Origin: Paenibacillus polymyxa
GTDB taxonomy: Bacteria; Bacillota; Bacilli; Paenibacillales; Paenibacillaceae
Reading direction: 5' to 3'
Assembly (NCBI RefSeq): GCF_001719045.1
Contig: NZ_CP015423.1
Coordinates: 2,254,001 to 2,318,000, forward strand
DNA length: 64,000 nucleotides
Position 1 is the first letter of the stretch. Every line of letters starts with the position of its first letter. The notes under the pieces were generated by a model. That model ran no database searches. It had not been told where the DNA came from and was given only the letters and a program-made list of their open reading frames with translations. Made by a program: the position numbers and the translations under genes. Positions 1 to 64,000 of the stretch are shown piece after piece.

Positions 1-26
1 ATCAATTTCACAATAAGAAAGGGTCC

Positions 27-116
27 ATGATGAAATTGATTCCCGATATGTTTGACAGGCCCGGCTGTACCAGCCCATCGTGCGATGTTCTTTGCATAAA
101 TTGTAACAGTTTGTAG
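27..116 (+). CDS. possible Cys-rich micro-ORF (29 codons)
   Basis: A short reading frame starts at one of two adjacent ATGs (27 and 30), preceded at about 7 bases by AGAAAGGG, which could serve as a ribosome site. The predicted peptide has a plain N-terminal half and a C-terminal half with four cysteines in the pattern C-x4-C-x3-C-x2-C, preceded by Pro-Gly. After the TAG the same frame stays open for 33 more codons (to 218), so this could also be a decayed or interrupted gene. I do not recognise the family. The upstream promoter region lies outside the window, and chance cannot be excluded for so short a frame. Confidence 0.25.
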   Translation: MMKLIPDMFDRPGCTSPSCDVLCINCNSL

Positions 117-235
117 GACATGCCGCAACACAAGCAGCCTCCAGATTTGCATCCGGTTAAAGATACCAAAACAATTGACGCACGAGATACACAACTTGGT
201 TATACTTATCCAAGTTGAATTTTCCTTACATTTAC

Positions 236-287
236 AAAAAAACATATAAAAGAGCCTTATCCCGCCAGATTCGCAAGGATAAGGCTC
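236..287 (-). terminator. intrinsic terminator of hpf
   Basis: An 11-bp perfect stem, GAGCCTTATCC (252-262) with GGATAAGGCTC (277-287), is followed on the minus strand by a T-rich run containing TTTTTTT. It lies about 90 bases past the hpf stop. A second small inverted repeat (CAACTTGG 192-199 / CCAAGTTG 210-217) sits beyond it and could act in the plus direction, but has only a weak T-run. Confidence 0.8.
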
Positions 288-379
288 GTGTTGTTTTCAT
301 TTTCCTAATATCCATGAAGCATGCTTCATTCGAAATCGTTCTATTCATTTTAAAATGTGAAAAGTTCCTACTTCACAGG

Positions 380-940
380 CTATTCCCGTTCGATCAGACC
401 GTATTTACCATCATTGCGCTTGTAAACTACGTTAACTTCTTCGTTGTCAATATTGGAAAATACAAAGAAATTATGTCCAACCATGTTCATTTGAAGAATA
501 GCTTCTTCCACATCCATAGGTTTCAATAAGAAACGCTTGGTGCGGACGACTTCCAGCTCATCCAGTTCTACATCCTCATCTTCAGCAACAGCCACGCCTC
601 CTGCCGGATCTTCCACAAAAAGGGTTTTCAAACTACCTTCCTGACGGAATTTTCGGTTTAGCTTGGTTTTGTGCTTGCGAATTTGCCGTTCAAGCTTGTC
701 TACCACGGCATCAATGGATGCATACATGTCATCGCTCTCGTCTTCGGCACGGAGTACAAGCCCCGGCAAAGGAATGGTTACTTCTACAGTGTGCAAATCT
801 CTGGTTGTGCTTAACGTTACACTTCCATCAGACGTCGGGGGTGCATCGAAATACTTTTCAAGTCTGCTGAATTTCTTATCAACGTAGTCCTTCAAAGCGT
901 CGGTAACCTCGATCTGTTGACCTCGTACTGTTAAGTTCAT
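380..940 (-). CDS. hpf: ribosome hibernation promoting factor, long form
   Basis: Long-form HPF (186 aa) binds the 30S decoding region and pairs 70S ribosomes into inactive 100S dimers in stationary phase. The N-terminal part (about residues 1-100) is the S30AE/YfiA fold, beginning MNLTVRGQQIEV, with the basic helix RQIRKHKTKLNRKFR near its end. The C-terminal part (about 125-186) is the dimerisation domain found only in long HPFs, with the VVRTKRFLLKPMDVEEAI and HNFFVF segments. I set the start at 940 because AAAGGAGG lies 6-7 bases upstream; an in-frame start 12 codons earlier would put that ribosome site inside the gene. It is transcribed alone from a promoter just upstream and ends in a strong terminator. 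In Bacillales secA usually follows downstream, here outside the window. Confidence 0.96.
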   Translation of the reverse strand: MNLTVRGQQIEVTDALKDYVDKKFSRLEKYFDAPPTSDGSVTLSTTRDLHTVEVTIPLPGLVLRAEDESDDMYASIDAVVDKLERQIRKHKTKLNRKFRQEGSLKTLFVEDPAGGVAVAEDEDVELDELEVVRTKRFLLKPMDVEEAILQMNMVGHNFFVFSNIDNEEVNVVYKRNDGKYGLIERE

Positions 941-964
941 AGGGCACGCCTCCTTTGCCCCTTC

Positions 965-994
965 AGTATAGCACATATGTTAACGCCAAGTAAA
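965..994 (-). promoter_or_regulatory. SigA-like promoter of hpf
   Basis: On the minus strand TTTACT (989-994) and TATACT (965-970) are separated by 18 bases. The predicted start leaves a leader under 20 bases, just enough for the AAAGGAGG ribosome site. In Bacillus hpf is also read by stress and sporulation sigma factors; I did not find a clear site for these. Confidence 0.5.
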
Positions 995-1374
995 AAAAGA
1001 ACCAACATTTCGAAGCTATTTTACAAAGTTCTTCTTTTTTCGCTAAAACGCTTCCCATAACGTCATTCTTTGAAAACAGGTCTGTTTAAATTTGACTTGC
1101 ATACATATGTGAATAATGAGTGCATATACGAATATTGCTCCGCTGACGTCATGACAAACAACTATTTTTGGCTTCATGCTAAGCGATTTTTATCGAAAAA
1201 GGGGGTGTCCCTTTCCCGCTTGACAGGTACATGGACTTGTGCGGTATGCAAGGCCTGGTTACAACCCAGACAATTTATACGAAAGGATTATTACACCCAG
1301 CCTAGCTGGCTCTTCCCTATACGGAGATCCCAAGATAACGGATTTGGAAGAGATGGAAAGTAGGAAGCTAATCC
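995..1374. other. intergenic region upstream of the giant DUF11 gene
   Basis: No gene is supported here. It must carry the plus-strand promoter of the 11-kb gene. Weak candidates are TTGACT near 1097 and TTGACA near 1223, but neither has a well-placed -10. CATACATA and CATATACG strings near 1101 and 1122 faintly resemble sporulation (SigE/SigK) -10 elements, without a convincing -35. An AAAAGAAC/GTTCTTCTTTT inverted repeat lies near 996-1040. Confidence 0.4.
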
Positions 1375-4300
1375 ATGGCTTTTATTCAGCGTTACGTAAC
1401 GAACCAGACGGGGGCTGTCACCTTTATAGGGAATACACTTGGGCTGGCACGCTCTAATTCGGTAGGAGTGCCGGGAACAACGACCAGCATTGGCGCGTTC
1501 ATCACAACCAATACAGCCTCTCGCTTCGGCACGTATCCATTTGGCACGACTTCTGCCTTTACCAGTAACTCATCGACAGCATTCCTTGTGCTCCCTGCGG
1601 GCAGTACGGTGCTGTACGCTGAGCTTATTTGGGGAGGAAGTTATGCCAACGGCAGTACCAATGTATTGTCCAGCACCAACAACCCGGTCACATTTCAGAC
1701 ACCTGCTTTATCTACTACGGTCAGTCCTGAATCTGCAACATCAGTCAACGTCACCAGTCTCAGTACCTATGTGAGAACAGCGAATGTCACAAATCTGGTC
1801 ATTCAAGGCGGTGCAGGGGCATACACGGTCGGAAATGTGACGGGCACCATCACGGTTCCCGATTCCACCAACACCAACCATGCCGGCTGGACGCTGGCTG
1901 TGGTGTACAATAACCCATCTCTGCCCTTCCGTAACCTGTCGCTACGCGTTGGTGGTGAAGGGGTCAGTACCGCTACAGGCTCGGTTAATGTGGTGGTGAG
2001 TGGCTTTGCCACGCCCGTACAGGGGACTTTGCGCGGTAGGGCGCTGATTAGCGCCCAAGAGGGTGACGTGGACATCACTGGTGACCGTGCGTTGTTTGGA
2101 CCTACCACATCCAGTTTGACTGCGTTGTCTGGGCCTAATAATTTTTCAACTAATTTTTTCGCTTCTCAAATAAACGGAGACGACGGTACATTGGTCATGA
2201 CCGGGACCTTCGGTACATTGGTCATGACCGGGACCTTCGGTACAACTAATGCCGTGAATGGGGCACCTGGAACGCAGGTGACGGGCGGAAGGCAAGGCTG
2301 GGACATTACCAATGTCGATATTTCCTCCACGCTGCTCAACAGCCAAACCACAGGCGTCCTCCAGCTGACAACAAATGGCGACATTTACACTGTAAATGCC
2401 AATGCCATTCAAATTGATATCAATGCTCCGCTGGTGACCCTGACCAAAACTGCCAGCTCTACAGGCTTGGTTATTGGCGATACAGTTACCTATACGGTTA
2501 ACATTTCGAATACGGGGCTCGTCAGTGCTTCCAACACAGTGCTTACCGATACCATACCAGCCGGGGCTACCTTCGTACCCGGCAGTGTTGTTGTCGCGGG
2601 CACAGCGCAGCCAACAGCCAATCCCGCTACAGGTATCACAGTGGGCAGTGTAGCTCCTGCTTCCACGGTAACCATTACATTCCGTGCAACCGTCACTTCA
2701 TTGCCAGCAAACACCCAGCTGGGCAATCAGGCATCGGCATCCTTTTCCTTTCAAACCGTGCCTGGAGGACCTGTCATTTCTGGCAACGTTCCGTCCAACA
2801 CTGCCAGTACACCAATCTATCAGCCTGTTATTGGGATTGTTAAAAGTGCCAATACAACGGCTGCTACAGTTGGAGATACGATTACGTACACGTTTCAGAT
2901 ATCCAACACAGGCAGCATTGCTGCAAATCTCAGCTTTTCGGAGAGCATTCCCGCCGGATCATCCTTCATACCGGGCAGTGTGACCATTGGTGGTTCTTCC
3001 GTGCCTGCTGCCAATCCCGCTACTGGTTTTTCAGTAGGAACGATTAATACAGGTGCTACTATACCCGTGACCTTCCAGACCCTCGTCAATGTGGTCCCCG
3101 CCTCTGGTAATCTGACCGATCAGGCGGCTTACACGTATACCTTCACACCGCCTGACGGACGTGTATTGAACGGAAGCGGGACATCCAACACGCTCACCAT
3201 TTCCGTATCCTCACCAAATGTGACCGTGACAAAAGCCTCTTCCCTGGCAGCAGCCGCAGTCGGAGAGACTGTTCAATTTACCATAACCGCCACAAACAAC
3301 GGAATCGCCAATGTGACCAATGTAGTCGTTACCGATCCGCTGCCAAGCGGAGTTGCCTTTGTACCTGGTAGCGACACCGTGAACGGAACTGCTTCTGCGA
3401 CTGCTACACCTGTGAATGGCATTCCGATCGGCACTTTAGCTCCAGGCGCATCGGTTACGGTTGTATTTCGGGCAGCCATTAATTCTCTGCCTTCTCCTAC
3501 ACAGATCAACAATCGTGCAACTGTCAGCTTCACTTCCGGGGCCTTTACCGGATCATCTTTGTCCAATCTTGTAACCATACCAGTCGTTATTGCAGCGCCG
3601 ACGATTACCAAAAGCGCCAGCTCCAACCGTGCCAGCGTTGGCGGGACGATTACTTATTCATTCCTCATCGCTAATACCGGAACAGCGGTATTAAACACGA
3701 CTTTGACGGAAACTGTACCGACAGGCTCCACCTTTATTCCCGGAAGCGTCATTGTCGGCGGGTCCTCAGTGCCAGGCGCCAATCCTAATACGGGAATTGC
3801 AGTGGGCACCGTAAGCCCTGGTGCACAAATTACAGTCTCATTCCGGACGACAGTGGATTCCCTACCACCCGGGGGTGGATTAAACGATCAGGGCCTGCTC
3901 CAATATTCATATCAGTTGCAAGACGGAAGAACCCTGTCGGGCTCACTTCTCTCCAATATTGTTTCCGTATCGATTTCGCTTCCCAACGTAGCAGTAACCA
4001 AGTCTGCGGGGTTCACATCCGTTAGTGTTGGCGAAATGCTGACCTACAGCGTGAACGCCGTAAATAACGGAATTGACCCCATCACAAACACCGTGATTAC
4101 CGATCCACTCCCCGGCAGCGTGTCATTTGTGCCCGGAAGCGTAACCGTCGGTGGTTCACCTGTGAGCACAGCCGACCCAAGAAGTGGCATTCCAGTCGGC
4201 ACCATTGGCGCAGGCGCATCCGTACAGGTGTCCTATGCTGTGCTGGTCAATGCCGTTCCGTCCGTACAGCCGCTGCAAAACACAGCCAGTGTCAGCTTCA

Positions 4301-7300
4301 CCAGCGGTGCTTTTACCGGAACATCCCAGACAAATACCGTCTCTGTGCCGGTTTATCAGCCTCGCATCAGTGTGGTCAAATCTGCAAATACAACAGCCGC
4401 TACGATAGGCGACACGATTCTGTACTCATTGTTGGTCACGAACAGCGGAAACTATAACGCATCTGTAACGCTGACAGATGCTATTCCTGCCGGGTCCACA
4501 TTTATGGAGAACAGCGTGGTAATCAATGGCGTTAGTCAGCCCGGAGCCAGTCCAGCAGCAGGTATTTTCATCGGAACCGTGTCGCCGCAAAGCCCTATCA
4601 CATTGACATTCCAAACTGTAGTGGCTTCTCTTCCAACACCATCCCAACTGACAGACCAGGCCACCGCCGCCATTTCCTTTACGTTGCCCGATGGGCGAGT
4701 GCGAACAGATAGCACATCGTCCAACGTGTTATCCATTCCTGTGTCAGCGCCGAATGTGTCCATTTCGAAGACTGCAGACCGTTCCACCGCCATTCCGGGT
4801 GATTCGGTGTTATACACCCTGACCGTACTCAACAACGGAATCCAGACCGTGAGCAATGTGGTCGTTTCCGATCCTATCCCGGCCGGCTCTCAATTCACTG
4901 CGGGTAGCGTAACGCTGAATGGCTCCACAATAGCCAGTGGAGATCCGTCTTTAGGTATCGTAATTGGGAGCATTGCCGCTGGAGGGGGAGCTACGATCAC
5001 TTTCAGGGCAACGGTATCCTCTCCATTGCCAAGTCCGCCGCAGCTCACCAATCAATCGCGTGTCAGCTACACCAGCGGTGCTTTTTCAGGCGTATCCGTA
5101 TCTAACCCGGTGACAGTGGCTTTGAACGCTCCGGTGTTAAGCGTAAGCAAAACCGCCGAGCCTATATCAGCCACAGTCGGAAACATCGTAACGTACTCTG
5201 TGGCAGTAACCAACAGCGGTAATATTGCAGCTGCTGCCACATTGATAGACAATATCCCCGCAGGCTCAGCACTGGTACCGAACAGTGTGGTTGTCAACGG
5301 TGTTCCTATTCCCGGTGCCAGTCCCGAAACAGGTCTGTCTATTGGCTCCATTGCACCTGGAGCCGTGACTCAAACAACTTTTCAGGTGGTGATTACTTCC
5401 GTGCCTTTACCTCCCCAACTCACCGACCAGGCGAATATCAGCTTTTCCTTTCAACCGCCGGATGGCCGGATTGTTAACGGCAATGTTTCGTCCAATATTG
5501 TCACAATTCCTGTATCATCACCCAATGTGCAGGTAAGTAAAAGTGCTTCGGTAGCTGACGCAGTTCCCGGCGATACAATAACTTATACCATTACAGCTAC
5601 CAATAGCGGAGTCCAAACCGTGACGGATGTTCGGGTAAACGATACGATCTCGTCGGGCTCCACTTTTGTTCCTGGCTCGGTTATTGTAAATGGAACGACA
5701 TTGCCGTCAGCCAGCCCCTTAACGGGGATTCCAATCGGTTCCGTCGCTGCTGGTGCGTCAACAACTGTCACCTTTTCCGTGTCTGTCAACAGCCTGCCTA
5801 CCCCACCTCAGCTGAGTGATCAGGCTACAGTTTCTTTTACCAGCGGTACACTGAATTTTACATCACTATCCAACACAGTTGTCGTCCTTGTTTACCAGCC
5901 TATTATCAGTCTTGTTAAAACCGCAAATACGAGTCAAGCAACGGTAGGCGACACCGTAGTCTATACACTCACCGCCCAAAATACAGGTAATCTAGCAGCG
6001 ACCGCCACCTTCACCGATGCCATTCCATCAGGCTCCTCCTTTATACCGAATAGCGTCACCGTGAACGGTCTGCCTGTTGCTGGAGCCAATCCTCAATCAG
6101 GGATAGTGGTCGGAAACATTGCAGCAGGGGCTTCTGTCGCCCTTACCTTTCAAGTGGTCATTAACGCTGTCCCTGCTGGTCTGGGCCTATTAAATCAAGG
6201 TTCGGCCACATTCACCTTCCAGCCACCTGACGGCCGCACATTAAATGGAAGCGCACAATCGAATCCGGTGTTCATTCCCGTATCCAATCCGAATGTCACC
6301 GTGACCAAAACGGTCAATCAGACCTCTGTAGCCTTCGGCGATACCATTACGTATACCATTAACGCAGTAAATAGCGGCATTACACCCGTAACGGGAACTG
6401 TCTTTATCGACCCGATTGCTGATGGCACTACTTTTATACCTAACTCCGTACAAGTCAATGGTGTCACTATACCGGGAGCCAACATCGCCACAGGCGTATC
6501 CGTAGGCACTGTCCCTGCTGCCAGCTCAGTAACGGTCACCTTCCAGACCACGGTAACATCCTTGCCAGCGTCAGGTTTGTCAACGGATCAGGCAACGGTC
6601 TCTTTTAATTCCGGGGCTTTCGCAGGTCAATCCGTCTCAAATCAGGTCAGCCTGCCTGTATTACAGCCGATCTTGAATGTGACCAATACCCTCAGTGCAG
6701 ATCGTGCAACCGTAGGGAATACACTTGGCTTTTTCATCACTGTAACCAATACCGGCAACGCGCCCGCAGAAACGGTCGTGCTTGATCTGTTGTCCAGCTC
6801 GCTTAGTCTGAATCAAAATAGCGTACTGGTCAACGGTTCGCCCATTCCCGGAGCAGACCCGATTACAGGCATTAATATCGGTTCAGTCGCCCCAGGTGCG
6901 ACGGTAACCGTCTCGTTTAGCGCCGTGGTCATATCAGTACCACCTGGCTCCATACTAACCAACCAGGCCACTGTGAACTACACGTTCCAGTTACCAGATG
7001 GACGAACGCTGACCGGAAATGGTGCAGCCCTACCTGTATCCATTCCGATCTCATCACCGAATGTTACCGCCACGAAGGCAGCTGATGTGGCTGTCGCTGT
7101 CGTGGGTGATTCTATCCCCTATGTCATAACTGCGTTCAATAACGGACTCGATCCGGTTACTAACGTAATCGTCACAGATTCCATTCCTTTTGGAACTGCC
7201 TTTGTCCCGGGCAGCGTTACAATCAATGGCACTCCTGTTGTTACAGCCAATCCGCAAAACGGCATTCCTGTCGGAACGCTTGGAGCTGGGGGCGGAGCCA

Positions 7301-10300
7301 CCATTCGCTTTTTGCTTAACGTACAATCACTGCCTTCGCCAGCGTCCATTACCAATGAAGCGACCGTCAGCTTTACTTCAGGTGTATTTAACGGATTTTC
7401 GGTATCCAATCCCGTTACCATCCCTGTGTATCAACCGATCGTCACTGTAACTAAAAGCGCGGGAACGGGAAGAGCTACGGTTGGAGATACTGTAACCTAT
7501 ACATTCTCCGTTACGAACTCTGGAAACATCGGCGCAGATACCGTCCTTAGTGATCCCATTCCGGCAGGGGCTGCTTTTATACCTAATAGTGTAGTGATCA
7601 ATGGCACCGCCGCACCTGGTTCAGATCCAAGTGTTGGGATTCCATTAGGTATCATAGGTGCAGCTACGACTGTCACTCTGACCTTTCAGGCAGTCATTAC
7701 CTCACTGCCCGCATCAGGTACATTGGTCAATCAGGCGACCGCAGCTTACAGCTACCAACCTCCAGATGGTCGTGTCCTGACTGGAAGTGCAGTATCTCCG
7801 TCTGTGACCGTCTCGGTCTCTTCGCCAGATGTGGACGTTATCAAAACAGCCTCCGCTACAGATGCCGTAGTCGGAGATACCATTACGTATACTGTGATTG
7901 CTACGAATAACGGAATCAGTCAAGTCGTCAATGCCGTTGTATCTGATCAACTGCCACCCGGTACCAGCTTTGTTCCGGGTAGCGTAACCGTGAATGGAAC
8001 TTCGGTGCCTGCTGCGTCGCCAAGCTCCGGTATCCCTGTGGGCACCATTGCTGTAGGTGGTTCGGCAGCAGTTACATTCCAGGTCTCCGTCGTTAGTCTG
8101 CCGCAACCGCCGCAAATAACCAATCAAGCGACCGTCAGCTTTACTTCGGGCGCGTTGACCTCGTCTTCGCAATCCGATCCGGTCACCTTGCCCGTTTATC
8201 AGCCGATCATCGGCCTGACCAAAACCGTCAATACCGTCAACACACAGATCGGATCAACATTGGTCTATACCCTGACGCTAACTAATACCGGAAATATTGC
8301 CGTTATACCTGTGCTGTCGGATAACATTCCTGCTGGCTCTGAACTACTGTCTAACAGCGTAGTCGTTAACGGCATCCTTGTACCGGGGGCTTCGCCAGTT
8401 ACAGGCATAACACTCGGATCACTGGCCCCTTCAGGCAGTATTACAGTGAGCTTCCAAACCATCGTCTCGTCTCTGCCAACTCCGCCTATATTGACCGACC
8501 AAGGGCAAGCGAACTTTACGTACTCACCGCCAGATGGTAGGGTGATGAGTGGTTCCGTCACATCCAATACAGTCAATGTTGCTGTGTCTGCACCTAATAT
8601 TCAGGTGATTAAAACATCCAGTCTGGCAGCCGCTGTAGTCGGAGATACGATCAGATATACACTGAGCATCACGAATAGCGGTGTGGATTCAGTCACAGAT
8701 ACTGTTGTAACCGATACAATTCCTGCAGGTACCTCCTTCGTTCCGGGCAGTGTCCTAATCGACGGAGTAGCCTTCCCTAATGCCTCTCCGGTTGCTGGAA
8801 TTGCCATTGGAAACGTCGCACCTGGAAATACATTCGTCGTCAGTTTCCAGACAACTGTCCAGTCTTTGCCGCAGCCACCACTGCTCACAGATATTGCAGC
8901 TGTCACATTTACTAGCGGAACGTTCACTGGCACTGCCTTTTCCGATCCACTCATCGTACCTGTGTTCCAACCGTTAATTGCAATTACTAAGGCATCCAGC
9001 ACTCTTAACGCCTCCGTCGGCGATACACTGACCTACACGATTACGGCCGTGAATAACGGCAATATTGCAGCAGCGCTTACCATCAGCGATAACATCCCGG
9101 CCGGATCGACTTTCCTTGCCAACAGTGTCAGCATTGCTGGCAGTCCGCAACCTGGATTGTCCATCGAAACTGGCGTTCCAGTTGGATCCGTGCTGCCAGG
9201 CGGAACGGTATCTGTAACGTTCCAAACCGTTATCAATACTCTGCCTAATCCACAGGTACTGGTCGATCAGGCATCAGGCTCATTCACTTTCCAACCACCA
9301 GATGGCAGAACTGTATCTGGATCTGCGGTATCCAATCTAGTTAGTATCTCTGTATCCTCACCAGACGTTAGCATCGTCAAAGGAACGACGGCTACCGACG
9401 CCATTATTGGCGATATCATCACCTACACACTGGCTGTCTCCAACAATGGGATCAGTACAGCCAGTAATATAGTGGTTTCAGATATGATTGCGGCGGGAAG
9501 CTCCTTTGTGAATGGCAGTGTTACCATAAATGGAACTTCCTTCCCTGATGGAAACCCTGGCTTTGGCATTGCCATCGGTACGCTCGCTCCAGGAGCTGTT
9601 ACTACCGTTACGTTCCAGGTTCGAGTCGACTTCTTGCCAACACCGGCACAATTAACTAATCAGGCATCCGTTAGCTTTACCAGCGGAGTATTTACTGGCA
9701 GCTCAACATCTAATGTGATAACCATTTCGGTCTTCCAGCCGATCCTGACAGCAGTCAAAACAAGCAATACCAATAATGCCACAGTCGGAGACATCATCAC
9801 TTACACGATTGTCGTATCCAACACGGGTAACATTGCAGCCTCGACTACTGTAAGTGACAATATTCCAGACGGCTCTGTATTCCTTCCGAACACAGTCTCG
9901 ATTAACGGCATTGCAGCTCCCGGTGCAAGCCCGGTTTCTGGCATCCCGACTCCAGCCATACCACCAGGACAATCGGCAACCGTCACTTTCCAAGTGCTGG
10001 TATCCTCCATCCCTGCAACCGTACTGCTGGTCGATCAGGCTGAGGTAGACTATCGCTTTAATGCACCAGATGGACGAGAGGCAGGCGGTTTCCATTTATC
10101 CAACATTGTTGAGGTAGCCGTGTCACCGCTAGACATCACATTAAGCAAAAGCGTAAGCTCACCTTTCGCCACTACTGGCGATACCTTGACGTATGAACTC
10201 GTGATCCTCAACGAGGATACGAATACCGTGCAAGATGCCCGTTTGCTGGACACTTTGCCAGAGGACATCGAGTTTATTACAGGTTCAGTTCAGATTAATG

Positions 10301-12477
10301 GATCTACGGTGGCAGAAAGCGATCCCGGCACTGGCATACCTTTGCCACCGTTAGAAGCGAATACCAAAACCGTCATATCCTTTGATGTCCGTATCACAGC
10401 GACAGAACAGCCAGGACCACGTACAAATCAGGCGCGCTTGTTACTCTCAAATGATGAAGAAGCGAGTGCCGTTTTGTCCAATGCTGTCACCATTGCCTTA
10501 CTTCAGCCTGTGGTGAAACTGACGAAAACAGCCAGCACGGAGAGCGTACAGCCAGGCCAAAGCATCACCTATTCTATCGTCACAGAAAATACGGGAAATA
10601 TCGGTGCGTTTGGCTTGTTAACGGACTCATTGCCATCGGAGCTTTCTTTTGCTCCTGACTCTGTTTCGGTTAATGGAATCCCTCAATATGGGGTCAGTCC
10701 AGGGCAAGGCATTGCCCTAGGTACCATCGCACCAGGAGAAAAAACGACTACCGTCTTCTCCGCGCTTGTCATTCGTGCCTCCGAGTCTGGCACACTGGTG
10801 AATCAAGCTTCGCTGGCTTACTCCTACCAGCTGCCGGACGGACGAAGCACGAATCTGGTAACTGCTTCACCTTCTGTCTCGGTTAAAGTAGCCCCTACTG
10901 CTAGAGGAGCCTTGTCAGCCGTGCTACGCACAACAGTGTCTACTGTCGCATTAGGGGATGCTGTACCTTATCAGCTGACTCTTGTTAACGATGGAGGCTC
11001 GGTCATTACCGATGTAGTATTAGCCGATTACGTACCGAATGGAACCATCATAAACCCGGATAGCTTGAGAATTAACGGTTCTCCACCTGCTGCTAGCAAG
11101 CCGGGTGAACCATTATTTATCGGCAGCTTACAGGCGGGACAGACAATGGATGTATCCTACAGCGTGAACGTTCAGTCTCTGCCTCTCGGAGGACGTCTAA
11201 ACAATAGCGTACGGCTTCAATATGCTGGCAGTGACGGTGCGAGCGAGGTTACCAGCAACACCGTGACTATAACTGTTTTTGATCCACAGCTTGCCGCAAG
11301 TATCTCTACGGAAAATACGGAGGCCATCGCAGGAGAAACCCTTACTTATACGGTACTGCTCAACAACTTTGGCAACGTAACATCCGAAGTTACACTGCAA
11401 CATTTCATTCCTGCCGGGACTCTATTGATTCCTGACAGCATACAGTTGAATGGTCAGTCACTGTCGGGAGTCGATCCTGCTGTCGGTGTTAGCCTTGGGT
11501 CTGTGGAACCCGGACAGTCATTGACACTGACTTATCAAGTGACCGTATTAGAGACGCCTCCATCCGGCTACATCGTAAATCAAGCTGCCTTCGCCTACTC
11601 GTTTACGTTACCTGGAGGAAGATTCGTATTGGGGACATTGAATACCAATACCGTAACGATCCCAGTTGTATTCCCACTGCTCGAATTAGTTAAAAAGGTG
11701 AGTACCACGGATGCCTCTGTAGGCGACACACTCACCTTCACCATACAGATTACTAACAAAGGGGGAATCACAGCGCAGTATCCGCTGTTCACAGACCCGT
11801 TGCCGCATGGACTCATTTATGTACCCAACAGCCTGACTATTCAAGAAAAAGCACAGCCAGGCGCTAATCCCGCTGCAGGTATCACGCTCCCGAATATTGC
11901 ACCAGGGGAGACGCTCACCCTTACATTACAGGCACAAATCCGTGAAGCACCTGCAGATGGAACATTCAGCAACCAGGCCACCATCGAATATACCTCACGT
12001 CGTAGTGGAGGAGAGACCATTCAGGAAACCTCCCAGACCAACACCGTCGGCGTGACCGTTATTGCAGCCATCCCTAAACTTACGCTTAGCTCCAGCGCTT
12101 TGCGTGTTGGCCAAGAAGATACCCTGTCCTTTACCGTCCATGTGGAAAACATCGGAAACACCCCACTGGAAGAGCTCTTGCTCACTGCACCATTTGCAGC
12201 CGAAGATTTCATTTTGCTACGAACTGTCACCGTGAATTCTGTGCCACTTCCGCATCCTAACCTGCTCCAAGGTATTCCGTTAGGTCGGCTTGATCCAAAC
12301 CACAAAGCAGTCATCGTATTCTCTTTCGACATCGAATCTGCGCTCCGCGCGTATCTGATCGCCCAGGTTATCCTGCGCTATCAATTCCGTTATCCAGACG
12401 GAAGCGTAGAGAAACAATCTGCCTCCTCCAATACCATTTTTGTGGAGATGGCTGACTTTGACGGTTCTCTAGAGTAA
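1375..12477 (+). CDS. giant DUF11-repeat protein (3700 aa)
   Basis: This 11.1-kb gene encodes a 3700-residue protein of about 410 kDa. Residues 1-350 form an N-terminal domain (MAFIQRYVTNQTGAVTF; contains LVLPAGSTVLYAELIWGG and HAGWTLAVVYNNPSLPFRNL, similar to DUF3344-like regions of large Bacillus proteins). From about residue 353 to the end lie 26 tandem repeats of about 128 residues, each with a K-T/S-x-G-D-T-x-x-Y-T core, a D-x-I-P-x-G-S-x-F-x-P-x-S-V step and a P-G-x-x-V-T-x-x-F motif. This is the DUF11/conserved-repeat beta-sandwich family, usually a stalk on surface proteins. I see no signal peptide, LPXTG, SLH domain or transmembrane segment, so export is unexplained. The start is supported by TAGGAAG about 8 bases upstream. 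Function is unknown; a surface or spore-coat fibre or adhesin is an inference. Confidence 0.9.
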   Translation: MAFIQRYVTNQTGAVTFIGNTLGLARSNSVGVPGTTTSIGAFITTNTASRFGTYPFGTTSAFTSNSSTAFLVLPAGSTVLYAELIWGGSYANGSTNVLSSTNNPVTFQTPALSTTVSPESATSVNVTSLSTYVRTANVTNLVIQGGAGAYTVGNVTGTITVPDSTNTNHAGWTLAVVYNNPSLPFRNLSLRVGGEGVSTATGSVNVVVSGFATPVQGTLRGRALISAQEGDVDITGDRALFGPTTSSLTALSGPNNFSTNFFASQINGDDGTLVMTGTFGTLVMTGTFGTTNAVNGAPGTQVTGGRQGWDITNVDISSTLLNSQTTGVLQLTTNGDIYTVNANAIQIDINAPLVTLTKTASSTGLVIGDTVTYTVNISNTGLVSASNTVLTDTIPAGATFVPGSVVVAGTAQPTANPATGITVGSVAPASTVTITFRATVTSLPANTQLGNQASASFSFQTVPGGPVISGNVPSNTASTPIYQPVIGIVKSANTTAATVGDTITYTFQISNTGSIAANLSFSESIPAGSSFIPGSVTIGGSSVPAANPATGFSVGTINTGATIPVTFQTLVNVVPASGNLTDQAAYTYTFTPPDGRVLNGSGTSNTLTISVSSPNVTVTKASSLAAAAVGETVQFTITATNNGIANVTNVVVTDPLPSGVAFVPGSDTVNGTASATATPVNGIPIGTLAPGASVTVVFRAAINSLPSPTQINNRATVSFTSGAFTGSSLSNLVTIPVVIAAPTITKSASSNRASVGGTITYSFLIANTGTAVLNTTLTETVPTGSTFIPGSVIVGGSSVPGANPNTGIAVGTVSPGAQITVSFRTTVDSLPPGGGLNDQGLLQYSYQLQDGRTLSGSLLSNIVSVSISLPNVAVTKSAGFTSVSVGEMLTYSVNAVNNGIDPITNTVITDPLPGSVSFVPGSVTVGGSPVSTADPRSGIPVGTIGAGASVQVSYAVLVNAVPSVQPLQNTASVSFTSGAFTGTSQTNTVSVPVYQPRISVVKSANTTAATIGDTILYSLLVTNSGNYNASVTLTDAIPAGSTFMENSVVINGVSQPGASPAAGIFIGTVSPQSPITLTFQTVVASLPTPSQLTDQATAAISFTLPDGRVRTDSTSSNVLSIPVSAPNVSISKTADRSTAIPGDSVLYTLTVLNNGIQTVSNVVVSDPIPAGSQFTAGSVTLNGSTIASGDPSLGIVIGSIAAGGGATITFRATVSSPLPSPPQLTNQSRVSYTSGAFSGVSVSNPVTVALNAPVLSVSKTAEPISATVGNIVTYSVAVTNSGNIAAAATLIDNIPAGSALVPNSVVVNGVPIPGASPETGLSIGSIAPGAVTQTTFQVVITSVPLPPQLTDQANISFSFQPPDGRIVNGNVSSNIVTIPVSSPNVQVSKSASVADAVPGDTITYTITATNSGVQTVTDVRVNDTISSGSTFVPGSVIVNGTTLPSASPLTGIPIGSVAAGASTTVTFSVSVNSLPTPPQLSDQATVSFTSGTLNFTSLSNTVVVLVYQPIISLVKTANTSQATVGDTVVYTLTAQNTGNLAATATFTDAIPSGSSFIPNSVTVNGLPVAGANPQSGIVVGNIAAGASVALTFQVVINAVPAGLGLLNQGSATFTFQPPDGRTLNGSAQSNPVFIPVSNPNVTVTKTVNQTSVAFGDTITYTINAVNSGITPVTGTVFIDPIADGTTFIPNSVQVNGVTIPGANIATGVSVGTVPAASSVTVTFQTTVTSLPASGLSTDQATVSFNSGAFAGQSVSNQVSLPVLQPILNVTNTLSADRATVGNTLGFFITVTNTGNAPAETVVLDLLSSSLSLNQNSVLVNGSPIPGADPITGINIGSVAPGATVTVSFSAVVISVPPGSILTNQATVNYTFQLPDGRTLTGNGAALPVSIPISSPNVTATKAADVAVAVVGDSIPYVITAFNNGLDPVTNVIVTDSIPFGTAFVPGSVTINGTPVVTANPQNGIPVGTLGAGGGATIRFLLNVQSLPSPASITNEATVSFTSGVFNGFSVSNPVTIPVYQPIVTVTKSAGTGRATVGDTVTYTFSVTNSGNIGADTVLSDPIPAGAAFIPNSVVINGTAAPGSDPSVGIPLGIIGAATTVTLTFQAVITSLPASGTLVNQATAAYSYQPPDGRVLTGSAVSPSVTVSVSSPDVDVIKTASATDAVVGDTITYTVIATNNGISQVVNAVVSDQLPPGTSFVPGSVTVNGTSVPAASPSSGIPVGTIAVGGSAAVTFQVSVVSLPQPPQITNQATVSFTSGALTSSSQSDPVTLPVYQPIIGLTKTVNTVNTQIGSTLVYTLTLTNTGNIAVIPVLSDNIPAGSELLSNSVVVNGILVPGASPVTGITLGSLAPSGSITVSFQTIVSSLPTPPILTDQGQANFTYSPPDGRVMSGSVTSNTVNVAVSAPNIQVIKTSSLAAAVVGDTIRYTLSITNSGVDSVTDTVVTDTIPAGTSFVPGSVLIDGVAFPNASPVAGIAIGNVAPGNTFVVSFQTTVQSLPQPPLLTDIAAVTFTSGTFTGTAFSDPLIVPVFQPLIAITKASSTLNASVGDTLTYTITAVNNGNIAAALTISDNIPAGSTFLANSVSIAGSPQPGLSIETGVPVGSVLPGGTVSVTFQTVINTLPNPQVLVDQASGSFTFQPPDGRTVSGSAVSNLVSISVSSPDVSIVKGTTATDAIIGDIITYTLAVSNNGISTASNIVVSDMIAAGSSFVNGSVTINGTSFPDGNPGFGIAIGTLAPGAVTTVTFQVRVDFLPTPAQLTNQASVSFTSGVFTGSSTSNVITISVFQPILTAVKTSNTNNATVGDIITYTIVVSNTGNIAASTTVSDNIPDGSVFLPNTVSINGIAAPGASPVSGIPTPAIPPGQSATVTFQVLVSSIPATVLLVDQAEVDYRFNAPDGREAGGFHLSNIVEVAVSPLDITLSKSVSSPFATTGDTLTYELVILNEDTNTVQDARLLDTLPEDIEFITGSVQINGSTVAESDPGTGIPLPPLEANTKTVISFDVRITATEQPGPRTNQARLLLSNDEEASAVLSNAVTIALLQPVVKLTKTASTESVQPGQSITYSIVTENTGNIGAFGLLTDSLPSELSFAPDSVSVNGIPQYGVSPGQGIALGTIAPGEKTTTVFSALVIRASESGTLVNQASLAYSYQLPDGRSTNLVTASPSVSVKVAPTARGALSAVLRTTVSTVALGDAVPYQLTLVNDGGSVITDVVLADYVPNGTIINPDSLRINGSPPAASKPGEPLFIGSLQAGQTMDVSYSVNVQSLPLGGRLNNSVRLQYAGSDGASEVTSNTVTITVFDPQLAASISTENTEAIAGETLTYTVLLNNFGNVTSEVTLQHFIPAGTLLIPDSIQLNGQSLSGVDPAVGVSLGSVEPGQSLTLTYQVTVLETPPSGYIVNQAAFAYSFTLPGGRFVLGTLNTNTVTIPVVFPLLELVKKVSTTDASVGDTLTFTIQITNKGGITAQYPLFTDPLPHGLIYVPNSLTIQEKAQPGANPAAGITLPNIAPGETLTLTLQAQIREAPADGTFSNQATIEYTSRRSGGETIQETSQTNTVGVTVIAAIPKLTLSSSALRVGQEDTLSFTVHVENIGNTPLEELLLTAPFAAEDFILLRTVTVNSVPLPHPNLLQGIPLGRLDPNHKAVIVFSFDIESALRAYLIAQVILRYQFRYPDGSVEKQSASSNTIFVEMADFDGSLE
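2185..2238 (+). repeat. exact 27-bp tandem duplication inside the giant gene
   Basis: Two identical adjacent 27-bp copies (2185-2211 and 2212-2238) encode GTLVMTGTF twice, followed by a partial third copy start (GGTACA). The duplication is in frame and lies in the N-terminal domain. The rest of the gene has only diverged repeats, so this one is recent and may vary in copy number between strains. Confidence 0.95.
2431..12477 (+). repeat. 26-unit DUF11 repeat array with 768-bp super-period
   Basis: The repeats alternate between type A (ending in Y/F-x-F-Q-P-P-D-G-R) and type B (starting S-P-N/D-V, ending V-S-F-T-S-G-x-F-x-G). Equivalent B starts fall at 3211, 3979, 4747, 5518, 6286, 7054, 7822, 8590, 9358 and 10126. 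Eight of the nine intervals are exactly 768 bp and one is 771, due to a single extra codon. The first unit and the last five (from about 10130) are more diverged. The nucleotide sequence differs between units, so the length conservation is not due to recent copying. Confidence 0.95.
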
Positions 12478-12492
12478 ATGTTCTATTGTGTT

Positions 12493-12525
12493 AAGCTCCT
12501 TACCACTGGGTAAGGGGCTTTTTTA
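12493..12525 (+). terminator. intrinsic terminator of the giant gene
   Basis: A 12-bp stem (AAGCTCCTTACC / GGTAAGGGGCTT, one G-T pair) with an ACTG loop is followed by TTTTTTA. It lies 16 bases past the stop codon. Confidence 0.9.
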
Positions 12526-12541
12526 TGTAATTAGAAAACAT

Positions 12542-12569
12542 AAAAAAGCCCTGGAATATATTCCAGGGC
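12542..12569 (-). terminator. intrinsic terminator of the cold-shock gene
   Basis: A perfect inverted repeat, GCCCTGGAATA (12548-12558) with TATTCCAGGGC (12559-12569), is followed on the minus strand by TTTTTTA. It lies about 70 bases past the csp stop and back to back with the giant-gene terminator, closing the convergent pair. Confidence 0.85.
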
Positions 12570-12636
12570 AGTTGCTAGCGCGTTATCCATTGCTAACCAT
12601 CTTACCAATTATGTAGGTCGGCTATGCCGGGGATGA

Positions 12637-12834
12637 TTATAATTTGGTTACGTTAGCGGCTTGTGGTCCACGTGCGCCTTCGACAATGTCGAACTCCACG
12701 TCTTGTCCTTCTTCAAGTGTTTTGAAGCCTTCTGTTTGAATTGCGGAAAAATGTACAAATACGTCGCCGCCGTCAGATGTTTCAATGAAACCATAACCTT
12801 TTTCTGCGTTAAACCATTTTACTTTACCTTGCAT
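12637..12834 (-). CDS. csp: cold-shock protein, CspA/CspB family
   Basis: This 65-residue protein is a complete cold-shock domain, a five-strand OB fold that binds single-stranded RNA and DNA and keeps mRNA unfolded. The RNP1 motif KGYGFIE (residues 12-18) and RNP2 motif VFVHFS (25-30) are intact, and the length matches Bacillus CspB/C/D (66-67 aa). An AAGGGA ribosome site lies about 10 bases upstream of the ATG. It is monocistronic, with its own terminator. Bacillales carry several paralogues, so I cannot say which one this is. The roughly 260 bases upstream are AT-rich and probably hold the promoter and a cold-responsive leader, but I could not define them. Confidence 0.95.
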
Positions 12835-13002
12835 GCACTAACATTCCCTTCGTCATCAAATGAAGTGAAGCTCTCGCCCACATTTCCGACTATACCACCC
12901 AAAGTTATCCATTGTCAATTGGAATTGATAATGTTTTCATTCATAGTTATTCCAATTTTACAAAGCGACCTATTCCTATAGATTGAAATGATATATTAGG
13001 CA

Positions 13003-13036
13003 AAAGAGTTTACTATACTTGTATAGTAAACTCTTT
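13003..13036 (-). terminator. perfect 16-bp inverted repeat, probable terminator
   Basis: AAAGAGTTTACTATAC and its exact reverse complement are separated by only two bases (TT). It lies 60 bases past the stop of the secreted protein at 13097, and on the minus strand a TTTTG run follows, so termination is likely. The near-perfect dyad could also be a protein-binding site or a small mobile-element remnant. Confidence 0.55.
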
Positions 13037-13096
13037 GTGAATGTTTGAAACTTCTAGGGGAAAAAACATTGAAAATTTTTGTTATTTCTTTTTTAC

Positions 13097-14185
13097 CTAA
13101 TTATAGTAAACTACCGTTGGCTGGGGCTCAATTCCTTTTGCATAGTAGTAATTCAAATTACTTACAAAATCAATTACTTTCTTTGTATCCAGATCATACA
13201 CAAGAATGTCTGGATCTCCAGCCATATCAATAAAATCTAGGCGTCTAGGCGTAGTTCTGCCACTGGTGTCAACAAAAGAGGAACTGTGATACGGTGGGTT
13301 GCCAGAACTATATGCAGATTCAAAATAGGTAAAAAGCGTGTCTGCATTTAGAACAATCAGAACAGCATTATCCGAGCTTGCATAATTTGAGGTATACTTC
13401 ACAGGCGTAGTGATACTTTTAATCCGAACATCTGATACATTATGACTCCTTGAAGAATAACTGCCCCCACTGGAAAAGTTGAATTCTCTTGACCATTCCA
13501 AATTCGGGTTTGCCACCGTTGTGTTGGCAATTTGGGTCCCATTCACCTTAATATCTCCATTTGGATACTCAATGACCGTATATAACAAATTGTTAGAGTA
13601 GGATGTTAGCTTGGCCGTCTTACCATTAATCGGTGTATCCGCTGGCGAGGCCGCATTCATGTGGATACTATAGCTTTCACCTACCGTTCCTGTGGAGGTA
13701 ACACGAAGTCCCCAGTCCCCTGCTTTTAAGTCTGTAGCAAACTTCAATTCAGAGGCCTTTCCTCCAAAACCCGTCAAACTTGCTGTTCCCGTGCTCCAAT
13801 CAATCGAATACAAATCAAATCTATAATTGGGATTACTGGATTTGATCTGAGCCAAAATGCTTCTATCCGTAGGTACGTTAAAGAACCAAAAATCTGTTGG
13901 ATCAGTTGTCGTTAAAGAATCAGTGAAACTCATGAGGTCACCGTTCACATTGAAATTAGACATTAATGTAAGCCGATGATTGTTCACTTTAAGAGTCTCG
14001 CCATATACAGCCTCAGTCGTGCTAGTAGGTTCCAGCGCTTGAGTCGTATTAAGCGAAAGTGACGTATCAGTATCCTTCGCCGTTGAACTTGATGAGCTGG
14101 CTTCAACTGAGGATGGAGCTATTGACATACTGCTTAAAAATAAAATGGCTGATAAAATTCCAGTAAGATATTTCCCCCACTTCAT
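13097..14185 (-). CDS. secreted protein of unknown function
   Basis: A 362-residue protein begins with a clear signal peptide: MKWGKYLTG, a hydrophobic run to about residue 25, and an A-S-S region. A Ser/Thr-rich linker (to about 55) follows. A beta-rich segment (about 65-180, with DPTDFWFFNVPTDRS and GDWGLRVTSTGTVGESYSIHM) resembles pre-peptidase C-terminal (PPC)-type domains that ride on secreted enzymes. The C-terminal part (about 190-362) is unrecognised; it ends in an aromatic-rich stretch with DPDILVYDLDTKKVIDF. I see no catalytic motif. I prefer the third in-frame ATG (14185), because GAGAAGG lies 10 bases before it and almost touches the first two ATGs. It stands alone, after a 320-base non-coding stretch. 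Confidence 0.75.
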   Translation of the reverse strand: MKWGKYLTGILSAILFLSSMSIAPSSVEASSSSSTAKDTDTSLSLNTTQALEPTSTTEAVYGETLKVNNHRLTLMSNFNVNGDLMSFTDSLTTTDPTDFWFFNVPTDRSILAQIKSSNPNYRFDLYSIDWSTGTASLTGFGGKASELKFATDLKAGDWGLRVTSTGTVGESYSIHMNAASPADTPINGKTAKLTSYSNNLLYTVIEYPNGDIKVNGTQIANTTVANPNLEWSREFNFSSGGSYSSRSHNVSDVRIKSITTPVKYTSNYASSDNAVLIVLNADTLFTYFESAYSSGNPPYHSSSFVDTSGRTTPRRLDFIDMAGDPDILVYDLDTKKVIDFVSNLNYYYAKGIEPQPTVVYYN

Positions 14186-14402
14186 AAACATCATCCCTTC
14201 TCAGAATATTTAAAATTATTCATAGATTGAAAATAATCCCTATGGATGATGTACTAATTCTATAACATACTTAATTATCCTTTATTCTAAGGTTTCGTCT
14301 TAGACGATCTAGATTGTAGAAAATACATTCATGGGTAACATCAAACATAGTTACAACCGCCCTTTCTCCCCTAACTCACTTATTAATAATGAGATTAAAG
14401 CA
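14186..14402. other. intergenic, no gene seen
   Basis: This AT-rich stretch between the leg-operon terminator and the secreted-protein gene presumably holds that gene's promoter. I found no convincing -35/-10 pair, RNA gene or repeat. TAGACGATCTAGA near 14301 is a short imperfect dyad. Confidence 0.4.
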
Positions 14403-14445
14403 CAAAAAAACGCAAGAAGACCATTTGTTAAATGTCCATCTTGCG
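14403..14445 (-). terminator. terminator of the maf-leg operon
   Basis: CGCAAGA (14411-14417) pairs with TCTTGCG (14438-14444), with further partial pairing inside. The minus strand then runs into TTTTTTTG. It lies about 60 bases past the last gene of the operon. Confidence 0.7.
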
Positions 14446-14507
14446 AGTCCGGTTTTCCCGTATGGAGTCTTTGTTATTAGTTACTTCTAATTAGTTACTC
14501 TTTTACT

Positions 14508-15452
14508 TCAAACTCTTGATTGAATATTCAACAACGGAACTTGAAAAGTGTAATCAAATTCGTAAGCATAATTATTAGTTTCTATTTTGTTATTATTAAT
14601 AGAAATCCTGTCGTTAAAAGTAAATTCAACGTTAAGATCATTTAACACATATTCAAATAATAATAGAAGGTCTGCATCCAAACTATGAGAACTAGATTTA
14701 AAAATTCTCTGATCCATATTTTCACGAGTTATCTCATGTAGAACACAATTATTAAGCGATAGACAAAAGTCTCTTTTGTCCTCTATTGTGATTATTTTGT
14801 CATCTGCGCCATGAAAAGAGTGAATTGTACATTGGTTATTCACTTTCTTAGAAACTGATGGTAAATGCAAAATTTGTGCGTCGATAATAAGCTGCTTTGC
14901 CAAATAACTAAAATCAGTTAAACTTCCATTTATAGTTATTTGACGATCGCCTAGAAGATATAACGGAAATATCCAAGCTGAATTATCAATGATTAAAGAA
15001 AATAGAGAAGGGGCAAATATATTACATAGATATGCTATATAAGCACCATGCGACTGTCCATAAGCTATGATTTTTCCAGCATTGAATGTTAACCCATTAT
15101 CTTTAATGATTTCCGCTAGTACTGTGACAGCTGTTATATTATCCAGAGCTTGCATGATTCCCATGTCATTAAAGTTTGACACTGATTCCTGTAGTCGTTC
15201 AGCTTGCATGAACTCCCATCCAAAATAGTCACATTGCACCGTAATTAGATTAAATTTATCTGCAAATGTAGAACGCATTTTTTTATAAACATTCGAATTA
15301 GCATTCCCTCCAAAACCAGGGATTAGTAGCAATATCCCAGTATCATCGTTGATAACATCTGGTTCAGAGAAGTAAATCTTCAAATTCCTAGGTGAGTAAT
15401 TATTATATATATTCGGATGTCCATTCATTATAAAATCATAGTTTCTCGACAT
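14508..15452 (-). CDS. DUF2920-like alpha/beta hydrolase of the glycan operon
   Basis: A 314-residue soluble protein with an alpha/beta-hydrolase outline: an oxyanion-type LLLIPGFGGN (about 41-50), a nucleophile elbow AYGQSHGAYIAYL with Ser at the centre (about 129-141), and HSFHGADDKIIT (about 232-243), where the second acid usually sits. A late His (about 265) could complete a triad. The pattern fits DUF2920, proteins known from flagellin-modification loci (the Campylobacter 617 family) without a settled role. It is the last gene of the operon, 56 bases after legC, with GGGAGT 7 bases before the ATG. Acting on an acyl or acetimidoyl group of the nonulosonate is an inference from context. 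Family assignment is moderately sure. Confidence 0.65.
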   Translation of the reverse strand: MSRNYDFIMNGHPNIYNNYSPRNLKIYFSEPDVINDDTGILLLIPGFGGNANSNVYKKMRSTFADKFNLITVQCDYFGWEFMQAERLQESVSNFNDMGIMQALDNITAVTVLAEIIKDNGLTFNAGKIIAYGQSHGAYIAYLCNIFAPSLFSLIIDNSAWIFPLYLLGDRQITINGSLTDFSYLAKQLIIDAQILHLPSVSKKVNNQCTIHSFHGADDKIITIEDKRDFCLSLNNCVLHEITRENMDQRIFKSSSHSLDADLLLLFEYVLNDLNVEFTFNDRISINNNKIETNNYAYEFDYTFQVPLLNIQSRV

Positions 15453-15508
15453 TCTTTCACTCCCATTGATTCTAGTAAATTGTCTATTTCATTTACACGA
15501 TATCTATA

Positions 15509-16657
15509 CTAGTGATTGAAAGCATTTTTTATTAATTGAATAACAAACTCTTGATTTTCCCTTGTCATGTTCGTATCTGAAGGAAGACAAATTCCGTTTA
15601 AAAACAACTCTCGGCTGATATCCCTACCCACTTCATGTGTAAAATAGTCTGCTTCATTGAACAATGGCTGTAGGTGCAATGGTTTCCATACTGGGCGGGA
15701 CTCAACATTAAACTTTTCCAAATAATGAACTAATTCATGAGCCTCAATTCCTACTTTCGTGGAATCAATCTGCATAGCAGTTAACCAACGTGTGGATTTA
15801 CCAAAACCCTTTTCAGGCATAAAATATACGCCATCTAATTCTGACAACATTTTATGATACAATCCAAAAATATCTCTTTTTTGTGAAATTCTATCTTCTA
15901 GAACCTTTAATTGCCCTCTTCCAATCCCTGCAAGTACATTGCTTAAACGATAATTATAACCCAACATACTATGTTGATAGTAAATCGCCTTATCTCTTGC
16001 TTGTGTTGCATAATGTCGCGCTCTACTTAGTGCTTCTAAATCATCTGAAACCAGCATACCTCCGCCAGAAGTAGTAATAATTTTATTTCCATTAAATGAA
16101 AGAATGCCGAATTTCCCAAGCGTTCCACTCATTTGCTTGCCGTAAGTTGCTCCGAGTGATTCCGCAGCATCTTCTACAATTGGCACCTCGTAATAATCAC
16201 ATATTTTTTTCAACCGATCGTAGTCTGCACTCTGCCCATACAAATTGACTATAACTACAGCTTTAGGTTTCTTTCCCTTATCTGCATAAGTCTTGAATGC
16301 TCGCTCTAGTGCCTCAGGGGACATATTCCAGCTGTCTGGTTCCGAATCGATAAAGACAGGAATTGCACCTTGATATAAGATCGGATTAGCACTGGCAACA
16401 AAGGTAAGAGAAGAACAAAAAACAATATCATCCTTTTCCACACCAAGCAATATCAAAGACAAGTGAATTGCTGCTGTTCCAGAACTTAGGGCAACTGCGC
16501 CTCCACATCCTAAGTAATTTGCCACCTCTGCTTCAAAAGCATCTACATTTTTACCTAGTGGAGCAATCCAGTTTGTTTCAAAAGCCTCTGTGATATATTG
16601 TTGTTCAAACCCGCCCATATGCGGCGAAGATAAATAAATTCTATCTCGATTGGACAT
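15509..16657 (-). CDS. legC: UDP-4-keto-6-deoxy-GlcNAc 4-aminotransferase (LegC/PglE type)
   Basis: A PLP-dependent DegT/DnrJ/EryC1 aminotransferase of normal length (382 aa). It would convert UDP-2-acetamido-4-keto-2,6-dideoxyglucose to the 4-amino sugar, step 2 of legionaminate synthesis. Visible marks are the N-terminal LSSPHMGGFEQQYI typical of PglE/LegC, the SSGTAAIHL phosphate site (58-66), VEDAAESLGA (161-170) with the cofactor-binding Asp, and SFNGNKIITTSGGG with the Schiff-base Lys192. It starts 19 bases after legH and ends 56 bases before the DUF2920 gene, within one operon. PseC, the pseudaminate counterpart, belongs to the same fold, so the assignment to the Leg branch leans on the NeuC-type epimerase in the operon. 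Confidence 0.88.
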   Translation of the reverse strand: MSNRDRIYLSSPHMGGFEQQYITEAFETNWIAPLGKNVDAFEAEVANYLGCGGAVALSSGTAAIHLSLILLGVEKDDIVFCSSLTFVASANPILYQGAIPVFIDSEPDSWNMSPEALERAFKTYADKGKKPKAVVIVNLYGQSADYDRLKKICDYYEVPIVEDAAESLGATYGKQMSGTLGKFGILSFNGNKIITTSGGGMLVSDDLEALSRARHYATQARDKAIYYQHSMLGYNYRLSNVLAGIGRGQLKVLEDRISQKRDIFGLYHKMLSELDGVYFMPEKGFGKSTRWLTAMQIDSTKVGIEAHELVHYLEKFNVESRPVWKPLHLQPLFNEADYFTHEVGRDISRELFLNGICLPSDTNMTRENQEFVIQLIKNAFNH

Positions 16658-16676
16658 TTTGCTTCATCCCTTATCC

Positions 16677-17303
16677 TTATAGGTTTTTTATTACTCTGGC
16701 TGGACAACCCACAACTGTAACTTTTTCTGGCAAATCGCGGATGACACAAGAAGCAGCACCAACGATGGTATCACACCCTACACGAACACCAGGTATAAGA
16801 CTTGCACCTATTCCGATATGAGCACAGCACCCGATTTGAACTCCACCTGCCATATGTGCACCTGGGGAAATATGCACGAAGTCTTCTATTCGGCAATCAT
16901 GGTCTATAGTAGCCGCCGTATTAACAATGACATGCTCTCCAACGTACGCATCAGCGTTAATTACAGCATTAGGCATGACAACCGTCCCTTCGCCAATGAA
17001 TGCGCTGGGTGCGACTACAGCACTTGGGTGAACAGCGTTACCAAATTGGACTGAAGCAGCTTTTAATTGACTTACAATCTTCCTTCTGGTTGTATTATCT
17101 CCGATTGCCACAATGAACAGCGCCTCTGGATACAGAGATAATAGTTGAGCAATCTGATTACGGTCCCCCAAGATCGGCAATCCGTTCCATGCTTCTTCTT
17201 TACAATGGTCATCCAGAACTCCAATGATTTCTTCACCACAGGACCGTAAAATATCCACGATGACCTTGGCATGTCCTCCTGCTCCAAAAACAATATAGCT
17301 CAA
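16677..17303 (-). CDS. legH: UDP-4-amino-sugar N-acetyltransferase (LegH/PglD, NeuD family)
   Basis: A 208-residue NeuD/PglD-family acetyltransferase. The N-terminal nucleotide-sugar part has GAGGHAKVIVDIL (7-19). The C-terminal half is a left-handed beta helix of hexapeptide repeats (V-V-A-P-S-A-F-I-G-E-G onward), with the catalytic-type His in TIDHDCRIEDFVHISPG and acetyl-CoA loop GIGASLIPGVRVG. It would acetylate the 4-amino group to give UDP-N,N'-diacetylbacillosamine. NeuD proteins that O-acetylate sialic acids share this fold; with LegB, LegC and LegG present and no other acetyltransferase in the operon, the N-acetyltransferase role is the better reading. It follows legG by 12 bases. 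Confidence 0.82.
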   Translation of the reverse strand: MSYIVFGAGGHAKVIVDILRSCGEEIIGVLDDHCKEEAWNGLPILGDRNQIAQLLSLYPEALFIVAIGDNTTRRKIVSQLKAASVQFGNAVHPSAVVAPSAFIGEGTVVMPNAVINADAYVGEHVIVNTAATIDHDCRIEDFVHISPGAHMAGGVQIGCCAHIGIGASLIPGVRVGCDTIVGAASCVIRDLPEKVTVVGCPARVIKNL

Positions 17304-17315
17304 GGCCCATCCTCC

Positions 17316-18455
17316 TTAATAGGTAATTGTCTTTTGAATAAGCTGCTCTGACTTGGATGTTCGGTTCAATATATCTACGATGCGAGAGCTTGTGTTATCT
17401 CTACTGTAAATATTGTCGGCTGCTTTAACAATTTGTTGGAAAGGCTCAGACATTGCGTACTCCATTGCAGAAATCAGTTCGAGTTCGTCAGCTGCAATAT
17501 CTATTGTGTTCACAGAACGCTCTCTGCCTGTCTGACGAGTTCCAATATTAATGACTGGAACATGAAAGGAGGCAGCCTCAATAATCCCCGACGAAGAATT
17601 TCCAATTAACATTTTTGCATTTTTCAACATCGTCAGATAATCAAGTTGCTCAAAACTAGTTACAAGGTGCATCCCTTTTCTTGCAGCAAAACGATTATAT
17701 ACATCAACAATCGCATCAGCTCCAGCATCCGAATTTGGCATCACACAAATTACCTCATTCTCCCCAGCCAAGAGAACTTCCATCATCTTACCAAGGATGT
17801 GCATATCCGCTTCTTCCGTGGTGACAGGATGATAAGCAAACAGCACATATTCGTTATCTATATTCAGATCGTATTTACGCTTCGTCCTCCCTAGCTCAGG
17901 CAGGGATGTGTTCATCATCGTTTCAATTCTCGGAGCGCCGACTACATGAATTCTCCAAGGTTCCTCGCCAAGCCTGATTAGGCGCTCTCTGCTTCCATTT
18001 GTAGCCACAAAGTGGATGTGGGCCAACTTACTAATTGCATGCCGAACAGACTCATCAATCGTGCCGGATACTTCTCCACCATGCAAATGAACAAGCGGAA
18101 TGTTCATGTGAGAGGATACAATCGCAGCTGCAAGCATTTCTCCCCGATCTCCTAATACAACAACGAAATCTGGTTCCAAAGCTTCTACGGCTTGTGTCAT
18201 GCCCATGATTGCTATTCCAATAGAGCGAGACATATTAGCATGAGTAGATCCCTGCAGTAGACAGTCTACCTTAGCAGATACACGAAATCCGTCCTTTTGG
18301 ATAGCGTCCAATGTATACCCATGCTGTGGAGACAAATGCATTCCTGTAACCAACAGGTGGAGCTCCAGAGCATGTTCTTCCTCAAGAGCCCGCAAAACCG
18401 GGTAATATATCCCATAATCAGCTCGTGTTCCAGTAATCACCAATACTTTTTTCAT
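17316..18455 (-). CDS. legG: hydrolysing UDP-N,N'-diacetylbacillosamine 2-epimerase (NeuC family)
   Basis: A 379-residue NeuC-type enzyme, which inverts C2 and releases UDP to give 2,4-diacetamido-2,4,6-trideoxymannose. The start MKKVLVITGTRADYGIYYPVL is diagnostic for the hydrolysing UDP-GlcNAc 2-epimerase family. Other family positions are VVLGDRGEMLAAA (about 99-111), HLHGGEVSGTIDESVRHAISKL (about 123-144), and the late IGNSSSGIIEA (about 286-296), which binds UDP. Its ATG overlaps the legI stop by four bases (ATGA), indicating translational coupling. NeuC itself (sialic acid pathway) cannot be excluded from sequence alone, but the LegB and LegC genes point to the diacetylbacillosamine substrate. 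Confidence 0.88.
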   Translation of the reverse strand: MKKVLVITGTRADYGIYYPVLRALEEEHALELHLLVTGMHLSPQHGYTLDAIQKDGFRVSAKVDCLLQGSTHANMSRSIGIAIMGMTQAVEALEPDFVVVLGDRGEMLAAAIVSSHMNIPLVHLHGGEVSGTIDESVRHAISKLAHIHFVATNGSRERLIRLGEEPWRIHVVGAPRIETMMNTSLPELGRTKRKYDLNIDNEYVLFAYHPVTTEEADMHILGKMMEVLLAGENEVICVMPNSDAGADAIVDVYNRFAARKGMHLVTSFEQLDYLTMLKNAKMLIGNSSSGIIEAASFHVPVINIGTRQTGRERSVNTIDIAADELELISAMEYAMSEPFQQIVKAADNIYSRDNTSSRIVDILNRTSKSEQLIQKTITY

Positions 18456-19480
18456 TGCACATCATCCCATGATAACAAATAGTCTTCATGTACATCCTTT
18501 AAAAGCCGCTTACCAACCAAGTCATCAAAATATTTAGGCTCTATTCCAGTACCCGGACGCTTGATAACTAGATCTTCTCGGGTTAATTGCTGGCCTGTTT
18601 TTTTAGGTGTTGCCATCACAATACTTTTTCTTGCAACGGCTCTGGTGCTTTCCTCAGAAGGCATACACCTTTTAACACCATCCCCTAGGGCCTGCTCCAC
18701 ATTACGAATCGCAAGAACCATTTTTGAGAAATCAGCAGGCTCCAGCGAAGCCTTATGGTCAGGACCTGGAAGATTTCGATCCAATGTAAAATGCTTTTCA
18801 ATAATTCTAGCTCCCAGTGCTGAAGCCGCTATAGCGATCTCAATCCCAGCCGTATGATCTGAGTAACCTGTGACCTTATTAAAGGCAGTAGATATTGTTT
18901 TCATAGCTAGCAGATTCACATCTTCTAAAGGCGCCGGATAGTCAGAAGTACAGTGTAGTAATAGTACTTCACTTTTTTTTAATGCTTGTAATGATTCTCC
19001 AATCTCACCTAAATTAGACATCCCGGTCGATAGAATAATCGGACGCCCATAGCTATCAAGCTTCTGAAGAAAGGGGATATTGTTCATATCTCCTGATCCT
19101 ACCTTGAATGCGTCAATATGAATTGAATTCAGAAACTCAGCACTTTCTTCATCAAAGGGTGTAGAAAGGAAATCTATCCCTTTATCCTCACAGTACCTTT
19201 TCAAAAGAACAAAATCCTCAAAGCTCAATTCCAACTGTTTTAACATATCTAGTTGGCTTTCAGTCGAATTGGTATTTTCCGTCTGATAATTAGCCTTCTG
19301 GGCGTACTTGGTTACCAGCTTTTCGCTTTTAAAGGTTTGGAATTTCACTGCATCGGCACCGCATAAAATCGCTTGATCAATACACTCGAATGCAAGCTCC
19401 AATGATCCGTTATGATTGACTCCTACCTCCGCGATAATATAGATGGGGTTGCTACCATTATTTGATAAGAGGTTTTTCAT
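18452..19480 (-). CDS. legI: N,N'-diacetyllegionaminate synthase (NeuB family)
   Basis: A 342-residue NeuB-family synthase that condenses the trideoxymannose derivative with phosphoenolpyruvate. The N-terminal TIM barrel shows IIAEVGVNHNGSLELA (15-30), DAVKFQTFKSEKLVTKYA, the SGDMNNIPFL and ILSTGMS segments and GYSDHTAGIEIAIAA. The C-terminal end (about 275-342) is an antifreeze/SAF domain (RKSIVMATPKKTGQQLTREDLVIKRPGTGI). I start it at 19480, where GGAGGGAGGG lies 8 bases upstream; the frame is open for 18 more codons, but those overlap legF and lack a site. NeuB, PseI and LegI are close paralogues; operon partners favour LegI. Confidence 0.88.
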   Translation of the reverse strand: MKNLLSNNGSNPIYIIAEVGVNHNGSLELAFECIDQAILCGADAVKFQTFKSEKLVTKYAQKANYQTENTNSTESQLDMLKQLELSFEDFVLLKRYCEDKGIDFLSTPFDEESAEFLNSIHIDAFKVGSGDMNNIPFLQKLDSYGRPIILSTGMSNLGEIGESLQALKKSEVLLLHCTSDYPAPLEDVNLLAMKTISTAFNKVTGYSDHTAGIEIAIAASALGARIIEKHFTLDRNLPGPDHKASLEPADFSKMVLAIRNVEQALGDGVKRCMPSEESTRAVARKSIVMATPKKTGQQLTREDLVIKRPGTGIEPKYFDDLVGKRLLKDVHEDYLLSWDDVQ

Positions 19481-19496
19481 GTTATATCCCTCCCTC

Positions 19497-20216
19497 CTAC
19501 TGCAAGGATTCCTTGTGATTGGATTCTCTCCCAAAAAACTCTGCCATTTTTAAATCAAACTCGTCATCTATGTCAATAGATCGTTCTTTAGGCATAATGT
19601 AGCCACAATTATTAGGACCAACCAGAGTGTCACTATTCATCAACAGATTTCTTTTTACGATATAGATGGCTCCGTTTAGAGCATGTAGTTCTTTCAGATC
19701 TTGTCTCCTCAAATGCTCCCGTTCACCTTTCAGGTAGGGCGTAAGCCGACCGTTATCCATTTCCCTTAGTAGATAGGGTTGCACTCCAGACAAAGTGACA
19801 CTTTGAAGTGAATCAGCCTGATGATCTAAAAATATTTTATATGCCTCTTTAATGTCCATAGCATTTCGCAGTGGAGATGTGGGCTGCAGCAGCATAATAA
19901 CATCAAAAAATTGATTTTGCGTCTGCTCATAAAATTCAACTGCATGCTTCAATACATCAATACTTTTAGCTTCATCGGTAGCCAGTTCATCGGGCCTTAT
20001 AAACGGAACAGCCGCTCCAGCTTGGCCTGACACATAAGCAATCTCTTTACTATCCGTTGAAACTATAACTTCGTCTACACAACCACTGTTTAGCGCGGCT
20101 TCAATGCTATATTGAATGAGCGGTTTATCATGTAACAATCTTATGTTTTTACCGGGTAAACCTTTTGATCCACCCCGCGCAGGAATAATCGCCAAACATT
20201 TGTGATTGCTCATCAT
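19497..20216 (-). CDS. legF: CMP-legionaminate cytidylyltransferase (NeuA family)
   Basis: A 239-residue CMP-nonulosonate synthetase, which activates the free sugar with CTP. The CTP-binding motif IIPARGGSKGLPGKNIR (about 10-26) is intact, as are VIVSTDSKEIA (about 50-60), LLQPTSPLR (109-117), and the metal-binding end DIDDEFDLKMAE. The size is that of NeuA/LegF without the extra esterase domain of some sialate enzymes. Its ATG overlaps the legB stop (ATGA). PseF is the alternative name in pseudaminate loci. It closes the CMP-sugar pathway, so the donor for Maf can be made wholly from this operon. Confidence 0.88.
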   Translation of the reverse strand: MMSNHKCLAIIPARGGSKGLPGKNIRLLHDKPLIQYSIEAALNSGCVDEVIVSTDSKEIAYVSGQAGAAVPFIRPDELATDEAKSIDVLKHAVEFYEQTQNQFFDVIMLLQPTSPLRNAMDIKEAYKIFLDHQADSLQSVTLSGVQPYLLREMDNGRLTPYLKGEREHLRRQDLKELHALNGAIYIVKRNLLMNSDTLVGPNNCGYIMPKERSIDIDDEFDLKMAEFFGRESNHKESLQ

Positions 20217-21232
20217 ACAATACCTTTTGTGAAGCCCAATCCGTTCTGTTCAATAAGCTCCCGAATGGCTTTCGGGAAAATCTGTGGTGCAGTCATCGAA
20301 GAATATTCTTGACGAATTGCCCTTTGAAATCCTTCATAATCTTGCTCTGCGGTATGAAATAACGAAGGAATGATATACATTTGTCCATTCTCCAACGCTC
20401 TTTCCGATTCCTCAAGCGTCATGAGTTCCTCATATAGCTTTTCTCCCGGCCGGATTCCGGTCTCAATGATTTCTCCACGATAGGGTTTACCAACTGCCTC
20501 TTCATACGAATCAACCAAGCATTGGGCCAAATCCGTAATTTTGAGAATCGGCATTTTCAGTACAAATACTTCTCCACCTTGCGAATAATGCGCCGCATCT
20601 ATGACCAATTGAGCGGCTTGGGGAATAGACATCATAAACCGAGTCATCTCTGCATGTGTGACCGTCACCGGTATCCCTTTAGCAATCTGATCCCGGAATA
20701 ATGGAATAACGGAGCCCCTAGATCCCATAACATTTCCAAAGCGGACACAGGAGAAAATGGTACGTTTGCTCCCTTTATACAAGTTGGCGGCAGAAATCAA
20801 ACGCTCTGATAGCAGCTTCGTAGCTCCCATCGTATTCGTTGGGTTTACCACTTTATCTGTGCTGATGGCTACTACTTTTTCTACATTATGCTCAATAGCC
20901 GTCTCAATTAAATTCTGTACACCAATAACATTCGTTTTCACTGCTTCCATAGGGTTATACTCGCATGCAGGCACATGTTTGAGAGCAGCAGCATGAAAAA
21001 TATAATCCACATCCTCCATAGCATAACTCAGTCTTTGCTTGTCCCTGATATCACCGATCAGATAACGGATATTCGTATATTCTTTTAATTCCTGCAACAG
21101 ATCAAACTGCTTGCTCTCATCCCTGCTAAAAATCCGTAAGGCTTTAGGGTTATACGACAAAATAATACGTACAATTTCGCTTCCAATCGAACCTGTGCCG
21201 CCCGTAACCAATACAATCTTGTTGGTAAACAT
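20213..21232 (-). CDS. legB: UDP-GlcNAc 4,6-dehydratase, soluble, probable retaining type
   Basis: A 339-residue short-chain dehydrogenase/reductase of the CapD/PseB/LegB group, the first step from UDP-GlcNAc. The NAD(P) site is VTGGTGSIGSE (9-19), and D61 is in the LIGDIRD motif. The catalytic segment is STDKVVNPTNTMGATK (124-139). In it the usual Tyr of Y-x3-K is Met135, with Lys139 kept. That Met is typical of PglF/LegB-type dehydratases, which keep the C5 configuration, whereas PseB enzymes usually have Tyr there. It has no membrane part, unlike PglF. It begins 29 bases after maf and overlaps legF by four bases. Confidence 0.88.
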   Translation of the reverse strand: MFTNKIVLVTGGTGSIGSEIVRIILSYNPKALRIFSRDESKQFDLLQELKEYTNIRYLIGDIRDKQRLSYAMEDVDYIFHAAALKHVPACEYNPMEAVKTNVIGVQNLIETAIEHNVEKVVAISTDKVVNPTNTMGATKLLSERLISAANLYKGSKRTIFSCVRFGNVMGSRGSVIPLFRDQIAKGIPVTVTHAEMTRFMMSIPQAAQLVIDAAHYSQGGEVFVLKMPILKITDLAQCLVDSYEEAVGKPYRGEIIETGIRPGEKLYEELMTLEESERALENGQMYIIPSLFHTAEQDYEGFQRAIRQEYSSMTAPQIFPKAIRELIEQNGLGFTKGIV

Positions 21233-21261
21233 AATGACCTCCAGAGTGTAAAACGATTAAT

Positions 21262-23070
21262 TTATATATTTTTATGGACCACTGCATCCCTATCTGTTTT
21301 TTTATCTAAACGGCAAATCGATTCCGAAAACATTTCTTCAAGTATTGGGATTTGTGTTGTAATATCCTTTAAAATCTTACCAACGTGCTCATAAATTAAA
21401 TCAGACTTACGAGTCAACTGATGTTCTGTCACAATCACAGGAAGCACCTGATCAAAACGCGCAATTTCGATAGGCATAATGGACTCAAATATAGGTGAGA
21501 ACCAGTTCCTGTTGGCAATCAATCCCCACATCTGCTCTATGGATTCCATCATATTTTGAGCCTTTGCCGGTTTAGTTCGGCTAAACTCGCGTAATTTATT
21601 CATAAGCTTGTGAATGGCTGCAATCTCAGAGCGTACATTGGAAAGGTCCTCACGTGTCGCTATCAGCTTATCTCTAACATCCTGCACCTTATTCATATCA
21701 ACAGCAACATTTTTTTCATTTATCAAATCGGTAATTGCATCAGGATGAACAGATTCTGAAGCTAACAATTTATACATCTCTTCCATGGGATTGAAAGGAG
21801 CACCCTCAATCACTGCACCATTGCGGCTTGAATTAACGAATTCGATTCTCGGAAGGGCCGTAATGAGATTTTCGAGTCCATCCTTCATCAAAGAGAAACT
21901 CTCATCTGTAGTATTGTATGTTCCCTTTACATTCAGTACTTTCTTAGGCGCTTCTTGCACTGTCTTATCAGTAGCTTCGGCTGCAAAATGTTCAATTCCA
22001 TCTGCGTAAAATTTGTTATCAGGGAACGACAAATCCTGACCTGCAAGTATGATCCGTTTAGCCCCTAAACATGCTGCTGCTTGAATAGCCGTTCCTGCAA
22101 CCGTTTCTGTGGGGGATATAAAGAGTTCCTCTTTACTGAGTCCAAAGAAATACTGAGATACAGCATCACTTTTCATAATACTATGAATTTTCTCTGCACA
22201 GTTCTGATCAGAGATTTCATAATAAGATGAGGAGGTAAACAATAAAGGCTGCTCCCTTGTTACAGAAGAAGCAAAGATTTTCTTATTGACTGGATGTCCA
22301 TCCATAATGACAGCAAGGTGAGGCTGTATTCCATGCTTTACTAAAGCCTGAATACTGGAGCCTGCTGAAATAATCAGTACATGAGGACGTAATTTTTTCA
22401 ACCATTCGATATCTTCTTGTAACGATGGTCCCGATGATACAACAACCACCGTTGCACCCTTAAAAGCATAAAAAAGTCGCTCAATGGAAGGAGTGTATAA
22501 CACATCAGAAAGGTGATATAGATAATTCCGAGTCCATTCTTCTCGAAAACGATTCTCTGTATGTTTATCTACCAGGAAGCTCTGACGATATTCCTGAAAT
22601 TGTTCCTTTACTTCACGCAATAAATTCATATCATCTGATAGATACTTGCGCAGTGCGATAAACCCCAAATCTTCCAGCATATAACTACTTAACATATGAA
22701 ACATCATATTGAGCTGAGATTGGCCAACCGATAACCAGTACAAATTGGGATGTCCCAGTAAAAGACTGAGGTCATAATCCGTTACTGCCTTCCGAAACAA
22801 CTGCTCATCCGGCTCGTATACAAACAACCAGTGGTTCGGATACAATTCGAGGAGGTCAGCAATACTGAGCCCCCTTTCAAACCCATATACAAAAATAATC
22901 TTACCATTTCCAATAGATCCATCGACAGCATTGAGCCAAGCGATATCCCTTTCAAAGGGCTCAGTAAACAAAGGTATAGATAAGTCATCATTCAGCAAAC
23001 TATTTATTTTGGTTGCAACATGAGGGAACCTTTGCTCTAGAATTGTATGGTTTATTTGTAGTTGAGACAA
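21262..23070 (-). CDS. maf: Maf-type flagellin glycosyltransferase
   Basis: A 602-residue motility accessory factor with the central DUF115 / 6-hydroxymethylpterin pyrophosphokinase-like domain. Marks are GNGKIIFVYGFERG (about 54-67), YPNHWLFVYEPD, the signature VVVVSSGPSLQEDI (about 208-221), IISAGSSIQALVKHGIQPHLAVIMDG, and GTAIQAAACLGAKRIILAGQDLSF. Maf enzymes transfer CMP-activated pseudaminic or legionaminic acid to Ser/Thr of flagellin in the cytoplasm. The gene heads the leg operon and lies just downstream of the fliD-fliS-fliT unit, separated by a terminator and a SigD-like -10. The C-terminal quarter is helical and probably binds flagellin (inference). The acceptor is most likely the flagellin at 25985-26755. 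Confidence 0.9.
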   Translation of the reverse strand: MSQLQINHTILEQRFPHVATKINSLLNDDLSIPLFTEPFERDIAWLNAVDGSIGNGKIIFVYGFERGLSIADLLELYPNHWLFVYEPDEQLFRKAVTDYDLSLLLGHPNLYWLSVGQSQLNMMFHMLSSYMLEDLGFIALRKYLSDDMNLLREVKEQFQEYRQSFLVDKHTENRFREEWTRNYLYHLSDVLYTPSIERLFYAFKGATVVVVSSGPSLQEDIEWLKKLRPHVLIISAGSSIQALVKHGIQPHLAVIMDGHPVNKKIFASSVTREQPLLFTSSSYYEISDQNCAEKIHSIMKSDAVSQYFFGLSKEELFISPTETVAGTAIQAAACLGAKRIILAGQDLSFPDNKFYADGIEHFAAEATDKTVQEAPKKVLNVKGTYNTTDESFSLMKDGLENLITALPRIEFVNSSRNGAVIEGAPFNPMEEMYKLLASESVHPDAITDLINEKNVAVDMNKVQDVRDKLIATREDLSNVRSEIAAIHKLMNKLREFSRTKPAKAQNMMESIEQMWGLIANRNWFSPIFESIMPIEIARFDQVLPVIVTEHQLTRKSDLIYEHVGKILKDITTQIPILEEMFSESICRLDKKTDRDAVVHKNI

Positions 23071-23109
23071 GGTAATACCACCGTTTCACATTAATATTTG
23101 TTAATTAGT

Positions 23110-23137
23110 ATATCGGATTTACTCTTAATGGAATGAA
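23110..23137 (-). promoter_or_regulatory. SigD-like promoter of the maf-leg operon
   Basis: The minus strand carries TCCGATAT (23110-23117), seven of eight bases of the SigD -10 GCCGATAT. At the same 16-base spacing used by the hag and flaG sites the -35 is only TTCA (23134-23137). It lies about 40 bases before maf and downstream of the fliT terminator. Confidence 0.45.
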
Positions 23138-23144
23138 CCTTTTC

Positions 23145-23178
23145 ACAAAAATCCCCCCATTCTAAATCGAATAGGGGG
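23145..23178 (-). terminator. terminator after fliT
   Basis: CCCCCTATTC and GAATGGGGGG (minus strand) form a 10-bp stem with one G-T pair and a 6-base loop, followed by ATTTTTGTG. It lies 20 bases past fliT and separates the flaG-fliDST unit from maf. Confidence 0.8.
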
Positions 23179-23198
23179 TACGCTCCATAAAGCATTTT

Positions 23199-23543
23199 TT
23201 ATTTGCGATGATCAATAAACAAACTGTCTACAGAATAAGCTTGCTGGTAAGCATGCTGCTGCACACGAATGGCTCCACGTTTCTCCATCCAGTGGCCTGC
23301 TTCATCCTTAAGTGCTTGCATACGCTGCAAAATTATAGAATCGTTGCTTAGTATATTACGGATTTTCTGCTTATCATGTTCCGTTAATGATAGTTGATAG
23401 GGCTGCATCTGTTCTACAATGCGCTGTCTTTGATCTGCAAACTGTTCAAATTCTTCCTCATTTAAATTCAGAAGATTAACCAACACTACTTCTGTCTTAT
23501 GTTGCAGTTCTTCAAGGAGTACTTGCATATTAGGATCTGCCAT
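23199..23543 (-). CDS. fliT: FliT-like flagellar chaperone
   Basis: A 114-residue, almost wholly helical protein in the position where Bacillales carry fliT, directly after fliS. FliT binds the FliD cap protein before export. There are no catalytic motifs; heptad-like hydrophobics run through ELQHKTEVVLVNLLNLNEEEFEQF and the central KQKIRNILSNDSIILQRM. Sequence conservation in this family is low, so the name rests on position and character. The ATG at 23543 shares one base with the fliS stop (TGATG). An in-frame GTG just before it is possible but less likely. Confidence 0.65.
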   Translation of the reverse strand: MADPNMQVLLEELQHKTEVVLVNLLNLNEEEFEQFADQRQRIVEQMQPYQLSLTEHDKQKIRNILSNDSIILQRMQALKDEAGHWMEKRGAIRVQQHAYQQAYSVDSLFIDHRK

Positions 23544-23926
23544 CACACACTACCAACTACACCAGGCATTTTCGCGGCTTCCAGCCAAGCCTCCCGTAGG
23601 TCAGTCAAATGTTCCAGCACCTCCTGTGCAGGAGCGGCTATCTTGTGAACATTCGCCTCAATCAGCTCATGCAGCATATATTCATACACTCGCAATAAGT
23701 CATGGGATATTGGATACTCAAAATTCAACGCAGATATTAACTCATGTACAATAGCTTGCGCTTTACACAAATTATTATTCGCTTTCTCGTTATCCTTATT
23801 CTCTATACCCTCAATTCCCGCACGAACGAAACGAATAGCCCCATCGTACAGCATAATCAGCAATTTAGGCTTGGATGCAGTTTGCGCTTGAGTCTGCCGG
23901 TATTTCTGATAGGGTGTATTGATCAA
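23543..23926 (-). CDS. fliS: flagellin export chaperone FliS
   Basis: A 127-residue FliS, a four-helix chaperone that holds the flagellin C-terminus unfolded until export. The family hallmarks are near the N-terminus: YQKYRQTQAQTASKPKLLIMLYDGAIRF (about 6-33). The start is a TTG at 23926: AAAGGAGG lies 8 bases upstream and no ATG is available. It begins 14 bases after fliD and runs into fliT with one base of overlap. In Bacillus, FliS also helps FliW bind flagellin, which links it to the FliW-CsrA switch encoded 4 kb away. Confidence 0.92.
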   Translation of the reverse strand: MINTPYQKYRQTQAQTASKPKLLIMLYDGAIRFVRAGIEGIENKDNEKANNNLCKAQAIVHELISALNFEYPISHDLLRVYEYMLHELIEANVHKIAAPAQEVLEHLTDLREAWLEAAKMPGVVGSV

Positions 23927-23940
23927 TTGTAAAACCTCCT

Positions 23941-25413
23941 TTATGACGACATGCCTGTAAGACTCGAAGATGTAGTATTATATTTGCTTATTGCCGTCTC
24001 CATCGCAGTGAATTTTTTGTAATAGTTAGTCTCAATCATCGTTAGACGGCTTGTCATATTACTGATTCGGCGGTCCAGACTCGACAATTGCTCTCCCATT
24101 GTGCTCGTAGTAAGAAATGAAGCTGTTAGTTCCTTACTTACTTTTGAAGTACCCGCTGTATCGGCCATTCTTTGAAGTGAAGTATTCGAAATCTTTTTAA
24201 GTTTAGCAAGAATACCATCTTGTTGTGTATATTTATTTGTTAATAGGGTACTTGGGTCCTGCTTCCCAAAAAAATTCGAGATAACATCTGGATCTTTTTC
24301 AACCGCTGCGCGCAATTTGTCTGCATCCAGAATAAGCTTGCCTTTGGTATCATACGTACCCGTAGTGATCCCAAGCTCAGACATCATTAAGGGTTTATTC
24401 TTACCATTTGCATCAACTCTGCCGATGTCTACACCTTGAATCATGGCACTACGCATCTCAGATAATGTATCCTGCAGGATAGGATCGTTTCTAAGCATGC
24501 CACTCTTGGCCTTGGTTGTCCAGAGCTTGGCTTCATCATCGCTCATAGCGGCTCTTTGTTCCGTTGTAAGCGGAGCGTATTTTTTATATCTCTCCTCACT
24601 AACCTTGCCATTGAGTGTAGCGAGAACATCATTATAAGCATCGACAAAACTTTGAATATTTTCCACAATCTTATCGGTGTCTTTGGTAGCTTCGATCCTT
24701 GTCGCAGCACCACCAGCTGTCTTCAGTGTAATATCAATTCCATTAATTATAAAATTATTTGATGACTTTTTGACTTCAAGTCCATTTACCTTTAGCACAG
24801 CATCGGTTCCATTCGTTGAAGACAGTTTAAACTCACTACTAATTTGAGCATCGATATTGAATGCTTGGGAACCGGTGGTTTTACTTGTTAACGACAAACC
24901 AGATTTGGCATCATACAGGGCAGTTACTCCTGTCTTGCTGTTATCATTAATTTTTTTGACAAACGATTCAATGGTTTCGTTTGCATCTACATCAATAGTG
25001 GTCCCACCAACCTGAACCGTACGAGCTGCCCCATCGGCAAAGGCAAGCTCAGTGCTTGCCTTTTCAGACCATGAGCTGTCTGAGACGGATCTTGCGGCAG
25101 TAGCGAGATTGGTTACCGAGATATCCAATACTCCACTGGCAGACGATGAAGCCGATGCAGTCAACGCGTCACTATTTCCCGTTACTGTCACTTTCTGCGG
25201 ATTCATTGAAGCAGTGCGGCTTAATGTCGTCAGTTTATCTTGTAGAAATGAAACAATTTTAGTACTGGACTCACGATAGTTTTCTCGTTTCCATTCCATT
25301 AGCTGCTTTTGTTGAGTCAGCTTATCGAGAGGTACACGCTCAGCAGTCATCAGCTTTTTAACTGCTGCATCAATATCCATGCCTGAGGCAAGGCCACTTA
25401 TTCTAGTTACCAT
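23941..25413 (-). CDS. fliD: flagellar filament cap protein FliD
   Basis: A 490-residue FliD (HAP2), which forms the pentameric or hexameric cap that folds flagellin subunits at the filament tip. The N-terminal domain starts with RISGLASGMDIDAAVKKLMTAERVPLDKL (4-32), the standard FliD_N motif. The C-terminal FliD_C domain occupies roughly 235-480 and ends in the coiled coil GEQLSSLDRRISNMTSRLTMIETNYYKKFTAMETAISK. The middle has the flagellin-hook IN-type segment (DAKSGLSLTSKTTGSQAF). It follows flaG by 14 bases and shares that gene's SigD-like promoter. GGAGG lies 10 bases before the ATG. Confidence 0.95.
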   Translation of the reverse strand: MVTRISGLASGMDIDAAVKKLMTAERVPLDKLTQQKQLMEWKRENYRESSTKIVSFLQDKLTTLSRTASMNPQKVTVTGNSDALTASASSSASGVLDISVTNLATAARSVSDSSWSEKASTELAFADGAARTVQVGGTTIDVDANETIESFVKKINDNSKTGVTALYDAKSGLSLTSKTTGSQAFNIDAQISSEFKLSSTNGTDAVLKVNGLEVKKSSNNFIINGIDITLKTAGGAATRIEATKDTDKIVENIQSFVDAYNDVLATLNGKVSEERYKKYAPLTTEQRAAMSDDEAKLWTTKAKSGMLRNDPILQDTLSEMRSAMIQGVDIGRVDANGKNKPLMMSELGITTGTYDTKGKLILDADKLRAAVEKDPDVISNFFGKQDPSTLLTNKYTQQDGILAKLKKISNTSLQRMADTAGTSKVSKELTASFLTTSTMGEQLSSLDRRISNMTSRLTMIETNYYKKFTAMETAISKYNTTSSSLTGMSS

Positions 25414-25427
25414 AATTGTATGTCCTC

Positions 25428-25811
25428 CTATACTTTCTTATCGATAATGATTCCTGCAATTTCCATCATTCTGGCTGCTATATCCAGAATTTTCTCGGGG
25501 GGTACCTCACGAATCAAATCGCCCGTTTCCTTGTTCATCACCTTTATCATGATTGCATGCGTCTTTTCATGCACAGAGATCTCAAACGTCTTCTGTGGGC
25601 CTTGTATAGCATCAATTACTTTCTGTAACTCCAAAACTGCTTCCTCATGTGATGGTTGCTTCTGACCGGTACCACCTCTATTGGTTGTTTGAATAGCATC
25701 TTGTACAGCAGAATAATTTGTTTCGGCATCTGAAGGAGCTTCATGTTTTACTCCAGCTGATGGCTGAACCGGCAAATGACTTCCAGTGCTAGGGGGGATC
25801 ATCGAATCCAC
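25428..25811 (-). CDS. flaG: FlaG family protein
   Basis: A 127-residue FlaG protein, whose family influences filament length in several bacteria. The conserved C-terminal half reads KTFEISVHEKTHAIMIKVMNKETGDLIREVPPEKILDIAARMMEIAGIIIDKKV, with the typical D-L-I-R-E-V-P-P-E core. The N-terminal half is low-complexity (Thr/Gln/Ser). I set a GTG start at 25811 because GGAGG lies 7 bases before it; the in-frame ATG at 25844 has this ribosome site inside its own codons. First gene of the flaG-fliD-fliS-fliT unit, reading from a SigD-like promoter about 70 bases upstream. Confidence 0.85.
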   Translation of the reverse strand: MDSMIPPSTGSHLPVQPSAGVKHEAPSDAETNYSAVQDAIQTTNRGGTGQKQPSHEEAVLELQKVIDAIQGPQKTFEISVHEKTHAIMIKVMNKETGDLIREVPPEKILDIAARMMEIAGIIIDKKV

Positions 25812-25880
25812 AGAATAACCTCCATTAATATTTTTTAGATACAATAAAACCGTTCTATATTTGAAAAGCTAATACATTAT

Positions 25881-25908
25881 ATATCGGTAAAATGCGTACA
25901 ATTATTTA
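25881..25908 (-). promoter_or_regulatory. SigD-like promoter of flaG-fliDST
   Basis: Minus strand: TAAA (25905-25908), 16 bases, ACCGATAT (25881-25888). The SigD consensus is TAAA-N15-GCCGATAT. A TATAAT string overlaps just downstream and could serve SigA. It sits between the hag terminator and flaG. Confidence 0.65.
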
Positions 25909-25929
25909 CGAAAAAAACTAAAATAAAAC

Positions 25930-25964
25930 AAAAAAAGATCCTGCAAGAAGCAGGATCTTTTTTT
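25930..25964 (-). terminator. hag terminator (works in both directions)
   Basis: AAAAAAAGATCCTGC and GCAGGATCTTTTTTT form a perfect 15-bp stem, including the A/T tract, around a 5-base loop. It lies 20 bases past the flagellin stop. Confidence 0.95.
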
Positions 25965-25984
25965 GTAACGGCTGTCGTTTAAAA

Positions 25985-26755
25985 TTAACGAAGCAACGAC
26001 AGTACGCCTTGTGGCGCGGAGTTTGCTTGTGACAGCATTGATTGGGAAGCTTGTAGCAAGATGTTGTTTTTGGACAGAGCAACCATTTCTTTAGCCATGT
26101 CAGTGTCACGAATACGGGATTCGGAAGCTGTCAGGTTTTCTACAGTTGTGCCCAAGTTGTTGGAAGTGTATTCCATACGGTTTTGCATAGCACCCAAGTT
26201 AGCACGTTGCTTAGCAACTTTTTCAATTGCATTTGTTGTAGCAGACAAAGTTACTCCAGAAGTAAGACCACGAATTTGAGTGGAATCGATACCTTTAACA
26301 GTGAGAACGAACGCGTTATCATCAGCTTGGATTTTAACGCTTCCACCGGAAATCGCAATACCGTTGAATTTAGTGTTGGACAGGATTGCATCAATTTGAC
26401 CGCCCAATTGACCAAGCTCAGCTTTGATGTTAGATTTATCGCCAGCGCTGTAAGTATCATTGAGTTGTTGAACGCTCAGTTCTTTCATACGAGTCAACAT
26501 GGAGGATACTTCGTTCATTGCACCCTCAGCTGTTTGTGCGAAAGAGATACCGTCTTGAACGTTACGTTGTGCTTGTTCCAGACCACGGATTTGACCGCGC
26601 ATTTTTTCGGAAATGGAGAGACCCGCAGCATCATCAGCTGCACGGTTGATACGCAGACCTGAAGACAATTTTTCCATGTTTTTGCTTGCTGCCGTGTTGT
26701 TCAATTGCATGTTACGGTGTGTATTTACTGCAGGTAAATTGTGATTGATAATCAT
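25985..26755 (-). CDS. hag: flagellin
   Basis: A compact 256-residue flagellin. The N-terminal D0/D1 part is canonical (MIINHNLPAVNTHRNMQLNN, then MEKLSSGLRINRAADDAAGLSISEKMRGQIRGL), as is the C-terminal part (RANLGAMQNRMEYTSNNLGTTVENLTASESRIRDTDMA to SMLSQANSAPQGVLSLLR). The variable middle is only about 60 residues, so the outer D2/D3 domains are missing, as in other short Firmicute flagellins. The start at 26755 is fixed by GGGAGGA 8 bases upstream; a longer frame exists but covers the leader. It is transcribed alone from a SigD-like promoter with a roughly 90-base leader holding two CsrA-type hairpins. It is the probable substrate of Maf. Confidence 0.96.
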   Translation of the reverse strand: MIINHNLPAVNTHRNMQLNNTAASKNMEKLSSGLRINRAADDAAGLSISEKMRGQIRGLEQAQRNVQDGISFAQTAEGAMNEVSSMLTRMKELSVQQLNDTYSAGDKSNIKAELGQLGGQIDAILSNTKFNGIAISGGSVKIQADDNAFVLTVKGIDSTQIRGLTSGVTLSATTNAIEKVAKQRANLGAMQNRMEYTSNNLGTTVENLTASESRIRDTDMAKEMVALSKNNILLQASQSMLSQANSAPQGVLSLLR

Positions 26756-26760
26756 TTTAA

Positions 26761-26776
26761 ATTTCCTCCCTGAAAT
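26761..26776 (-). promoter_or_regulatory. CsrA-type hairpin over the hag ribosome site
   Basis: On the mRNA strand ATTTCAGGGAGGAAAT folds as a 5-bp stem ATTTC/GAAAT with loop AGGGAG, so the GGA and the ribosome site lie in and beside the loop. CsrA sites typically show GGA in a hexaloop. Confidence 0.6.
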
Positions 26777-26786
26777 GGTTTGATTC

Positions 26787-26800
26787 CCACGTCCTTGTGG
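26787..26800 (-). promoter_or_regulatory. upstream CsrA-type hairpin in the hag leader
   Basis: CCACAAGGACGTGG on the mRNA strand forms CCAC/GTGG around loop AAGGAC. ACAAGGACGT matches the CsrA consensus (ACARGGAUGU) at all but one position. It lies 10 bases upstream of the second hairpin, resembling the two-site arrangement known for B. subtilis hag. Confidence 0.65.
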
Positions 26801-26852
26801 TATAAGCGTCTTCACAGGTCGGCCGCCCTGAAGAATTACCGCTCTAAACTAT

Positions 26853-26880
26853 ATATCGACCCTTAGGCTAGAATTGTTTA
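26853..26880 (-). promoter_or_regulatory. SigD-like promoter of hag
   Basis: Minus strand: TAAA (26877-26880), 16 bases, GTCGATAT (26853-26860), seven of eight bases of the SigD -10. The predicted leader to the ATG is about 90 bases. Confidence 0.7.
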
Positions 26881-27080
26881 TAGCATTCCGGCTTTTTTTA
26901 AAAATATTTTCCTAGAGGTTTACGACTCGGTTATTTCGATTTAAAACCAACATTTTATACGATGACCTTGCCCTATTCCAACCTGTTCACACCTGACTTA
27001 ACCATCAAACAATCACCCAGGTGATAAAAGTGGAATACATGATTATATCAAGCACTGTTCCAGATGAATAAGTATAAAAC
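26881..27080. other. intergenic between csrA and hag, no gene seen
   Basis: Apart from the hag promoter at one end and the csrA terminator at the other, this stretch shows only a short dyad (CACCCAGGTG near 27015). No open frame with a ribosome site or RNA gene was seen. Confidence 0.4.
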
Positions 27081-27111
27081 AAAGGCCTACACTTTACTCG
27101 TGTCGGCCTTT
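27081..27111 (-). terminator. csrA terminator
   Basis: AAAGGCC and GGCCTTT, with inner ACAC/GTGT, form a hairpin followed on the minus strand by GTTTTATAC. It lies 33 bases past csrA. Confidence 0.75.
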
Positions 27112-27143
27112 CTCAATGAATGTGCACTACTATTATTGTTTAA

Positions 27144-27377
27144 TCAGGACTTTCTCTTATTCATTTCCAACATTGCATTTTGAATAGCATTCGAATCCAT
27201 AACAGCAATTTGATTATTTTGCTGAATAGCATCAAAGACTTCTTTTCGGTAAATATCGATATCCTTAGGAGCAGAAATACCGATCTTAACATTATCTCCT
27301 TCAACAGAAAGAACTGTAATGACAATATCATTCTGAATTACAATGGATTCACCCTTTTTACGTGTTAAAACCAGCAT
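27144..27377 (-). CDS. csrA: carbon storage regulator CsrA
   Basis: A 77-residue CsrA, a homodimeric RNA-binding protein that blocks ribosome access on target mRNAs. The whole family pattern is present: [14 protein letters not shown] (1-14), with the RNA-contacting L4/T5/R6 strand, [23 protein letters not shown] (31-53) including the conserved R44-type Arg, and a charged tail. Its ATG shares one base with the fliW stop (TAATG), so the two are coupled. In Bacillus the main target is hag mRNA, and the hag leader here carries two matching hairpins. Confidence 0.95.
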
Positions 27378-27823
27378 TAGGACTCACCGCCTTTGCTGGA
27401 CTCTATTTCATTCCATAAGGGATGCTTAATTGTATAGTTCGTATTTTGCAAAACAATCTGCTTTCCTATTTGTTGTTCAATGTTAAAAATTAAAGGTGCA
27501 AGCAAATTAACCGTCGTTTTAGACTGATCACTATTCCATGTACAAATACATCGTACTGATATCTGTTCCTGACTTGTAATCCCAATATCCTCTAGAGCAT
27601 CATCAGATAACTCAAATTCATAATCTTCAAAGAAATCAAATGGATTTACGGTGATAAAAATAGTAGCTGGCTGCTCTACTGCACTGAAAAGACTAAATAA
27701 TTCATTATGCTCCTGTAGCTGAAATTCCCGAAGTTGTTCAAATCCTGGTATTCCTTTCGGAAACACATAAAGACTAGTATTTTTATCTTGGTTCTCTTCA
27801 TCTAATTTCTGTTCTGGGGTCAT
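27377..27823 (-). CDS. fliW: flagellar assembly factor FliW
   Basis: A 148-residue FliW, which binds CsrA or flagellin in turn: when flagellin is exported, FliW is freed and relieves CsrA repression of hag. The conserved [16 protein letters not shown] (about 22-37) and [17 protein letters not shown] (about 46-62) are present, followed by the acidic Y-E-F-E-L-S-D-D segment and the NLLAPLIFN motif near the end. AGGAGGAG lies 7 bases before the ATG. The gene follows flgL, separated by a terminator-like hairpin, so it may rely partly on read-through or on a promoter I could not define. Confidence 0.94.
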
Positions 27824-27849
27824 AAGTAACTCCTCCTATATATAGTAAC

Positions 27850-27880
27850 AAAAAAGCTACGGACCACTCGTCCATAGCTT
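27850..27880 (-). terminator. terminator after flgL
   Basis: AAGCTA and TAGCTT with inner GGAC/GTCC (minus strand) form a stem followed by TTTTTTG. It lies between flgL and fliW, so flgM-N-K-L can end here. Confidence 0.75.
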
Positions 27881-27906
27881 CAAATTATAAATGTCAAAGA
27901 TAAAAA

Positions 27907-28815
27907 TCAGCTCATAAAGTCCATCAGGGATGGCTGCATGATCTTAGCTGATGATTTCAGGGCAGCCTCATAAATGGTTTGGGCAGATGTAGCCTGAATC
28001 ATCAGACTAGCAACATCCGCATCTTCCGTTTTAGCTTGAAGTGTCGTCAAATTTAAATTTCGCTCTTCCAAACGGGATTGTATCAGTTCAACTCGATTCG
28101 TACGTGCACCCACTTCAGACAAACTTGTTTGCATTTTAGTAAAGCGGGATTCGATACTTGAAAGTTGACTCGATATTGCTGTACTATTTCCGCTGCTTAG
28201 TGCAGAAGATATAGCATCCATGACCTTAAAAACATTATCAGCATCTGTAGATTTCCCAAAGAAATCGCTACCGGACGTATTTACCCGAAATGCATCTTGG
28301 TCTCCAACTGCATAGCTGACAGCGCCTTGATCCGGATTAATCTGATCATAACTTGTTACCGTAGCAGATAGCTGATACGGCATCTGATCATAATTTTGTC
28401 CATTAAAAACATACTTCCCACGAAGCTGGCTGTTACCAATATTCATCATTTGTTCTTTTAACTGATCAACTTCCAGTTTAATTGAATCCAATCCAGATTG
28501 AGGAAGCGTTTCACTTGAAGCCTGTACTGTCAACTCTTTAAGACGCTTCATTACATCACTGGCTTGTTGCATGGTTGTATCAGTGAAATCCAACCAGCTA
28601 ACAGCCGCATCTGAGTTCGTCTTGTATTGTTCATTAGAAGCTAACTCAGCTCTGTAACGTAGCGCATAAGTTACCCCCACTGGGTCATCTGAAGGCTTGT
28701 TCAGCTTACGACCAGTCGAAATCTGATTCTCCATTTTACCCATATTACTATTATTTCGATTCAGGTTACTGAGCAATTGCATATTAGTCATCCCTGAAGT
28801 CACTCGAATTGGCAT
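27907..28815 (-). CDS. flgL: flagellar hook-associated protein 3 (FlgL)
   Basis: A 302-residue FlgL (HAP3), which joins the FlgK ring to the flagellin filament. It is flagellin-like at both ends: IRVTSGMTNMQLLSNLNRNNSNMGKMENQISTGRKLNKPSDDPVGV (3-48) and the C-terminal EERNLNLTTLQAKTEDADVASLMIQATSAQTIYEAAL, ending in IMQPSLMDFM. The length matches B. subtilis FlgL (298 aa). It follows flgK by 24 bases and is the last gene of the flgM-N-K-L run. Confidence 0.95.
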   Translation of the reverse strand: MPIRVTSGMTNMQLLSNLNRNNSNMGKMENQISTGRKLNKPSDDPVGVTYALRYRAELASNEQYKTNSDAAVSWLDFTDTTMQQASDVMKRLKELTVQASSETLPQSGLDSIKLEVDQLKEQMMNIGNSQLRGKYVFNGQNYDQMPYQLSATVTSYDQINPDQGAVSYAVGDQDAFRVNTSGSDFFGKSTDADNVFKVMDAISSALSSGNSTAISSQLSSIESRFTKMQTSLSEVGARTNRVELIQSRLEERNLNLTTLQAKTEDADVASLMIQATSAQTIYEAALKSSAKIMQPSLMDFMS

Positions 28816-28839
28816 GGCTTACTCCACCTTCTCATTATA

Positions 28840-30420
28840 CTAGAGACCTACGCGACCTGTACCATTAATCAGCTTTTCCAACAGTTGATCAAAAGTTGTC
28901 ATGAACCGGGAAGCTGCACTATAAGCATGTTGGAACTTGATCATGTTTGACATTTCTTCATCAAGCGACACCCCGCTGACGGATTGGCGGTTCAAGTCCA
29001 CTTGCTCGGTCAACAGCTGTGCATTTTTCGATTGACGCTCTGCTTCCTGGGTTTGGACACCTAATTGTCCAACAATTGAACTGAAGAAGTCATCTACCGT
29101 AGTAGATTGGGCTTGAGTTGTATTAAAACCAAACTTCACATTTTTTAGGCTCGCCATAGACAATGCCAAAGCATTGTTACCTACAGTTACCTTTTCATTA
29201 GCCGTTCCCGTTCCATCTACACGCAAAGAACTGGCAATTTTATTGGGATCATCTTGAATATCCTTATTCAGCGTAATGTTACCGGCTGTAATAGCAGCTC
29301 CATCTTTCGAGGTAAAAAACACTCCTCCCTTTTCTGGAGTTATGCCACTGAGTGTGTATCCCAATTGATGGAGTCCATTAATCCCTTGTACAGTCACTTT
29401 CAAATCCGCGGTCAAGGTTCTGTTGTTATTCGCATTTGAGTAAGTCACTGCTGCATTGTTGACACCTGAATTTAGTACCGTTCCCTCAGGCAGAACTGTA
29501 CCTGCAGGCAAAGTAATTTCAATGTTACCATTCGCCAGCGTATTAGCTAACTGGTCCATCTGAGTTTTGTAATCTGCTACATATTTATCTCTGGATAAAA
29601 TCATACCGTACACTTCGCCATCAGTTAACGCTCCACCTTGATATGCAGCCTCAAGGCCAGCCGCCGTAATAGCAGTTACCTCTGTGCCAGCCACAGCTAT
29701 CTGTCCTGCCACCGTTACCTGATAACCGTTATCCAGCTGAGTTACCTGCACATTTGCAAGCTTGGACAACTTATCAACTGCATAATCCCGCTGATCACGC
29801 AAGTCATTTGGATTATCCCCAAGTTGTTCCAACTTGTAAATATTACCATTCAGGTCCGCTATAGACTGCAATAACGAATTCATCTCAGATGTTTTTAATG
29901 TAACGTTATTAGTCAAATCAGAACTGAGTGCATCCAGTTGCTTGCTAGCCTGGTTCAGCGCATCTGTCAGAGCAAGCGTAGTCTCTTTTACAATTTTGCG
30001 ATTCGTGACATCCTGAGGGTCTTGGCTCAGATCGGACCATGAATCCCAAAAATTATCCATGACCTTACGAATACCTGTATCGGAAGGTTCATTCATAATG
30101 GTCTCAAGCTTGTTCAGTGTGTCATAACGGATGTCCCATCCACCTTGAGAAGAACTTTCATTACGATACTGATCGTCCAGAAAAGTCTGACGGACGCGCT
30201 CAATAGCAGTGAATTCAACCCCTGTACCCATTTGACCTCGTACAACGGAACGATTCAAACCGTAGGCTTCCATAGAATCCGAGGCCTTCATACTAACCAC
30301 TTGTCTGGAGTAACCAGCTGTGTTGGCGTTTGAGATATTGTGTCCGGTTGTATTAAGTGCTGCCGTTTGTGTGTTTAAGCTTCTTTTCGCTGTTTCTATA
30401 CCATGAAATGTTGAGACCAT
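28840..30420 (-). CDS. flgK: flagellar hook-associated protein 1 (FlgK)
   Basis: A 526-residue FlgK (HAP1), the first hook-filament junction protein. The N-terminal rod motif HGIETAKRSLNTQTAALNTTGHNISNANTAGYSRQVV is near-consensus, and the C-terminal end has SVSGVSLDEEMSNMIKFQHAYSAASRFMTTFDQLLEKLI, typical of axial proteins. The middle is variable. I start at ATG 30420 because GAAGGAGG lies 6 bases upstream; the frame extends five codons further without a site. It follows flgN by 15 bases. Confidence 0.95.
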   Translation of the reverse strand: MVSTFHGIETAKRSLNTQTAALNTTGHNISNANTAGYSRQVVSMKASDSMEAYGLNRSVVRGQMGTGVEFTAIERVRQTFLDDQYRNESSSQGGWDIRYDTLNKLETIMNEPSDTGIRKVMDNFWDSWSDLSQDPQDVTNRKIVKETTLALTDALNQASKQLDALSSDLTNNVTLKTSEMNSLLQSIADLNGNIYKLEQLGDNPNDLRDQRDYAVDKLSKLANVQVTQLDNGYQVTVAGQIAVAGTEVTAITAAGLEAAYQGGALTDGEVYGMILSRDKYVADYKTQMDQLANTLANGNIEITLPAGTVLPEGTVLNSGVNNAAVTYSNANNNRTLTADLKVTVQGINGLHQLGYTLSGITPEKGGVFFTSKDGAAITAGNITLNKDIQDDPNKIASSLRVDGTGTANEKVTVGNNALALSMASLKNVKFGFNTTQAQSTTVDDFFSSIVGQLGVQTQEAERQSKNAQLLTEQVDLNRQSVSGVSLDEEMSNMIKFQHAYSAASRFMTTFDQLLEKLINGTGRVGL

Positions 30421-30435
30421 GTTTTCCTCCTTCAA

Positions 30436-30936
30436 TTAGGCGCGTGTATCAAATAGTCCCGCTCGTACAGTAGAGGTGCTTTTGTCAGCTGGACGCTGAT
30501 AGACCGCTTCAGATTCCGCATAATATGACATACTCTCAATAGAAAAATCAATATAGGAAAGCGCCTGTTGTATAAGCTGTTGATTCAACTCATTTAATTT
30601 TTTCAATTCTACAAGCGTATCCGCTAGTTTTTTTTGAATTTGAAGGAGGCGCTGCTTGTCTTCTACATCAAACACAAGACGAGACAACTCCGTAATATTG
30701 AGATTCAACTTAGACTTAATACCACGTTCCTGCAAAAATTCATATGCTGCCTGCAGGCGTCGCTCATCCAGCTGTTCAATGTGTCTGGACATCTTCGATT
30801 CCTGGTTCATGACTAGAATGAGCTGATCTACCTTATTTGATATCAGTGCTTCTTTTTTTTGATTCCCTAATGTAATCAACTGCTCGTGAGCCTCTCTAAG
30901 TTGCTCCAGCACATCAATCAATCGCTCTAAAGGCAT
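30436..30936 (-). CDS. flgN: FlgN-family flagellar chaperone
   Basis: A 166-residue helical protein of the FlgN family (B. subtilis YvyG), which holds FlgK and FlgL before export. It shows the long amphipathic helix near the N-terminus (LIDVLEQLREAHEQLITLGNQKKEALISNKVDQL, 5-38) and a second near 95-125. The C-terminal part (YYAESEAVYQRPADKSTSTVRAGLFDTRA) is the flexible tail. The gene lies between flgM and flgK, its standard place, 10 bases after flgM. Confidence 0.88.
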   Translation of the reverse strand: MPLERLIDVLEQLREAHEQLITLGNQKKEALISNKVDQLILVMNQESKMSRHIEQLDERRLQAAYEFLQERGIKSKLNLNITELSRLVFDVEDKQRLLQIQKKLADTLVELKKLNELNQQLIQQALSYIDFSIESMSYYAESEAVYQRPADKSTSTVRAGLFDTRA

Positions 30937-30946
30937 ATTCCTTCAC

Positions 30947-31222
30947 CTAGCTTTCAGAAGACTGCTTGAAGTAAGGTAACAGCTTCTCTGCAATTTTATC
31001 GGCATCCACACGATAGGTTCCAGAAGCTACTTGCTGCTTAAGCTCCTGAATTTTCTTAACACGGTCTGCATCACTGCTGCGGTTCAGCATTTCCATTGCT
31101 TCCGGAGAAATCGAAACCTCATCCTTGCGGCGGGACTTCTTAAGCTCCTCTTGACGTCCTGTTTCAATATTTCGCTGATATGGATTAATAGCTCCGATGC
31201 GGTTGGTCTCGTTAATTTTCAT
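30947..31222 (-). CDS. flgM: anti-sigma-D factor FlgM
   Basis: A 91-residue FlgM, which holds SigD inactive until the hook is complete. The conserved SigD-binding part is in the C-terminal half (SDADRVKKIQELKQQVASGTYRVDADKIAEKLLPYF, about 51-86). The start at 31222 has AGGAAGG about 9 bases upstream; a GTG three codons earlier is unlikely. It heads flgM-N-K-L. No clear SigD promoter was found in front of it, unlike in B. subtilis. Confidence 0.92.
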   Translation of the reverse strand: MKINETNRIGAINPYQRNIETGRQEELKKSRRKDEVSISPEAMEMLNRSSDADRVKKIQELKQQVASGTYRVDADKIAEKLLPYFKQSSES

Positions 31223-31329
31223 AACTTCCACCTTCCTTAGTTATTTGATATGGTCAGAATGTATCAGACGACATAGCGTCGAACATGGTTCGTATTATGC
31301 CTCACTTCTTTATTTTGTGCATGTTGCTA

Positions 31330-31367
31330 AAAATAAAAAAACCGATAAGCTCTATAAAGATTATCGG
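31330..31367 (-). terminator. terminator after yvyF
   Basis: CCGATAA and TTATCGG form the stem; the minus strand then runs into TTTTTTTATTTTTA. It lies 50 bases past yvyF and before the flgM leader. Confidence 0.75.
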
Positions 31368-31417
31368 CGGTATTTGAAACTTTTTGAATAGCTGAATGCG
31401 TTTTTAATTCCCCTGTA

Positions 31418-31828
31418 CTACTTTCCACGAAGTTTATCAATCGCGCTGTAGGTACCTAAGCCCATATTATTACTTTGATCCTGATTACTACTGTCGCGTA
31501 CAGCCTGATGCAGGTCTTTAGTCAGACGTGTTCGACAAGAATCGCACATATGCCCTTCACGAATCGGTATCCCGCATACCTCGCAAGGATACGTCATATT
31601 GGGCGCATTAGCAATGGAAATACGTCCCTCACGTATAAATGTCGTGATTTGCTTTACAGATACCTCAGTAGCCTCTGAAAGCTCATGCATATGAATGCCC
31701 TTATTTTCACGTATATGTTTGACACAACGTTCGTATTCAATTTCAATTTCTTTAATACAGTTCTGACAGATTCCCCTGACATTCTTAATAAACAGCTTTC
31801 CACAGCGAGGACAGTTATCCAAATTCAT
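31418..31828 (-). CDS. yvyF: YvyF-like zinc-ribbon flagellar operon protein
   Basis: A 136-residue protein with two Cys4-type zinc ribbons flanking a helix-turn-helix-like centre: C-P-R-C (6-9) with C-Q-N-C (20-23), then SEATEVSVKQITTFIREGRISI (about 51-72), then C-E-V-C (82-85) with C-D-S-C (95-98). It matches YvyF of the Bacillus comF-flg region, whose function is not settled; a regulatory role is inferred. In Bacillus it sits right after comFC; here a LysM gene and 740 bases of non-coding DNA separate them. Confidence 0.85.
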   Translation of the reverse strand: MNLDNCPRCGKLFIKNVRGICQNCIKEIEIEYERCVKHIRENKGIHMHELSEATEVSVKQITTFIREGRISIANAPNMTYPCEVCGIPIREGHMCDSCRTRLTKDLHQAVRDSSNQDQSNNMGLGTYSAIDKLRGK

Positions 31829-32140
31829 CCTCTGTAGCGCCCCTTTCCAATTTCCGATCTTTAATTACTTTTATCCTTACATTAACTTATAATGAAGAGC
31901 CTCGTCTAGCAAATATTTCAAAAAAGGATTTTCAGATTTTACACAATTGCACATCTTATAAGTTATCATATTAAAAGTAAAAGAGAGAATGATCCATCAG
32001 CAAAATTTTCTCTATATTTATATGCATCAATATGCAATGACATAAAAATAAAGAAAGCCCATGAAGGCTAATAGCTCAGCCTAGTGCATGTATCTATTTA
32101 TCGTCAAACATTACACCGTACTTTAGATAGAAAATAAAAT

Positions 32141-32175
32141 AAGCGCCATTCCAGTTATTTTCGGGAATAGCGCTT
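32141..32175 (-). terminator. terminator-like hairpin in the long intergenic region
   Basis: AAGCGC-x-ATTCC pairs with GGAAT-x-GCGCTT across an 11-base loop; the minus strand continues ATTTTATTTTC. No confirmed gene precedes it, apart from the micro-ORF at 32260-32334 and, further up, the LysM gene. Confidence 0.5.
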
Positions 32176-32259
32176 CATTATACAATTGTAATAGCTATAT
32201 ATGAATATGAGTAAAGGTAGAAATTATCAAGATGAGGGAAAAACCGGGCGAAACAATCC

Positions 32260-32334
32260 TCAGAAGAATTCATGTTCACCTGTGCCCCGAATGACATCAA
32301 GGAAATCCTCTAAATCCGGGGGAACGGCGCCCAT
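32260..32334 (-). CDS. possible micro-ORF or gene remnant (24 codons)
   Basis: An ATG at 32334 with CGGAG 7 bases upstream opens a 24-codon frame (MGAVPPDLEDFLDVIRG...) ending at 32260. The frame is also open 11 codons upstream of the ATG. Its composition (acidic helix-forming centre, GTGEHEFF end) looks more protein-like than the surroundings, and a terminator-like hairpin follows 85 bases later. I do not recognise it. It may be real, or the end of a decayed gene. Confidence 0.25.
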   Translation of the reverse strand: MGAVPPDLEDFLDVIRGTGEHEFF

Positions 32335-32536
32335 ACGAATGCTCCGCACATGGAGTGTGGGTATTCATAAATCTCATAGACCTAACATCATCTCAACTTA
32401 TAACATATTGAAATCAAGCTAGATGCATCAGTGGAAATTTGCAGCCCAAATAAACAAGCTATTTCACAATTAATTATTCAAAAAAGCATTGTTTTAATAG
32501 AGGCCTTCCCGTATACTATAGTCAAACGCTTGGTTT

Positions 32537-32567
32537 AAAAAACACATTTCATTATACATTTATAATG
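32537..32567 (-). terminator. weak AT-rich terminator after the LysM gene
   Basis: CATTATA and TATAATG pair around a 4-base loop, 5 bases past the stop; a TTTTTT run follows on the minus strand after 7 bases. The stem has few G-C pairs, so efficiency is doubtful. Confidence 0.4.
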
Positions 32568-32571
32568 ATAA

Positions 32572-33039
32572 TTATTTATTTGTGTTTGTTTGCGGCACTT
32601 GCAGTTCTTGGCCTACTTTAACCAGGTTATTGATTTTAACCAGTTCTTCAACAGTCACACCGTATTTTTCAGCGATAGAAGCCAATGTGTCGCCCTCTTG
32701 AACATTTACAGTGATTGTATTTACAGTTGCTGGTGTTTCAGTTGTAGTCGTTGCTGGTTTTGTAGTTGTTGCTTGATTGTTGTTCTCTGTTGTCGATTGA
32801 GCAGGTGTTGTAGTTGCTTCGTTCTCAGTAGTTTCAGTTTTAAAGAACTTAGCTTCAAATGCTTTTTGTGCCGCTTCTTGTTGCTCTCTCATGATTTGGT
32901 CTTCCAATTGTTGTTTTTCGTAATCTGAACCAGATTTCGCCAATACTTGACCTGTAGCAAGTGGACTCAACAAAGACACTGCACCTAAACTAACTGCCAA
33001 CATGCTAGAAACTGCTACTTTTTTCATTACGTTTTTCAT
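32572..33039 (-). CDS. secreted LysM-domain protein
   Basis: A 155-residue exported protein. A signal peptide (MKNVMKKVAVSSMLAVSLGAV to about A34, with cleavage likely near VLA-KS) is followed by a charged helical segment (39-65) and a Thr/Glu/Pro-rich linker (about 70-105). One LysM domain closes the protein (VNVQEGDTLASIAEKYGVTVEELVKINNLVKVGQELQVP, about 110-149), which binds peptidoglycan glycan chains. No catalytic domain is present, so it may be a wall-binding scaffold or a partner of another enzyme. GAGGAG lies about 12 bases before the first ATG; the ATG four codons later is an alternative. It is inserted between comFC and yvyF, which are neighbours in Bacillus. Confidence 0.85.
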   Translation of the reverse strand: MKNVMKKVAVSSMLAVSLGAVSLLSPLATGQVLAKSGSDYEKQQLEDQIMREQQEAAQKAFEAKFFKTETTENEATTTPAQSTTENNNQATTTKPATTTTETPATVNTITVNVQEGDTLASIAEKYGVTVEELVKINNLVKVGQELQVPQTNTNK

Positions 33040-33170
33040 GATTTTGTTCTCTCCTCTTTTTAACTTTAAATTTTAATTAACTGCTTTACTACTGAGCGAG
33101 ACACTCCCAATGTCCGCTCTTTAGTCATTAGCTAATCACTTATTACCAATCATGTTAGCTATCAACAGAT
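33040..33170 (-). promoter_or_regulatory. structured 5' leader of the LysM gene
   Basis: The predicted 130-base leader contains two hairpins: TAGCTAA/TTAGCTA with a 20-base loop, and GAGCG-GACA/TGTC-T-CGCTC, a 9-bp stem with one bulged T. I could not match it to a known riboswitch. It may set mRNA stability or be an RNA regulator. Confidence 0.4.
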
Positions 33171-33174
33171 AGAA

Positions 33175-33203
33175 ATTGTACTCCTCTTTTCCAAAAAAAT
33201 CAA
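33175..33203 (-). promoter_or_regulatory. SigA promoter of the LysM gene
   Basis: Minus strand: TTGATT (33198-33203), exactly 17 bases, TACAAT (33175-33180). It is one of the best SigA matches in the window. The stretch from here to comFC (33204-33423) shows no gene. Confidence 0.75.
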
Positions 33204-33423
33204 CCTCTAAATTGAAATATTCTGTTTTCATCCCTCACTTCCTTACTTTTTGTTTGTCTCTATACTTTTTATTATATACCTCTCTCTAGCTCGTTGTCAA
33301 ATCCTGCTGATTGTACGGCTTAAAAGACTTTTACTCTATCATTTAATCCTACTTTCAAGAGAGTTATAACCTCTTTTTCATAGTTTCAAGCAAAATTTCA
33401 TGGAAAATACTAGATATTTAGAC

Positions 33424-34305
33424 TTATGATCTTGCTAAGGTCAGGCAAAAAATAGTCAAATGTATTCCTTGCTCTAATGCCTTTTCTCTCAAAACACGTG
33501 CACACGCCTGCAATGTGCTCCCCGTTGTATAAATATCATCTACAAGCAAAACGGTAACGGAAAGCTTGTTCTCCGTAACACATTGAGATTCAGTTTTTAA
33601 AATAAAAGACTTCATCAAATTCGCCATATTGGGGTGGACAGAAAACGCATTATTCATGGTGTTCATGCGTTCCTTTTTGGATTTAAAACTTTGTTTGCCT
33701 GTATCTTGTGGACGAGCAAGTAAAGATAGGAAGGGGAGCTTATTCCTCCTAGCAATCTCTTCTGCCAAGATCTGAGCCTGATTGAAGCCTCGCTCTGTCA
33801 GCCTCTTCTCACTTACCGGGACACAGGTCACTACATCCACACTCCACAAAGATTGCTTGAAACGAGAATGTTTAAGACTTGCAAACTCATACCTCATCGC
33901 CTGATAGGCTCGATTCATGATCTCGCCCAGCAAGGAGCCATACTTTTCATTTCCACGATATTTGAACTGCCCAATCCATTCTCTCATCATCGGTGTATAG
34001 CTGGTTGCACTCCGATTGCACACATAGTAACGTACTAATCGGTCAAGCCTTACGCAATCCGGGCAACACGTCGGACGTCCACAATAAACACAACGAATAT
34101 TGTAAACCCAAGGAATTTGAAGCGAACAAGAAGTACAAATTCCGGGAAATTCGGAAAAACGCCCTGTGAGAGTGCCGCAAGCCATACATGTTTGGGACTT
34201 GCGATGGAATAACCAATTCAAAAATAGACGGGTTGTTGGAATCATCCCCATACCAGAATGCACCTTTCTTGGTAGTTTACGTACCGACTTTGTTTCAGGT
34301 TTCAC
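33424..34305 (-). CDS. comFC: competence protein ComFC (phosphoribosyltransferase family)
   Basis: A ComFC/GntX-type protein, needed for DNA uptake or its single-strand processing in Bacillus. The N-terminal half has paired Cys motifs (C-M-A-C, C-T-S-C, then C-V-Y-C and C-C-P-D-C), two likely zinc ribbons. The C-terminal half is a type I phosphoribosyltransferase fold with VVTCVPVSEKRLTERGFNQAQILAE and the PRPP loop VLLVDDIYTTGSTL (near residues 250-263). The listed start is a GTG 32 bases after comFA with only GGA nearby; the ATG at 34251, with AAAGGTG 9 bases upstream, may be the true start (275 aa). The family is usually about 240 aa. No terminator is evident directly after it. Confidence 0.9.
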   Translation of the reverse strand: MKPETKSVRKLPRKVHSGMGMIPTTRLFLNWLFHRKSQTCMACGTLTGRFSEFPGICTSCSLQIPWVYNIRCVYCGRPTCCPDCVRLDRLVRYYVCNRSATSYTPMMREWIGQFKYRGNEKYGSLLGEIMNRAYQAMRYEFASLKHSRFKQSLWSVDVVTCVPVSEKRLTERGFNQAQILAEEIARRNKLPFLSLLARPQDTGKQSFKSKKERMNTMNNAFSVHPNMANLMKSFILKTESQCVTENKLSVTVLLVDDIYTTGSTLQACARVLREKALEQGIHLTIFCLTLARS

Positions 34306-34337
34306 ATTTCCAAAAAAACTTTTTTTATTTAATGCAT

Positions 34338-36452
34338 TTAGTGCTTCGCCTCCTTCAGGTATCCTCTTTTCCGAGCCAGTGCATTCATACGTTTAATCTG
34401 TCTAATTGCTCTCTTTTGACCTCGAGTCCATTGGGGGGATGTAAAAATAACACCTCCACATGGGTCATCCTTGGACCTTCCTGCGCGACCCGCCATTTGG
34501 ACAAGAGCGGCTTCATCAAAAAGACTGCTGTCCGCGTCTAATACGTACACATCACTCCGTGGAACAGTTACCCCTCGCTCCAAAATAGTCGTTGTAACCA
34601 GCACACGTATTTCAGTAGCTCGAAATAAGCGCACTTTAGAGGTTCTTTCTTCATCCTGTGAGGAGGTGCCTGCAATAGGTACATCAGGTAATTGTTTAAT
34701 CAGCAGCTTCACAAGTCCCTGAATATGTGAGATTCGTGTCACAAACAGGAAAACCTGTGCCCCACGTTGTATGGATACGCGTAGGCGTTGAATAAAGGAT
34801 GCGGGAAGCCGACCTTTTTGCAGCCAATGTTGCACTGAAGCAGTCTCCAGACGAAATGGGACAGGTAGAGGGTGACGATGAAAACGAACGGGAACCTTGG
34901 TGTGTGGCAGTAGACCGCGTGCAGCCTCTTTCTGCAAGGATTGCGGAGGTGTAGCAGACAAATAGATAAACTTTCCCTTCGGCTTACATACTGCTCGTGC
35001 AGCAAAGGCAAGCATAGGATCATTGTGATAAGGGAACGCGTCTATCTCATCAATCACAACCAAATCAAAGGCTTGACGATAACGCAATAGCTGATGTGTC
35101 GTTGCCAGTGTAAGCTGTCCCCTTTGCCACCGTTCTGCGCTTCCCCCGTAGAGCGTCACCATGCTCACATCGGGAAAAGCGATGGCCAAACGAGGCGCTA
35201 ACTCCAGTACCACATCACGGCGTGGTGTTGCCACAAGTGCCGTTCCTCCGTGGTCCAACACATATTGCAAAAGCGGAAACATCATTTCCGTCTTGCCTGC
35301 GCCTGTTACAGCCCAGAGCAGAAAACGTTCTACCGTGGTATCAGGTACCTGCCGATCAGCGTTATGTCTCGCACCTTCGCCAGGTTTTGGCGAAGACTGC
35401 TTGCTGCGGGCAAGGTTGCTGCCCTGCGAAGCGGCAGCATCTGATCCCCGGCGCGCAACCCTAACGCGCCGGAACAACGCCCGGAGCCCACGGCCTTCCG
35501 GGCGAAAACGAGCCCGCACTTCGCCGTGCGGTGCGGCCAAAAAGCGCAGCGCCGCTTCGGCGGCGGCACGTTGTGCAGGGCTCAGCCCCCAGCGGTCGAG
35601 TTCCGTCGCCGGGGCCCTGCCTGCTGTGCACGGCAGGACGGGTTTCGCTACGCCACGAAGCAGCAGCGAGCATTCACGGCTGCGCCCGAGTGCGAGACAT
35701 GTCTCGCAGTAAGCGCACGCCTTACGTCCGCACGATGCGCAGCTCGTGCGGTGCACTATCCCGCTGCCACAACGATTGCAGCGAAGTTCATGCGTACGCG
35801 CGGCAGACCAGCGCGTACGTGGTGCTGGAGCGAGGCCAGCAGCAAAGCAGAGTCGGCCTTGCAGATATGCAAGTTGTGCAGCGGATCGCCAAGTATGCTC
35901 CAAACCTGGCGCTGCCTCTGCCAGCAGCGCTTCGACTTCCGGAACGAGTAACTGGCGTCCTAACAACAAATTTGCCAGTTCATTCGCTTGTCGTGTTAAA
36001 CACTCCCTATCCAATCCATCAATTCCCGTGATGAGACTCCTTTTTTGAAAAAAACGTAAAACTCCGTCTGTTTCCCGTCCCTCATCCCCACCTTTTGTGC
36101 AGGAAGTCCACCCTTGTACATGATCCCAAATGCATATATTTTCTACTCCTCCAGATAAAATTCGTTCACCATCAAAAGGCTCAAGAGCCAGTTCACTTTT
36201 TAGCTGTGCGAGAATATAAGCCCACCACTGCCCTTTTCCCCATCGCTCCATATCTGCCAATTCCTTAAATGTTTCGCACAACTTTGTCCCCCAGGACAAG
36301 GGAAGCTCATCTCCTAATAACACCCATCTTTCGACAACATTCTCCTGCCCCTCATCTTGATTCATCCACCATGTCATATCTACTCGAATATCCGCAGATA
36401 ATCGGAGAGTCCAATTCCCTTTATACCTCACTGCATATACTGCAATCTTCAC
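34338..36452 (-). CDS. comFA: competence ATP-dependent DNA helicase/translocase ComFA
   Basis: A 704-residue DEAD-box-type ATPase that drives uptake of single-stranded DNA. In order: a poorly conserved N-terminal part, a four-Cys zinc finger (C-N-R-C-G and C-A-S-C-G...C-A-Y-C, about 225-250), the Q-type motif LSPAQRAAA (about 290), Walker A AVTGAGKTE (about 382-390), the DEID box in VVIDEIDAFPYHNDP, SATPP, and a helicase C domain ending with QMAGRAGRS. Between LSPAQ and Walker A lies an extra stretch of about 70 residues, Arg/Ala-rich and GC-rich, absent from B. subtilis ComFA. I start at GTG 36452 (GGGAGG 11 bases upstream), because the longer frame begins inside the preceding terminator. 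No comFB is present; comFC follows by 32 bases. Confidence 0.9.
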   Translation of the reverse strand: MKIAVYAVRYKGNWTLRLSADIRVDMTWWMNQDEGQENVVERWVLLGDELPLSWGTKLCETFKELADMERWGKGQWWAYILAQLKSELALEPFDGERILSGGVENICIWDHVQGWTSCTKGGDEGRETDGVLRFFQKRSLITGIDGLDRECLTRQANELANLLLGRQLLVPEVEALLAEAAPGLEHTWRSAAQLAYLQGRLCFAAGLAPAPRTRWSAARTHELRCNRCGSGIVHRTSCASCGRKACAYCETCLALGRSRECSLLLRGVAKPVLPCTAGRAPATELDRWGLSPAQRAAAEAALRFLAAPHGEVRARFRPEGRGLRALFRRVRVARRGSDAAASQGSNLARSKQSSPKPGEGARHNADRQVPDTTVERFLLWAVTGAGKTEMMFPLLQYVLDHGGTALVATPRRDVVLELAPRLAIAFPDVSMVTLYGGSAERWQRGQLTLATTHQLLRYRQAFDLVVIDEIDAFPYHNDPMLAFAARAVCKPKGKFIYLSATPPQSLQKEAARGLLPHTKVPVRFHRHPLPVPFRLETASVQHWLQKGRLPASFIQRLRVSIQRGAQVFLFVTRISHIQGLVKLLIKQLPDVPIAGTSSQDEERTSKVRLFRATEIRVLVTTTILERGVTVPRSDVYVLDADSSLFDEAALVQMAGRAGRSKDDPCGGVIFTSPQWTRGQKRAIRQIKRMNALARKRGYLKEAKH

Positions 36453-36509
36453 CTTCCCCTGCTCCTCCCATTCATGATTTTTGCGGTTCTTGTTACCCCA
36501 GAGAACAGC

Positions 36510-36550
36510 AAAAAAGCACACTCCTATGGCTAATAGCCTGAAGTGTGCTT
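36510..36550 (-). terminator. terminator before comFA
   Basis: AAGCACACT and AGTGTGCTT, with inner GGCTA/TAGCC, form a two-part stem; the minus strand then runs TTTTTTGC. It ends the unit containing the small gene at 36653 and overlaps the 5' end of the longest comFA frame, which rules out that upstream start. Confidence 0.8.
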
Positions 36551-36652
36551 CACATCAAGTAGATCTCAACGAAATCCCTGTCGTCTTGCCTATGCAACTG
36601 TTTTAAAACATTTATATCCGATTTTAACCACGATGTCCACAATCCCCTATCG

Positions 36653-37093
36653 CTAAGGAACAAATGGGGCGTCCGCCAACGACTTGACCGTTCTAAGATC
36701 AATAACAACCTGCTTTTCACCGCCTGACTTCGGTAAGACCGGGTTCCCCGGTGAAAAACGACTTGAAATGACTGAAACATCCATATGACTATAGCGTAGT
36801 AGCCGTGTCAGAATCGGTAGCGTATCGTCCATAGATTCATCATCCAGTACTGTCACATGTAGCGGCCTCCGGTGTAGCCAGGCAAGTATGTTCAGCGAAC
36901 GCATCACCCATTCCACACGATCTCCGTCATTGGACGTAATCACAATATAGCGAGTCGCGCGATGACCCGGAGATATTGCGCGTGAATCTTCACCATTGTG
37001 ATAAGCCTGAACCGCCTGTCGTATATACATAAGATGAACGACTGCGGCTCCCACACCGTATATAAGCAATATCCAAACCAAGTGAGCCGTCAC
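36653..37093 (-). CDS. small membrane protein with glycosyltransferase-2-like fragment
   Basis: A 146-residue protein with one N-terminal membrane segment (LVWILLIYGVGAAVVHLMYI, about 5-24) and a cytoplasmic part. The latter has VITSNDGDRVEWVMRSLNILAWL and HVTVLDDESMDDTLPILTRL (about 79-98), the order and spacing of the first half of a GT-2 fold. The rest of such an enzyme is missing, so catalysis is doubtful; a derived or degenerate family specific to Paenibacillus is likely. The GTG start has AGGAGGAGGTGG 7 bases upstream. It lies 170 bases after degU, before a terminator. Function unknown. Confidence 0.6.
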   Translation of the reverse strand: MTAHLVWILLIYGVGAAVVHLMYIRQAVQAYHNGEDSRAISPGHRATRYIVITSNDGDRVEWVMRSLNILAWLHRRPLHVTVLDDESMDDTLPILTRLLRYSHMDVSVISSRFSPGNPVLPKSGGEKQVVIDLRTVKSLADAPFVP

Positions 37094-37262
37094 GAGGGTT
37101 CCACCTCCTCCTATAGCGACAATATATGCCGTATAACAGGAAGAGGTGTCACGGTTATGTACTGGGTTTCCGTATGAGCGGACATATCGCTCCCAAAGAA
37201 AGGCGGTATAGCATTCATATCTATTAGCAGCTGCATCATCTAATTCATGGAAAGACTACACT

Positions 37263-37985
37263 TTACAGCGTAACCCATCCATATTTAATTGAGTTAATAA
37301 CTGCTTGTGTACGGTCATCAACCTCCATTTTTTGCAGAATGCTGCTGACATGGTTTTTGACTGTTTTCTCACTAATGAATAAATATTCACCGATCATCTT
37401 GTTGCTCTTACCTTCAGCCATCAGACGCAGCACTTCAGCTTCACGACGGGTCAATGGATTATTTTCACCTGCGACAAACTTCACGCCGGCTTCCTTCGTA
37501 TGACCTTCAGCCATAGCCCCTGTTTCATTCAGGTAGGTCATCCGGCGAAGCTGCTGAATGAGCTTACCCGTTACCTTCGGATGGATAAACGCATATCCTT
37601 CATGAACCGAACGAATTGCATTAATGAGGGACTCGGCCTCCATATCTTTTAACAGATAACCATTGGCTCCCTTGCGCAACGTCTCGAATACATAGCTTTC
37701 ATCATCATGAATGGATAAAATGATAACTTTGACATCCGGGAACATCTCACGCAGTTTTTCGGTTGCCTCTACACCATTTTCAATTGGCATATTAATGTCC
37801 ATCAGAACAATATCTGGTTTCTCTACGTTACAGAATTCCAACACTTGAATACCATCGCCACATTCTCCGATGACCTCAATGTCGTCCTCCATATTCAAAA
37901 TACGTTTAAGTCCTTCACGGAACAACTGATGATCGTCCGCTAAGAGAACTTTAATGGGTGCATTGCTAATTTCCTGATTTTCCAT
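37263..37985 (-). CDS. degU: response regulator DegU
   Basis: A 240-residue NarL/LuxR-family regulator. The receiver domain (about 12-130) has D17/D18, phospho-acceptor D63 ([10 protein letters not shown]), the Ser/Thr-type [10 protein letters not shown] and the switch Lys in GANGYLLKD. The LuxR HTH (about 175-235) reads [42 protein letters not shown]. It is close to Bacillus DegU, which controls exoenzymes, competence, motility and biofilm. AAAGGAG lies 7 bases before the ATG and overlaps the end of degS (4-base gap), so the pair is coupled. Downstream competence and flagellar genes are plausible targets. Confidence 0.95.
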
Positions 37986-37989
37986 GTTG

Positions 37990-39150
37990 TTACTCCTTTC
38001 CCTTTTCCACGTTGGTTGGGATATGAATCACTATCTTGGTGCCTTGATTCTCAGCTGATTCGATCTCCATTCTCCCCTCGAGCAGTTCAACCCTTTCCCG
38101 CATACCAATCAGACCAAAATGCCCATGATCTTTGCTTTTTTGCTGAAAAAGCTCTGGCTTAAAGCCCAAACCATTATCCTGCACCACGATTTTTACAAGC
38201 TGCGCCTGATAGGTAATCTCAACAAGCACATAGGTAGGATAAGCATGCTTGGCAGCGTTGGTCAAAGCTTCCTGGATCAGACGGTAAATGGCTGCTTCCA
38301 TCGCGGAAGAGAGACGGTGTTCCTTGCCCCTTGTTTCAAAAAGCGATCTAATTTTCGTTTTTTCTTCAAAATCCTGCACATATTTCCGGAGCGTCGGAAT
38401 AAGTCCCAGGTCATCCAGGGCCATAGGACGCAAATTGAAAATGACCTTTCGCATTTCCTCAAGACTGGAGCGAACCTGTTTCTTCAAGTCTACTATTTCG
38501 TCCTGAACCATCTTAAATTCCTGCTTGGCGATCATTCTTTCCACAATTTCCGTCCTAAGCACTAGATGCGCAAGGAGCTGCGCAGGTCCATCGTGAATTT
38601 CACGGGATATACGTTTGCGCTCCTCTTCCTGAGCCAAAATAATTTTCAGACCAATAAACTGCCGGTTTTTGGCCGATTCGATGATCCGCGTCACTTGCCC
38701 CAATTCACCCGACAAATATTCCAGCACGACCCCCATCTGCGAACCGATGGTTTCGGCGCGCTCGACAGAAGCCTCGACACTTTTGGCCCGCTTTTGAAGA
38801 TCATCTCTTCTGGCTTTGAGATACATTTCCTTCTCGCGGAAAATCATCACATCGAGTTGAAGCTGTGTTGCCTTCTCATAAGCCTGCTTGATATCCTCTT
38901 CCGAATAGCGAACGAAGTCGCGGCTGACCTCAGTCAACCGAATGCGGGACCGCCGATAGTTCATTTCCAGCTGGTCCACCTTTTCGATCGTTTCTGCTGT
39001 TTCCTTCAAGACGCTCTGGAGCTCCTGATTTAACGTGACCAGCTCGGTCCGGGCCGTGTCCAATATTTCGAACATCTGATATTTGCTGTTCTCCATCACC
39101 TGGATGGCATTTTTAATGACTCGGTCTATGATATCGGCTTGAAAGTCCAC
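37990..39150 (-). CDS. degS: sensor histidine kinase DegS
   Basis: A 386-residue cytoplasmic histidine kinase without membrane segments, like Bacillus DegS. The N-terminal DegS sensor region (1-165) is a long coiled coil. The HisKA_3 box EEERKRISREIHDGPAQLLAHLVLR carries the phosphorylated His186. The HATPase_c domain (about 270-380) has EALTNAAKHA (N box), VQDNGLGF (G1) and GHFGLIGMRERVELLEG (G2). It phosphorylates DegU. The start is a GTG at 39150 (GGAG 10 bases upstream). It follows the phosphodiester glycosidase by 47 bases on the same strand, with no terminator, so partial co-transcription is possible. Confidence 0.95.
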   Translation of the reverse strand: MDFQADIIDRVIKNAIQVMENSKYQMFEILDTARTELVTLNQELQSVLKETAETIEKVDQLEMNYRRSRIRLTEVSRDFVRYSEEDIKQAYEKATQLQLDVMIFREKEMYLKARRDDLQKRAKSVEASVERAETIGSQMGVVLEYLSGELGQVTRIIESAKNRQFIGLKIILAQEEERKRISREIHDGPAQLLAHLVLRTEIVERMIAKQEFKMVQDEIVDLKKQVRSSLEEMRKVIFNLRPMALDDLGLIPTLRKYVQDFEEKTKIRSLFETRGKEHRLSSAMEAAIYRLIQEALTNAAKHAYPTYVLVEITYQAQLVKIVVQDNGLGFKPELFQQKSKDHGHFGLIGMRERVELLEGRMEIESAENQGTKIVIHIPTNVEKGKE

Positions 39151-39197
39151 AAATGTTCTACTCCAATCCTAGCATTTCAAGTATATATCATACCATA

Positions 39198-41915
39198 TCA
39201 TGACTGGAGGGTGATGGTCTTCGTTTCTTGTTCCCATTTTACAGTCATTCCTAACTGCTCAGAAACGAGTCTCAATGGGACTAAAGTCCTACCTCCTAGC
39301 ACAATGGGTGCAACATCAGTGCTTTGACGCTTCCCGTTCAGAACAACTTCTTTTTTCCCTACGGTCAAATCCATCAGCACACCGCCGCGCATAATGGTGA
39401 TCCGCTGATCGCCCGCATTCCATTTGGCTTGTCCGCCAAATGCGTCCAGTACATACTTGATCGGAACATACGTTGAACCATCGCGAGTCATCGGAGCGGC
39501 ATCAATCGTGGTCGGCGTTCCGTTCACCGTCATTGATTTTTGTCCAATCGTCATTTGAGCTGTTCCTTTTTTGAGTCCTTCTGTACCGACCGTTCCTGGT
39601 GTATTAAAAGAAATATTATCAAAAGCAACATTACCTGTTTTAGCACGCTCGTCCTGACCCTCTGCTACATTGACCACATAAAGACGCTTCAGCTTCGCCG
39701 GATACGAAATATTCAAACCGCTCATATCTGCGTTAATGGTTTTCCAGCCGTTCCAGTCGATCACTTTAGCGAGATCAATATATGCTGTTTTGCCTTGGGC
39801 ATCCTCTAGCTCCGCACGCAGCCAGTTCAGACTCTTATCCCCTCTGACATCAATTGAGATAGAAGCAGCCGCCTGTTCAAGCGTTTTCCCGGATGTGCCG
39901 TTCAATTGAGCGTAAGCATACATTTTACCACTGCCGTTCGTCATATCGTAGTTCAGCTCCAGCACTCTGGAATTGGCATGGTCGCCATCTCCTTGTACAA
40001 CAGCCGCTGTGCCGGTAACACCTTCCACATTCGAAGTAAAATCAACCGGATACGAAACATTTTCGAAGTTCTCCCAGTTGTTTGTACTTGCTCCGCCAGC
40101 AGACAGGAAGACGACAGCGCTGAAACCATCATAGCGACCGATGGCATAGCCCGTTTTCACGCCTGCATCCACTGTATTTACCGTAAGCTGATTGTCCTTG
40201 ACACTTCCCTTAAAGCCGATGAACTCCCATTTGAGCGCATCTGACGTAATGCTGACACTCTGTCCATCTTTTGTCTTTGCCGTTACCGGTACAGCGATTT
40301 TAGCTCCAGCGGTAAGCGAGCCACTTCCAGTGCCAGCGGTAAGTGATGAAATTTCATCTGCTCCAAGCACCGTGACCTTGGTTGTAGCGCTGGCTGAGCC
40401 ACTGGATGCCGTTAAAGTAGCAGTTCCCGGTTTGGCTCCCTTTACAGCACCGCCGCTCACTGAAACAACAGCCGGATTGCTGGATTTCCACGTCACTTGT
40501 ACTTTCGAGGTATCGAATGGATTGTAGTAATTGTCATAACCTTTGAAGGAATAGCTTCCGGTCTGACCAATCAGCAACGTTTTATTGCCCTTGATGGTGA
40601 AGCCTTTGAGCGTTCCTTTAGGAGCATTGGTATATACCCCCACTCCATTTACAATACTACGTTGCTCTGTGCCATATTCTGTATTGAACGTAAGTCCCAC
40701 TGTCGTATCTCCCAAATCACGAGTCACCATGGTGGTAGAGCCGCCCCCGTCAAGGTTCATACCCTTCCAGACGCCAATATCTTTCATCAGCGTTTGCAAC
40801 TCGCTCAGGGATACACCAACGCTGTTCCCATTCTTCTCAACAGCAATGACATAAGCGTAACGCTTGTCACGAGAATATCCCAGAGCTGTACGCGCACGCG
40901 TCCCGCCTATGCTTGTTGTGCTTCGAGAAAAAGAGGTTTTCTGACCGTCATTTACTAATATGGTATGTCCACCAATCATCATTTGAAGGTTAGAAGGATC
41001 TACTTCGCTCCCTGTCGATTTAACCCGAAGGTGATAGCTTGTTTCTACCGTCTGTCCCACGGTCAGATGCGCTTTGGCATAATCAGCAGCTTTACCATGA
41101 GTACGTAAAATATAGCCATCCTGCGGAACGGTCATATTCAACGTAGCATTGTCGGAGACTTGTGTAACCACACCATTTTGTACCAATATCTCGGTGGGCG
41201 TTGTCGAACTGTTTTTGGGCCGCTCAATCGCTTTCCAAGCAGATGTATAAATATACATAGCATTAGAGTGGCTATAGCCGCCCCCACTCGTCTCAGGCGA
41301 ATACGAAGCCTTGTTCATCCCCGCCAAAGAGAAGGACGACCCATCTCCAGCTTTTACTGTACCTTCAAAAGTAAACTGCTCCACCATGGGAGAACCATCC
41401 TTGGTTACAGCAAAGGCATACATACCCGTTAAATCAGACGGAGTAGACATCAACACACCCTTGGATACTTGTCCACCGATCGGCGCTCCCTCGCTGGAGG
41501 TATTAAAATAATCTCCGTTTACACCAGCAACCGCCCCGGTCTCTTTTGCCATGCCACCTGTACTCTGACGGGTCGTAAACTGTCCATTCTTCCCCGTCAT
41601 GACATCCAGCTTGACGTACGGATTTTGTAAGTCCACTCGAATGATATCAGCCAGCGCTGTTCCTTTGGACCCTTTAAAACGATATTTCAATAATGTTGCA
41701 CCCGAAGTAATGATCTCTTCGCCCAATTTTACAGTTGAACCAGAGGCTGCACTTGCGATTGGAGCAGACATCCAACCATTCAAGGGGATTAGAGCCCCAG
41801 TTCCAGCAACCGGACCGACCCATAATACCCCTGCCAGTGTTAACACGGCCCATCTTTTAGCAATTCCTCTACCATTTACTTTCACTTCACTCTGTTTCTT
41901 ATTACTTAAAAACAT
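39198..41915 (-). CDS. secreted phosphodiester glycosidase with Big and stalk domains
   Basis: An approximately 905-residue exported protein. After a signal peptide with a longish basic start (cleavage near IASA-AS), the N-terminal third to half carries a NAGPA-like phosphodiester glycosidase domain: VAGVNGDYFNTSSEGAPIGG, ARTALGYSRDK and the signature GMNLDGGGSTTMVTRDLG. This family removes sugars linked by phosphodiester bonds. Next come a Big-2/Ig-like domain (VTWKSSNPAVVSVSGGAVKGAKPGTATLTA), a carbohydrate-binding-like region (about 620-780), and a C-terminal copper-amine-oxidase-type stalk domain (VNGTPTTIDAAPM...STYVPIKYVLDAFG to TLVPLRLVSEQLGMTVKW). I prefer ATG 41915 (GGGAGC 10 bases upstream); the frame is open to 41948. 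Wall teichoic or wall glycan is a guess at the substrate. Confidence 0.82.
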   Translation of the reverse strand: MFLSNKKQSEVKVNGRGIAKRWAVLTLAGVLWVGPVAGTGALIPLNGWMSAPIASAASGSTVKLGEEIITSGATLLKYRFKGSKGTALADIIRVDLQNPYVKLDVMTGKNGQFTTRQSTGGMAKETGAVAGVNGDYFNTSSEGAPIGGQVSKGVLMSTPSDLTGMYAFAVTKDGSPMVEQFTFEGTVKAGDGSSFSLAGMNKASYSPETSGGGYSHSNAMYIYTSAWKAIERPKNSSTTPTEILVQNGVVTQVSDNATLNMTVPQDGYILRTHGKAADYAKAHLTVGQTVETSYHLRVKSTGSEVDPSNLQMMIGGHTILVNDGQKTSFSRSTTSIGGTRARTALGYSRDKRYAYVIAVEKNGNSVGVSLSELQTLMKDIGVWKGMNLDGGGSTTMVTRDLGDTTVGLTFNTEYGTEQRSIVNGVGVYTNAPKGTLKGFTIKGNKTLLIGQTGSYSFKGYDNYYNPFDTSKVQVTWKSSNPAVVSVSGGAVKGAKPGTATLTASSGSASATTKVTVLGADEISSLTAGTGSGSLTAGAKIAVPVTAKTKDGQSVSITSDALKWEFIGFKGSVKDNQLTVNTVDAGVKTGYAIGRYDGFSAVVFLSAGGASTNNWENFENVSYPVDFTSNVEGVTGTAAVVQGDGDHANSRVLELNYDMTNGSGKMYAYAQLNGTSGKTLEQAAASISIDVRGDKSLNWLRAELEDAQGKTAYIDLAKVIDWNGWKTINADMSGLNISYPAKLKRLYVVNVAEGQDERAKTGNVAFDNISFNTPGTVGTEGLKKGTAQMTIGQKSMTVNGTPTTIDAAPMTRDGSTYVPIKYVLDAFGGQAKWNAGDQRITIMRGGVLMDLTVGKKEVVLNGKRQSTDVAPIVLGGRTLVPLRLVSEQLGMTVKWEQETKTITLQS

Positions 41916-42073
41916 TTGGATAATAGCTCCCATCTCCAGTGTATTCAAACGGTTTTATTCCGCACGTGTACTCTATCAATAAACAAAAAAATCCTCTTAT
42001 GTTAATAGACTTATTATATAGGCAAAAGTTACGAAAATCCCGTCAACTAATTCATAAAATCTAAAACGACGAA

Positions 42074-42103
42074 TTGACGAATGCAATATCGGCGCACTAT
42101 AAT
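42074..42103 (+). promoter_or_regulatory. SigA promoter of the adaptor-RND-tetR operon
   Basis: TTGACG (42074-42079), 18 bases, TATAAT (42098-42103). The start point falls inside the palindrome that follows. Confidence 0.8.
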
Positions 42104-42105
42104 AC

Positions 42106-42127
42106 ATTTGAACTTAATAGTTCAAAT
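42106..42127 (+). promoter_or_regulatory. palindromic operator, probable TetR site
   Basis: ATTTGAACT (42106-42114) and its exact reverse complement AGTTCAAAT (42119-42127) flank TAAT. It begins two bases after the -10, where a bound repressor would block transcription. A further TAGTTCA half-site lies near 42136. The TetR-family gene at the end of the same operon is the likely ligand-responsive repressor. Confidence 0.75.
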
Positions 42128-42181
42128 AATACTGATTAGTTCACAACTCCAATTATGACCCTATCGGAAGGATTGATAATC

Positions 42182-43591
42182 ATGAATAAACAACGGGCCA
42201 TCATCATATTCACTTTATCCCTGAGCATCGCAATGACCGGATGTTCTACAGAAAAAAAAGATGCCGCTCTAGGCTCATCTGCACAGCCAACCGTTGTGCG
42301 CACCGCAATCGTCAAATCCACGCCACTTCAAACGGCCTATAACTTGTCAGGCACTCTTCAGGCTTATGAGGAGAACACACTGGCTTTCCAAAATGGAGGC
42401 ACTGTAGCCAGTGCATATCTCACTGTCGGTACTGCTGTACAGAAGGGCGCCGTTATTGCTAGTCTGGATGACGCTGACTACAAGCTTCAGGTGGCACAGG
42501 CGACAGCCTCCATCTTGGAGGCACAGGCTGGTATTGATAACGCACAGGCTAATTTACAGGCTGCTACCTCCGCGATTCAATCCGCCGATGCCGGCATTAC
42601 AGGAGCTCGCGCGAATGTTAACAAGGTCAATAAAGGCGCACGTGCTCAAGAGAAACAACAAGCGCAAGCTACTGTAGATAAGGCACAAAGCGCTTATAAC
42701 AAGGCCAAGACGGATAGCGAGCGTACACAGAAGCTATTTGAGGCAGGAGCTGCTACCGCATCAGATAATGAAAATGCTCGCCTGAATGCTACCGCAGCCC
42801 TGAAAGACCTAGAACAAGCCAAGGAATCCCTGTCCCTTTTGCTGGAAGGAGCCACAGCCGAAGATCATCAATCCGCCCAAGCTTCCTTTCAAGATGCGCT
42901 TGCAGGTAAAAGCAAAGCCCTTGCGGCCAGTGAACAGGCTGCAGCTTCCCAAAAACAAGCCCATGCCAACTACGAAAAAGCCCTTGTTGCCAAGGGGCAG
43001 GCAGAACTTGCACTTTCACGTACACGTCTAATCTCTCCTGTGAACGGTGTAATCTTAGACAAAATCGTGAATACAGGTGATTTGGTCGCGTCAGGGCAAG
43101 CCGTCTATCGCATAGGCTCCATCGACCGCCTCAAAGTACTGCTTCCTGTACCAGATAGTGAAATTAAGGATTGGAAAAAGGGTCAACAAGTAGAAGTGGC
43201 GCTCTATGAAGAGACTCGTCAAGGTACGGTGTCTAACGTCTATCCTTCGACCAGCACCGACACGGGAAGGGTTAACGTAGAGATTGTTATAAACAATCCA
43301 CAGCGAGACTGGTTACCTGGTCAGGTCATTAAAGCTGCTCAACAGGTGACCGACAAGAATGGGATTCTCGTTCCTGCCGAAGCAGTCATTAACACGGGAA
43401 GCAAGCCTTTTATTTTCAAAGACATTCAAGGAAGAGCTGTTAAAACCCCTGTGGAGCTTGGTAATCAGGTTGTAGATAATCAGTTGCAAATCGTATCGGG
43501 ACTTCGTGAAGGCGAACGTATTATCGTTAAAGGGGCAGAAAACCTGTTTGATGGAAATGCGATTCAGTCGGAGGAAGGCGGACGCCCATGA
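42182..43591 (+). CDS. RND efflux adaptor lipoprotein (membrane fusion protein)
   Basis: A 469-residue HlyD/AcrA-type adaptor. The signal ends in a lipobox (SIAMTGC), so it is anchored to the outer face of the membrane. A barrel-sandwich lipoyl half (LSGTLQAYEENTLAFQNGGTVASAYLTVGTAVQKGAVIASLDDADY, about 43-88), a long alpha hairpin (about 90-280, with Ala/Gln/Lys heptads), the second lipoyl half (ISPVNGVILDKIVNTGDLVASGQAVYRIG), and beta-barrel domains follow. The start is ATG 42182 (GGAAGGA upstream). It overlaps the pump gene by four bases (ATGA). The alpha hairpin is unusually long for a cell without TolC docking; its purpose in a monoderm is unclear. Confidence 0.9.
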   Translation: MNKQRAIIIFTLSLSIAMTGCSTEKKDAALGSSAQPTVVRTAIVKSTPLQTAYNLSGTLQAYEENTLAFQNGGTVASAYLTVGTAVQKGAVIASLDDADYKLQVAQATASILEAQAGIDNAQANLQAATSAIQSADAGITGARANVNKVNKGARAQEKQQAQATVDKAQSAYNKAKTDSERTQKLFEAGAATASDNENARLNATAALKDLEQAKESLSLLLEGATAEDHQSAQASFQDALAGKSKALAASEQAAASQKQAHANYEKALVAKGQAELALSRTRLISPVNGVILDKIVNTGDLVASGQAVYRIGSIDRLKVLLPVPDSEIKDWKKGQQVEVALYEETRQGTVSNVYPSTSTDTGRVNVEIVINNPQRDWLPGQVIKAAQQVTDKNGILVPAEAVINTGSKPFIFKDIQGRAVKTPVELGNQVVDNQLQIVSGLREGERIIVKGAENLFDGNAIQSEEGGRP

Positions 43592-46500
43592 TTGAGTACA
43601 TCGTAAAAAAACGAAAAATTACATTGCTGTTTTTTGTCATGCTGATTTTGGTCGGAATCTTCGGCTTTTTCCAGTTACCACAGCAGGAAATGCCGGATGT
43701 CACCATACAGAATGCTATGGTAACAACAGTCTACCCCGGTGCTTCACCACAAAAAGTAGAACAAACCGTAACCAAAGAGCTGGAGAAACGCATTAAGGAA
43801 GTTGAAGGTGTTAAAACGATTAGTTCGACTTCTGGTAACGGATTCTCCTCTATTTTAATCGAATCCAAAAACGGAGTTGATCCTCAAACGGTTTGGGATA
43901 ATATGCGTAAAAAAGTGCAGGATGCACAAGCTGATCTTCCTCAAGGCGCTGAAGTGCCTGTTGTAAATGACAAGCTAACCAGCTCTTTTATCGGCTCCTA
44001 TGCCCTAACAGCTGACTCTTCCGCACCACTGTATAAACTAAATGATTTAACAACAACTTGGAAAGATCAGCTCAACACCATTTCTGGCGTATCTAGCGTC
44101 AAATTCAATGGTCTCCCTGATCAAGAAGTACGTGTTCATATTGACAACCAGAAGCTTCAGCAATACCAGCTGTCATGGGGACAAGTAGCTCAAGCGGTCC
44201 AGTCTCAAATTGATCGGGTTCCTACTGGTAATATTGAATACAACGGACGTACCTATCAACTTATTGTTCGCGAGACCGAAAAAGCTGATGAATTGAATCA
44301 GGTCCTTTTGACACGCACCAAAGAAGGTAATCCTGTATATTTGAGAGATGTCGGCACAACCGAGCTGGCACATCCTAATACAGAATACTTTGCCTATGTA
44401 GAGGGTAAACCGGCGATTACGCTAAGTATTGGAGCAGAAACAGGCACAGACATCCCTTCTATGAGCGAAAAGGTCAATACCAAGCTCAAAGAACTGGAGA
44501 AAACACTTCCCGCAGGTGTTCACTTTCAAACTCTTTTTGCACAAAAGGATCAGGTAAGCCATATCTTTGACGACTTAAAGCGTGAAACGATTCTTGCGAT
44601 TGCGGCCGTTATTCTCGTTTGTATGTTGGGGCTGAATTTGCTCACCTCTGCATTTGTTGCACTGGCCATTCCTATTTCGGTTTCGATTGCCATTATCTTT
44701 TTGCCTATGTTCGGCATCACTCTAAATCAGATTTCCGTTGTCGGTCTGATCATCGTACTCGGCATACTCGTGGATGATGCCGTAGTTGTAAATGATAATA
44801 TTGAGCGTAGACTTACGGAATTAGGAGAATCACCCTCAGTCGCAGCTGTAAAAGGTACCAAAGAGGTCATGCTTTCTATTTTGGTTGCAACTCTGGCTAC
44901 CATCTCAGCTTTCGCGCCATTGTTGTTTCTTCCTGGAAATGTAGGTGCCTTTATTAAACCTATTCCTGCTATTGTCTCCCTGACCATGCTTGCCTCTATG
45001 ATCATGTCGCTCACCATCATCCCTATTTTTCGAGAATGGTATGAGAAGCGCAGACAGGCTCGTCACCCTCAGGGTAAATCTAAACCAGCAGGCTTGCTCG
45101 GCCAGCAGATTCATTCTTTAAACAAGCTCTATTCACAAAAACTGATGCCTAAGGTCATTCAGCGTCCCTTGTTGACAGCCATGATCGGACTCATGCTTGG
45201 AACAGCCGCCTATGGATTAGTTCCCTTTACCTCAGTTGAACTTTTTCCTGAGTCGGAAGATCCTCATGTTGCACTAAATGTAAAAATGCCTGTAGGCACT
45301 TCAATTGCGGAAACCGACCAGGTCGTTAAAGACCTTGCAGGCTGGGTGAAAAAGCAACCTGAAACTTCCAAGGTCGTCTACAGCGCTGGAGGGACTGCCC
45401 CACAACTGTTTAGTGACATTAATAGTTCGGGTGGAAATATTAGTTATAACGAAACGGTGGGGCAGATTGCTGTCGTCGGCAAAGAAAACGTATTCGATCT
45501 CAATACGACAGTTGATGCTTGGGAACAACATGTTAAGAAATCCTACCCTGGAGTTACAGTTACGATGTATGTTCCTCGTCTCGGGATTCCAGTGGGTAAG
45601 CCCGTTTCTATTCGTATCTCAGGTCAGGATCTGAATGAACTGCAAACCCTTGCCCAGAAGGCAAAGGAGCAGATCGCGACAGTAGAGGGCACAACAGGCA
45701 TCGTGGATGATATAGGAATTGAACGATATGCATTGGACCTTGAGGTCAACAAACAAGCGATGGATCAATACCTGGTAAGCTACACAGATTTGACTCGCAC
45801 CCTGCTTCTATTAAAAGAAGGGGCCCAAGTCAGCCAATTTGATACTGGAAACAGTCTGGTAGATATTAAAATGTATTTGAATCACAGCGACGAGGAACCA
45901 AGTAAGCTTTTCCAACAATTAAGTGTAGTTAATGCAGCGGGTAAGCAAATTCCATTAAACCAGCTTGTCCAGATTAAGCCGTCATTTGCTATTCAGCAAA
46001 TCAAGCATTACAATATGGAGCGGACGATTACGGTGGAAGCCGATTTGAACGGACGAACTGCAAGCGAAGCGATGGTTGATGTTGAAAGTAAGCTGGCGCA
46101 AATGAAGTTCCCAGAAGGCTACAAATGGGAGGTTGGTGGGGAAACCTCTGACCAATCGACCATATTCAAGGACTTAGGACAGCTGGCGATCGTTGTAGTC
46201 TTGCTCATTTTACTCTTGATTACTATGCAATTTTATTCTCTCTCCATTCCTATTATTATTATGACGACCGTGTACCTGGCAGCAGCCGGCGGGATTATTG
46301 GTATTTTCTTGACCGGTATGCCTATTGGTTTTATGAGCATCATGGGAATTATTGCACTCGCGGGCATTGTTGTGCGGAATGGGATTGTGTTAATTGAATT
46401 TATCGAGGATGCACGACATGAAGGAATGGAATTAAAGGAAGCCGTAATACAGGCGGCCGCTGCTCGCTTCAGACCGATTTTATTGACATCTTTGGCAGCT

Positions 46501-46704
46501 ATTGTAGGTATGATTCCATTAGCACTATTGGGAAGCCTGCTCTTTAAGCCACTGGCGTTTACCGTCATTTTCGGTTTGTTATTCTCGACCTTGTTAACCT
46601 TGTTTGTCGTGCCGTCCTTGTATATGATCATGGCCAAGTACAAGATGCGCCGTCAACTCAAAAAACAGCAGCACACAGTTATCACACGTGACCAACCTTT
46701 GTGA
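43588..46704 (+). CDS. RND family efflux transporter (HAE1/AcrB type)
   Basis: A 1038-residue RND pump with the standard two-half layout: TM1, a large external loop, TM2-6, then TM7, a second loop, and TM8-12. Signature segments are VVGLIIVLGILVDDAVVVNDNIERRL in TM4 (both Asp of the proton relay, near residues 396-397) and IIALAGIVVRNGIVLIEFIEDARHEG in TM10, where Arg stands in the place of the AcrB Lys940. It starts with MIEYIVKKRKITLLFFVM. It is proton-driven export of amphiphilic compounds, partnered with the adaptor just upstream. Substrate unknown; the locus is controlled by the TetR gene 55 bases downstream. Related Bacillus pump: SwrC. Confidence 0.92.
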   Translation: MIEYIVKKRKITLLFFVMLILVGIFGFFQLPQQEMPDVTIQNAMVTTVYPGASPQKVEQTVTKELEKRIKEVEGVKTISSTSGNGFSSILIESKNGVDPQTVWDNMRKKVQDAQADLPQGAEVPVVNDKLTSSFIGSYALTADSSAPLYKLNDLTTTWKDQLNTISGVSSVKFNGLPDQEVRVHIDNQKLQQYQLSWGQVAQAVQSQIDRVPTGNIEYNGRTYQLIVRETEKADELNQVLLTRTKEGNPVYLRDVGTTELAHPNTEYFAYVEGKPAITLSIGAETGTDIPSMSEKVNTKLKELEKTLPAGVHFQTLFAQKDQVSHIFDDLKRETILAIAAVILVCMLGLNLLTSAFVALAIPISVSIAIIFLPMFGITLNQISVVGLIIVLGILVDDAVVVNDNIERRLTELGESPSVAAVKGTKEVMLSILVATLATISAFAPLLFLPGNVGAFIKPIPAIVSLTMLASMIMSLTIIPIFREWYEKRRQARHPQGKSKPAGLLGQQIHSLNKLYSQKLMPKVIQRPLLTAMIGLMLGTAAYGLVPFTSVELFPESEDPHVALNVKMPVGTSIAETDQVVKDLAGWVKKQPETSKVVYSAGGTAPQLFSDINSSGGNISYNETVGQIAVVGKENVFDLNTTVDAWEQHVKKSYPGVTVTMYVPRLGIPVGKPVSIRISGQDLNELQTLAQKAKEQIATVEGTTGIVDDIGIERYALDLEVNKQAMDQYLVSYTDLTRTLLLLKEGAQVSQFDTGNSLVDIKMYLNHSDEEPSKLFQQLSVVNAAGKQIPLNQLVQIKPSFAIQQIKHYNMERTITVEADLNGRTASEAMVDVESKLAQMKFPEGYKWEVGGETSDQSTIFKDLGQLAIVVVLLILLLITMQFYSLSIPIIIMTTVYLAAAGGIIGIFLTGMPIGFMSIMGIIALAGIVVRNGIVLIEFIEDARHEGMELKEAVIQAAAARFRPILLTSLAAIVGMIPLALLGSLLFKPLAFTVIFGLLFSTLLTLFVVPSLYMIMAKYKMRRQLKKQQHTVITRDQPL

Positions 46705-46759
46705 TGTATAAAGTGAATTCGATGCTGTCGAGTTGGCCGGTCCCTAGGGGGAAGTATGT

Positions 46760-47662
46760 ATGGAAAGTAAAAAAAATGATATTTTACAGGCGGCCATTCG
46801 GCTGTTCTCCAGAAAAGGCTATTATTCAACATCTGTTGAAGAAATAGCCAAAGAAAGTGGGATGGCGAAAGCATCCTTCTATAAATATTTTCAAGGAAAA
46901 GAAGAACTTCCTCTAGAAATGTGTATCATTCTGGAAAATAACATTGAACAAGACATCCGGGCTCTCTACAGTAAACCTGATCTTTCTAAGCATGATAAAC
47001 TGCACGGTTTTATTGTACTTTACTTGAAAAATCTCGTTGAAAACAAAGTGTATCTCATGATGGATCTTCCTGAGCCTTCCATACTTATTTTTCAGAATGA
47101 ACAACTCAATTACGCATTCGAGAATCATGAATACAAATTGTACAGATGGGTTCGCGAGTGCCTGATTGATATTTTTGGTCCGAGCATTGAAGATCATGCA
47201 TGGGATATGACCTTTGTACTTAAAAGCATTGTGTTTGAATATATCCGCTTCTTTGCCGATCGGATGAATGATGAAACGATTGAACATCTAACACAGTTTA
47301 TTATCTTCTTATCCAGCTCCTTGGCAACCAGCCTGAACAATGCTGATTCAGCTCCACATTTATTCTGGAGCAAGCAAGGCTGGTTACCTGAAAGTGCTCT
47401 AAGTAATCCCTTTGACCAAGGTCGTCAAATTAACAGCCTTCTCCACTCCTTGGAAGACAGTATACTGCTGTCTTCGTGGAGTTCAGAGGAGAAACAAGAG
47501 TGTCAGCAAATCTACGCTCATTTAAAGGAAGAGGCTCTGAAATCGAACCCGCAAAAAGGCCTCCTGAAAGCCCTTTTTGCGTATTTGGAGCAGTACAAGG
47601 AACTGCAAAAGGTTTGTCGTTTACTTAAAAATTTATTGGACCATGCACCGATATCCGAGTAG
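46760..47662 (+). CDS. TetR/AcrR family transcriptional regulator
   Basis: A 300-residue regulator. The N-terminal HTH is typical: KKNDILQAAIRLFSRKGYYSTSVEEIAKESGMAKASFYKYFQGKEEL (4-50). The C-terminal part (from about 60) is all-helical and longer than usual for the family (most are about 200 aa); the last 80 residues, with a second set of helices, are extra. AGGGGGAAG lies about 5-10 bases before the ATG. As the last gene of the pump operon, it very likely represses from the ATTTGAACT palindrome at 42106. The ligand should be a pump substrate (inference). Confidence 0.9.
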   Translation: MESKKNDILQAAIRLFSRKGYYSTSVEEIAKESGMAKASFYKYFQGKEELPLEMCIILENNIEQDIRALYSKPDLSKHDKLHGFIVLYLKNLVENKVYLMMDLPEPSILIFQNEQLNYAFENHEYKLYRWVRECLIDIFGPSIEDHAWDMTFVLKSIVFEYIRFFADRMNDETIEHLTQFIIFLSSSLATSLNNADSAPHLFWSKQGWLPESALSNPFDQGRQINSLLHSLEDSILLSSWSSEEKQECQQIYAHLKEEALKSNPQKGLLKALFAYLEQYKELQKVCRLLKNLLDHAPISE

Positions 47663-47716
47663 TCACTCAGTATTCGGTACTTCGGTGCAAATTCATACTT
47701 AACAGCGAAACACATC

Positions 47717-47756
47717 AAAAAAAGACTGTTCATGCAAAGCATGAAACAGTCTTTTT
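47717..47756 (+). terminator. terminator between tetR and metK (both directions)
   Basis: AAAGACTGTT pairs with AACAGTCTTT, and CATGC with GCATG, with one bulged A between; A and T tracts flank both sides. It ends the pump operon and the convergent metK gene. Confidence 0.9.
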
Positions 47757-47791
47757 GGGTTATTGTTTTTATTTTGATAATATACGAGGAA

Positions 47792-48994
47792 TTACAGCCC
47801 CGCTTGTTCTTTTAGAATTTCAGCTTTATCTACGCTCTCCCATGGTACATCCAAATCTGTACGGCCAAAGTGACCGTAGGCAGCAGTTTGCTTATAAATT
47901 GGACGACGCAGATCCAACATGCGAATGATGCCTGTTGGGCGCAGATCAAAGTTATTTCGGATCAATTCAACTAGCTTCTCATCGCTTACTTTACCCGTAC
48001 CGTATGTATCGACGTTAATCGAAACAGGCGTAGCTACACCAATGGCATAAGCAAGCTGAATTTCCACTTTGTCTGCCAATCCAGCTGCCACGAGGTTTTT
48101 CGCTACATAACGAGCAGCATAAGCAGCGGAACGGTCCACTTTGGTTGGATCTTTACCGGAGAATGCTCCCCCGCCGTGACGCGCATAACCACCATACGTA
48201 TCCACAATAATTTTACGGCCTGTCAGACCTGCATCTCCTTGAGGGCCACCGATAACAAAGCGTCCTGTTGGATTAATGTAATATTTGGTTTGCTCATCCA
48301 GTAATTCGGCAGGAACAACTGGCAAAATAACCTTTTCTTTGATATCTGCTTGAATTTGCTCCAAAGTAGTATCTTCCGCATGCTGCGTAGAAACCACAAT
48401 AGCATCAATACGAACAGGTTTGCCATTTTCATACTCTACCGTTACTTGAGTTTTACCGTCTGGACGAAGATAATTCAGTGTTCCATCCTTACGTACTTCA
48501 GACAAACGTCGTGCAATACGGTGAGACATAGCGATAGGCAAAGGCATCAACTCAGGTGTCTCGTTCGTAGCAAAACCAAACATCAATCCTTGATCCCCAG
48601 CCCCAATGTTTTCCGTTTCTTTATCTACTTCAGCAGGATCACGGCTTTCCAAGGCAGCATTAACCCCTTGAGCAATGTCCGGCGACTGTTCATTCAAAGA
48701 AGTCAATACAGCGCAAGTATTATAGTCGAAACCGTATTTCGCACGTGTATAGCCAATTTCCTTAATCGTATTACGTACAATGGATGGAATATCCACGTAT
48801 TCCGATTTGGAGCTGATTTCACCAATGACGAGAACGAGACCAGTAGCTACCGATACTTCACATGCTACCCGTGCATTAGGGTCATTAGCCAGAAAGGCGT
48901 CCAATACAGCATCGGATATCTGATCACAGATTTTATCCGGATGGCCTTCTGTTACAGACTCGGACGTGAACAAATGGCGGCCTTTTACAGACAT
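47792..48994 (-). CDS. metK: S-adenosylmethionine synthetase
   Basis: A 400-residue MetK, making SAM from methionine and ATP in the cytoplasm. All family motifs are present: [26 protein letters not shown] (8-33), [12 protein letters not shown] (about 120), [21 protein letters not shown] and the P-loop-like [20 protein letters not shown] start at 48994, where GGGAGG lies 9 bases upstream; the frame extends 10 codons further without a site. It is preceded by a promoter, a terminator-like hairpin and a structured leader, but I could not find an S-box (SAM-I) riboswitch, which commonly controls this gene in Bacillales. Confidence 0.97.
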
Positions 48995-49125
48995 GAATTT
49001 CAACCTCCCACAATTAAAATACATGAGGATTTATTAAAAAATCCTGACATGGCAATGGCATTATTCAGATACCTTCAAGCCAACAAATGGCGGGAGATAT
49101 CTTGTTACCTTATTAATAAAAAATG

Positions 49126-49149
49126 AACCTTTTCCGGTAGGAAAAGGTT
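49126..49149 (-). terminator. terminator-like hairpin in the metK leader
   Basis: On the minus strand AACCTTTTCC, loop TACC, GGAAAAGGTT form a perfect 10-bp stem, followed by CATTTTTTATT. It begins only about 14 bases after the predicted metK transcription start. It may be an attenuator, or may stop transcripts arriving from the spore-protein gene upstream. Confidence 0.75.
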
Positions 49150-49169
49150 GCGTACAAGCCTCAAATGCC

Positions 49170-49198
49170 ATGATATCCTATTTAAAACAAGGTGTCAA
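49170..49198 (-). promoter_or_regulatory. SigA promoter upstream of metK
   Basis: Minus strand: TTGACA (49193-49198, perfect), 17 bases, TATCAT (49170-49175). It gives a leader of about 170 bases containing the terminator-like hairpin and two further hairpins (AGATA...TATCT around GCCA/TGGC, and AGGATTT/AAATCCT). Confidence 0.8.
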
Positions 49199-49221
49199 TT
49201 CATGCAGCCCAATTACAACAT

Positions 49222-49272
49222 TCGAAATTGAGGTAAGTTTACATGCAAATCAATTTTCGATTCACATGTAAA
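49222..49272. repeat. two interleaved inverted repeats
   Basis: TCGAAATTGA (49222-49231) pairs with TCAATTTTCGA (49250-49260, one extra base), while TTTACATG (49238-49245) pairs with CATGTAAA (49265-49272). The arms interleave, so the RNA could form a pseudoknot or two alternative hairpins. It lies between the spore-protein stop and the metK promoter. Confidence 0.7.
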
Positions 49273-49326
49273 TAACCCTAGTTTATACGCTACTATATAA
49301 TCAAAAACCTAGAAAATTATAGCTAT

Positions 49327-49617
49327 TTACAATGTACCAAATTCAGATAAACTACGTTCAGCAGATTGTATCAGTCGCTTAGTAATTTCACCACCAACTG
49401 AACCGTTCTGTCTTGAAGTCAAATCACGCCATGCTACATTTTGGCCCCCCGCAAACTCCCCCAATTCTGCAGCAAATTCACTGTCAGCATTGGGATGTAT
49501 ATGAGTATATTGAGGATTATAAACTGGTAGCCCAAACTCAGCAGCGATTTCGTACTTCAAATCATCTAACCTGGCACGGCTTTCGGGAATTAATCGTCTT
49601 TGGCCTCTTGACGCCAT
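49327..49617 (-). CDS. alpha/beta-type small acid-soluble spore protein, elongated
   Basis: A 96-residue alpha/beta-type SASP, which coats spore DNA and protects it from UV. The two family blocks are clear: LDDLKYEIAAEFG (17-29, containing the germination-protease site around Glu-Ile-Ala-Ala) and TSRQNGSVGGEITKRLIQSAERSL (67-90). Between them lie about 37 residues (LPVYNPQYTHIHPNADSEF...), where ordinary SASPs have 5-10; the usual length is 60-75. The start is ATG 49617 (GGAGG 9 bases upstream). It shows the host sporulates. Expression should need SigG, but I found no clear promoter in the 140 bases upstream. Confidence 0.85.
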   Translation of the reverse strand: MASRGQRRLIPESRARLDDLKYEIAAEFGLPVYNPQYTHIHPNADSEFAAELGEFAGGQNVAWRDLTSRQNGSVGGEITKRLIQSAERSLSEFGTL

Positions 49618-49759
49618 CGTATACACCCTCCACTAAACATATTGTCTTTCATGGGGTTAGTGTGCAGCGATTAGGTTCAATTTAGCCAAGAACAATTTGC
49701 TATCCCAAGCAGTATTTAAGAAAAAGAGCCACCGAAAGCAGCTTATATACAAAAACAGT

Positions 49760-50338
49760 TTACTGAACAGTGTAACCGCCTCGTACCATAACGACCAGAC
49801 CAAACTTCTGACCTTCTTTTACTTGAATACCTCTTCCTTCTCTAGGAAAGGATAATAAATGATTTTTTTCGACAGTCTGATTATGGACAATTTCCGTTCC
49901 AGAAGTAATATCAATAGCACCACTGGCATCCATACTATACACAACGGCATAACCATTACGTAAAATAAACTCTGACCCTGCTTTGGCAATCAGTTTTTGA
50001 CCAGGCTTTACATCAACTACCTTTAAAGCCTCTGTCTGCTCTGGTGTGGAAGTTTTCCCTGCACCAGAAGTTCCTGACGCCGATGGGTTAGAAGTAGCGT
50101 TTGTTGCTGGAGTAGTCGAACTAGTTGCTTTACTACTCGTGTTACTTGCTGGTACTCCACCTTTGATGGCCTGAGCAATTTTTTGATCAACATAGCTTTT
50201 GGTTACGACTGGATCATCAGCTGTTCCAGGTTGACCAGAACTGGAGGCTCCATTTACTGAATTGTTCATCAAAGAGCCAGCCAAAATTCCTCCTCCAAGT
50301 AAAACAGCAGCCAACGATACTTTATAGCGTGATTTCAT
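49760..50338 (-). CDS. secreted protein of unknown function
   Basis: A 192-residue exported protein. It begins with MKSRYKVSLAAVLLGGGILAGSLMNN, a signal peptide or membrane anchor, followed by DDPVVTKSYVDQKIAQAI (about 41-58), a Ser/Thr/Ala/Gly linker (60-100), and a compact beta-rich C-terminal domain (about 105-192: VVDVKPGQKLIAKAGSEFILRNGYAVVYS...REGRGIQVKEGQKFGLVVMVRGGYTV). I do not recognise the domain. GGAGGAC lies 4-5 bases before the ATG. It follows the TolC-like gene by 45 bases without a terminator, so the two are probably co-transcribed and may act together. Confidence 0.7.
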   Translation of the reverse strand: MKSRYKVSLAAVLLGGGILAGSLMNNSVNGASSSGQPGTADDPVVTKSYVDQKIAQAIKGGVPASNTSSKATSSTTPATNATSNPSASGTSGAGKTSTPEQTEALKVVDVKPGQKLIAKAGSEFILRNGYAVVYSMDASGAIDITSGTEIVHNQTVEKNHLLSFPREGRGIQVKEGQKFGLVVMVRGGYTVQ

Positions 50339-50383
50339 GAAGTCCTCCTACAGCAGGTTATAGCAAGTATAGTTAAGTTTTAA

Positions 50384-51922
50384 TTATTGTGCGCTAGCTC
50401 CAGAAGAACCCTGCATAGCCCAAGGCTTATTGAAAGCCAGCTTCAAAGTATCAATATTTGTAACTATATCTTCGGCCTGTTGCTCAGCAGTAGTGACTTT
50501 CAAATTAGCTTCATAAACCTGAAGCTCTGTAGCCAACCCAACATCAAATTGCTTCTTAGCCATATCAGCCGCACTTCTAGCACTCACCAAGCCAGCTTGA
50601 ATCTGTGAATATTGACTTTCCAATGCTTTGATATTGTTATAAATTGTTCTTACAGCTTCTTCGAGTTGTCTCTTTGTGCCTTCTGTAGCATACTGAGCCT
50701 TTTCAACATTAAGTTGTTCAGCTTCATAAGGGGTATTTCCTGGAGTGCTAAAGTTATAAAGCTTCAAACTCAATTCAGCCAAATCCACTTTTTGCTCACT
50801 CAACCAAATAGCCGTGCTGCTAGTAAGTACTTGGCTTACTTTTGTCTCTACATTATCTTTAAACTCAGAATATACAGGTTTATCCTTTAATTCATAACGT
50901 TGCTCTGGTTTGTAACCAATCACTTGGTTCAAAGATACATATGCACTATCTAAATCTTTTTTTGCCTTCTCTAAAGCAGCTTGATTTTGAGTCAACTGAT
51001 TAGTCGCTTGCGTGACCTCATAATCACTCGACATTTGATTATCTCTCTTGATTTGCGCAACTTTAAGTTTACGTTCAGCATCTTCAATATTCAATGCAGC
51101 CAGCTTAACAGCATTTTGCTTTTGAAGGAGCTTGTTATAGAGATCCTTCACATTATATTCAATACCTTCTTTGGTCATTTCAAGGCTCTTTTTGGTTGCC
51201 TCATAATTAAGATTCGTTTGGGCATAACCTTTGTAAGCTTTATCTTGCGCCTCATTACCTGCTTCTGCTGGAACAAAGTCAATATTTTTTCCTGTTTCTT
51301 TCATAATTTTTCCTGCCTGGTCAATATTCACTTCTCCTGTTTTCACTGAAGCACTATCAGCAATAGCCAGTTTGACTGCATCATCATAGGTCAACGAATC
51401 ATTATAATAGGTATCATAAGTAACTTGAGTCACAGGAGTTGTGAGAGGCTTACTGGACAAACTGTTGGTTTGGTCGTCAGTAGTACTGCCATTAGCTTGA
51501 TTGGAAATGGTCACTGTTCGTGTAGCCTGATCCCAATTTACTTTGGCGCCTAATGATTGGCTCACAAAACGTAAAGGAACGAGTACTTGACCCTTTTGAA
51601 TTTGAGTTGCTGCATCGAGTTGTACAGGATTACTATTTTTATAAGCAAGCTTGGAACCAACATTCAAAGCCAATGTATCTTCATTTTTAGAAGCAGTTAC
51701 TTTTTTAGCTTTGCTGTCCCAATCGACTTTCGCACCCAAGCTTTCAAAAACACCACGGAGAGGCACCAAGGTTGTATTTTGACTAACAACTGGGGACTGG
51801 GTATATTGCTGTGTTACACCGTTAATAATAACCTTTATATCACCTGGTTGAGCTCCTGCAAGACTGGCGAACGCAGAAGAAAGAACCAATGTGGACAGTA
51901 CTGCCACTCCAAAACGTTTCAT
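50384..51922 (-). CDS. TolC-family protein fused to a stalk domain
   Basis: A 512-residue exported protein. After a signal peptide (cleavage near SLAGA-QP) comes a copper-amine-oxidase N1-type stalk domain (about 27-145, with TTLVPLRGVFESLGAKVDWDSKAKKV and LVPLRFVSQSLGAKVNWDQATRTVTI). From about 175 to 500 it follows the outer membrane efflux protein (TolC) pattern: SLTYDDAVKLAIADSASVKTGEVNIDQA, the long helix ending ...LDSAYVSLNQVIGY, the repeat YATEGTKRQLEEAVRTIYNNIKALESQY, and KKQFDVGLATELQVYEANLKVTTAEQQAEDI. Gram-negative TolC spans the outer membrane; here there is none, and the beta-barrel strands seem short or absent. AAAGGAG lies 7 bases before the ATG. Confidence 0.8.
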   Translation of the reverse strand: MKRFGVAVLSTLVLSSAFASLAGAQPGDIKVIINGVTQQYTQSPVVSQNTTLVPLRGVFESLGAKVDWDSKAKKVTASKNEDTLALNVGSKLAYKNSNPVQLDAATQIQKGQVLVPLRFVSQSLGAKVNWDQATRTVTISNQANGSTTDDQTNSLSSKPLTTPVTQVTYDTYYNDSLTYDDAVKLAIADSASVKTGEVNIDQAGKIMKETGKNIDFVPAEAGNEAQDKAYKGYAQTNLNYEATKKSLEMTKEGIEYNVKDLYNKLLQKQNAVKLAALNIEDAERKLKVAQIKRDNQMSSDYEVTQATNQLTQNQAALEKAKKDLDSAYVSLNQVIGYKPEQRYELKDKPVYSEFKDNVETKVSQVLTSSTAIWLSEQKVDLAELSLKLYNFSTPGNTPYEAEQLNVEKAQYATEGTKRQLEEAVRTIYNNIKALESQYSQIQAGLVSARSAADMAKKQFDVGLATELQVYEANLKVTTAEQQAEDIVTNIDTLKLAFNKPWAMQGSSGASAQ

Positions 51923-51949
51923 AATTTCTCTCCTTTGTCAATAAGACTA

Positions 51950-51978
51950 ATAAAAGAAAAGGGCTCCAAAAGGAACCC
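51950..51978 (-). terminator. terminator between the stalk-domain and TolC-like genes
   Basis: GGGTTCC and GGAGCCC (minus strand, one T-G pair) form a 7-bp stem with a TTTT loop, followed by TTTTCTTTTATT. It lies about 45 bases past the stop of the 52022 gene and may pass some transcripts through to the next gene. Confidence 0.75.
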
Positions 51979-52021
51979 TCTTCTCATCTAATTCAGTTAA
52001 CTCAAAAGAGTTGCTCTTAAA

Positions 52022-54415
52022 TTAGTTGTTGTTTTCAACAGTTACTGTTTTAGCAGTTGCATCATAGTTGATGGATGCATCCAGCGCTCTGCTCACCCAG
52101 AAGATAGGCAGTACAGTACGGTTTTTGTTAGTTACAGCTTTAACGTCCATACGAACCACAGAACCGTTAATAGTCAACAGGTTTGTGTTCAGTTTGATTT
52201 GAGCAACGCGGTCACCTTTAATCAGGGTAACTGTGGAAGTTGCTTTGTCAAACAGGATGTTTTGTGGGGATACACCCAAAGCTTCAGCTGCATAACGTAC
52301 TGGCAAGTAAGTGCGTCCGTTTTCAGCATAAGCAGCTACATCAGAAGTTTTACTTTCGCCGTTCACAGTGTAGGAAGTGCTTCCCAGTGTGAAGACAGCT
52401 TTAGTTTTAGTAGCACCTGGAGCTGGAGTTCCAACAGTTGCGATTGCTACTTCAGCAGCTGCAGTGTTGTTGTCTTTCCAGTTTTGAGTGTTGTCAGTTG
52501 CGCCTTTGTATGCAGTGTAAGAAACTGCGCTACCTTTCAGCTTAGCAACGATGTCGCCTTGAGCTACAGTACGGTCAACAGTCAGCTTAGGAGCCGAGAT
52601 TGTGATTGTACTTGGAGTAGCAGATTCGCTATCGATGTAGAAGCTCAGACGGCCTTTGTTGCTTTCGCCGTAAGTATCAGTAGATACGCTCTTCACTTTA
52701 ACGTCACCAGCTGTAACTTTTACTTCTGGAGTAGAAGCAAAACGTACGCCTGTTGGCAATTCCAAGATTACTTCACGGCTACCATCTTTCTTAACGAAAG
52801 CTTCTTTAGCAGCTTCAGTGATTGTGATATCGCCAACTTGTTGATCGCCCAGACCGATTGTCAGGGTTGGTTTGGAAGCAGCAGCCAGAGTAACTGCTTG
52901 TTTCACAGTTGCAACCTTAACATTACCGCTCAAACCTTGGCTACCAGCAACTTCAACGTTCAGATCGCCAGAGAAACCTGGTTGCGTAGCAACTTCAACG
53001 TTTCTCAGTTTCAAAGTACCAGCATCAGTTGTGCTGTTAGGGTTGTTGAAAGTCAGTTTCAAAGTACGTTTGTCAGAGTCAGTGTAAGATACCTCTGCTC
53101 CACCCAATCCGTTGGTATTTTCCATAGAACCAGCGAAGCTGTTTCCTGGGTTGTTACTCTTGAAAGTTTCCTGCCAACGAGCACCTTCAGGCAGACGCAA
53201 AGTTACAGTACGTCCTTTTACAAAAGATTTAGCAACAGTTTCTTTAATTACGATATCGCCAACTTTTTGTTCGTCATGCCCAGCAAGAATAGTTGTTGGA
53301 GTAGCAACAGTAACTCCACCACCGATTTCGCCATAGTTACCAACAACAAGAGAGCTAACATCAGTTGTTGCGTTACCAGAAACGCTAACAGTAACATCGC
53401 CTTGTTTAGCATTTGTTTCATCATCTACATGGAATTTAACTGGCAATTGGAAAGAATTTTGTTTAGAGCTTTTCACAGTATCTTTCAATCTTACAGTAAG
53501 AGTATCACCATCAGATTTAGCATCAATGTCAGCAGCTTTTATATCACCAAAAAGAATTGCTGCTGTACCGGAAGCATCCCATTTAAAACCACTTGGCAAT
53601 TTCAACTTGATATAGTTACTACCTGTCAAAGAACCTGCAGTTTCCTCTTTAACTTTCAATGTTGCAGTGAAGTTATCTTCACTGGAAACTGTGTCGTTTG
53701 CAGCAAGAGAAACTTGACCAGAAGAAACAACGTTTGCGATTGTAATTTCACCGCTAGTCAAACCGCTATTGGAAGCTGCATCAATAGCTGCTTTAACTGG
53801 ACCGTTACTTGGACCAGCTACATTAATTCTACTAAAGTTCAAGAAGAGAGTAACATCATCTTTAATGTTATCTTGACCCGTAAAAGTGATTTTTGCGGAG
53901 TTTACGTTAACTGGTTTACCATCAGTGTCATAATTGTTGATGATTGGAGCAACTGTAATACCAGTATCTTTATTATCATCAAAATCAGCGTATACACCCA
54001 AGCCATAAGTAGCATCACTTACACTACCTGGGCCATTTTGTGTTCCAGTTACACCAGCAATTTTCGCAACATCGCTACTGTTAAAATAAAAACCTTTAGG
54101 CAAAGTAACAGTAAAAGAAGATCCATCTCTTACAGAAGCTTTGCTCACTGTAATTTTCACTCTGCTATCAAGATTTGTGAAATTTTCAGCGTTTCCACTA
54201 ATAGTAGGAGTATTCACAGTTGTGAAACTAGAAGATGCATGGATAGCAGTTGGTGCAGTCAGTGCTGCGATTGGAGCTGCAACACCAGCAACCAATGTTG
54301 CTGTTGCCAGCACGTTGATCATTTTTTTATTAAACTTTGTCATAACCTTTTTTTCTCCTCCTTGAATATAACCAGAAATATTATTTTTGTCTTTTTGTCG
54401 GATCTTGTCACTCAT
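52022..54415 (-). CDS. large secreted stalk-domain protein (S-layer-like)
   Basis: An abundant-type exported protein, 773 or 797 residues by start. From ATG 54343 it reads MTKFNKKMINVLATATLVAGVAAPIAALTAPTAIHA, a normal signal peptide, with AAGGAGGAG 11 bases upstream. The in-frame ATG at 54415 has an even better site (AAAGGAGGTG, 9 bases) and would add 24 charged residues before the signal. The mature part is a series of beta domains (about 40-650) rich in Val, Thr and Lys, with repeated GDITI/V-E and T-L-R-L-P-E/E-L-P-T-G-x-R-F motifs. The C-terminus (about 690-797) is a copper-amine-oxidase-type stalk domain (TYLPVRYAAEALG, TVLPIFWVSRALD). No SLH domain or catalytic motif. Tandem promoters and a long leader suggest heavy expression. 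Confidence 0.85.
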   Translation of the reverse strand: MSDKIRQKDKNNISGYIQGGEKKVMTKFNKKMINVLATATLVAGVAAPIAALTAPTAIHASSSFTTVNTPTISGNAENFTNLDSRVKITVSKASVRDGSSFTVTLPKGFYFNSSDVAKIAGVTGTQNGPGSVSDATYGLGVYADFDDNKDTGITVAPIINNYDTDGKPVNVNSAKITFTGQDNIKDDVTLFLNFSRINVAGPSNGPVKAAIDAASNSGLTSGEITIANVVSSGQVSLAANDTVSSEDNFTATLKVKEETAGSLTGSNYIKLKLPSGFKWDASGTAAILFGDIKAADIDAKSDGDTLTVRLKDTVKSSKQNSFQLPVKFHVDDETNAKQGDVTVSVSGNATTDVSSLVVGNYGEIGGGVTVATPTTILAGHDEQKVGDIVIKETVAKSFVKGRTVTLRLPEGARWQETFKSNNPGNSFAGSMENTNGLGGAEVSYTDSDKRTLKLTFNNPNSTTDAGTLKLRNVEVATQPGFSGDLNVEVAGSQGLSGNVKVATVKQAVTLAAASKPTLTIGLGDQQVGDITITEAAKEAFVKKDGSREVILELPTGVRFASTPEVKVTAGDVKVKSVSTDTYGESNKGRLSFYIDSESATPSTITISAPKLTVDRTVAQGDIVAKLKGSAVSYTAYKGATDNTQNWKDNNTAAAEVAIATVGTPAPGATKTKAVFTLGSTSYTVNGESKTSDVAAYAENGRTYLPVRYAAEALGVSPQNILFDKATSTVTLIKGDRVAQIKLNTNLLTINGSVVRMDVKAVTNKNRTVLPIFWVSRALDASINYDATAKTVTVENNN

Positions 54416-54534
54416 CAGTCGTTACACCTCCTTTCCGAGCTTTATGAGAACCCTTATAAAATGATATCTGTGACAATATCACAGAAGCTTGGAATCTAGT
54501 TGAAAGAAAGCGTCCATTTATGACGTACTCCAGT

Positions 54535-54563
54535 ATTATACAATGTGATAACAATGCAGTAAA
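54535..54563 (-). promoter_or_regulatory. proximal SigA promoter of the stalk-domain gene
   Basis: Minus strand: TTTACT (54558-54563), 17 bases, TATAAT (54535-54540, perfect). The leader to the first start is about 110 bases and contains a TGATAT/ATATCA hairpin near 54460. Confidence 0.75.
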
Positions 54564-54713
54564 GATTTTTTTTAGCGAATTTTGTCTTTACGCTTTTGTA
54601 CCCCTTTGTTTCATACTCACCCAATTAGACGTAGCATGGGTTCAAAAAGTTGCGTCCGTTTCAAAAAAATTTTTATTTTTTTTTGATTATGTATTCCGCT
54701 TTCCACAGTCATA

Positions 54714-54743
54714 ATTATACTATTGAACCTGTTCCTCCGTCAT
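54714..54743 (-). promoter_or_regulatory. distal SigA-like promoter of the stalk-domain gene
   Basis: Minus strand: ATGACG (54738-54743), 18 bases, TATAAT (54714-54719, perfect). It lies 180 bases upstream of the proximal promoter. Confidence 0.5.
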
Positions 54744-54958
54744 CCTACAACTTTTACCTTCTCAACCTTAAATGTACAAGGGTTATTTTCGTACATCTAA
54801 GTCGGTCTTTAATGGAGTATATTCGTTAAGAATTATCCATAGAATATATAAAGTACATAAAGTCTTATAGATTCCCTTGAAATCTAATACTCTAATACAC
54901 TTTAAGTAGTAGGAATGACGGAGTAACAGTGATTTACGGTATATATAACCGAGACAAA
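54744..54958. other. rest of the intergenic region after the adaptor gene
   Basis: No gene is seen. The stretch is AT-rich; CGGTATATATAACCG near 54938 is a small dyad 20 bases past the adaptor stop, without a T-run, so a terminator for the adaptor gene is not evident. Confidence 0.4.
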
Positions 54959-56305
54959 TTACTTCACTACATTAATCTTCGCGCCATCCGTAAGCAGACT
55001 AACGCCCTTAACGACAACATTTTGTCCTTCAGCAAGCCCCTTGGTTACCTCAACCTGTTTGGCACTTTCCTGGCCTGTCTGCACTTCTACCCGCTTAGCC
55101 ACTGTTCCTTCCACTACATAAGCATACTTTTTCCCTGCCTGCTCCGTAATGGCATCCTGCGATACCAAAATGTTTTTAGGAGCTTCTGATTTCATGTATA
55201 CAGTTACAACCATCCCTGATTTTAATTCGCCAGAACCATTAGGAACTGATACCTCAATAGGGTATGCCTTCAGATCATTATCCATTACCGGATTGACAGC
55301 CGATACTTTGGCCTCAATTCGCTTATTTAACGAGTCCACACCTACAGTCACAGATGAACCCACCTGCAACTTAAGAAGCTCAGATTCAGAAACGTTAACT
55401 TTTGCAATAATAGGATTGGTATTCGCTATTGTAGCAACCGCAGATTGTGCACTAACCATTTGCCCCTGTGTTCCTGTTACTACCGATATCGTGCCGGAAA
55501 TTGGAGCTTTGACTACAGTATCCACCAATTGACTACGAGCTGTGTCTAAACTGGACTTAGCCTGATTGACAGAAGCACGAGCTACGTCAATGCCCGTTTT
55601 CTGTTGTGCAAGACGTAATGATTTTTGAGCATTATTATATGTTGTTTGCGCACTTTCCTTAGATGTTTGTGCATTATGAAGTGTGATCTGTGCATTCTCC
55701 ACCGCAGTTACAGCCCTTCTATGCGCTATTTGAGACTGCTCTAACTCGGATTGAGAAAGAGCACCCGCACTAAACAGCTGTTGGTTGCGATTGAGCGTAT
55801 TTTGAGCATCACGCACGGAACTCTGAGCATCTACCAGACTGGTCTGAGCTTGAGTGATCGTGTTGTCTTGCTGGACAAGCGCACTTTTGGCTTGATCCAC
55901 GCTGGATTCTGCCTGCTGCACCGATTGCGCTGCACCTGACTCTGCCTGCTTTAAATTGGCCAGGGCAACCTGATACGACTCTTGGGATTGCTTAATCGAG
56001 TCCCGCAAGTCCTTTTGGTCTATAGTAAACAATGTGTCGCCTTTATTTACTTTTTGGCCCACTGTAAGGTTAATACTTTGAATTTTACCACTAATTTTCG
56101 GAGACACCTGAGCTGTCTCTTTGGGAGCAAAGCTTCCAATAATACCTGTTGAATCGTTAATACTACCTTTAGCCACTTTTGCTACTTGAACTGGAATGGC
56201 TTGCTGCGCCGTAGTTGGTGCGGCAGGGGCCTCTCCCCCACCGCAACCCGCTAATGCAACTGATAAAAGCAAAGTTGTAGCAATCAGAGCACTTTTTTTA
56301 TTCAT
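54959..56305 (-). CDS. RND efflux adaptor lipoprotein (membrane fusion protein)
   Basis: A 448-residue adaptor with signal and lipobox (SVALAGC), so it is lipid-anchored outside the membrane. Order: lipoyl half (VAKVAKGSINDSTGIIGSFAPKETAQVSPKISGKIQSINLTVGQKVNKGDTLFTID), a long alpha hairpin (about 100-255, Gln/Ala/Ser-rich heptads), the second lipoyl half (VKAPISGTISVVTGTQGQMVSAQSAVATIAN), beta-barrel and membrane-proximal domains to KINVVK. The start is ATG 56305 with GGTGGAG 7 bases upstream; the longer frame overlaps the pump gene. It follows the pump by 19 bases, the reverse of the order in the 42-kb operon, and is only distantly similar to that adaptor. Confidence 0.9.
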   Translation of the reverse strand: MNKKSALIATTLLLSVALAGCGGGEAPAAPTTAQQAIPVQVAKVAKGSINDSTGIIGSFAPKETAQVSPKISGKIQSINLTVGQKVNKGDTLFTIDQKDLRDSIKQSQESYQVALANLKQAESGAAQSVQQAESSVDQAKSALVQQDNTITQAQTSLVDAQSSVRDAQNTLNRNQQLFSAGALSQSELEQSQIAHRRAVTAVENAQITLHNAQTSKESAQTTYNNAQKSLRLAQQKTGIDVARASVNQAKSSLDTARSQLVDTVVKAPISGTISVVTGTQGQMVSAQSAVATIANTNPIIAKVNVSESELLKLQVGSSVTVGVDSLNKRIEAKVSAVNPVMDNDLKAYPIEVSVPNGSGELKSGMVVTVYMKSEAPKNILVSQDAITEQAGKKYAYVVEGTVAKRVEVQTGQESAKQVEVTKGLAEGQNVVVKGVSLLTDGAKINVVK

Positions 56306-56324
56306 TATGTTTCTCCACCTCACC

Positions 56325-59300
56325 TTATATATGAACACTTTTTTGTAGTTTCGCTTCTTTTTTTAATTCTCTCTTCGCTTGTCTTTTTAATTTCCGATTC
56401 TTACGTTTTTGTATCATATTATCCATGATGACGTAGACTACCGGAATAAGAATCAATGTAATAACAGCTGCGAAGGATAACCCGAATACAACAACAACTG
56501 CCATCGGTGCTTGTGTTTCGTTACCCTCTCCTGTAGCGAATGCCATTGGAAGCAAAGCTAGTACAGTAGCCAGCGTGGTCATCAAAATCGGACGCAACCG
56601 CTCAGACGCTCCATGAATAATAGCTTCATCCCGATCTTGGCCGTCTTTTCGGAGCTGAATTATAAAGTCAATCATAACTATGGCATTGTTGACGACCAAA
56701 CCGACGAGCATGATGTAACCCGTCAAAGCTGAAACGCTGAGACTCGCCCCGGTTACAGCTAAACCGATAAGCACACCAATTACCGTAGGTGGAACGGAAA
56801 ACATAATAACAAACGGTGTGAGCAACGATTCGAACTGTCCTGCCATAACCATATAAATGAGCACGACAGATAGTAAAATAGCTATCGCCAAGTTCGTAAA
56901 GGACTCCAGCATTTGTTCATTTTGTCCACCACCCGTATCTGCACTGTAGCCTTCAGGGAAGTGAGTACTCTTCAAAAGAGCATCTATTTTTTGATTAATA
57001 GTAAGAATATCCCCTGTTCCATCAATATCAGCTGTAATCTGCACTTGACGCGTTTGGTCTTCACGAGTAACAGTATCGGGTACAGTCCGTTTATCAATAC
57101 TTACTACGGAAGACAAAGGTACATCAATACCTTGCGATGTGGTAATCCGTAAGGCTTTTAGATTTGACAAATCATGGCGGTTTTGCTCTGGCAACGATAT
57201 CTTCACATCAATCTGATCCTCACCTGTACGATAGCTTGTGGCGACTGATCCATTAAAAGACGTATTCACTGCTGATAAAATTTGAGTTGCTGATAAGCCA
57301 TATCGACTTGCAAGTTCCCGATTAACGGTAATCTCATATTCTTCGCGAACGGCACTCAAGGTACTTTTCACATTGACCGTACCCGGTATGTTTTTTACGT
57401 CCGCAACGAGATTGTCCGAGAGTTCTCTCAGGACGTCAATATCGTCACCTTTTAAGTTAATATTAACAGCCGCTCCGCTTGAAAGACCTGTTGTAGACGC
57501 CATTGTAATCTCTGCATCCGGAATGCTATCAAATTTTTTACGAAGGCCCTCAACTACACCATCTGTTGGCTGATGTCCATCCTTCAGCGTTACGCTTAGA
57601 TCCGCCGAATTAGTTGGAGCTGCCCCTGAATAACCAGAATTGCCACCAGAACCAACAGTCACTGTCATTTTATCTAGATCCGGAACTTTCAAAATTTCTT
57701 TTTCTATATCTTGAACAACCTTTTCCGTTTCTTCCAAGACCGTTCCATTAGGAAGTTTCACGTTAATTGTGAATTCCCCAGTATCAGATGCTGGGATAAA
57801 TTCAGCCTTAACGAAAGAAATTAGAGATCCAGCTGCCACAAACATCAATAAAGTAATGATTAACACAGATTTTCTATGGTTAATTCCCCACTTCAATACA
57901 CGGCGATACCCACCCTTAAATTTCTCAAAGCCAATATTAAACCACACAATAGGGTTAACACCCTTATAAGTACCTGAAGAATAAATGGATTCATCTGGCA
58001 CGGTAGGTAGCCAACGTGAGCCCAGCATCGGCACAATCATAAGGGATACAAGCAAGGCTGCAATGTGAGAGAAAATAACGGTTAACGCCAACGGTTTAAA
58101 TAGAACTCCCGCAATTCCGTCAACAAAAACAACTGGTAAAAATACTACGATCTGCGCAAGTGCAGATGCCATAACGGCATTACCCACCTGCTTGGAGCCA
58201 TCAATAGCCCCTTGTAGCATGCTTTTCCCTTCATGTCGCTGTCTAAAAATATTCTCAATAATAACAACAGCAAAATCGACAAAGGATCCTAACCCCAGAA
58301 GCAAACCGCTCAGTGAAATAATATTAATGGTTTGTCCGGTGAAATACATCATCATAAACGTAGCTACGAAGGAAATTGGAATAACGATAGTAGCAATAAT
58401 GGTAGAACGTATACTATTCAAAAATAATAGCAACACAATAGCTGCGATAATAAGTCCCAGTATAGCATGCTCTACTAATGAGTGTACGGAGTCGCTAATG
58501 GGTTTGGATGCATCTGTTACCATCTCCAATTGAGTTCCCGGAGGCAATTCCTTCCGTATCGAATCTAAACTATCCTTTACAGAATCGGCGATTGAAAGGG
58601 TATTCCCCCCTGTAGCTTTAGTAACAGAAATATTGATACTTGGCTTTCCGTTATAGGTAGAAATGGTTGTAACATCATCCAAGGAATCTTCAACTTTCGC
58701 GATGTCCTTTAGCTTAATGCTTCCCTTCCCTACTGGAATTGGCGTTTCACCCATTTCTGAAACAGCTTTGTATTCACCTTGAACCCGAAGTTGGATTTCT
58801 GTATTGCCTCGGTACACCGAACCAGCAGAACCCGCTACGTTATTAGACGATAGCGCTTGGCTGATTTGATCTAGCGTAATGCCATAGCTTTGAAGTTTGG
58901 CTTGATCTACGGTAATCTTCACAAGCCGAGCTTGCCCACCTGACATGTTGGCTGCAGCTACTCCCGCAATTCTTTCAAGCCGCGGCTCAATAATATCTTC
59001 AGCAATAGGCTTCAACTTGTTAATATCCTGGTCTCCTGTAAGAGAGAGCGTAATAACCGGCGTTGCGTTGAGATCCACCTTAAGGACACGTGGCGAATTA
59101 GCCGCCTTGGGAAGTGACCCTTTAACCCCATCAACTTTATCTCGCATGTCGAGGGTTGCTTGATTGATATCTACTCCCCAGTTAAATTGAATCATGACCA
59201 TAGATGTTCCTTCTGAAGACTCGGACATGACTTTATCCACGTTCTCAATAGAAGCCAGACTTTTCTCAATAGGTTTAGTAACCAATTCCTCAACTTCTGT

Positions 59301-59462
59301 AGGCGTTGCATTTGGAATACTAGTCACCACTGCAGCGAATGGCAGCTTCATATCCGGCATTTGCTCTACAGGAAGTCTTAACGCAAAAATACCGCCCCCG
59401 ATTAACAAAGCAATAATTAACATAAATACTGTTACAGGACGGCGTATTGAAAACTGAGACAT
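56325..59462 (-). CDS. RND family efflux transporter (SwrC-like)
   Basis: A 1045-residue RND transporter with the usual 12 membrane segments and two large outer loops. It begins MSQFSIRRPVTVFMLIIALLIGGGIFALRLPVEQMPDM, typical of the HAE1 branch and of Bacillus SwrC/YerP (surfactin self-resistance and swarming). In TM4 the relay motif reads GLGSFVDFAVVIIENIF: one Asp is kept and the second is Phe. In TM10 the Lys position is Asn (VGLVVNNAIVMIDFI). The pump at 43588 keeps both Asp residues. The start is ATG 59462 (GGGGAG 7 bases upstream). It is co-transcribed with the adaptor at 54959. Lipopeptides made by Paenibacillus are plausible substrates (inference). Confidence 0.92.
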   Translation of the reverse strand: MSQFSIRRPVTVFMLIIALLIGGGIFALRLPVEQMPDMKLPFAAVVTSIPNATPTEVEELVTKPIEKSLASIENVDKVMSESSEGTSMVMIQFNWGVDINQATLDMRDKVDGVKGSLPKAANSPRVLKVDLNATPVITLSLTGDQDINKLKPIAEDIIEPRLERIAGVAAANMSGGQARLVKITVDQAKLQSYGITLDQISQALSSNNVAGSAGSVYRGNTEIQLRVQGEYKAVSEMGETPIPVGKGSIKLKDIAKVEDSLDDVTTISTYNGKPSINISVTKATGGNTLSIADSVKDSLDSIRKELPPGTQLEMVTDASKPISDSVHSLVEHAILGLIIAAIVLLLFLNSIRSTIIATIVIPISFVATFMMMYFTGQTINIISLSGLLLGLGSFVDFAVVIIENIFRQRHEGKSMLQGAIDGSKQVGNAVMASALAQIVVFLPVVFVDGIAGVLFKPLALTVIFSHIAALLVSLMIVPMLGSRWLPTVPDESIYSSGTYKGVNPIVWFNIGFEKFKGGYRRVLKWGINHRKSVLIITLLMFVAAGSLISFVKAEFIPASDTGEFTINVKLPNGTVLEETEKVVQDIEKEILKVPDLDKMTVTVGSGGNSGYSGAAPTNSADLSVTLKDGHQPTDGVVEGLRKKFDSIPDAEITMASTTGLSSGAAVNINLKGDDIDVLRELSDNLVADVKNIPGTVNVKSTLSAVREEYEITVNRELASRYGLSATQILSAVNTSFNGSVATSYRTGEDQIDVKISLPEQNRHDLSNLKALRITTSQGIDVPLSSVVSIDKRTVPDTVTREDQTRQVQITADIDGTGDILTINQKIDALLKSTHFPEGYSADTGGGQNEQMLESFTNLAIAILLSVVLIYMVMAGQFESLLTPFVIMFSVPPTVIGVLIGLAVTGASLSVSALTGYIMLVGLVVNNAIVMIDFIIQLRKDGQDRDEAIIHGASERLRPILMTTLATVLALLPMAFATGEGNETQAPMAVVVVFGLSFAAVITLILIPVVYVIMDNMIQKRKNRKLKRQAKRELKKEAKLQKSVHI

Positions 59463-59734
59463 CTCATCACTCCCCACTCACTTCTCTATGTAATATTTAA
59501 GCACACACATCCACTACTACGATGAAATAAGCGTAAGGTTTCAGATAAATGCGCAAAAAAAACATATAAAAAAATAATAAACACATTTTGAGATAAAAGC
59601 TTAAAAAAAAGCAATTAATTACAGACGTTTAAGCTAAATCCAAAATAAAAAACGTTGTAAGGCTAATCCAAAGTTCTTACCTCATTGATATTATGGCATA
59701 GGCCCTTAATTCCAGTCAAATAGCTGATTTATAA
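59463..59734. other. intergenic upstream of the RND operon
   Basis: An AT-rich stretch that should contain the promoter for the pump-adaptor pair. TTGGAT and TAATTA strings (minus strand, near 59615-59640) are a weak candidate with 16-base spacing. No gene or RNA was recognised. Confidence 0.35.
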
Positions 59735-59790
59735 AAAACATCCCTCTCATGTATATGAAAGGGAATTTCCATTTCGCATGGAGGGATGTT
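59735..59790 (-). terminator. terminator of the SLH-protein gene
   Basis: AACATCCCTC and GAGGGATGTT form a perfect 10-bp stem around a partly paired 33-base loop, followed on the minus strand by TTTTTTAT. It lies 25 bases past the stop. Confidence 0.8.
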
Positions 59791-59814
59791 TAATAATTTC
59801 AGGTGTTTTGTTGA

Positions 59815-62800
59815 TTAGATTTTAGGAAGCAGCTTTTTATCAGCCATAACTTTAGCTACAATAATGGCTGCATCTCCACGTAAGGTCAGAGAAGTAGGAT
59901 TAAACATATATCCTTTTTTCAGATCGCTTGCATCAACAGGTGAACCCGTAATAAAGCCTTTCTTGGCAATAGCCAATACAGATGCCTGTGCATAGTAATC
60001 AATTTTGTCCGCATCTTTAAAGGTCTTAGACAGATTCTTCATGATCTTGTCATGATCTGTTTCAAGCTTCAAATTCAATGCCTTAGCGATAATGACTGCT
60101 GCATCTTGGCGTGTGATTACATCTTCCGGCATAAAGATTCTTGGTTGCGAACCTTTGACAATACCAGCGCGTGCAGCTGTTTCAATATAACGATAATCAT
60201 AGAGCGCATCTGCTGATATCGTATTTGGAATAGACACGTCGTCAAAATGCTTCGCTCCGCTGAAATTAAGCGGAATTTGCAGACCTTTGACGATCATAGA
60301 CGTAAATTCGCCTCTTTTAATGTAGCTGTCAGGTCCAAAGCTATTAATTGGATCCATTGGGTTCATGACACCTTTAGCCAAAATGGCTTCGATGTAATCT
60401 CTGGCGTATTTGTGCTTAATGACATCACTATACGTTTCTCCAACTTTAGCAACTACATAGTAACCGAAACGATCAAACGGTACTTTAATGGTGTGTTTTT
60501 TCGGATCCACCACACCACCAATGTTCTGCCAGTCTTTAAGATCAGAATCAAAATAGAACACCGACATTTGTTTCCCTGCATCCTGAGCAATACTGCTATC
60601 ATACGTCAGCGTCAATGTAGCACGCTTGGAAGGTACTAGCTCGTTAGATGGGTCACGCCAGTAGAAGTTTTTGATCTTGCTATTGTCATTTTGCGATTTG
60701 TTAGCCAATTGATATGGATCAGCACCATATGTCACCGGATCGTAAGCATCCGTTTTGATATCATCTGCGGTACCAGGGTCAATCCAGAATACCGGACTGG
60801 ACTTGGTAAAGCGACTTGGAAAATCCCGGTTGAAATATTTACTTCCATCTGCGATCAAGCTCCGCATATCGGACAATGCTTTTTCAGTTTCAAATTCATG
60901 ACGATCTACCACACCATCTTCGCTATTTGCTATCGCAAAGTACAAAGTATGGCCAGAGAAAACCTGGTTTTTGAATTGCTGTGGTTGATCGTAATCCCGG
61001 CGAATTAGACTCGTTCCCTTCGCAAAAGCAAGTGTAAGATTACCATCGAACACTTTGTGCGATGTTTTCATCGCTTCCATGTACTGCTCGCCAGGGATAT
61101 TAGTAGGCACATATTTAACAGTAATAGTCTGTTTCAGTTTTTCTTTGCCTACAGTAACCACTACATCAATTTTATTATCTTTGTTGGCTTTTAGACCTGT
61201 AACGATGGCTTTGTAAGTTGATGGATAATCAATGGTGCCATCATAATCAGAGTCGAAACCCTCTTGAACTGCTGTTTCTTTACCTACCGTAACACTATCT
61301 GCATTACCTGCATTTACAACAACTTGCACAAAGTTTTGATTCACGATTCTCTTTTCAGGGAGTGGACGCAAAATATCAAAAGATGTGGATTGACCGGATA
61401 CTTGCAGTCGGAAAGTAGCAAATGGTCCGCCCTTGCCGCTATTGTACAAGGTAATGTTATAAGCTACTGGTGTTCCATCTTGCGAAATAGTTTGGTTTTT
61501 CAACACAAAGCTGAAATACTTTTTATCCGGATGGTAGTACACAAGCAGGTCTTTTAAATCTTTATTTGTAAATTTATCTGTAGTAGAACCGGAATTGTAT
61601 GTTGTCTTAGCATCTTCTGCTGAGAAAAACTCGTTACTCAGTGTCCAGTTGACTTCACTGTCATCCGATCCCTTAATCTCCAAAATATATTGATCTTTAT
61701 TAGCAATATCACTTAACGAACCATTTACCTGATCTGCTTTACCCAAATCAGCAATACTGAAAGTACCAAATACATTGATATTTTTCAGAGATGTATTGTA
61801 GTTGGTGTCATCCACTTTGGTGAAATTAGCATCTTTTGATTTCGGAGCAATTTCGCTATATTTCGGCGTATTGCTCAAGCCGCTAACTGGTGTAAAAGGG
61901 ATGATTCCTTGTGTGTTGGGAACAGGAATTACTGGAATATTCGTCTGTGTAAAGTTTACTTTTACCGTATTGCTGTACTCAATACCTGGCTTGTATACAA
62001 ACTTGATTTCATTATTTCCGTTCGCCAAGGCATTGGCTGCGGCTGTCTCCGAGGAAGCAGCAAGCTTGAAGTCCGCTCCTGAACCATCCAAATCAACCAA
62101 TACATTATTAATATACAGAAATACATTTCGGTTACTTCCAGTGTAATGAATATCTGCTGCGTTGCTCACATCAAGTAATTTACCTTTAAAGTTGCCCAGC
62201 TGAGTCAATTTATAGGTATTCAAGTTTGAGCTGGATGTATTCAACGGAATTTGTTGCCCATCATAAATCGTGTCGTATTTCATGAACGGACCCTGCAACA
62301 GATTCACCGTAGCTTTAATTAACTTGGTCGAATCACCATTCAGATAAAAATTCAGTACATTTTGTCCTTCTTTAGGCAAAGTGTCTACATAAGCAACAAT
62401 TTTCTTCACTTGCGTTGACTTACCATTAATTGTACGAATCACATCTTGAGGCGACCCTACAGTATGAACCGTTACTCCGGAAAGCTCACTAATTGAAGAA
62501 GGTGCACCATTAACAACGATAAACTCCATACCTACGGGTACAGATGCAGCATCTGTAGTCTTGTTCTTCATAGAGCTACCTGTTAATTTCATAGCTTCAT
62601 CTAGGGCAGCTGCCTGATCAGACCCGCTTCCTTTAGTTCTGTTCAACAATTGAGTATTAAAATCAGGAAGATAGTTAACATCATCAATATACGGCTGAGT
62701 GCTGCTGCGCAATGTAAATTGGACAGCCGATGGAGCTGGAGGTGTACTGCTATCCGTATAAGTTATGCCCAGGGATGCTCTGGTCAAATGATCAAGTACA

Positions 62801-63834
62801 GCTTCCGAAGGTACAGTCACCTGAAATGGATATACTTTATAACCATTTGATGTAACTACATTTGCAGTATCAATTGTGGCATCAACCCCAGTCGCACTAC
62901 CTACAGCACTACCATTGTTACTCACATCGGTAAAACGTGCATTGATTGTGGCCACTCCTGGATCGGTTGCACCGCCTGGCACCAAAACATTACCTTTTAA
63001 AACCACACCACTTGTAGACGATACGGTAAAGTCAGGCGAAGTGGTCAAATCAGCAGAAACATTCCCATCCTTATTCAGGGTCAAATCAGAGAATTCCGGT
63101 TTACCCGTATAAATCGTAATTTCACGTGTAACTGTGAGGGCCTGAGTTCCGTTGCCCACTTTAATAGTCACTATATTTTTACCTGGACTGAGTACCACAC
63201 TACCTGTTAATTTATATGCGGTATAAGAGTTAACTGTATACGTATTACTGCTTTTTGCAGACGTGAGCGTTACACTGTCAGCATTAGGAGCCGTACCTTG
63301 AATGACTACTTTCACATCATCCGTACCGCTATTGCGTGCGTCTGTCAGCACCGCTGTCTGATTCTCAAGCAACTGCTCGGTTTCACCATTCAACGTAGCA
63401 GATAGATCATAAAGCTTAGGCCCATCCTGATACTCAATGTAAATGGAGTCCTTCATATCAGCCGAATTTTGGCTACTTTGAAATGTAATCCGGTTCAAAC
63501 CAGGAAACAGTTTAATGTCTGTAACTTTAAGCGTAGAGCCACTGACTGTAATTCCGCCTTTTTGACTCTCGTTCTTATTAACCACGTTAAGGTTTGTTCC
63601 ATTTTTAGAGAGTTGGAATACACTATAAGATATAGTACTTCCGTTCACTCCGTTAATCGTACCGTTAACTGTAACTCGGTCAGTGTTTACCATTCTAGCC
63701 GAATCCACATCATATTTTTCACTTGGAAAAATAAAATAAGTTCCCGTCGCAGCATGAGCCGTACCTACCAGGGCCGCCGGCACCAAGCCAATGATGAGAC
63801 CAACCGTCAGCAACATGGATAGCAATCGTTTCAA
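59815..63834 (-). CDS. S-layer-type protein with three C-terminal SLH domains
   Basis: A 1339-residue exported surface protein. The start is TTG 63834 (AAAGGAGG 8 bases upstream; the ATG between them is out of frame and stops at once): MKRLLSMLLTVGLIIGLVPAALVGTAHA, a clear signal peptide. Residues about 30-1130 are a string of Ig-like or beta-sandwich domains (repeated G-x-A-P-N-A-D-S-V-T-L, N-x-I-x-V-x-V elements) with no catalytic motif. The last 200 residues hold three SLH domains: YSDVIKHKYARDYIEAILAKGVM...GEFTSMIVKGL, FDDVSIPNTISADALYDYRYIETAARAGIVKG...RQDAAVIIAKAL, and FKDADKIDYYAQASVLAIAKKGFITG...RGDAAIIVAKVM. SLH domains bind pyruvylated wall polymer, so the protein coats the cell. 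Monocistronic. Confidence 0.92.
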   Translation of the reverse strand: MKRLLSMLLTVGLIIGLVPAALVGTAHAATGTYFIFPSEKYDVDSARMVNTDRVTVNGTINGVNGSTISYSVFQLSKNGTNLNVVNKNESQKGGITVSGSTLKVTDIKLFPGLNRITFQSSQNSADMKDSIYIEYQDGPKLYDLSATLNGETEQLLENQTAVLTDARNSGTDDVKVVIQGTAPNADSVTLTSAKSSNTYTVNSYTAYKLTGSVVLSPGKNIVTIKVGNGTQALTVTREITIYTGKPEFSDLTLNKDGNVSADLTTSPDFTVSSTSGVVLKGNVLVPGGATDPGVATINARFTDVSNNGSAVGSATGVDATIDTANVVTSNGYKVYPFQVTVPSEAVLDHLTRASLGITYTDSSTPPAPSAVQFTLRSSTQPYIDDVNYLPDFNTQLLNRTKGSGSDQAAALDEAMKLTGSSMKNKTTDAASVPVGMEFIVVNGAPSSISELSGVTVHTVGSPQDVIRTINGKSTQVKKIVAYVDTLPKEGQNVLNFYLNGDSTKLIKATVNLLQGPFMKYDTIYDGQQIPLNTSSSNLNTYKLTQLGNFKGKLLDVSNAADIHYTGSNRNVFLYINNVLVDLDGSGADFKLAASSETAAANALANGNNEIKFVYKPGIEYSNTVKVNFTQTNIPVIPVPNTQGIIPFTPVSGLSNTPKYSEIAPKSKDANFTKVDDTNYNTSLKNINVFGTFSIADLGKADQVNGSLSDIANKDQYILEIKGSDDSEVNWTLSNEFFSAEDAKTTYNSGSTTDKFTNKDLKDLLVYYHPDKKYFSFVLKNQTISQDGTPVAYNITLYNSGKGGPFATFRLQVSGQSTSFDILRPLPEKRIVNQNFVQVVVNAGNADSVTVGKETAVQEGFDSDYDGTIDYPSTYKAIVTGLKANKDNKIDVVVTVGKEKLKQTITVKYVPTNIPGEQYMEAMKTSHKVFDGNLTLAFAKGTSLIRRDYDQPQQFKNQVFSGHTLYFAIANSEDGVVDRHEFETEKALSDMRSLIADGSKYFNRDFPSRFTKSSPVFWIDPGTADDIKTDAYDPVTYGADPYQLANKSQNDNSKIKNFYWRDPSNELVPSKRATLTLTYDSSIAQDAGKQMSVFYFDSDLKDWQNIGGVVDPKKHTIKVPFDRFGYYVVAKVGETYSDVIKHKYARDYIEAILAKGVMNPMDPINSFGPDSYIKRGEFTSMIVKGLQIPLNFSGAKHFDDVSIPNTISADALYDYRYIETAARAGIVKGSQPRIFMPEDVITRQDAAVIIAKALNLKLETDHDKIMKNLSKTFKDADKIDYYAQASVLAIAKKGFITGSPVDASDLKKGYMFNPTSLTLRGDAAIIVAKVMADKKLLPKI

Positions 63835-63905
63835 ATCATTGTCCTCCTTTGATTCTGTCGCACCTTGGGGTACGTAATCATTCAATACTTTTTTTATCGG
63901 TAGTA

Positions 63906-63933
63906 AACATACAAAAAATTAGTAAATTCTCAA
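63906..63933 (-). promoter_or_regulatory. possible SigA promoter of the SLH gene
   Basis: Minus strand: TTGAGA (63928-63933), 16 bases, TATGTT (63906-63911). The match is moderate; the leader would be about 65 bases. Confidence 0.4.
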
Positions 63934-63964
63934 AAAAGGAGGGAGTTTTTTTACAGCAAACATC

Positions 63965-64000
63965 AAAAAAGCCTTCAAACCCGCGGTATACCGCCAAGCT
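63965..64000 (-). terminator. terminator of a gene beyond the right edge (partial)
   Basis: On the minus strand GCTT...GGCGGTATACCGC...AAGGC pairs and is followed by TTTTTTGATG. The window ends within or just at the stem, so it is incomplete, but it implies another minus-strand gene to the right. Confidence 0.45.

Follow-up and report, generated by a model that had tools for sequence, protein, structure and literature searches.

The E. coli AcrAB-TolC exporter and MexAB-OprM join an RND permease to a lipobox adaptor with an R-x3-L-x6-S tip and to a duct of TolC fold. Among Gram-positive bacteria, the adaptor hairpins of MacAB-like pumps (Streptococcus) have been proposed as tubes that bridge the wall; to our knowledge, these pumps include no TolC-like protein. 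Classical work is said to have described a regular surface layer of Bacillus polymyxa, and a search for the P. polymyxa surface layer returned no paper among the top matches in open-licence PMC full texts. Stubenrauch et al. (2022; PMC8809574) present 12 selected TolC-like proteins of monoderm Firmicutes, many encoded in operons with an adaptor and a pump, with S-layer or putative S-layer genes in the species of every example. Beta-barrel omission is modelled there in a C. difficile protein, and a wall/S-layer model is drawn. The terms 'Paenibacillus', 'stalk' and 'copper amine' have no occurrence in that main text (the 12 species of the figures aside), and 'TolC' is absent from the main text of PMC5007114. 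An S-layer protein of the genus, SpaA of Paenibacillus alvei, has also been described (PMC6081394; PDB 6cwc).

We analyzed a 64,000-nucleotide stretch of Paenibacillus polymyxa DNA (the window) encoding an RND permease, an adaptor, a large stalk-domain protein (BIG) and a TolC-like duct fused to a stalk domain. With AcrAB-TolC and MexAB-OprM the set shares the permease, the lipobox adaptor with its tip and the TolC fold, whereas it has no outer membrane, no beta barrel, an extra stalk domain and an adaptor hairpin of ~168 residues, the AcrA hairpin being much shorter. Adaptor hairpins in a monoderm also recall the Streptococcus pumps, for which wall-bridging was proposed. The likeness extends to the proteins in the main text of PMC8809574: an OEP protein without an outer membrane, adaptor and pump genes nearby, a missing barrel part and a proposed seat in wall or S-layer. 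Unlike the barrel-domain omission modelled in that text, the window's duct model has lost both strand hairpins; and the link to the S-layer, there co-presence in a genome, would here be a swap at the S-layer locus. The initial annotation took a TolC-like duct through the wall and S-layer of a monoderm to be undescribed, but this general idea is already stated in the main text of PMC8809574. What appears to be new is a duct fused to a stalk domain, together with the swap at the locus of the S-layer gene; for neither a stalk-fused TolC nor an S-layer gene swapped for such a cassette was there a paper among the top matches in open-licence PMC full texts.

The duct gene (50384-51922, minus strand) encodes 512 aa with a signal-like start, a PF07833 stalk (residues 33-139), a low-confidence linker (143-173) and a barrel-less TolC domain (~175-505). 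In Pfam, two stretches matched PF02321 (OEP; E 1.1e-20, 74.7 bits versus a cut-off of 22) and a single domain matched PF07833 (Cu_amine_oxidN1, 'stalk'; E 1.1e-36), bearing out the proposed fusion of TolC-type repeats to a stalk domain. The monomer model has the fold of a TolC alpha-barrel protomer, and its longest helix spans 76 residues. Save for short pieces at the domain start, no outer-membrane-inserting beta strands are present in the TolC part, and loops of 3 and 11 residues occupy the barrel positions. Because the modelled TolC part has no strands at these positions, the duct is, on this model, TolC-like and not an integral outer-membrane factor. Database orthologues named P. polymyxa are 93–96% identical, and those of Paenibacillus ottowii, terrae (two), brasilensis, maysiensis and farraposensis are 88–93% identical, which places the host in the P. 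polymyxa complex. Public records name them 'TolC family protein' or 'stalk domain-containing protein', and orthologue P0054 is labelled 'Laminin subunit alpha' in one record; family naming is inconsistent.

The RND permease (56325-59462, minus strand) is of AcrB type (PF00873, 818 bits), and the adaptor ATG lies 19 nt past its stop codon. The adaptor (54959-56305, minus strand) scored 224.5 bits versus a cut-off of 94.9 for TIGR01730 (RND_mfp, membrane fusion protein), reads LAGC at its lipobox and has an alpha hairpin of ~168 residues (arms of 78 and 90 by our own delimitation), in agreement with the initial reading of an RND pump with a lipid-anchored, long-hairpin adaptor. All 22 window-type adaptor orthologues examined carry R-x3-L-x6-S, which we take to be the canonical TolC-docking-type adaptor tip. 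An adaptor tip motif of this form is named in a figure legend of PMC8277102. Among other adaptors, the motif occurred in 0/8 and 1/21 members of ABC-type groups, 0/2 MFS-linked adaptors and 6/24 of the rest, with the sole ABC-type match falling outside the tip. The canonical tip was therefore rejected as a rule for every TolC-linked adaptor, and it is no rule for duct use here because adaptors of ABC-type TolC operons are mostly without it.

BIG (52022-54415, minus strand; likely start 54343, preceded by a strong ribosome site) consists of tandem Ig-like domains and a C-terminal PF07833 stalk and is a putative coat protein; the big stalk-domain protein noted initially in the block is indeed there. 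PF07833 was its only Pfam match above cut-off, SLH had no match at E<=1, and no S-layer protein was present among the Foldseek and VIA matches listed. A common stalk domain was rejected as proof of duct-BIG pairing, since the two stalks share only 25% identity, less than the 31% between the duct and a 916-aa NAGPA-stalk protein. With codon bias as a proxy, BIG is predicted to be highly expressed: Nc was 36.1 in the window (median 36.2, n=27 BIG genes), compared with 38.2 for the S-layer-type gene A described below (n=13), 37.8 for flagellin and 45.4 for metK (n=23). Nc of the duct gene was 42.8 versus 54.5 and 56.9 for the pump genes of the window.

Within a genus sample of 75 genomes, OEP matches were found in 18, comprising the window and 17 further loci; the duct-type loci that we compared are a subset of the OEP matches listed. 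The order RND-adaptor-BIG-duct was kept in 18/18 OEP-bearing congeners, with duct identity of ~45% in three. An RND orthologue of at least 69% identity was present in exactly these genomes, while the other 57 reached at most 33% among the matches listed (for RND and for genes A and B below, the best ~10–11 candidates per genome were scored). This neighbourhood survey upholds the expected co-occurrence of the genes (RND with OEP in 18/18 versus 0/57). Because their order is kept in the 18 congeners and in 3/3 loci of a second genus, the occurrence of the set together is more than chance. The 18 OEP genomes probably form a single clade, and the perfect RND-OEP correlation may therefore represent one event. 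Omp85 was matched neither in the genome nor in any of the 75 congeners, as expected of a cell without an outer membrane, and the same search was positive in 7/14 control genomes.

The slot of this gene set is filled in all 57 duct-less congeners by gene A (S-layer-type, SpaA-like), which was not found in the 18 duct-bearing genomes among the ~10–11 best candidates scored in each. The one A protein compared, from a duct-less congener, matched the SLH region of SpaA with an E of 1e-52. This A protein resembles SpaA by its SLH region, and gene A occupies BIG's slot behind a homologous leader, whereas BIG, unlike SpaA, has a stalk domain in place of an SLH match. In one genome (G080, L088), gene A is broken near its start by one in-frame TGA. 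An SLH-domain protein (59815-63885, minus strand; PF00395) forms the upstream border of the slot, as does its homologue in most loci compared; in L027, L077, L083 and L098 it lies beyond the stretch or was not seen. The BIG leader (54419-54684, minus strand) has conserved blocks at ~54625-54684 and 54419-54574. By blastn, it matched 12/12 leaders of gene A at E<=0.01 and 10/12 at E<1e-4 (best 7e-11; weakest L081 and L085, only at E 0.010), against 2/139 control regions, which were taken from in front of mechanical ORFs, some of them spurious; the homology test covered the window and 14/26 other BIG loci. By these comparisons, BIG has the slot of the S-layer-type gene and a leader homologous to its leader, as expected of a gene at the S-layer locus. 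Because A holds the slot in duct-less congeners and its leader is homologous to that of BIG, it appears that a coat-duct-pump cassette took the place of an S-layer gene.

Downstream of the duct lies SECR (49760-50338, minus strand), a small secreted protein with a signal-like start (motif PGTADDPVVTKSYVDQ) and no Pfam match, its C-terminal part included; wherever the locus was read, metK is one step away. SECR was matched in 75/75 congeners, duct or not, which argues against the special pairing with the duct first suggested and led us to reject it as a fourth pump part.

A family sample of 255 Paenibacillaceae genomes, in which scoring covered 4 candidates per genome for BIG and up to 12 for OEP, so that misses are possible, contained BIG (called at E<=1e-40) in at least 13 genomes and OEP in at least 26 (25 over cut-off). 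Since an OEP match can be an adaptor, at most these 26 have TolC-like genes among the candidates scored; TolC-like ORFs were read in part of them. All 13 BIG genomes, spread over three genera, were among the 26, and the remaining 13 were without BIG among the candidates scored (Fisher p 4.6e-15 with kinship ignored and 13 genomes in 3 genera). Co-occurrence correlations therefore rest on few clades, probably one in the genus and three genera in the family. In one further genus (g15), 3/3 BIG loci read RND-adaptor-BIG-duct-B-SECR-metK, an order that looks like an intermediate with the cassette in place of A and gene B still there. B (~900 aa, secreted, weak Ig-like matches) was rejected as a duct-excluded gene: it was found in 0/18 duct-bearing genomes of the window's genus, yet beside the duct in 3/3 loci of g15. 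In a third genus (g7), 6/6 slots (L095-L097, L101-L103) read SLH-BIG-SECR-metK with no pump or duct, and strict linkage of BIG to the pump was rejected. BIG here holds the slot alone, which argues against a fixed coat-duct unit.

The initial annotation placed these genes in one block with a co-transcribed secreted protein. Between adaptor and BIG lie 543 nt in the window and 417–544 nt in 21/21 loci, and a promoter-like site (TTTACT-17-TATAAT, 54535-54563, minus strand; 10/12 matches) precedes BIG. The BIG-duct gap is 99 nt in 14/21 loci and 3 nt in L098; in the window it holds a terminator-like stem (51954-51985, minus strand; 14 pairs, T-rich tail) suggestive of partial read-through into the duct gene. 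With L098 and its 3-nt gap as the exception, the folding energy of this spacer is -28 to -47 kcal/mol in 20/21 loci, values that carry no shuffle control. Both single sites are only suggestive because the scans overall were no richer than shuffles (21 promoter sites found versus 23.0 expected; 8 terminators versus 8.0). A single operon from pump to secreted protein was rejected on the pre-BIG gaps and the stable BIG-duct folds. The block is probably two or more transcription units, with RND-adaptor and BIG-duct appearing separate.

We consider the best explanation to be a tripartite exporter in a cell that lacks an outer membrane, its duct seated in wall or coat, and put its probability at roughly 0.55. 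Sequence and model show the parts of this putative exporter: the RND pump, the lipobox adaptor with its long hairpin and docking-type tip, and the barrel-less TolC-fold duct with its N-terminal stalk domain. The duct would trimerise and dock tip to tip on an adaptor hexamer, and its three stalk domains would fasten the tube's collar to the wall or surface coat. The coat would be built largely by BIG, expressed from the promoter of the former S-layer gene, and RND substrates would emerge beyond wall and coat, not within the wall space. At 1.5 A per helical residue, the duct would add ~11 nm and the adaptor hairpin 12–13 nm to the pump; the Gram-positive wall is some tens of nanometres thick. 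Conservation of the locus beside metK makes a general housekeeping role, or export of the detergent/lipid/antibiotic type, likelier than export of a single dedicated product. Several observations count against an exporter. The RND-adaptor genes seem to be transcribed apart from BIG and duct, and, given the Nc of duct and pump genes, their amounts may not match. BIG occurs without pump or duct in 6/6 slots of g7, and a second RND-adaptor pair in genome G144 (L071) has no adjoining duct. As to the role of the coat, BIG is without an SLH match and its stalk is only 25% identical to that of the duct.

Some of these same features would be expected were the duct chiefly a part of the coat, with stalk-TolC trimers forming pores or pillars in a BIG layer with no fixed RND coupling. 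Its gene lies directly behind BIG, at the spacings given above, its codon bias falls between those of coat and pump genes (Nc 42.8 versus 36.1 and 54.5), and the pump genes seem to be their own transcription unit. We nevertheless judge this account unlikely: across the 75 congeners the RND gene and the OEP gene occur together or not at all, the docking-type tip is kept in 22/22 adaptors, and related stalk-less TolC-like genes sit in pump operons. The seven PF02321 matches in the genome represent three TolC-like proteins and two cross-matching adaptors. Two further TolC-like genes each have their own adaptor and ABC pump, and these two and their relatives, which have no stalk, show the order TolC-adaptor-ATPase-MacB in 29/29 loci holding such a gene.

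This apparent rule of dedicated pairing also makes it quite doubtful that the duct is an exit tube common to several pumps, as TolC is in E. coli, with the neighbouring RND pump as one client. A common tube would fit the window's second RND-adaptor pair (42155-46704, plus strand), which has no OEP neighbour, and six loci of other genera where a TolC-like ORF adjoins an RND-adaptor pair typed like it (divergent in five, same strand in L076; 3/3 of those checked in Pfam match PF02321). SwrC-type pumps of Bacillus are thought to work alone, and the 57 OEP-less congeners all have a more distant RND (<=33% identity among the matches listed). We think it very improbable that the RND pump here does likewise, with duct and adaptor as leftovers of genes taken from diderms, given that the duct frame is complete in 17/18 genomes, the 18th (L040) being cut by a contig end inside the gene, and that fold-bearing and tip residues are conserved among duct-type sets down to ~45% identity. 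Scarcely credible is a non-tubular coiled coil, TolC-like only by heptads and named initially as what would overturn a TolC-like duct, because in the structure model the protein folds like TolC and not as a plain coiled coil, although long helices match many coiled coils and the adaptor itself matches PF02321 weakly in Pfam.

Returning to the exporter reading, we tentatively extend it to a possible, rather than probable, history. In polymyxa-/macerans-type Paenibacillus, a cassette of stalk coat, stalk-TolC duct and RND pump may have replaced the classical SLH S-layer gene downstream of that gene's own promoter, giving a coat with built-in, pump-driven exits that evolved in a monoderm as a stand-in for outer membrane and TolC. 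If true, the published guess of TolC ducts in monoderm S-layers would gain a genetically tractable case in a culturable soil Paenibacillus that has the genes for pump, adaptor, duct and coat as neighbours. Such a case would show a way of routing efflux across a thick wall. It would also mean that one surface layer can take over from another, exits included, a point of relevance to the monoderm/diderm question.

Additional features were seen in the window and its relatives. The second RND-adaptor pair is followed by a TetR-type regulator (42155-47662 in all, plus strand), and near it lies, divergently, the 916-aa phosphodiester-glycosidase (NAGPA) with stalk domains (39198-41948, minus strand). 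OEP matches at L071, L072 and L073 are adaptors, with no TolC-like ORF at the match; L071 (G144:C31:214000-231000) holds the window-type RND and adaptor once more, with neither BIG nor duct beside this second copy. An RND-type frame at G000:C1:4922461-4925562 has two in-frame stops, and stop-bearing RND frames occur in several congeners too. Finally, a 3700-codon open frame (1375-12477, plus strand) lies beside what, from reading of the translations, appear to be flagellin glycosylation and flagellar genes (13097-30936).
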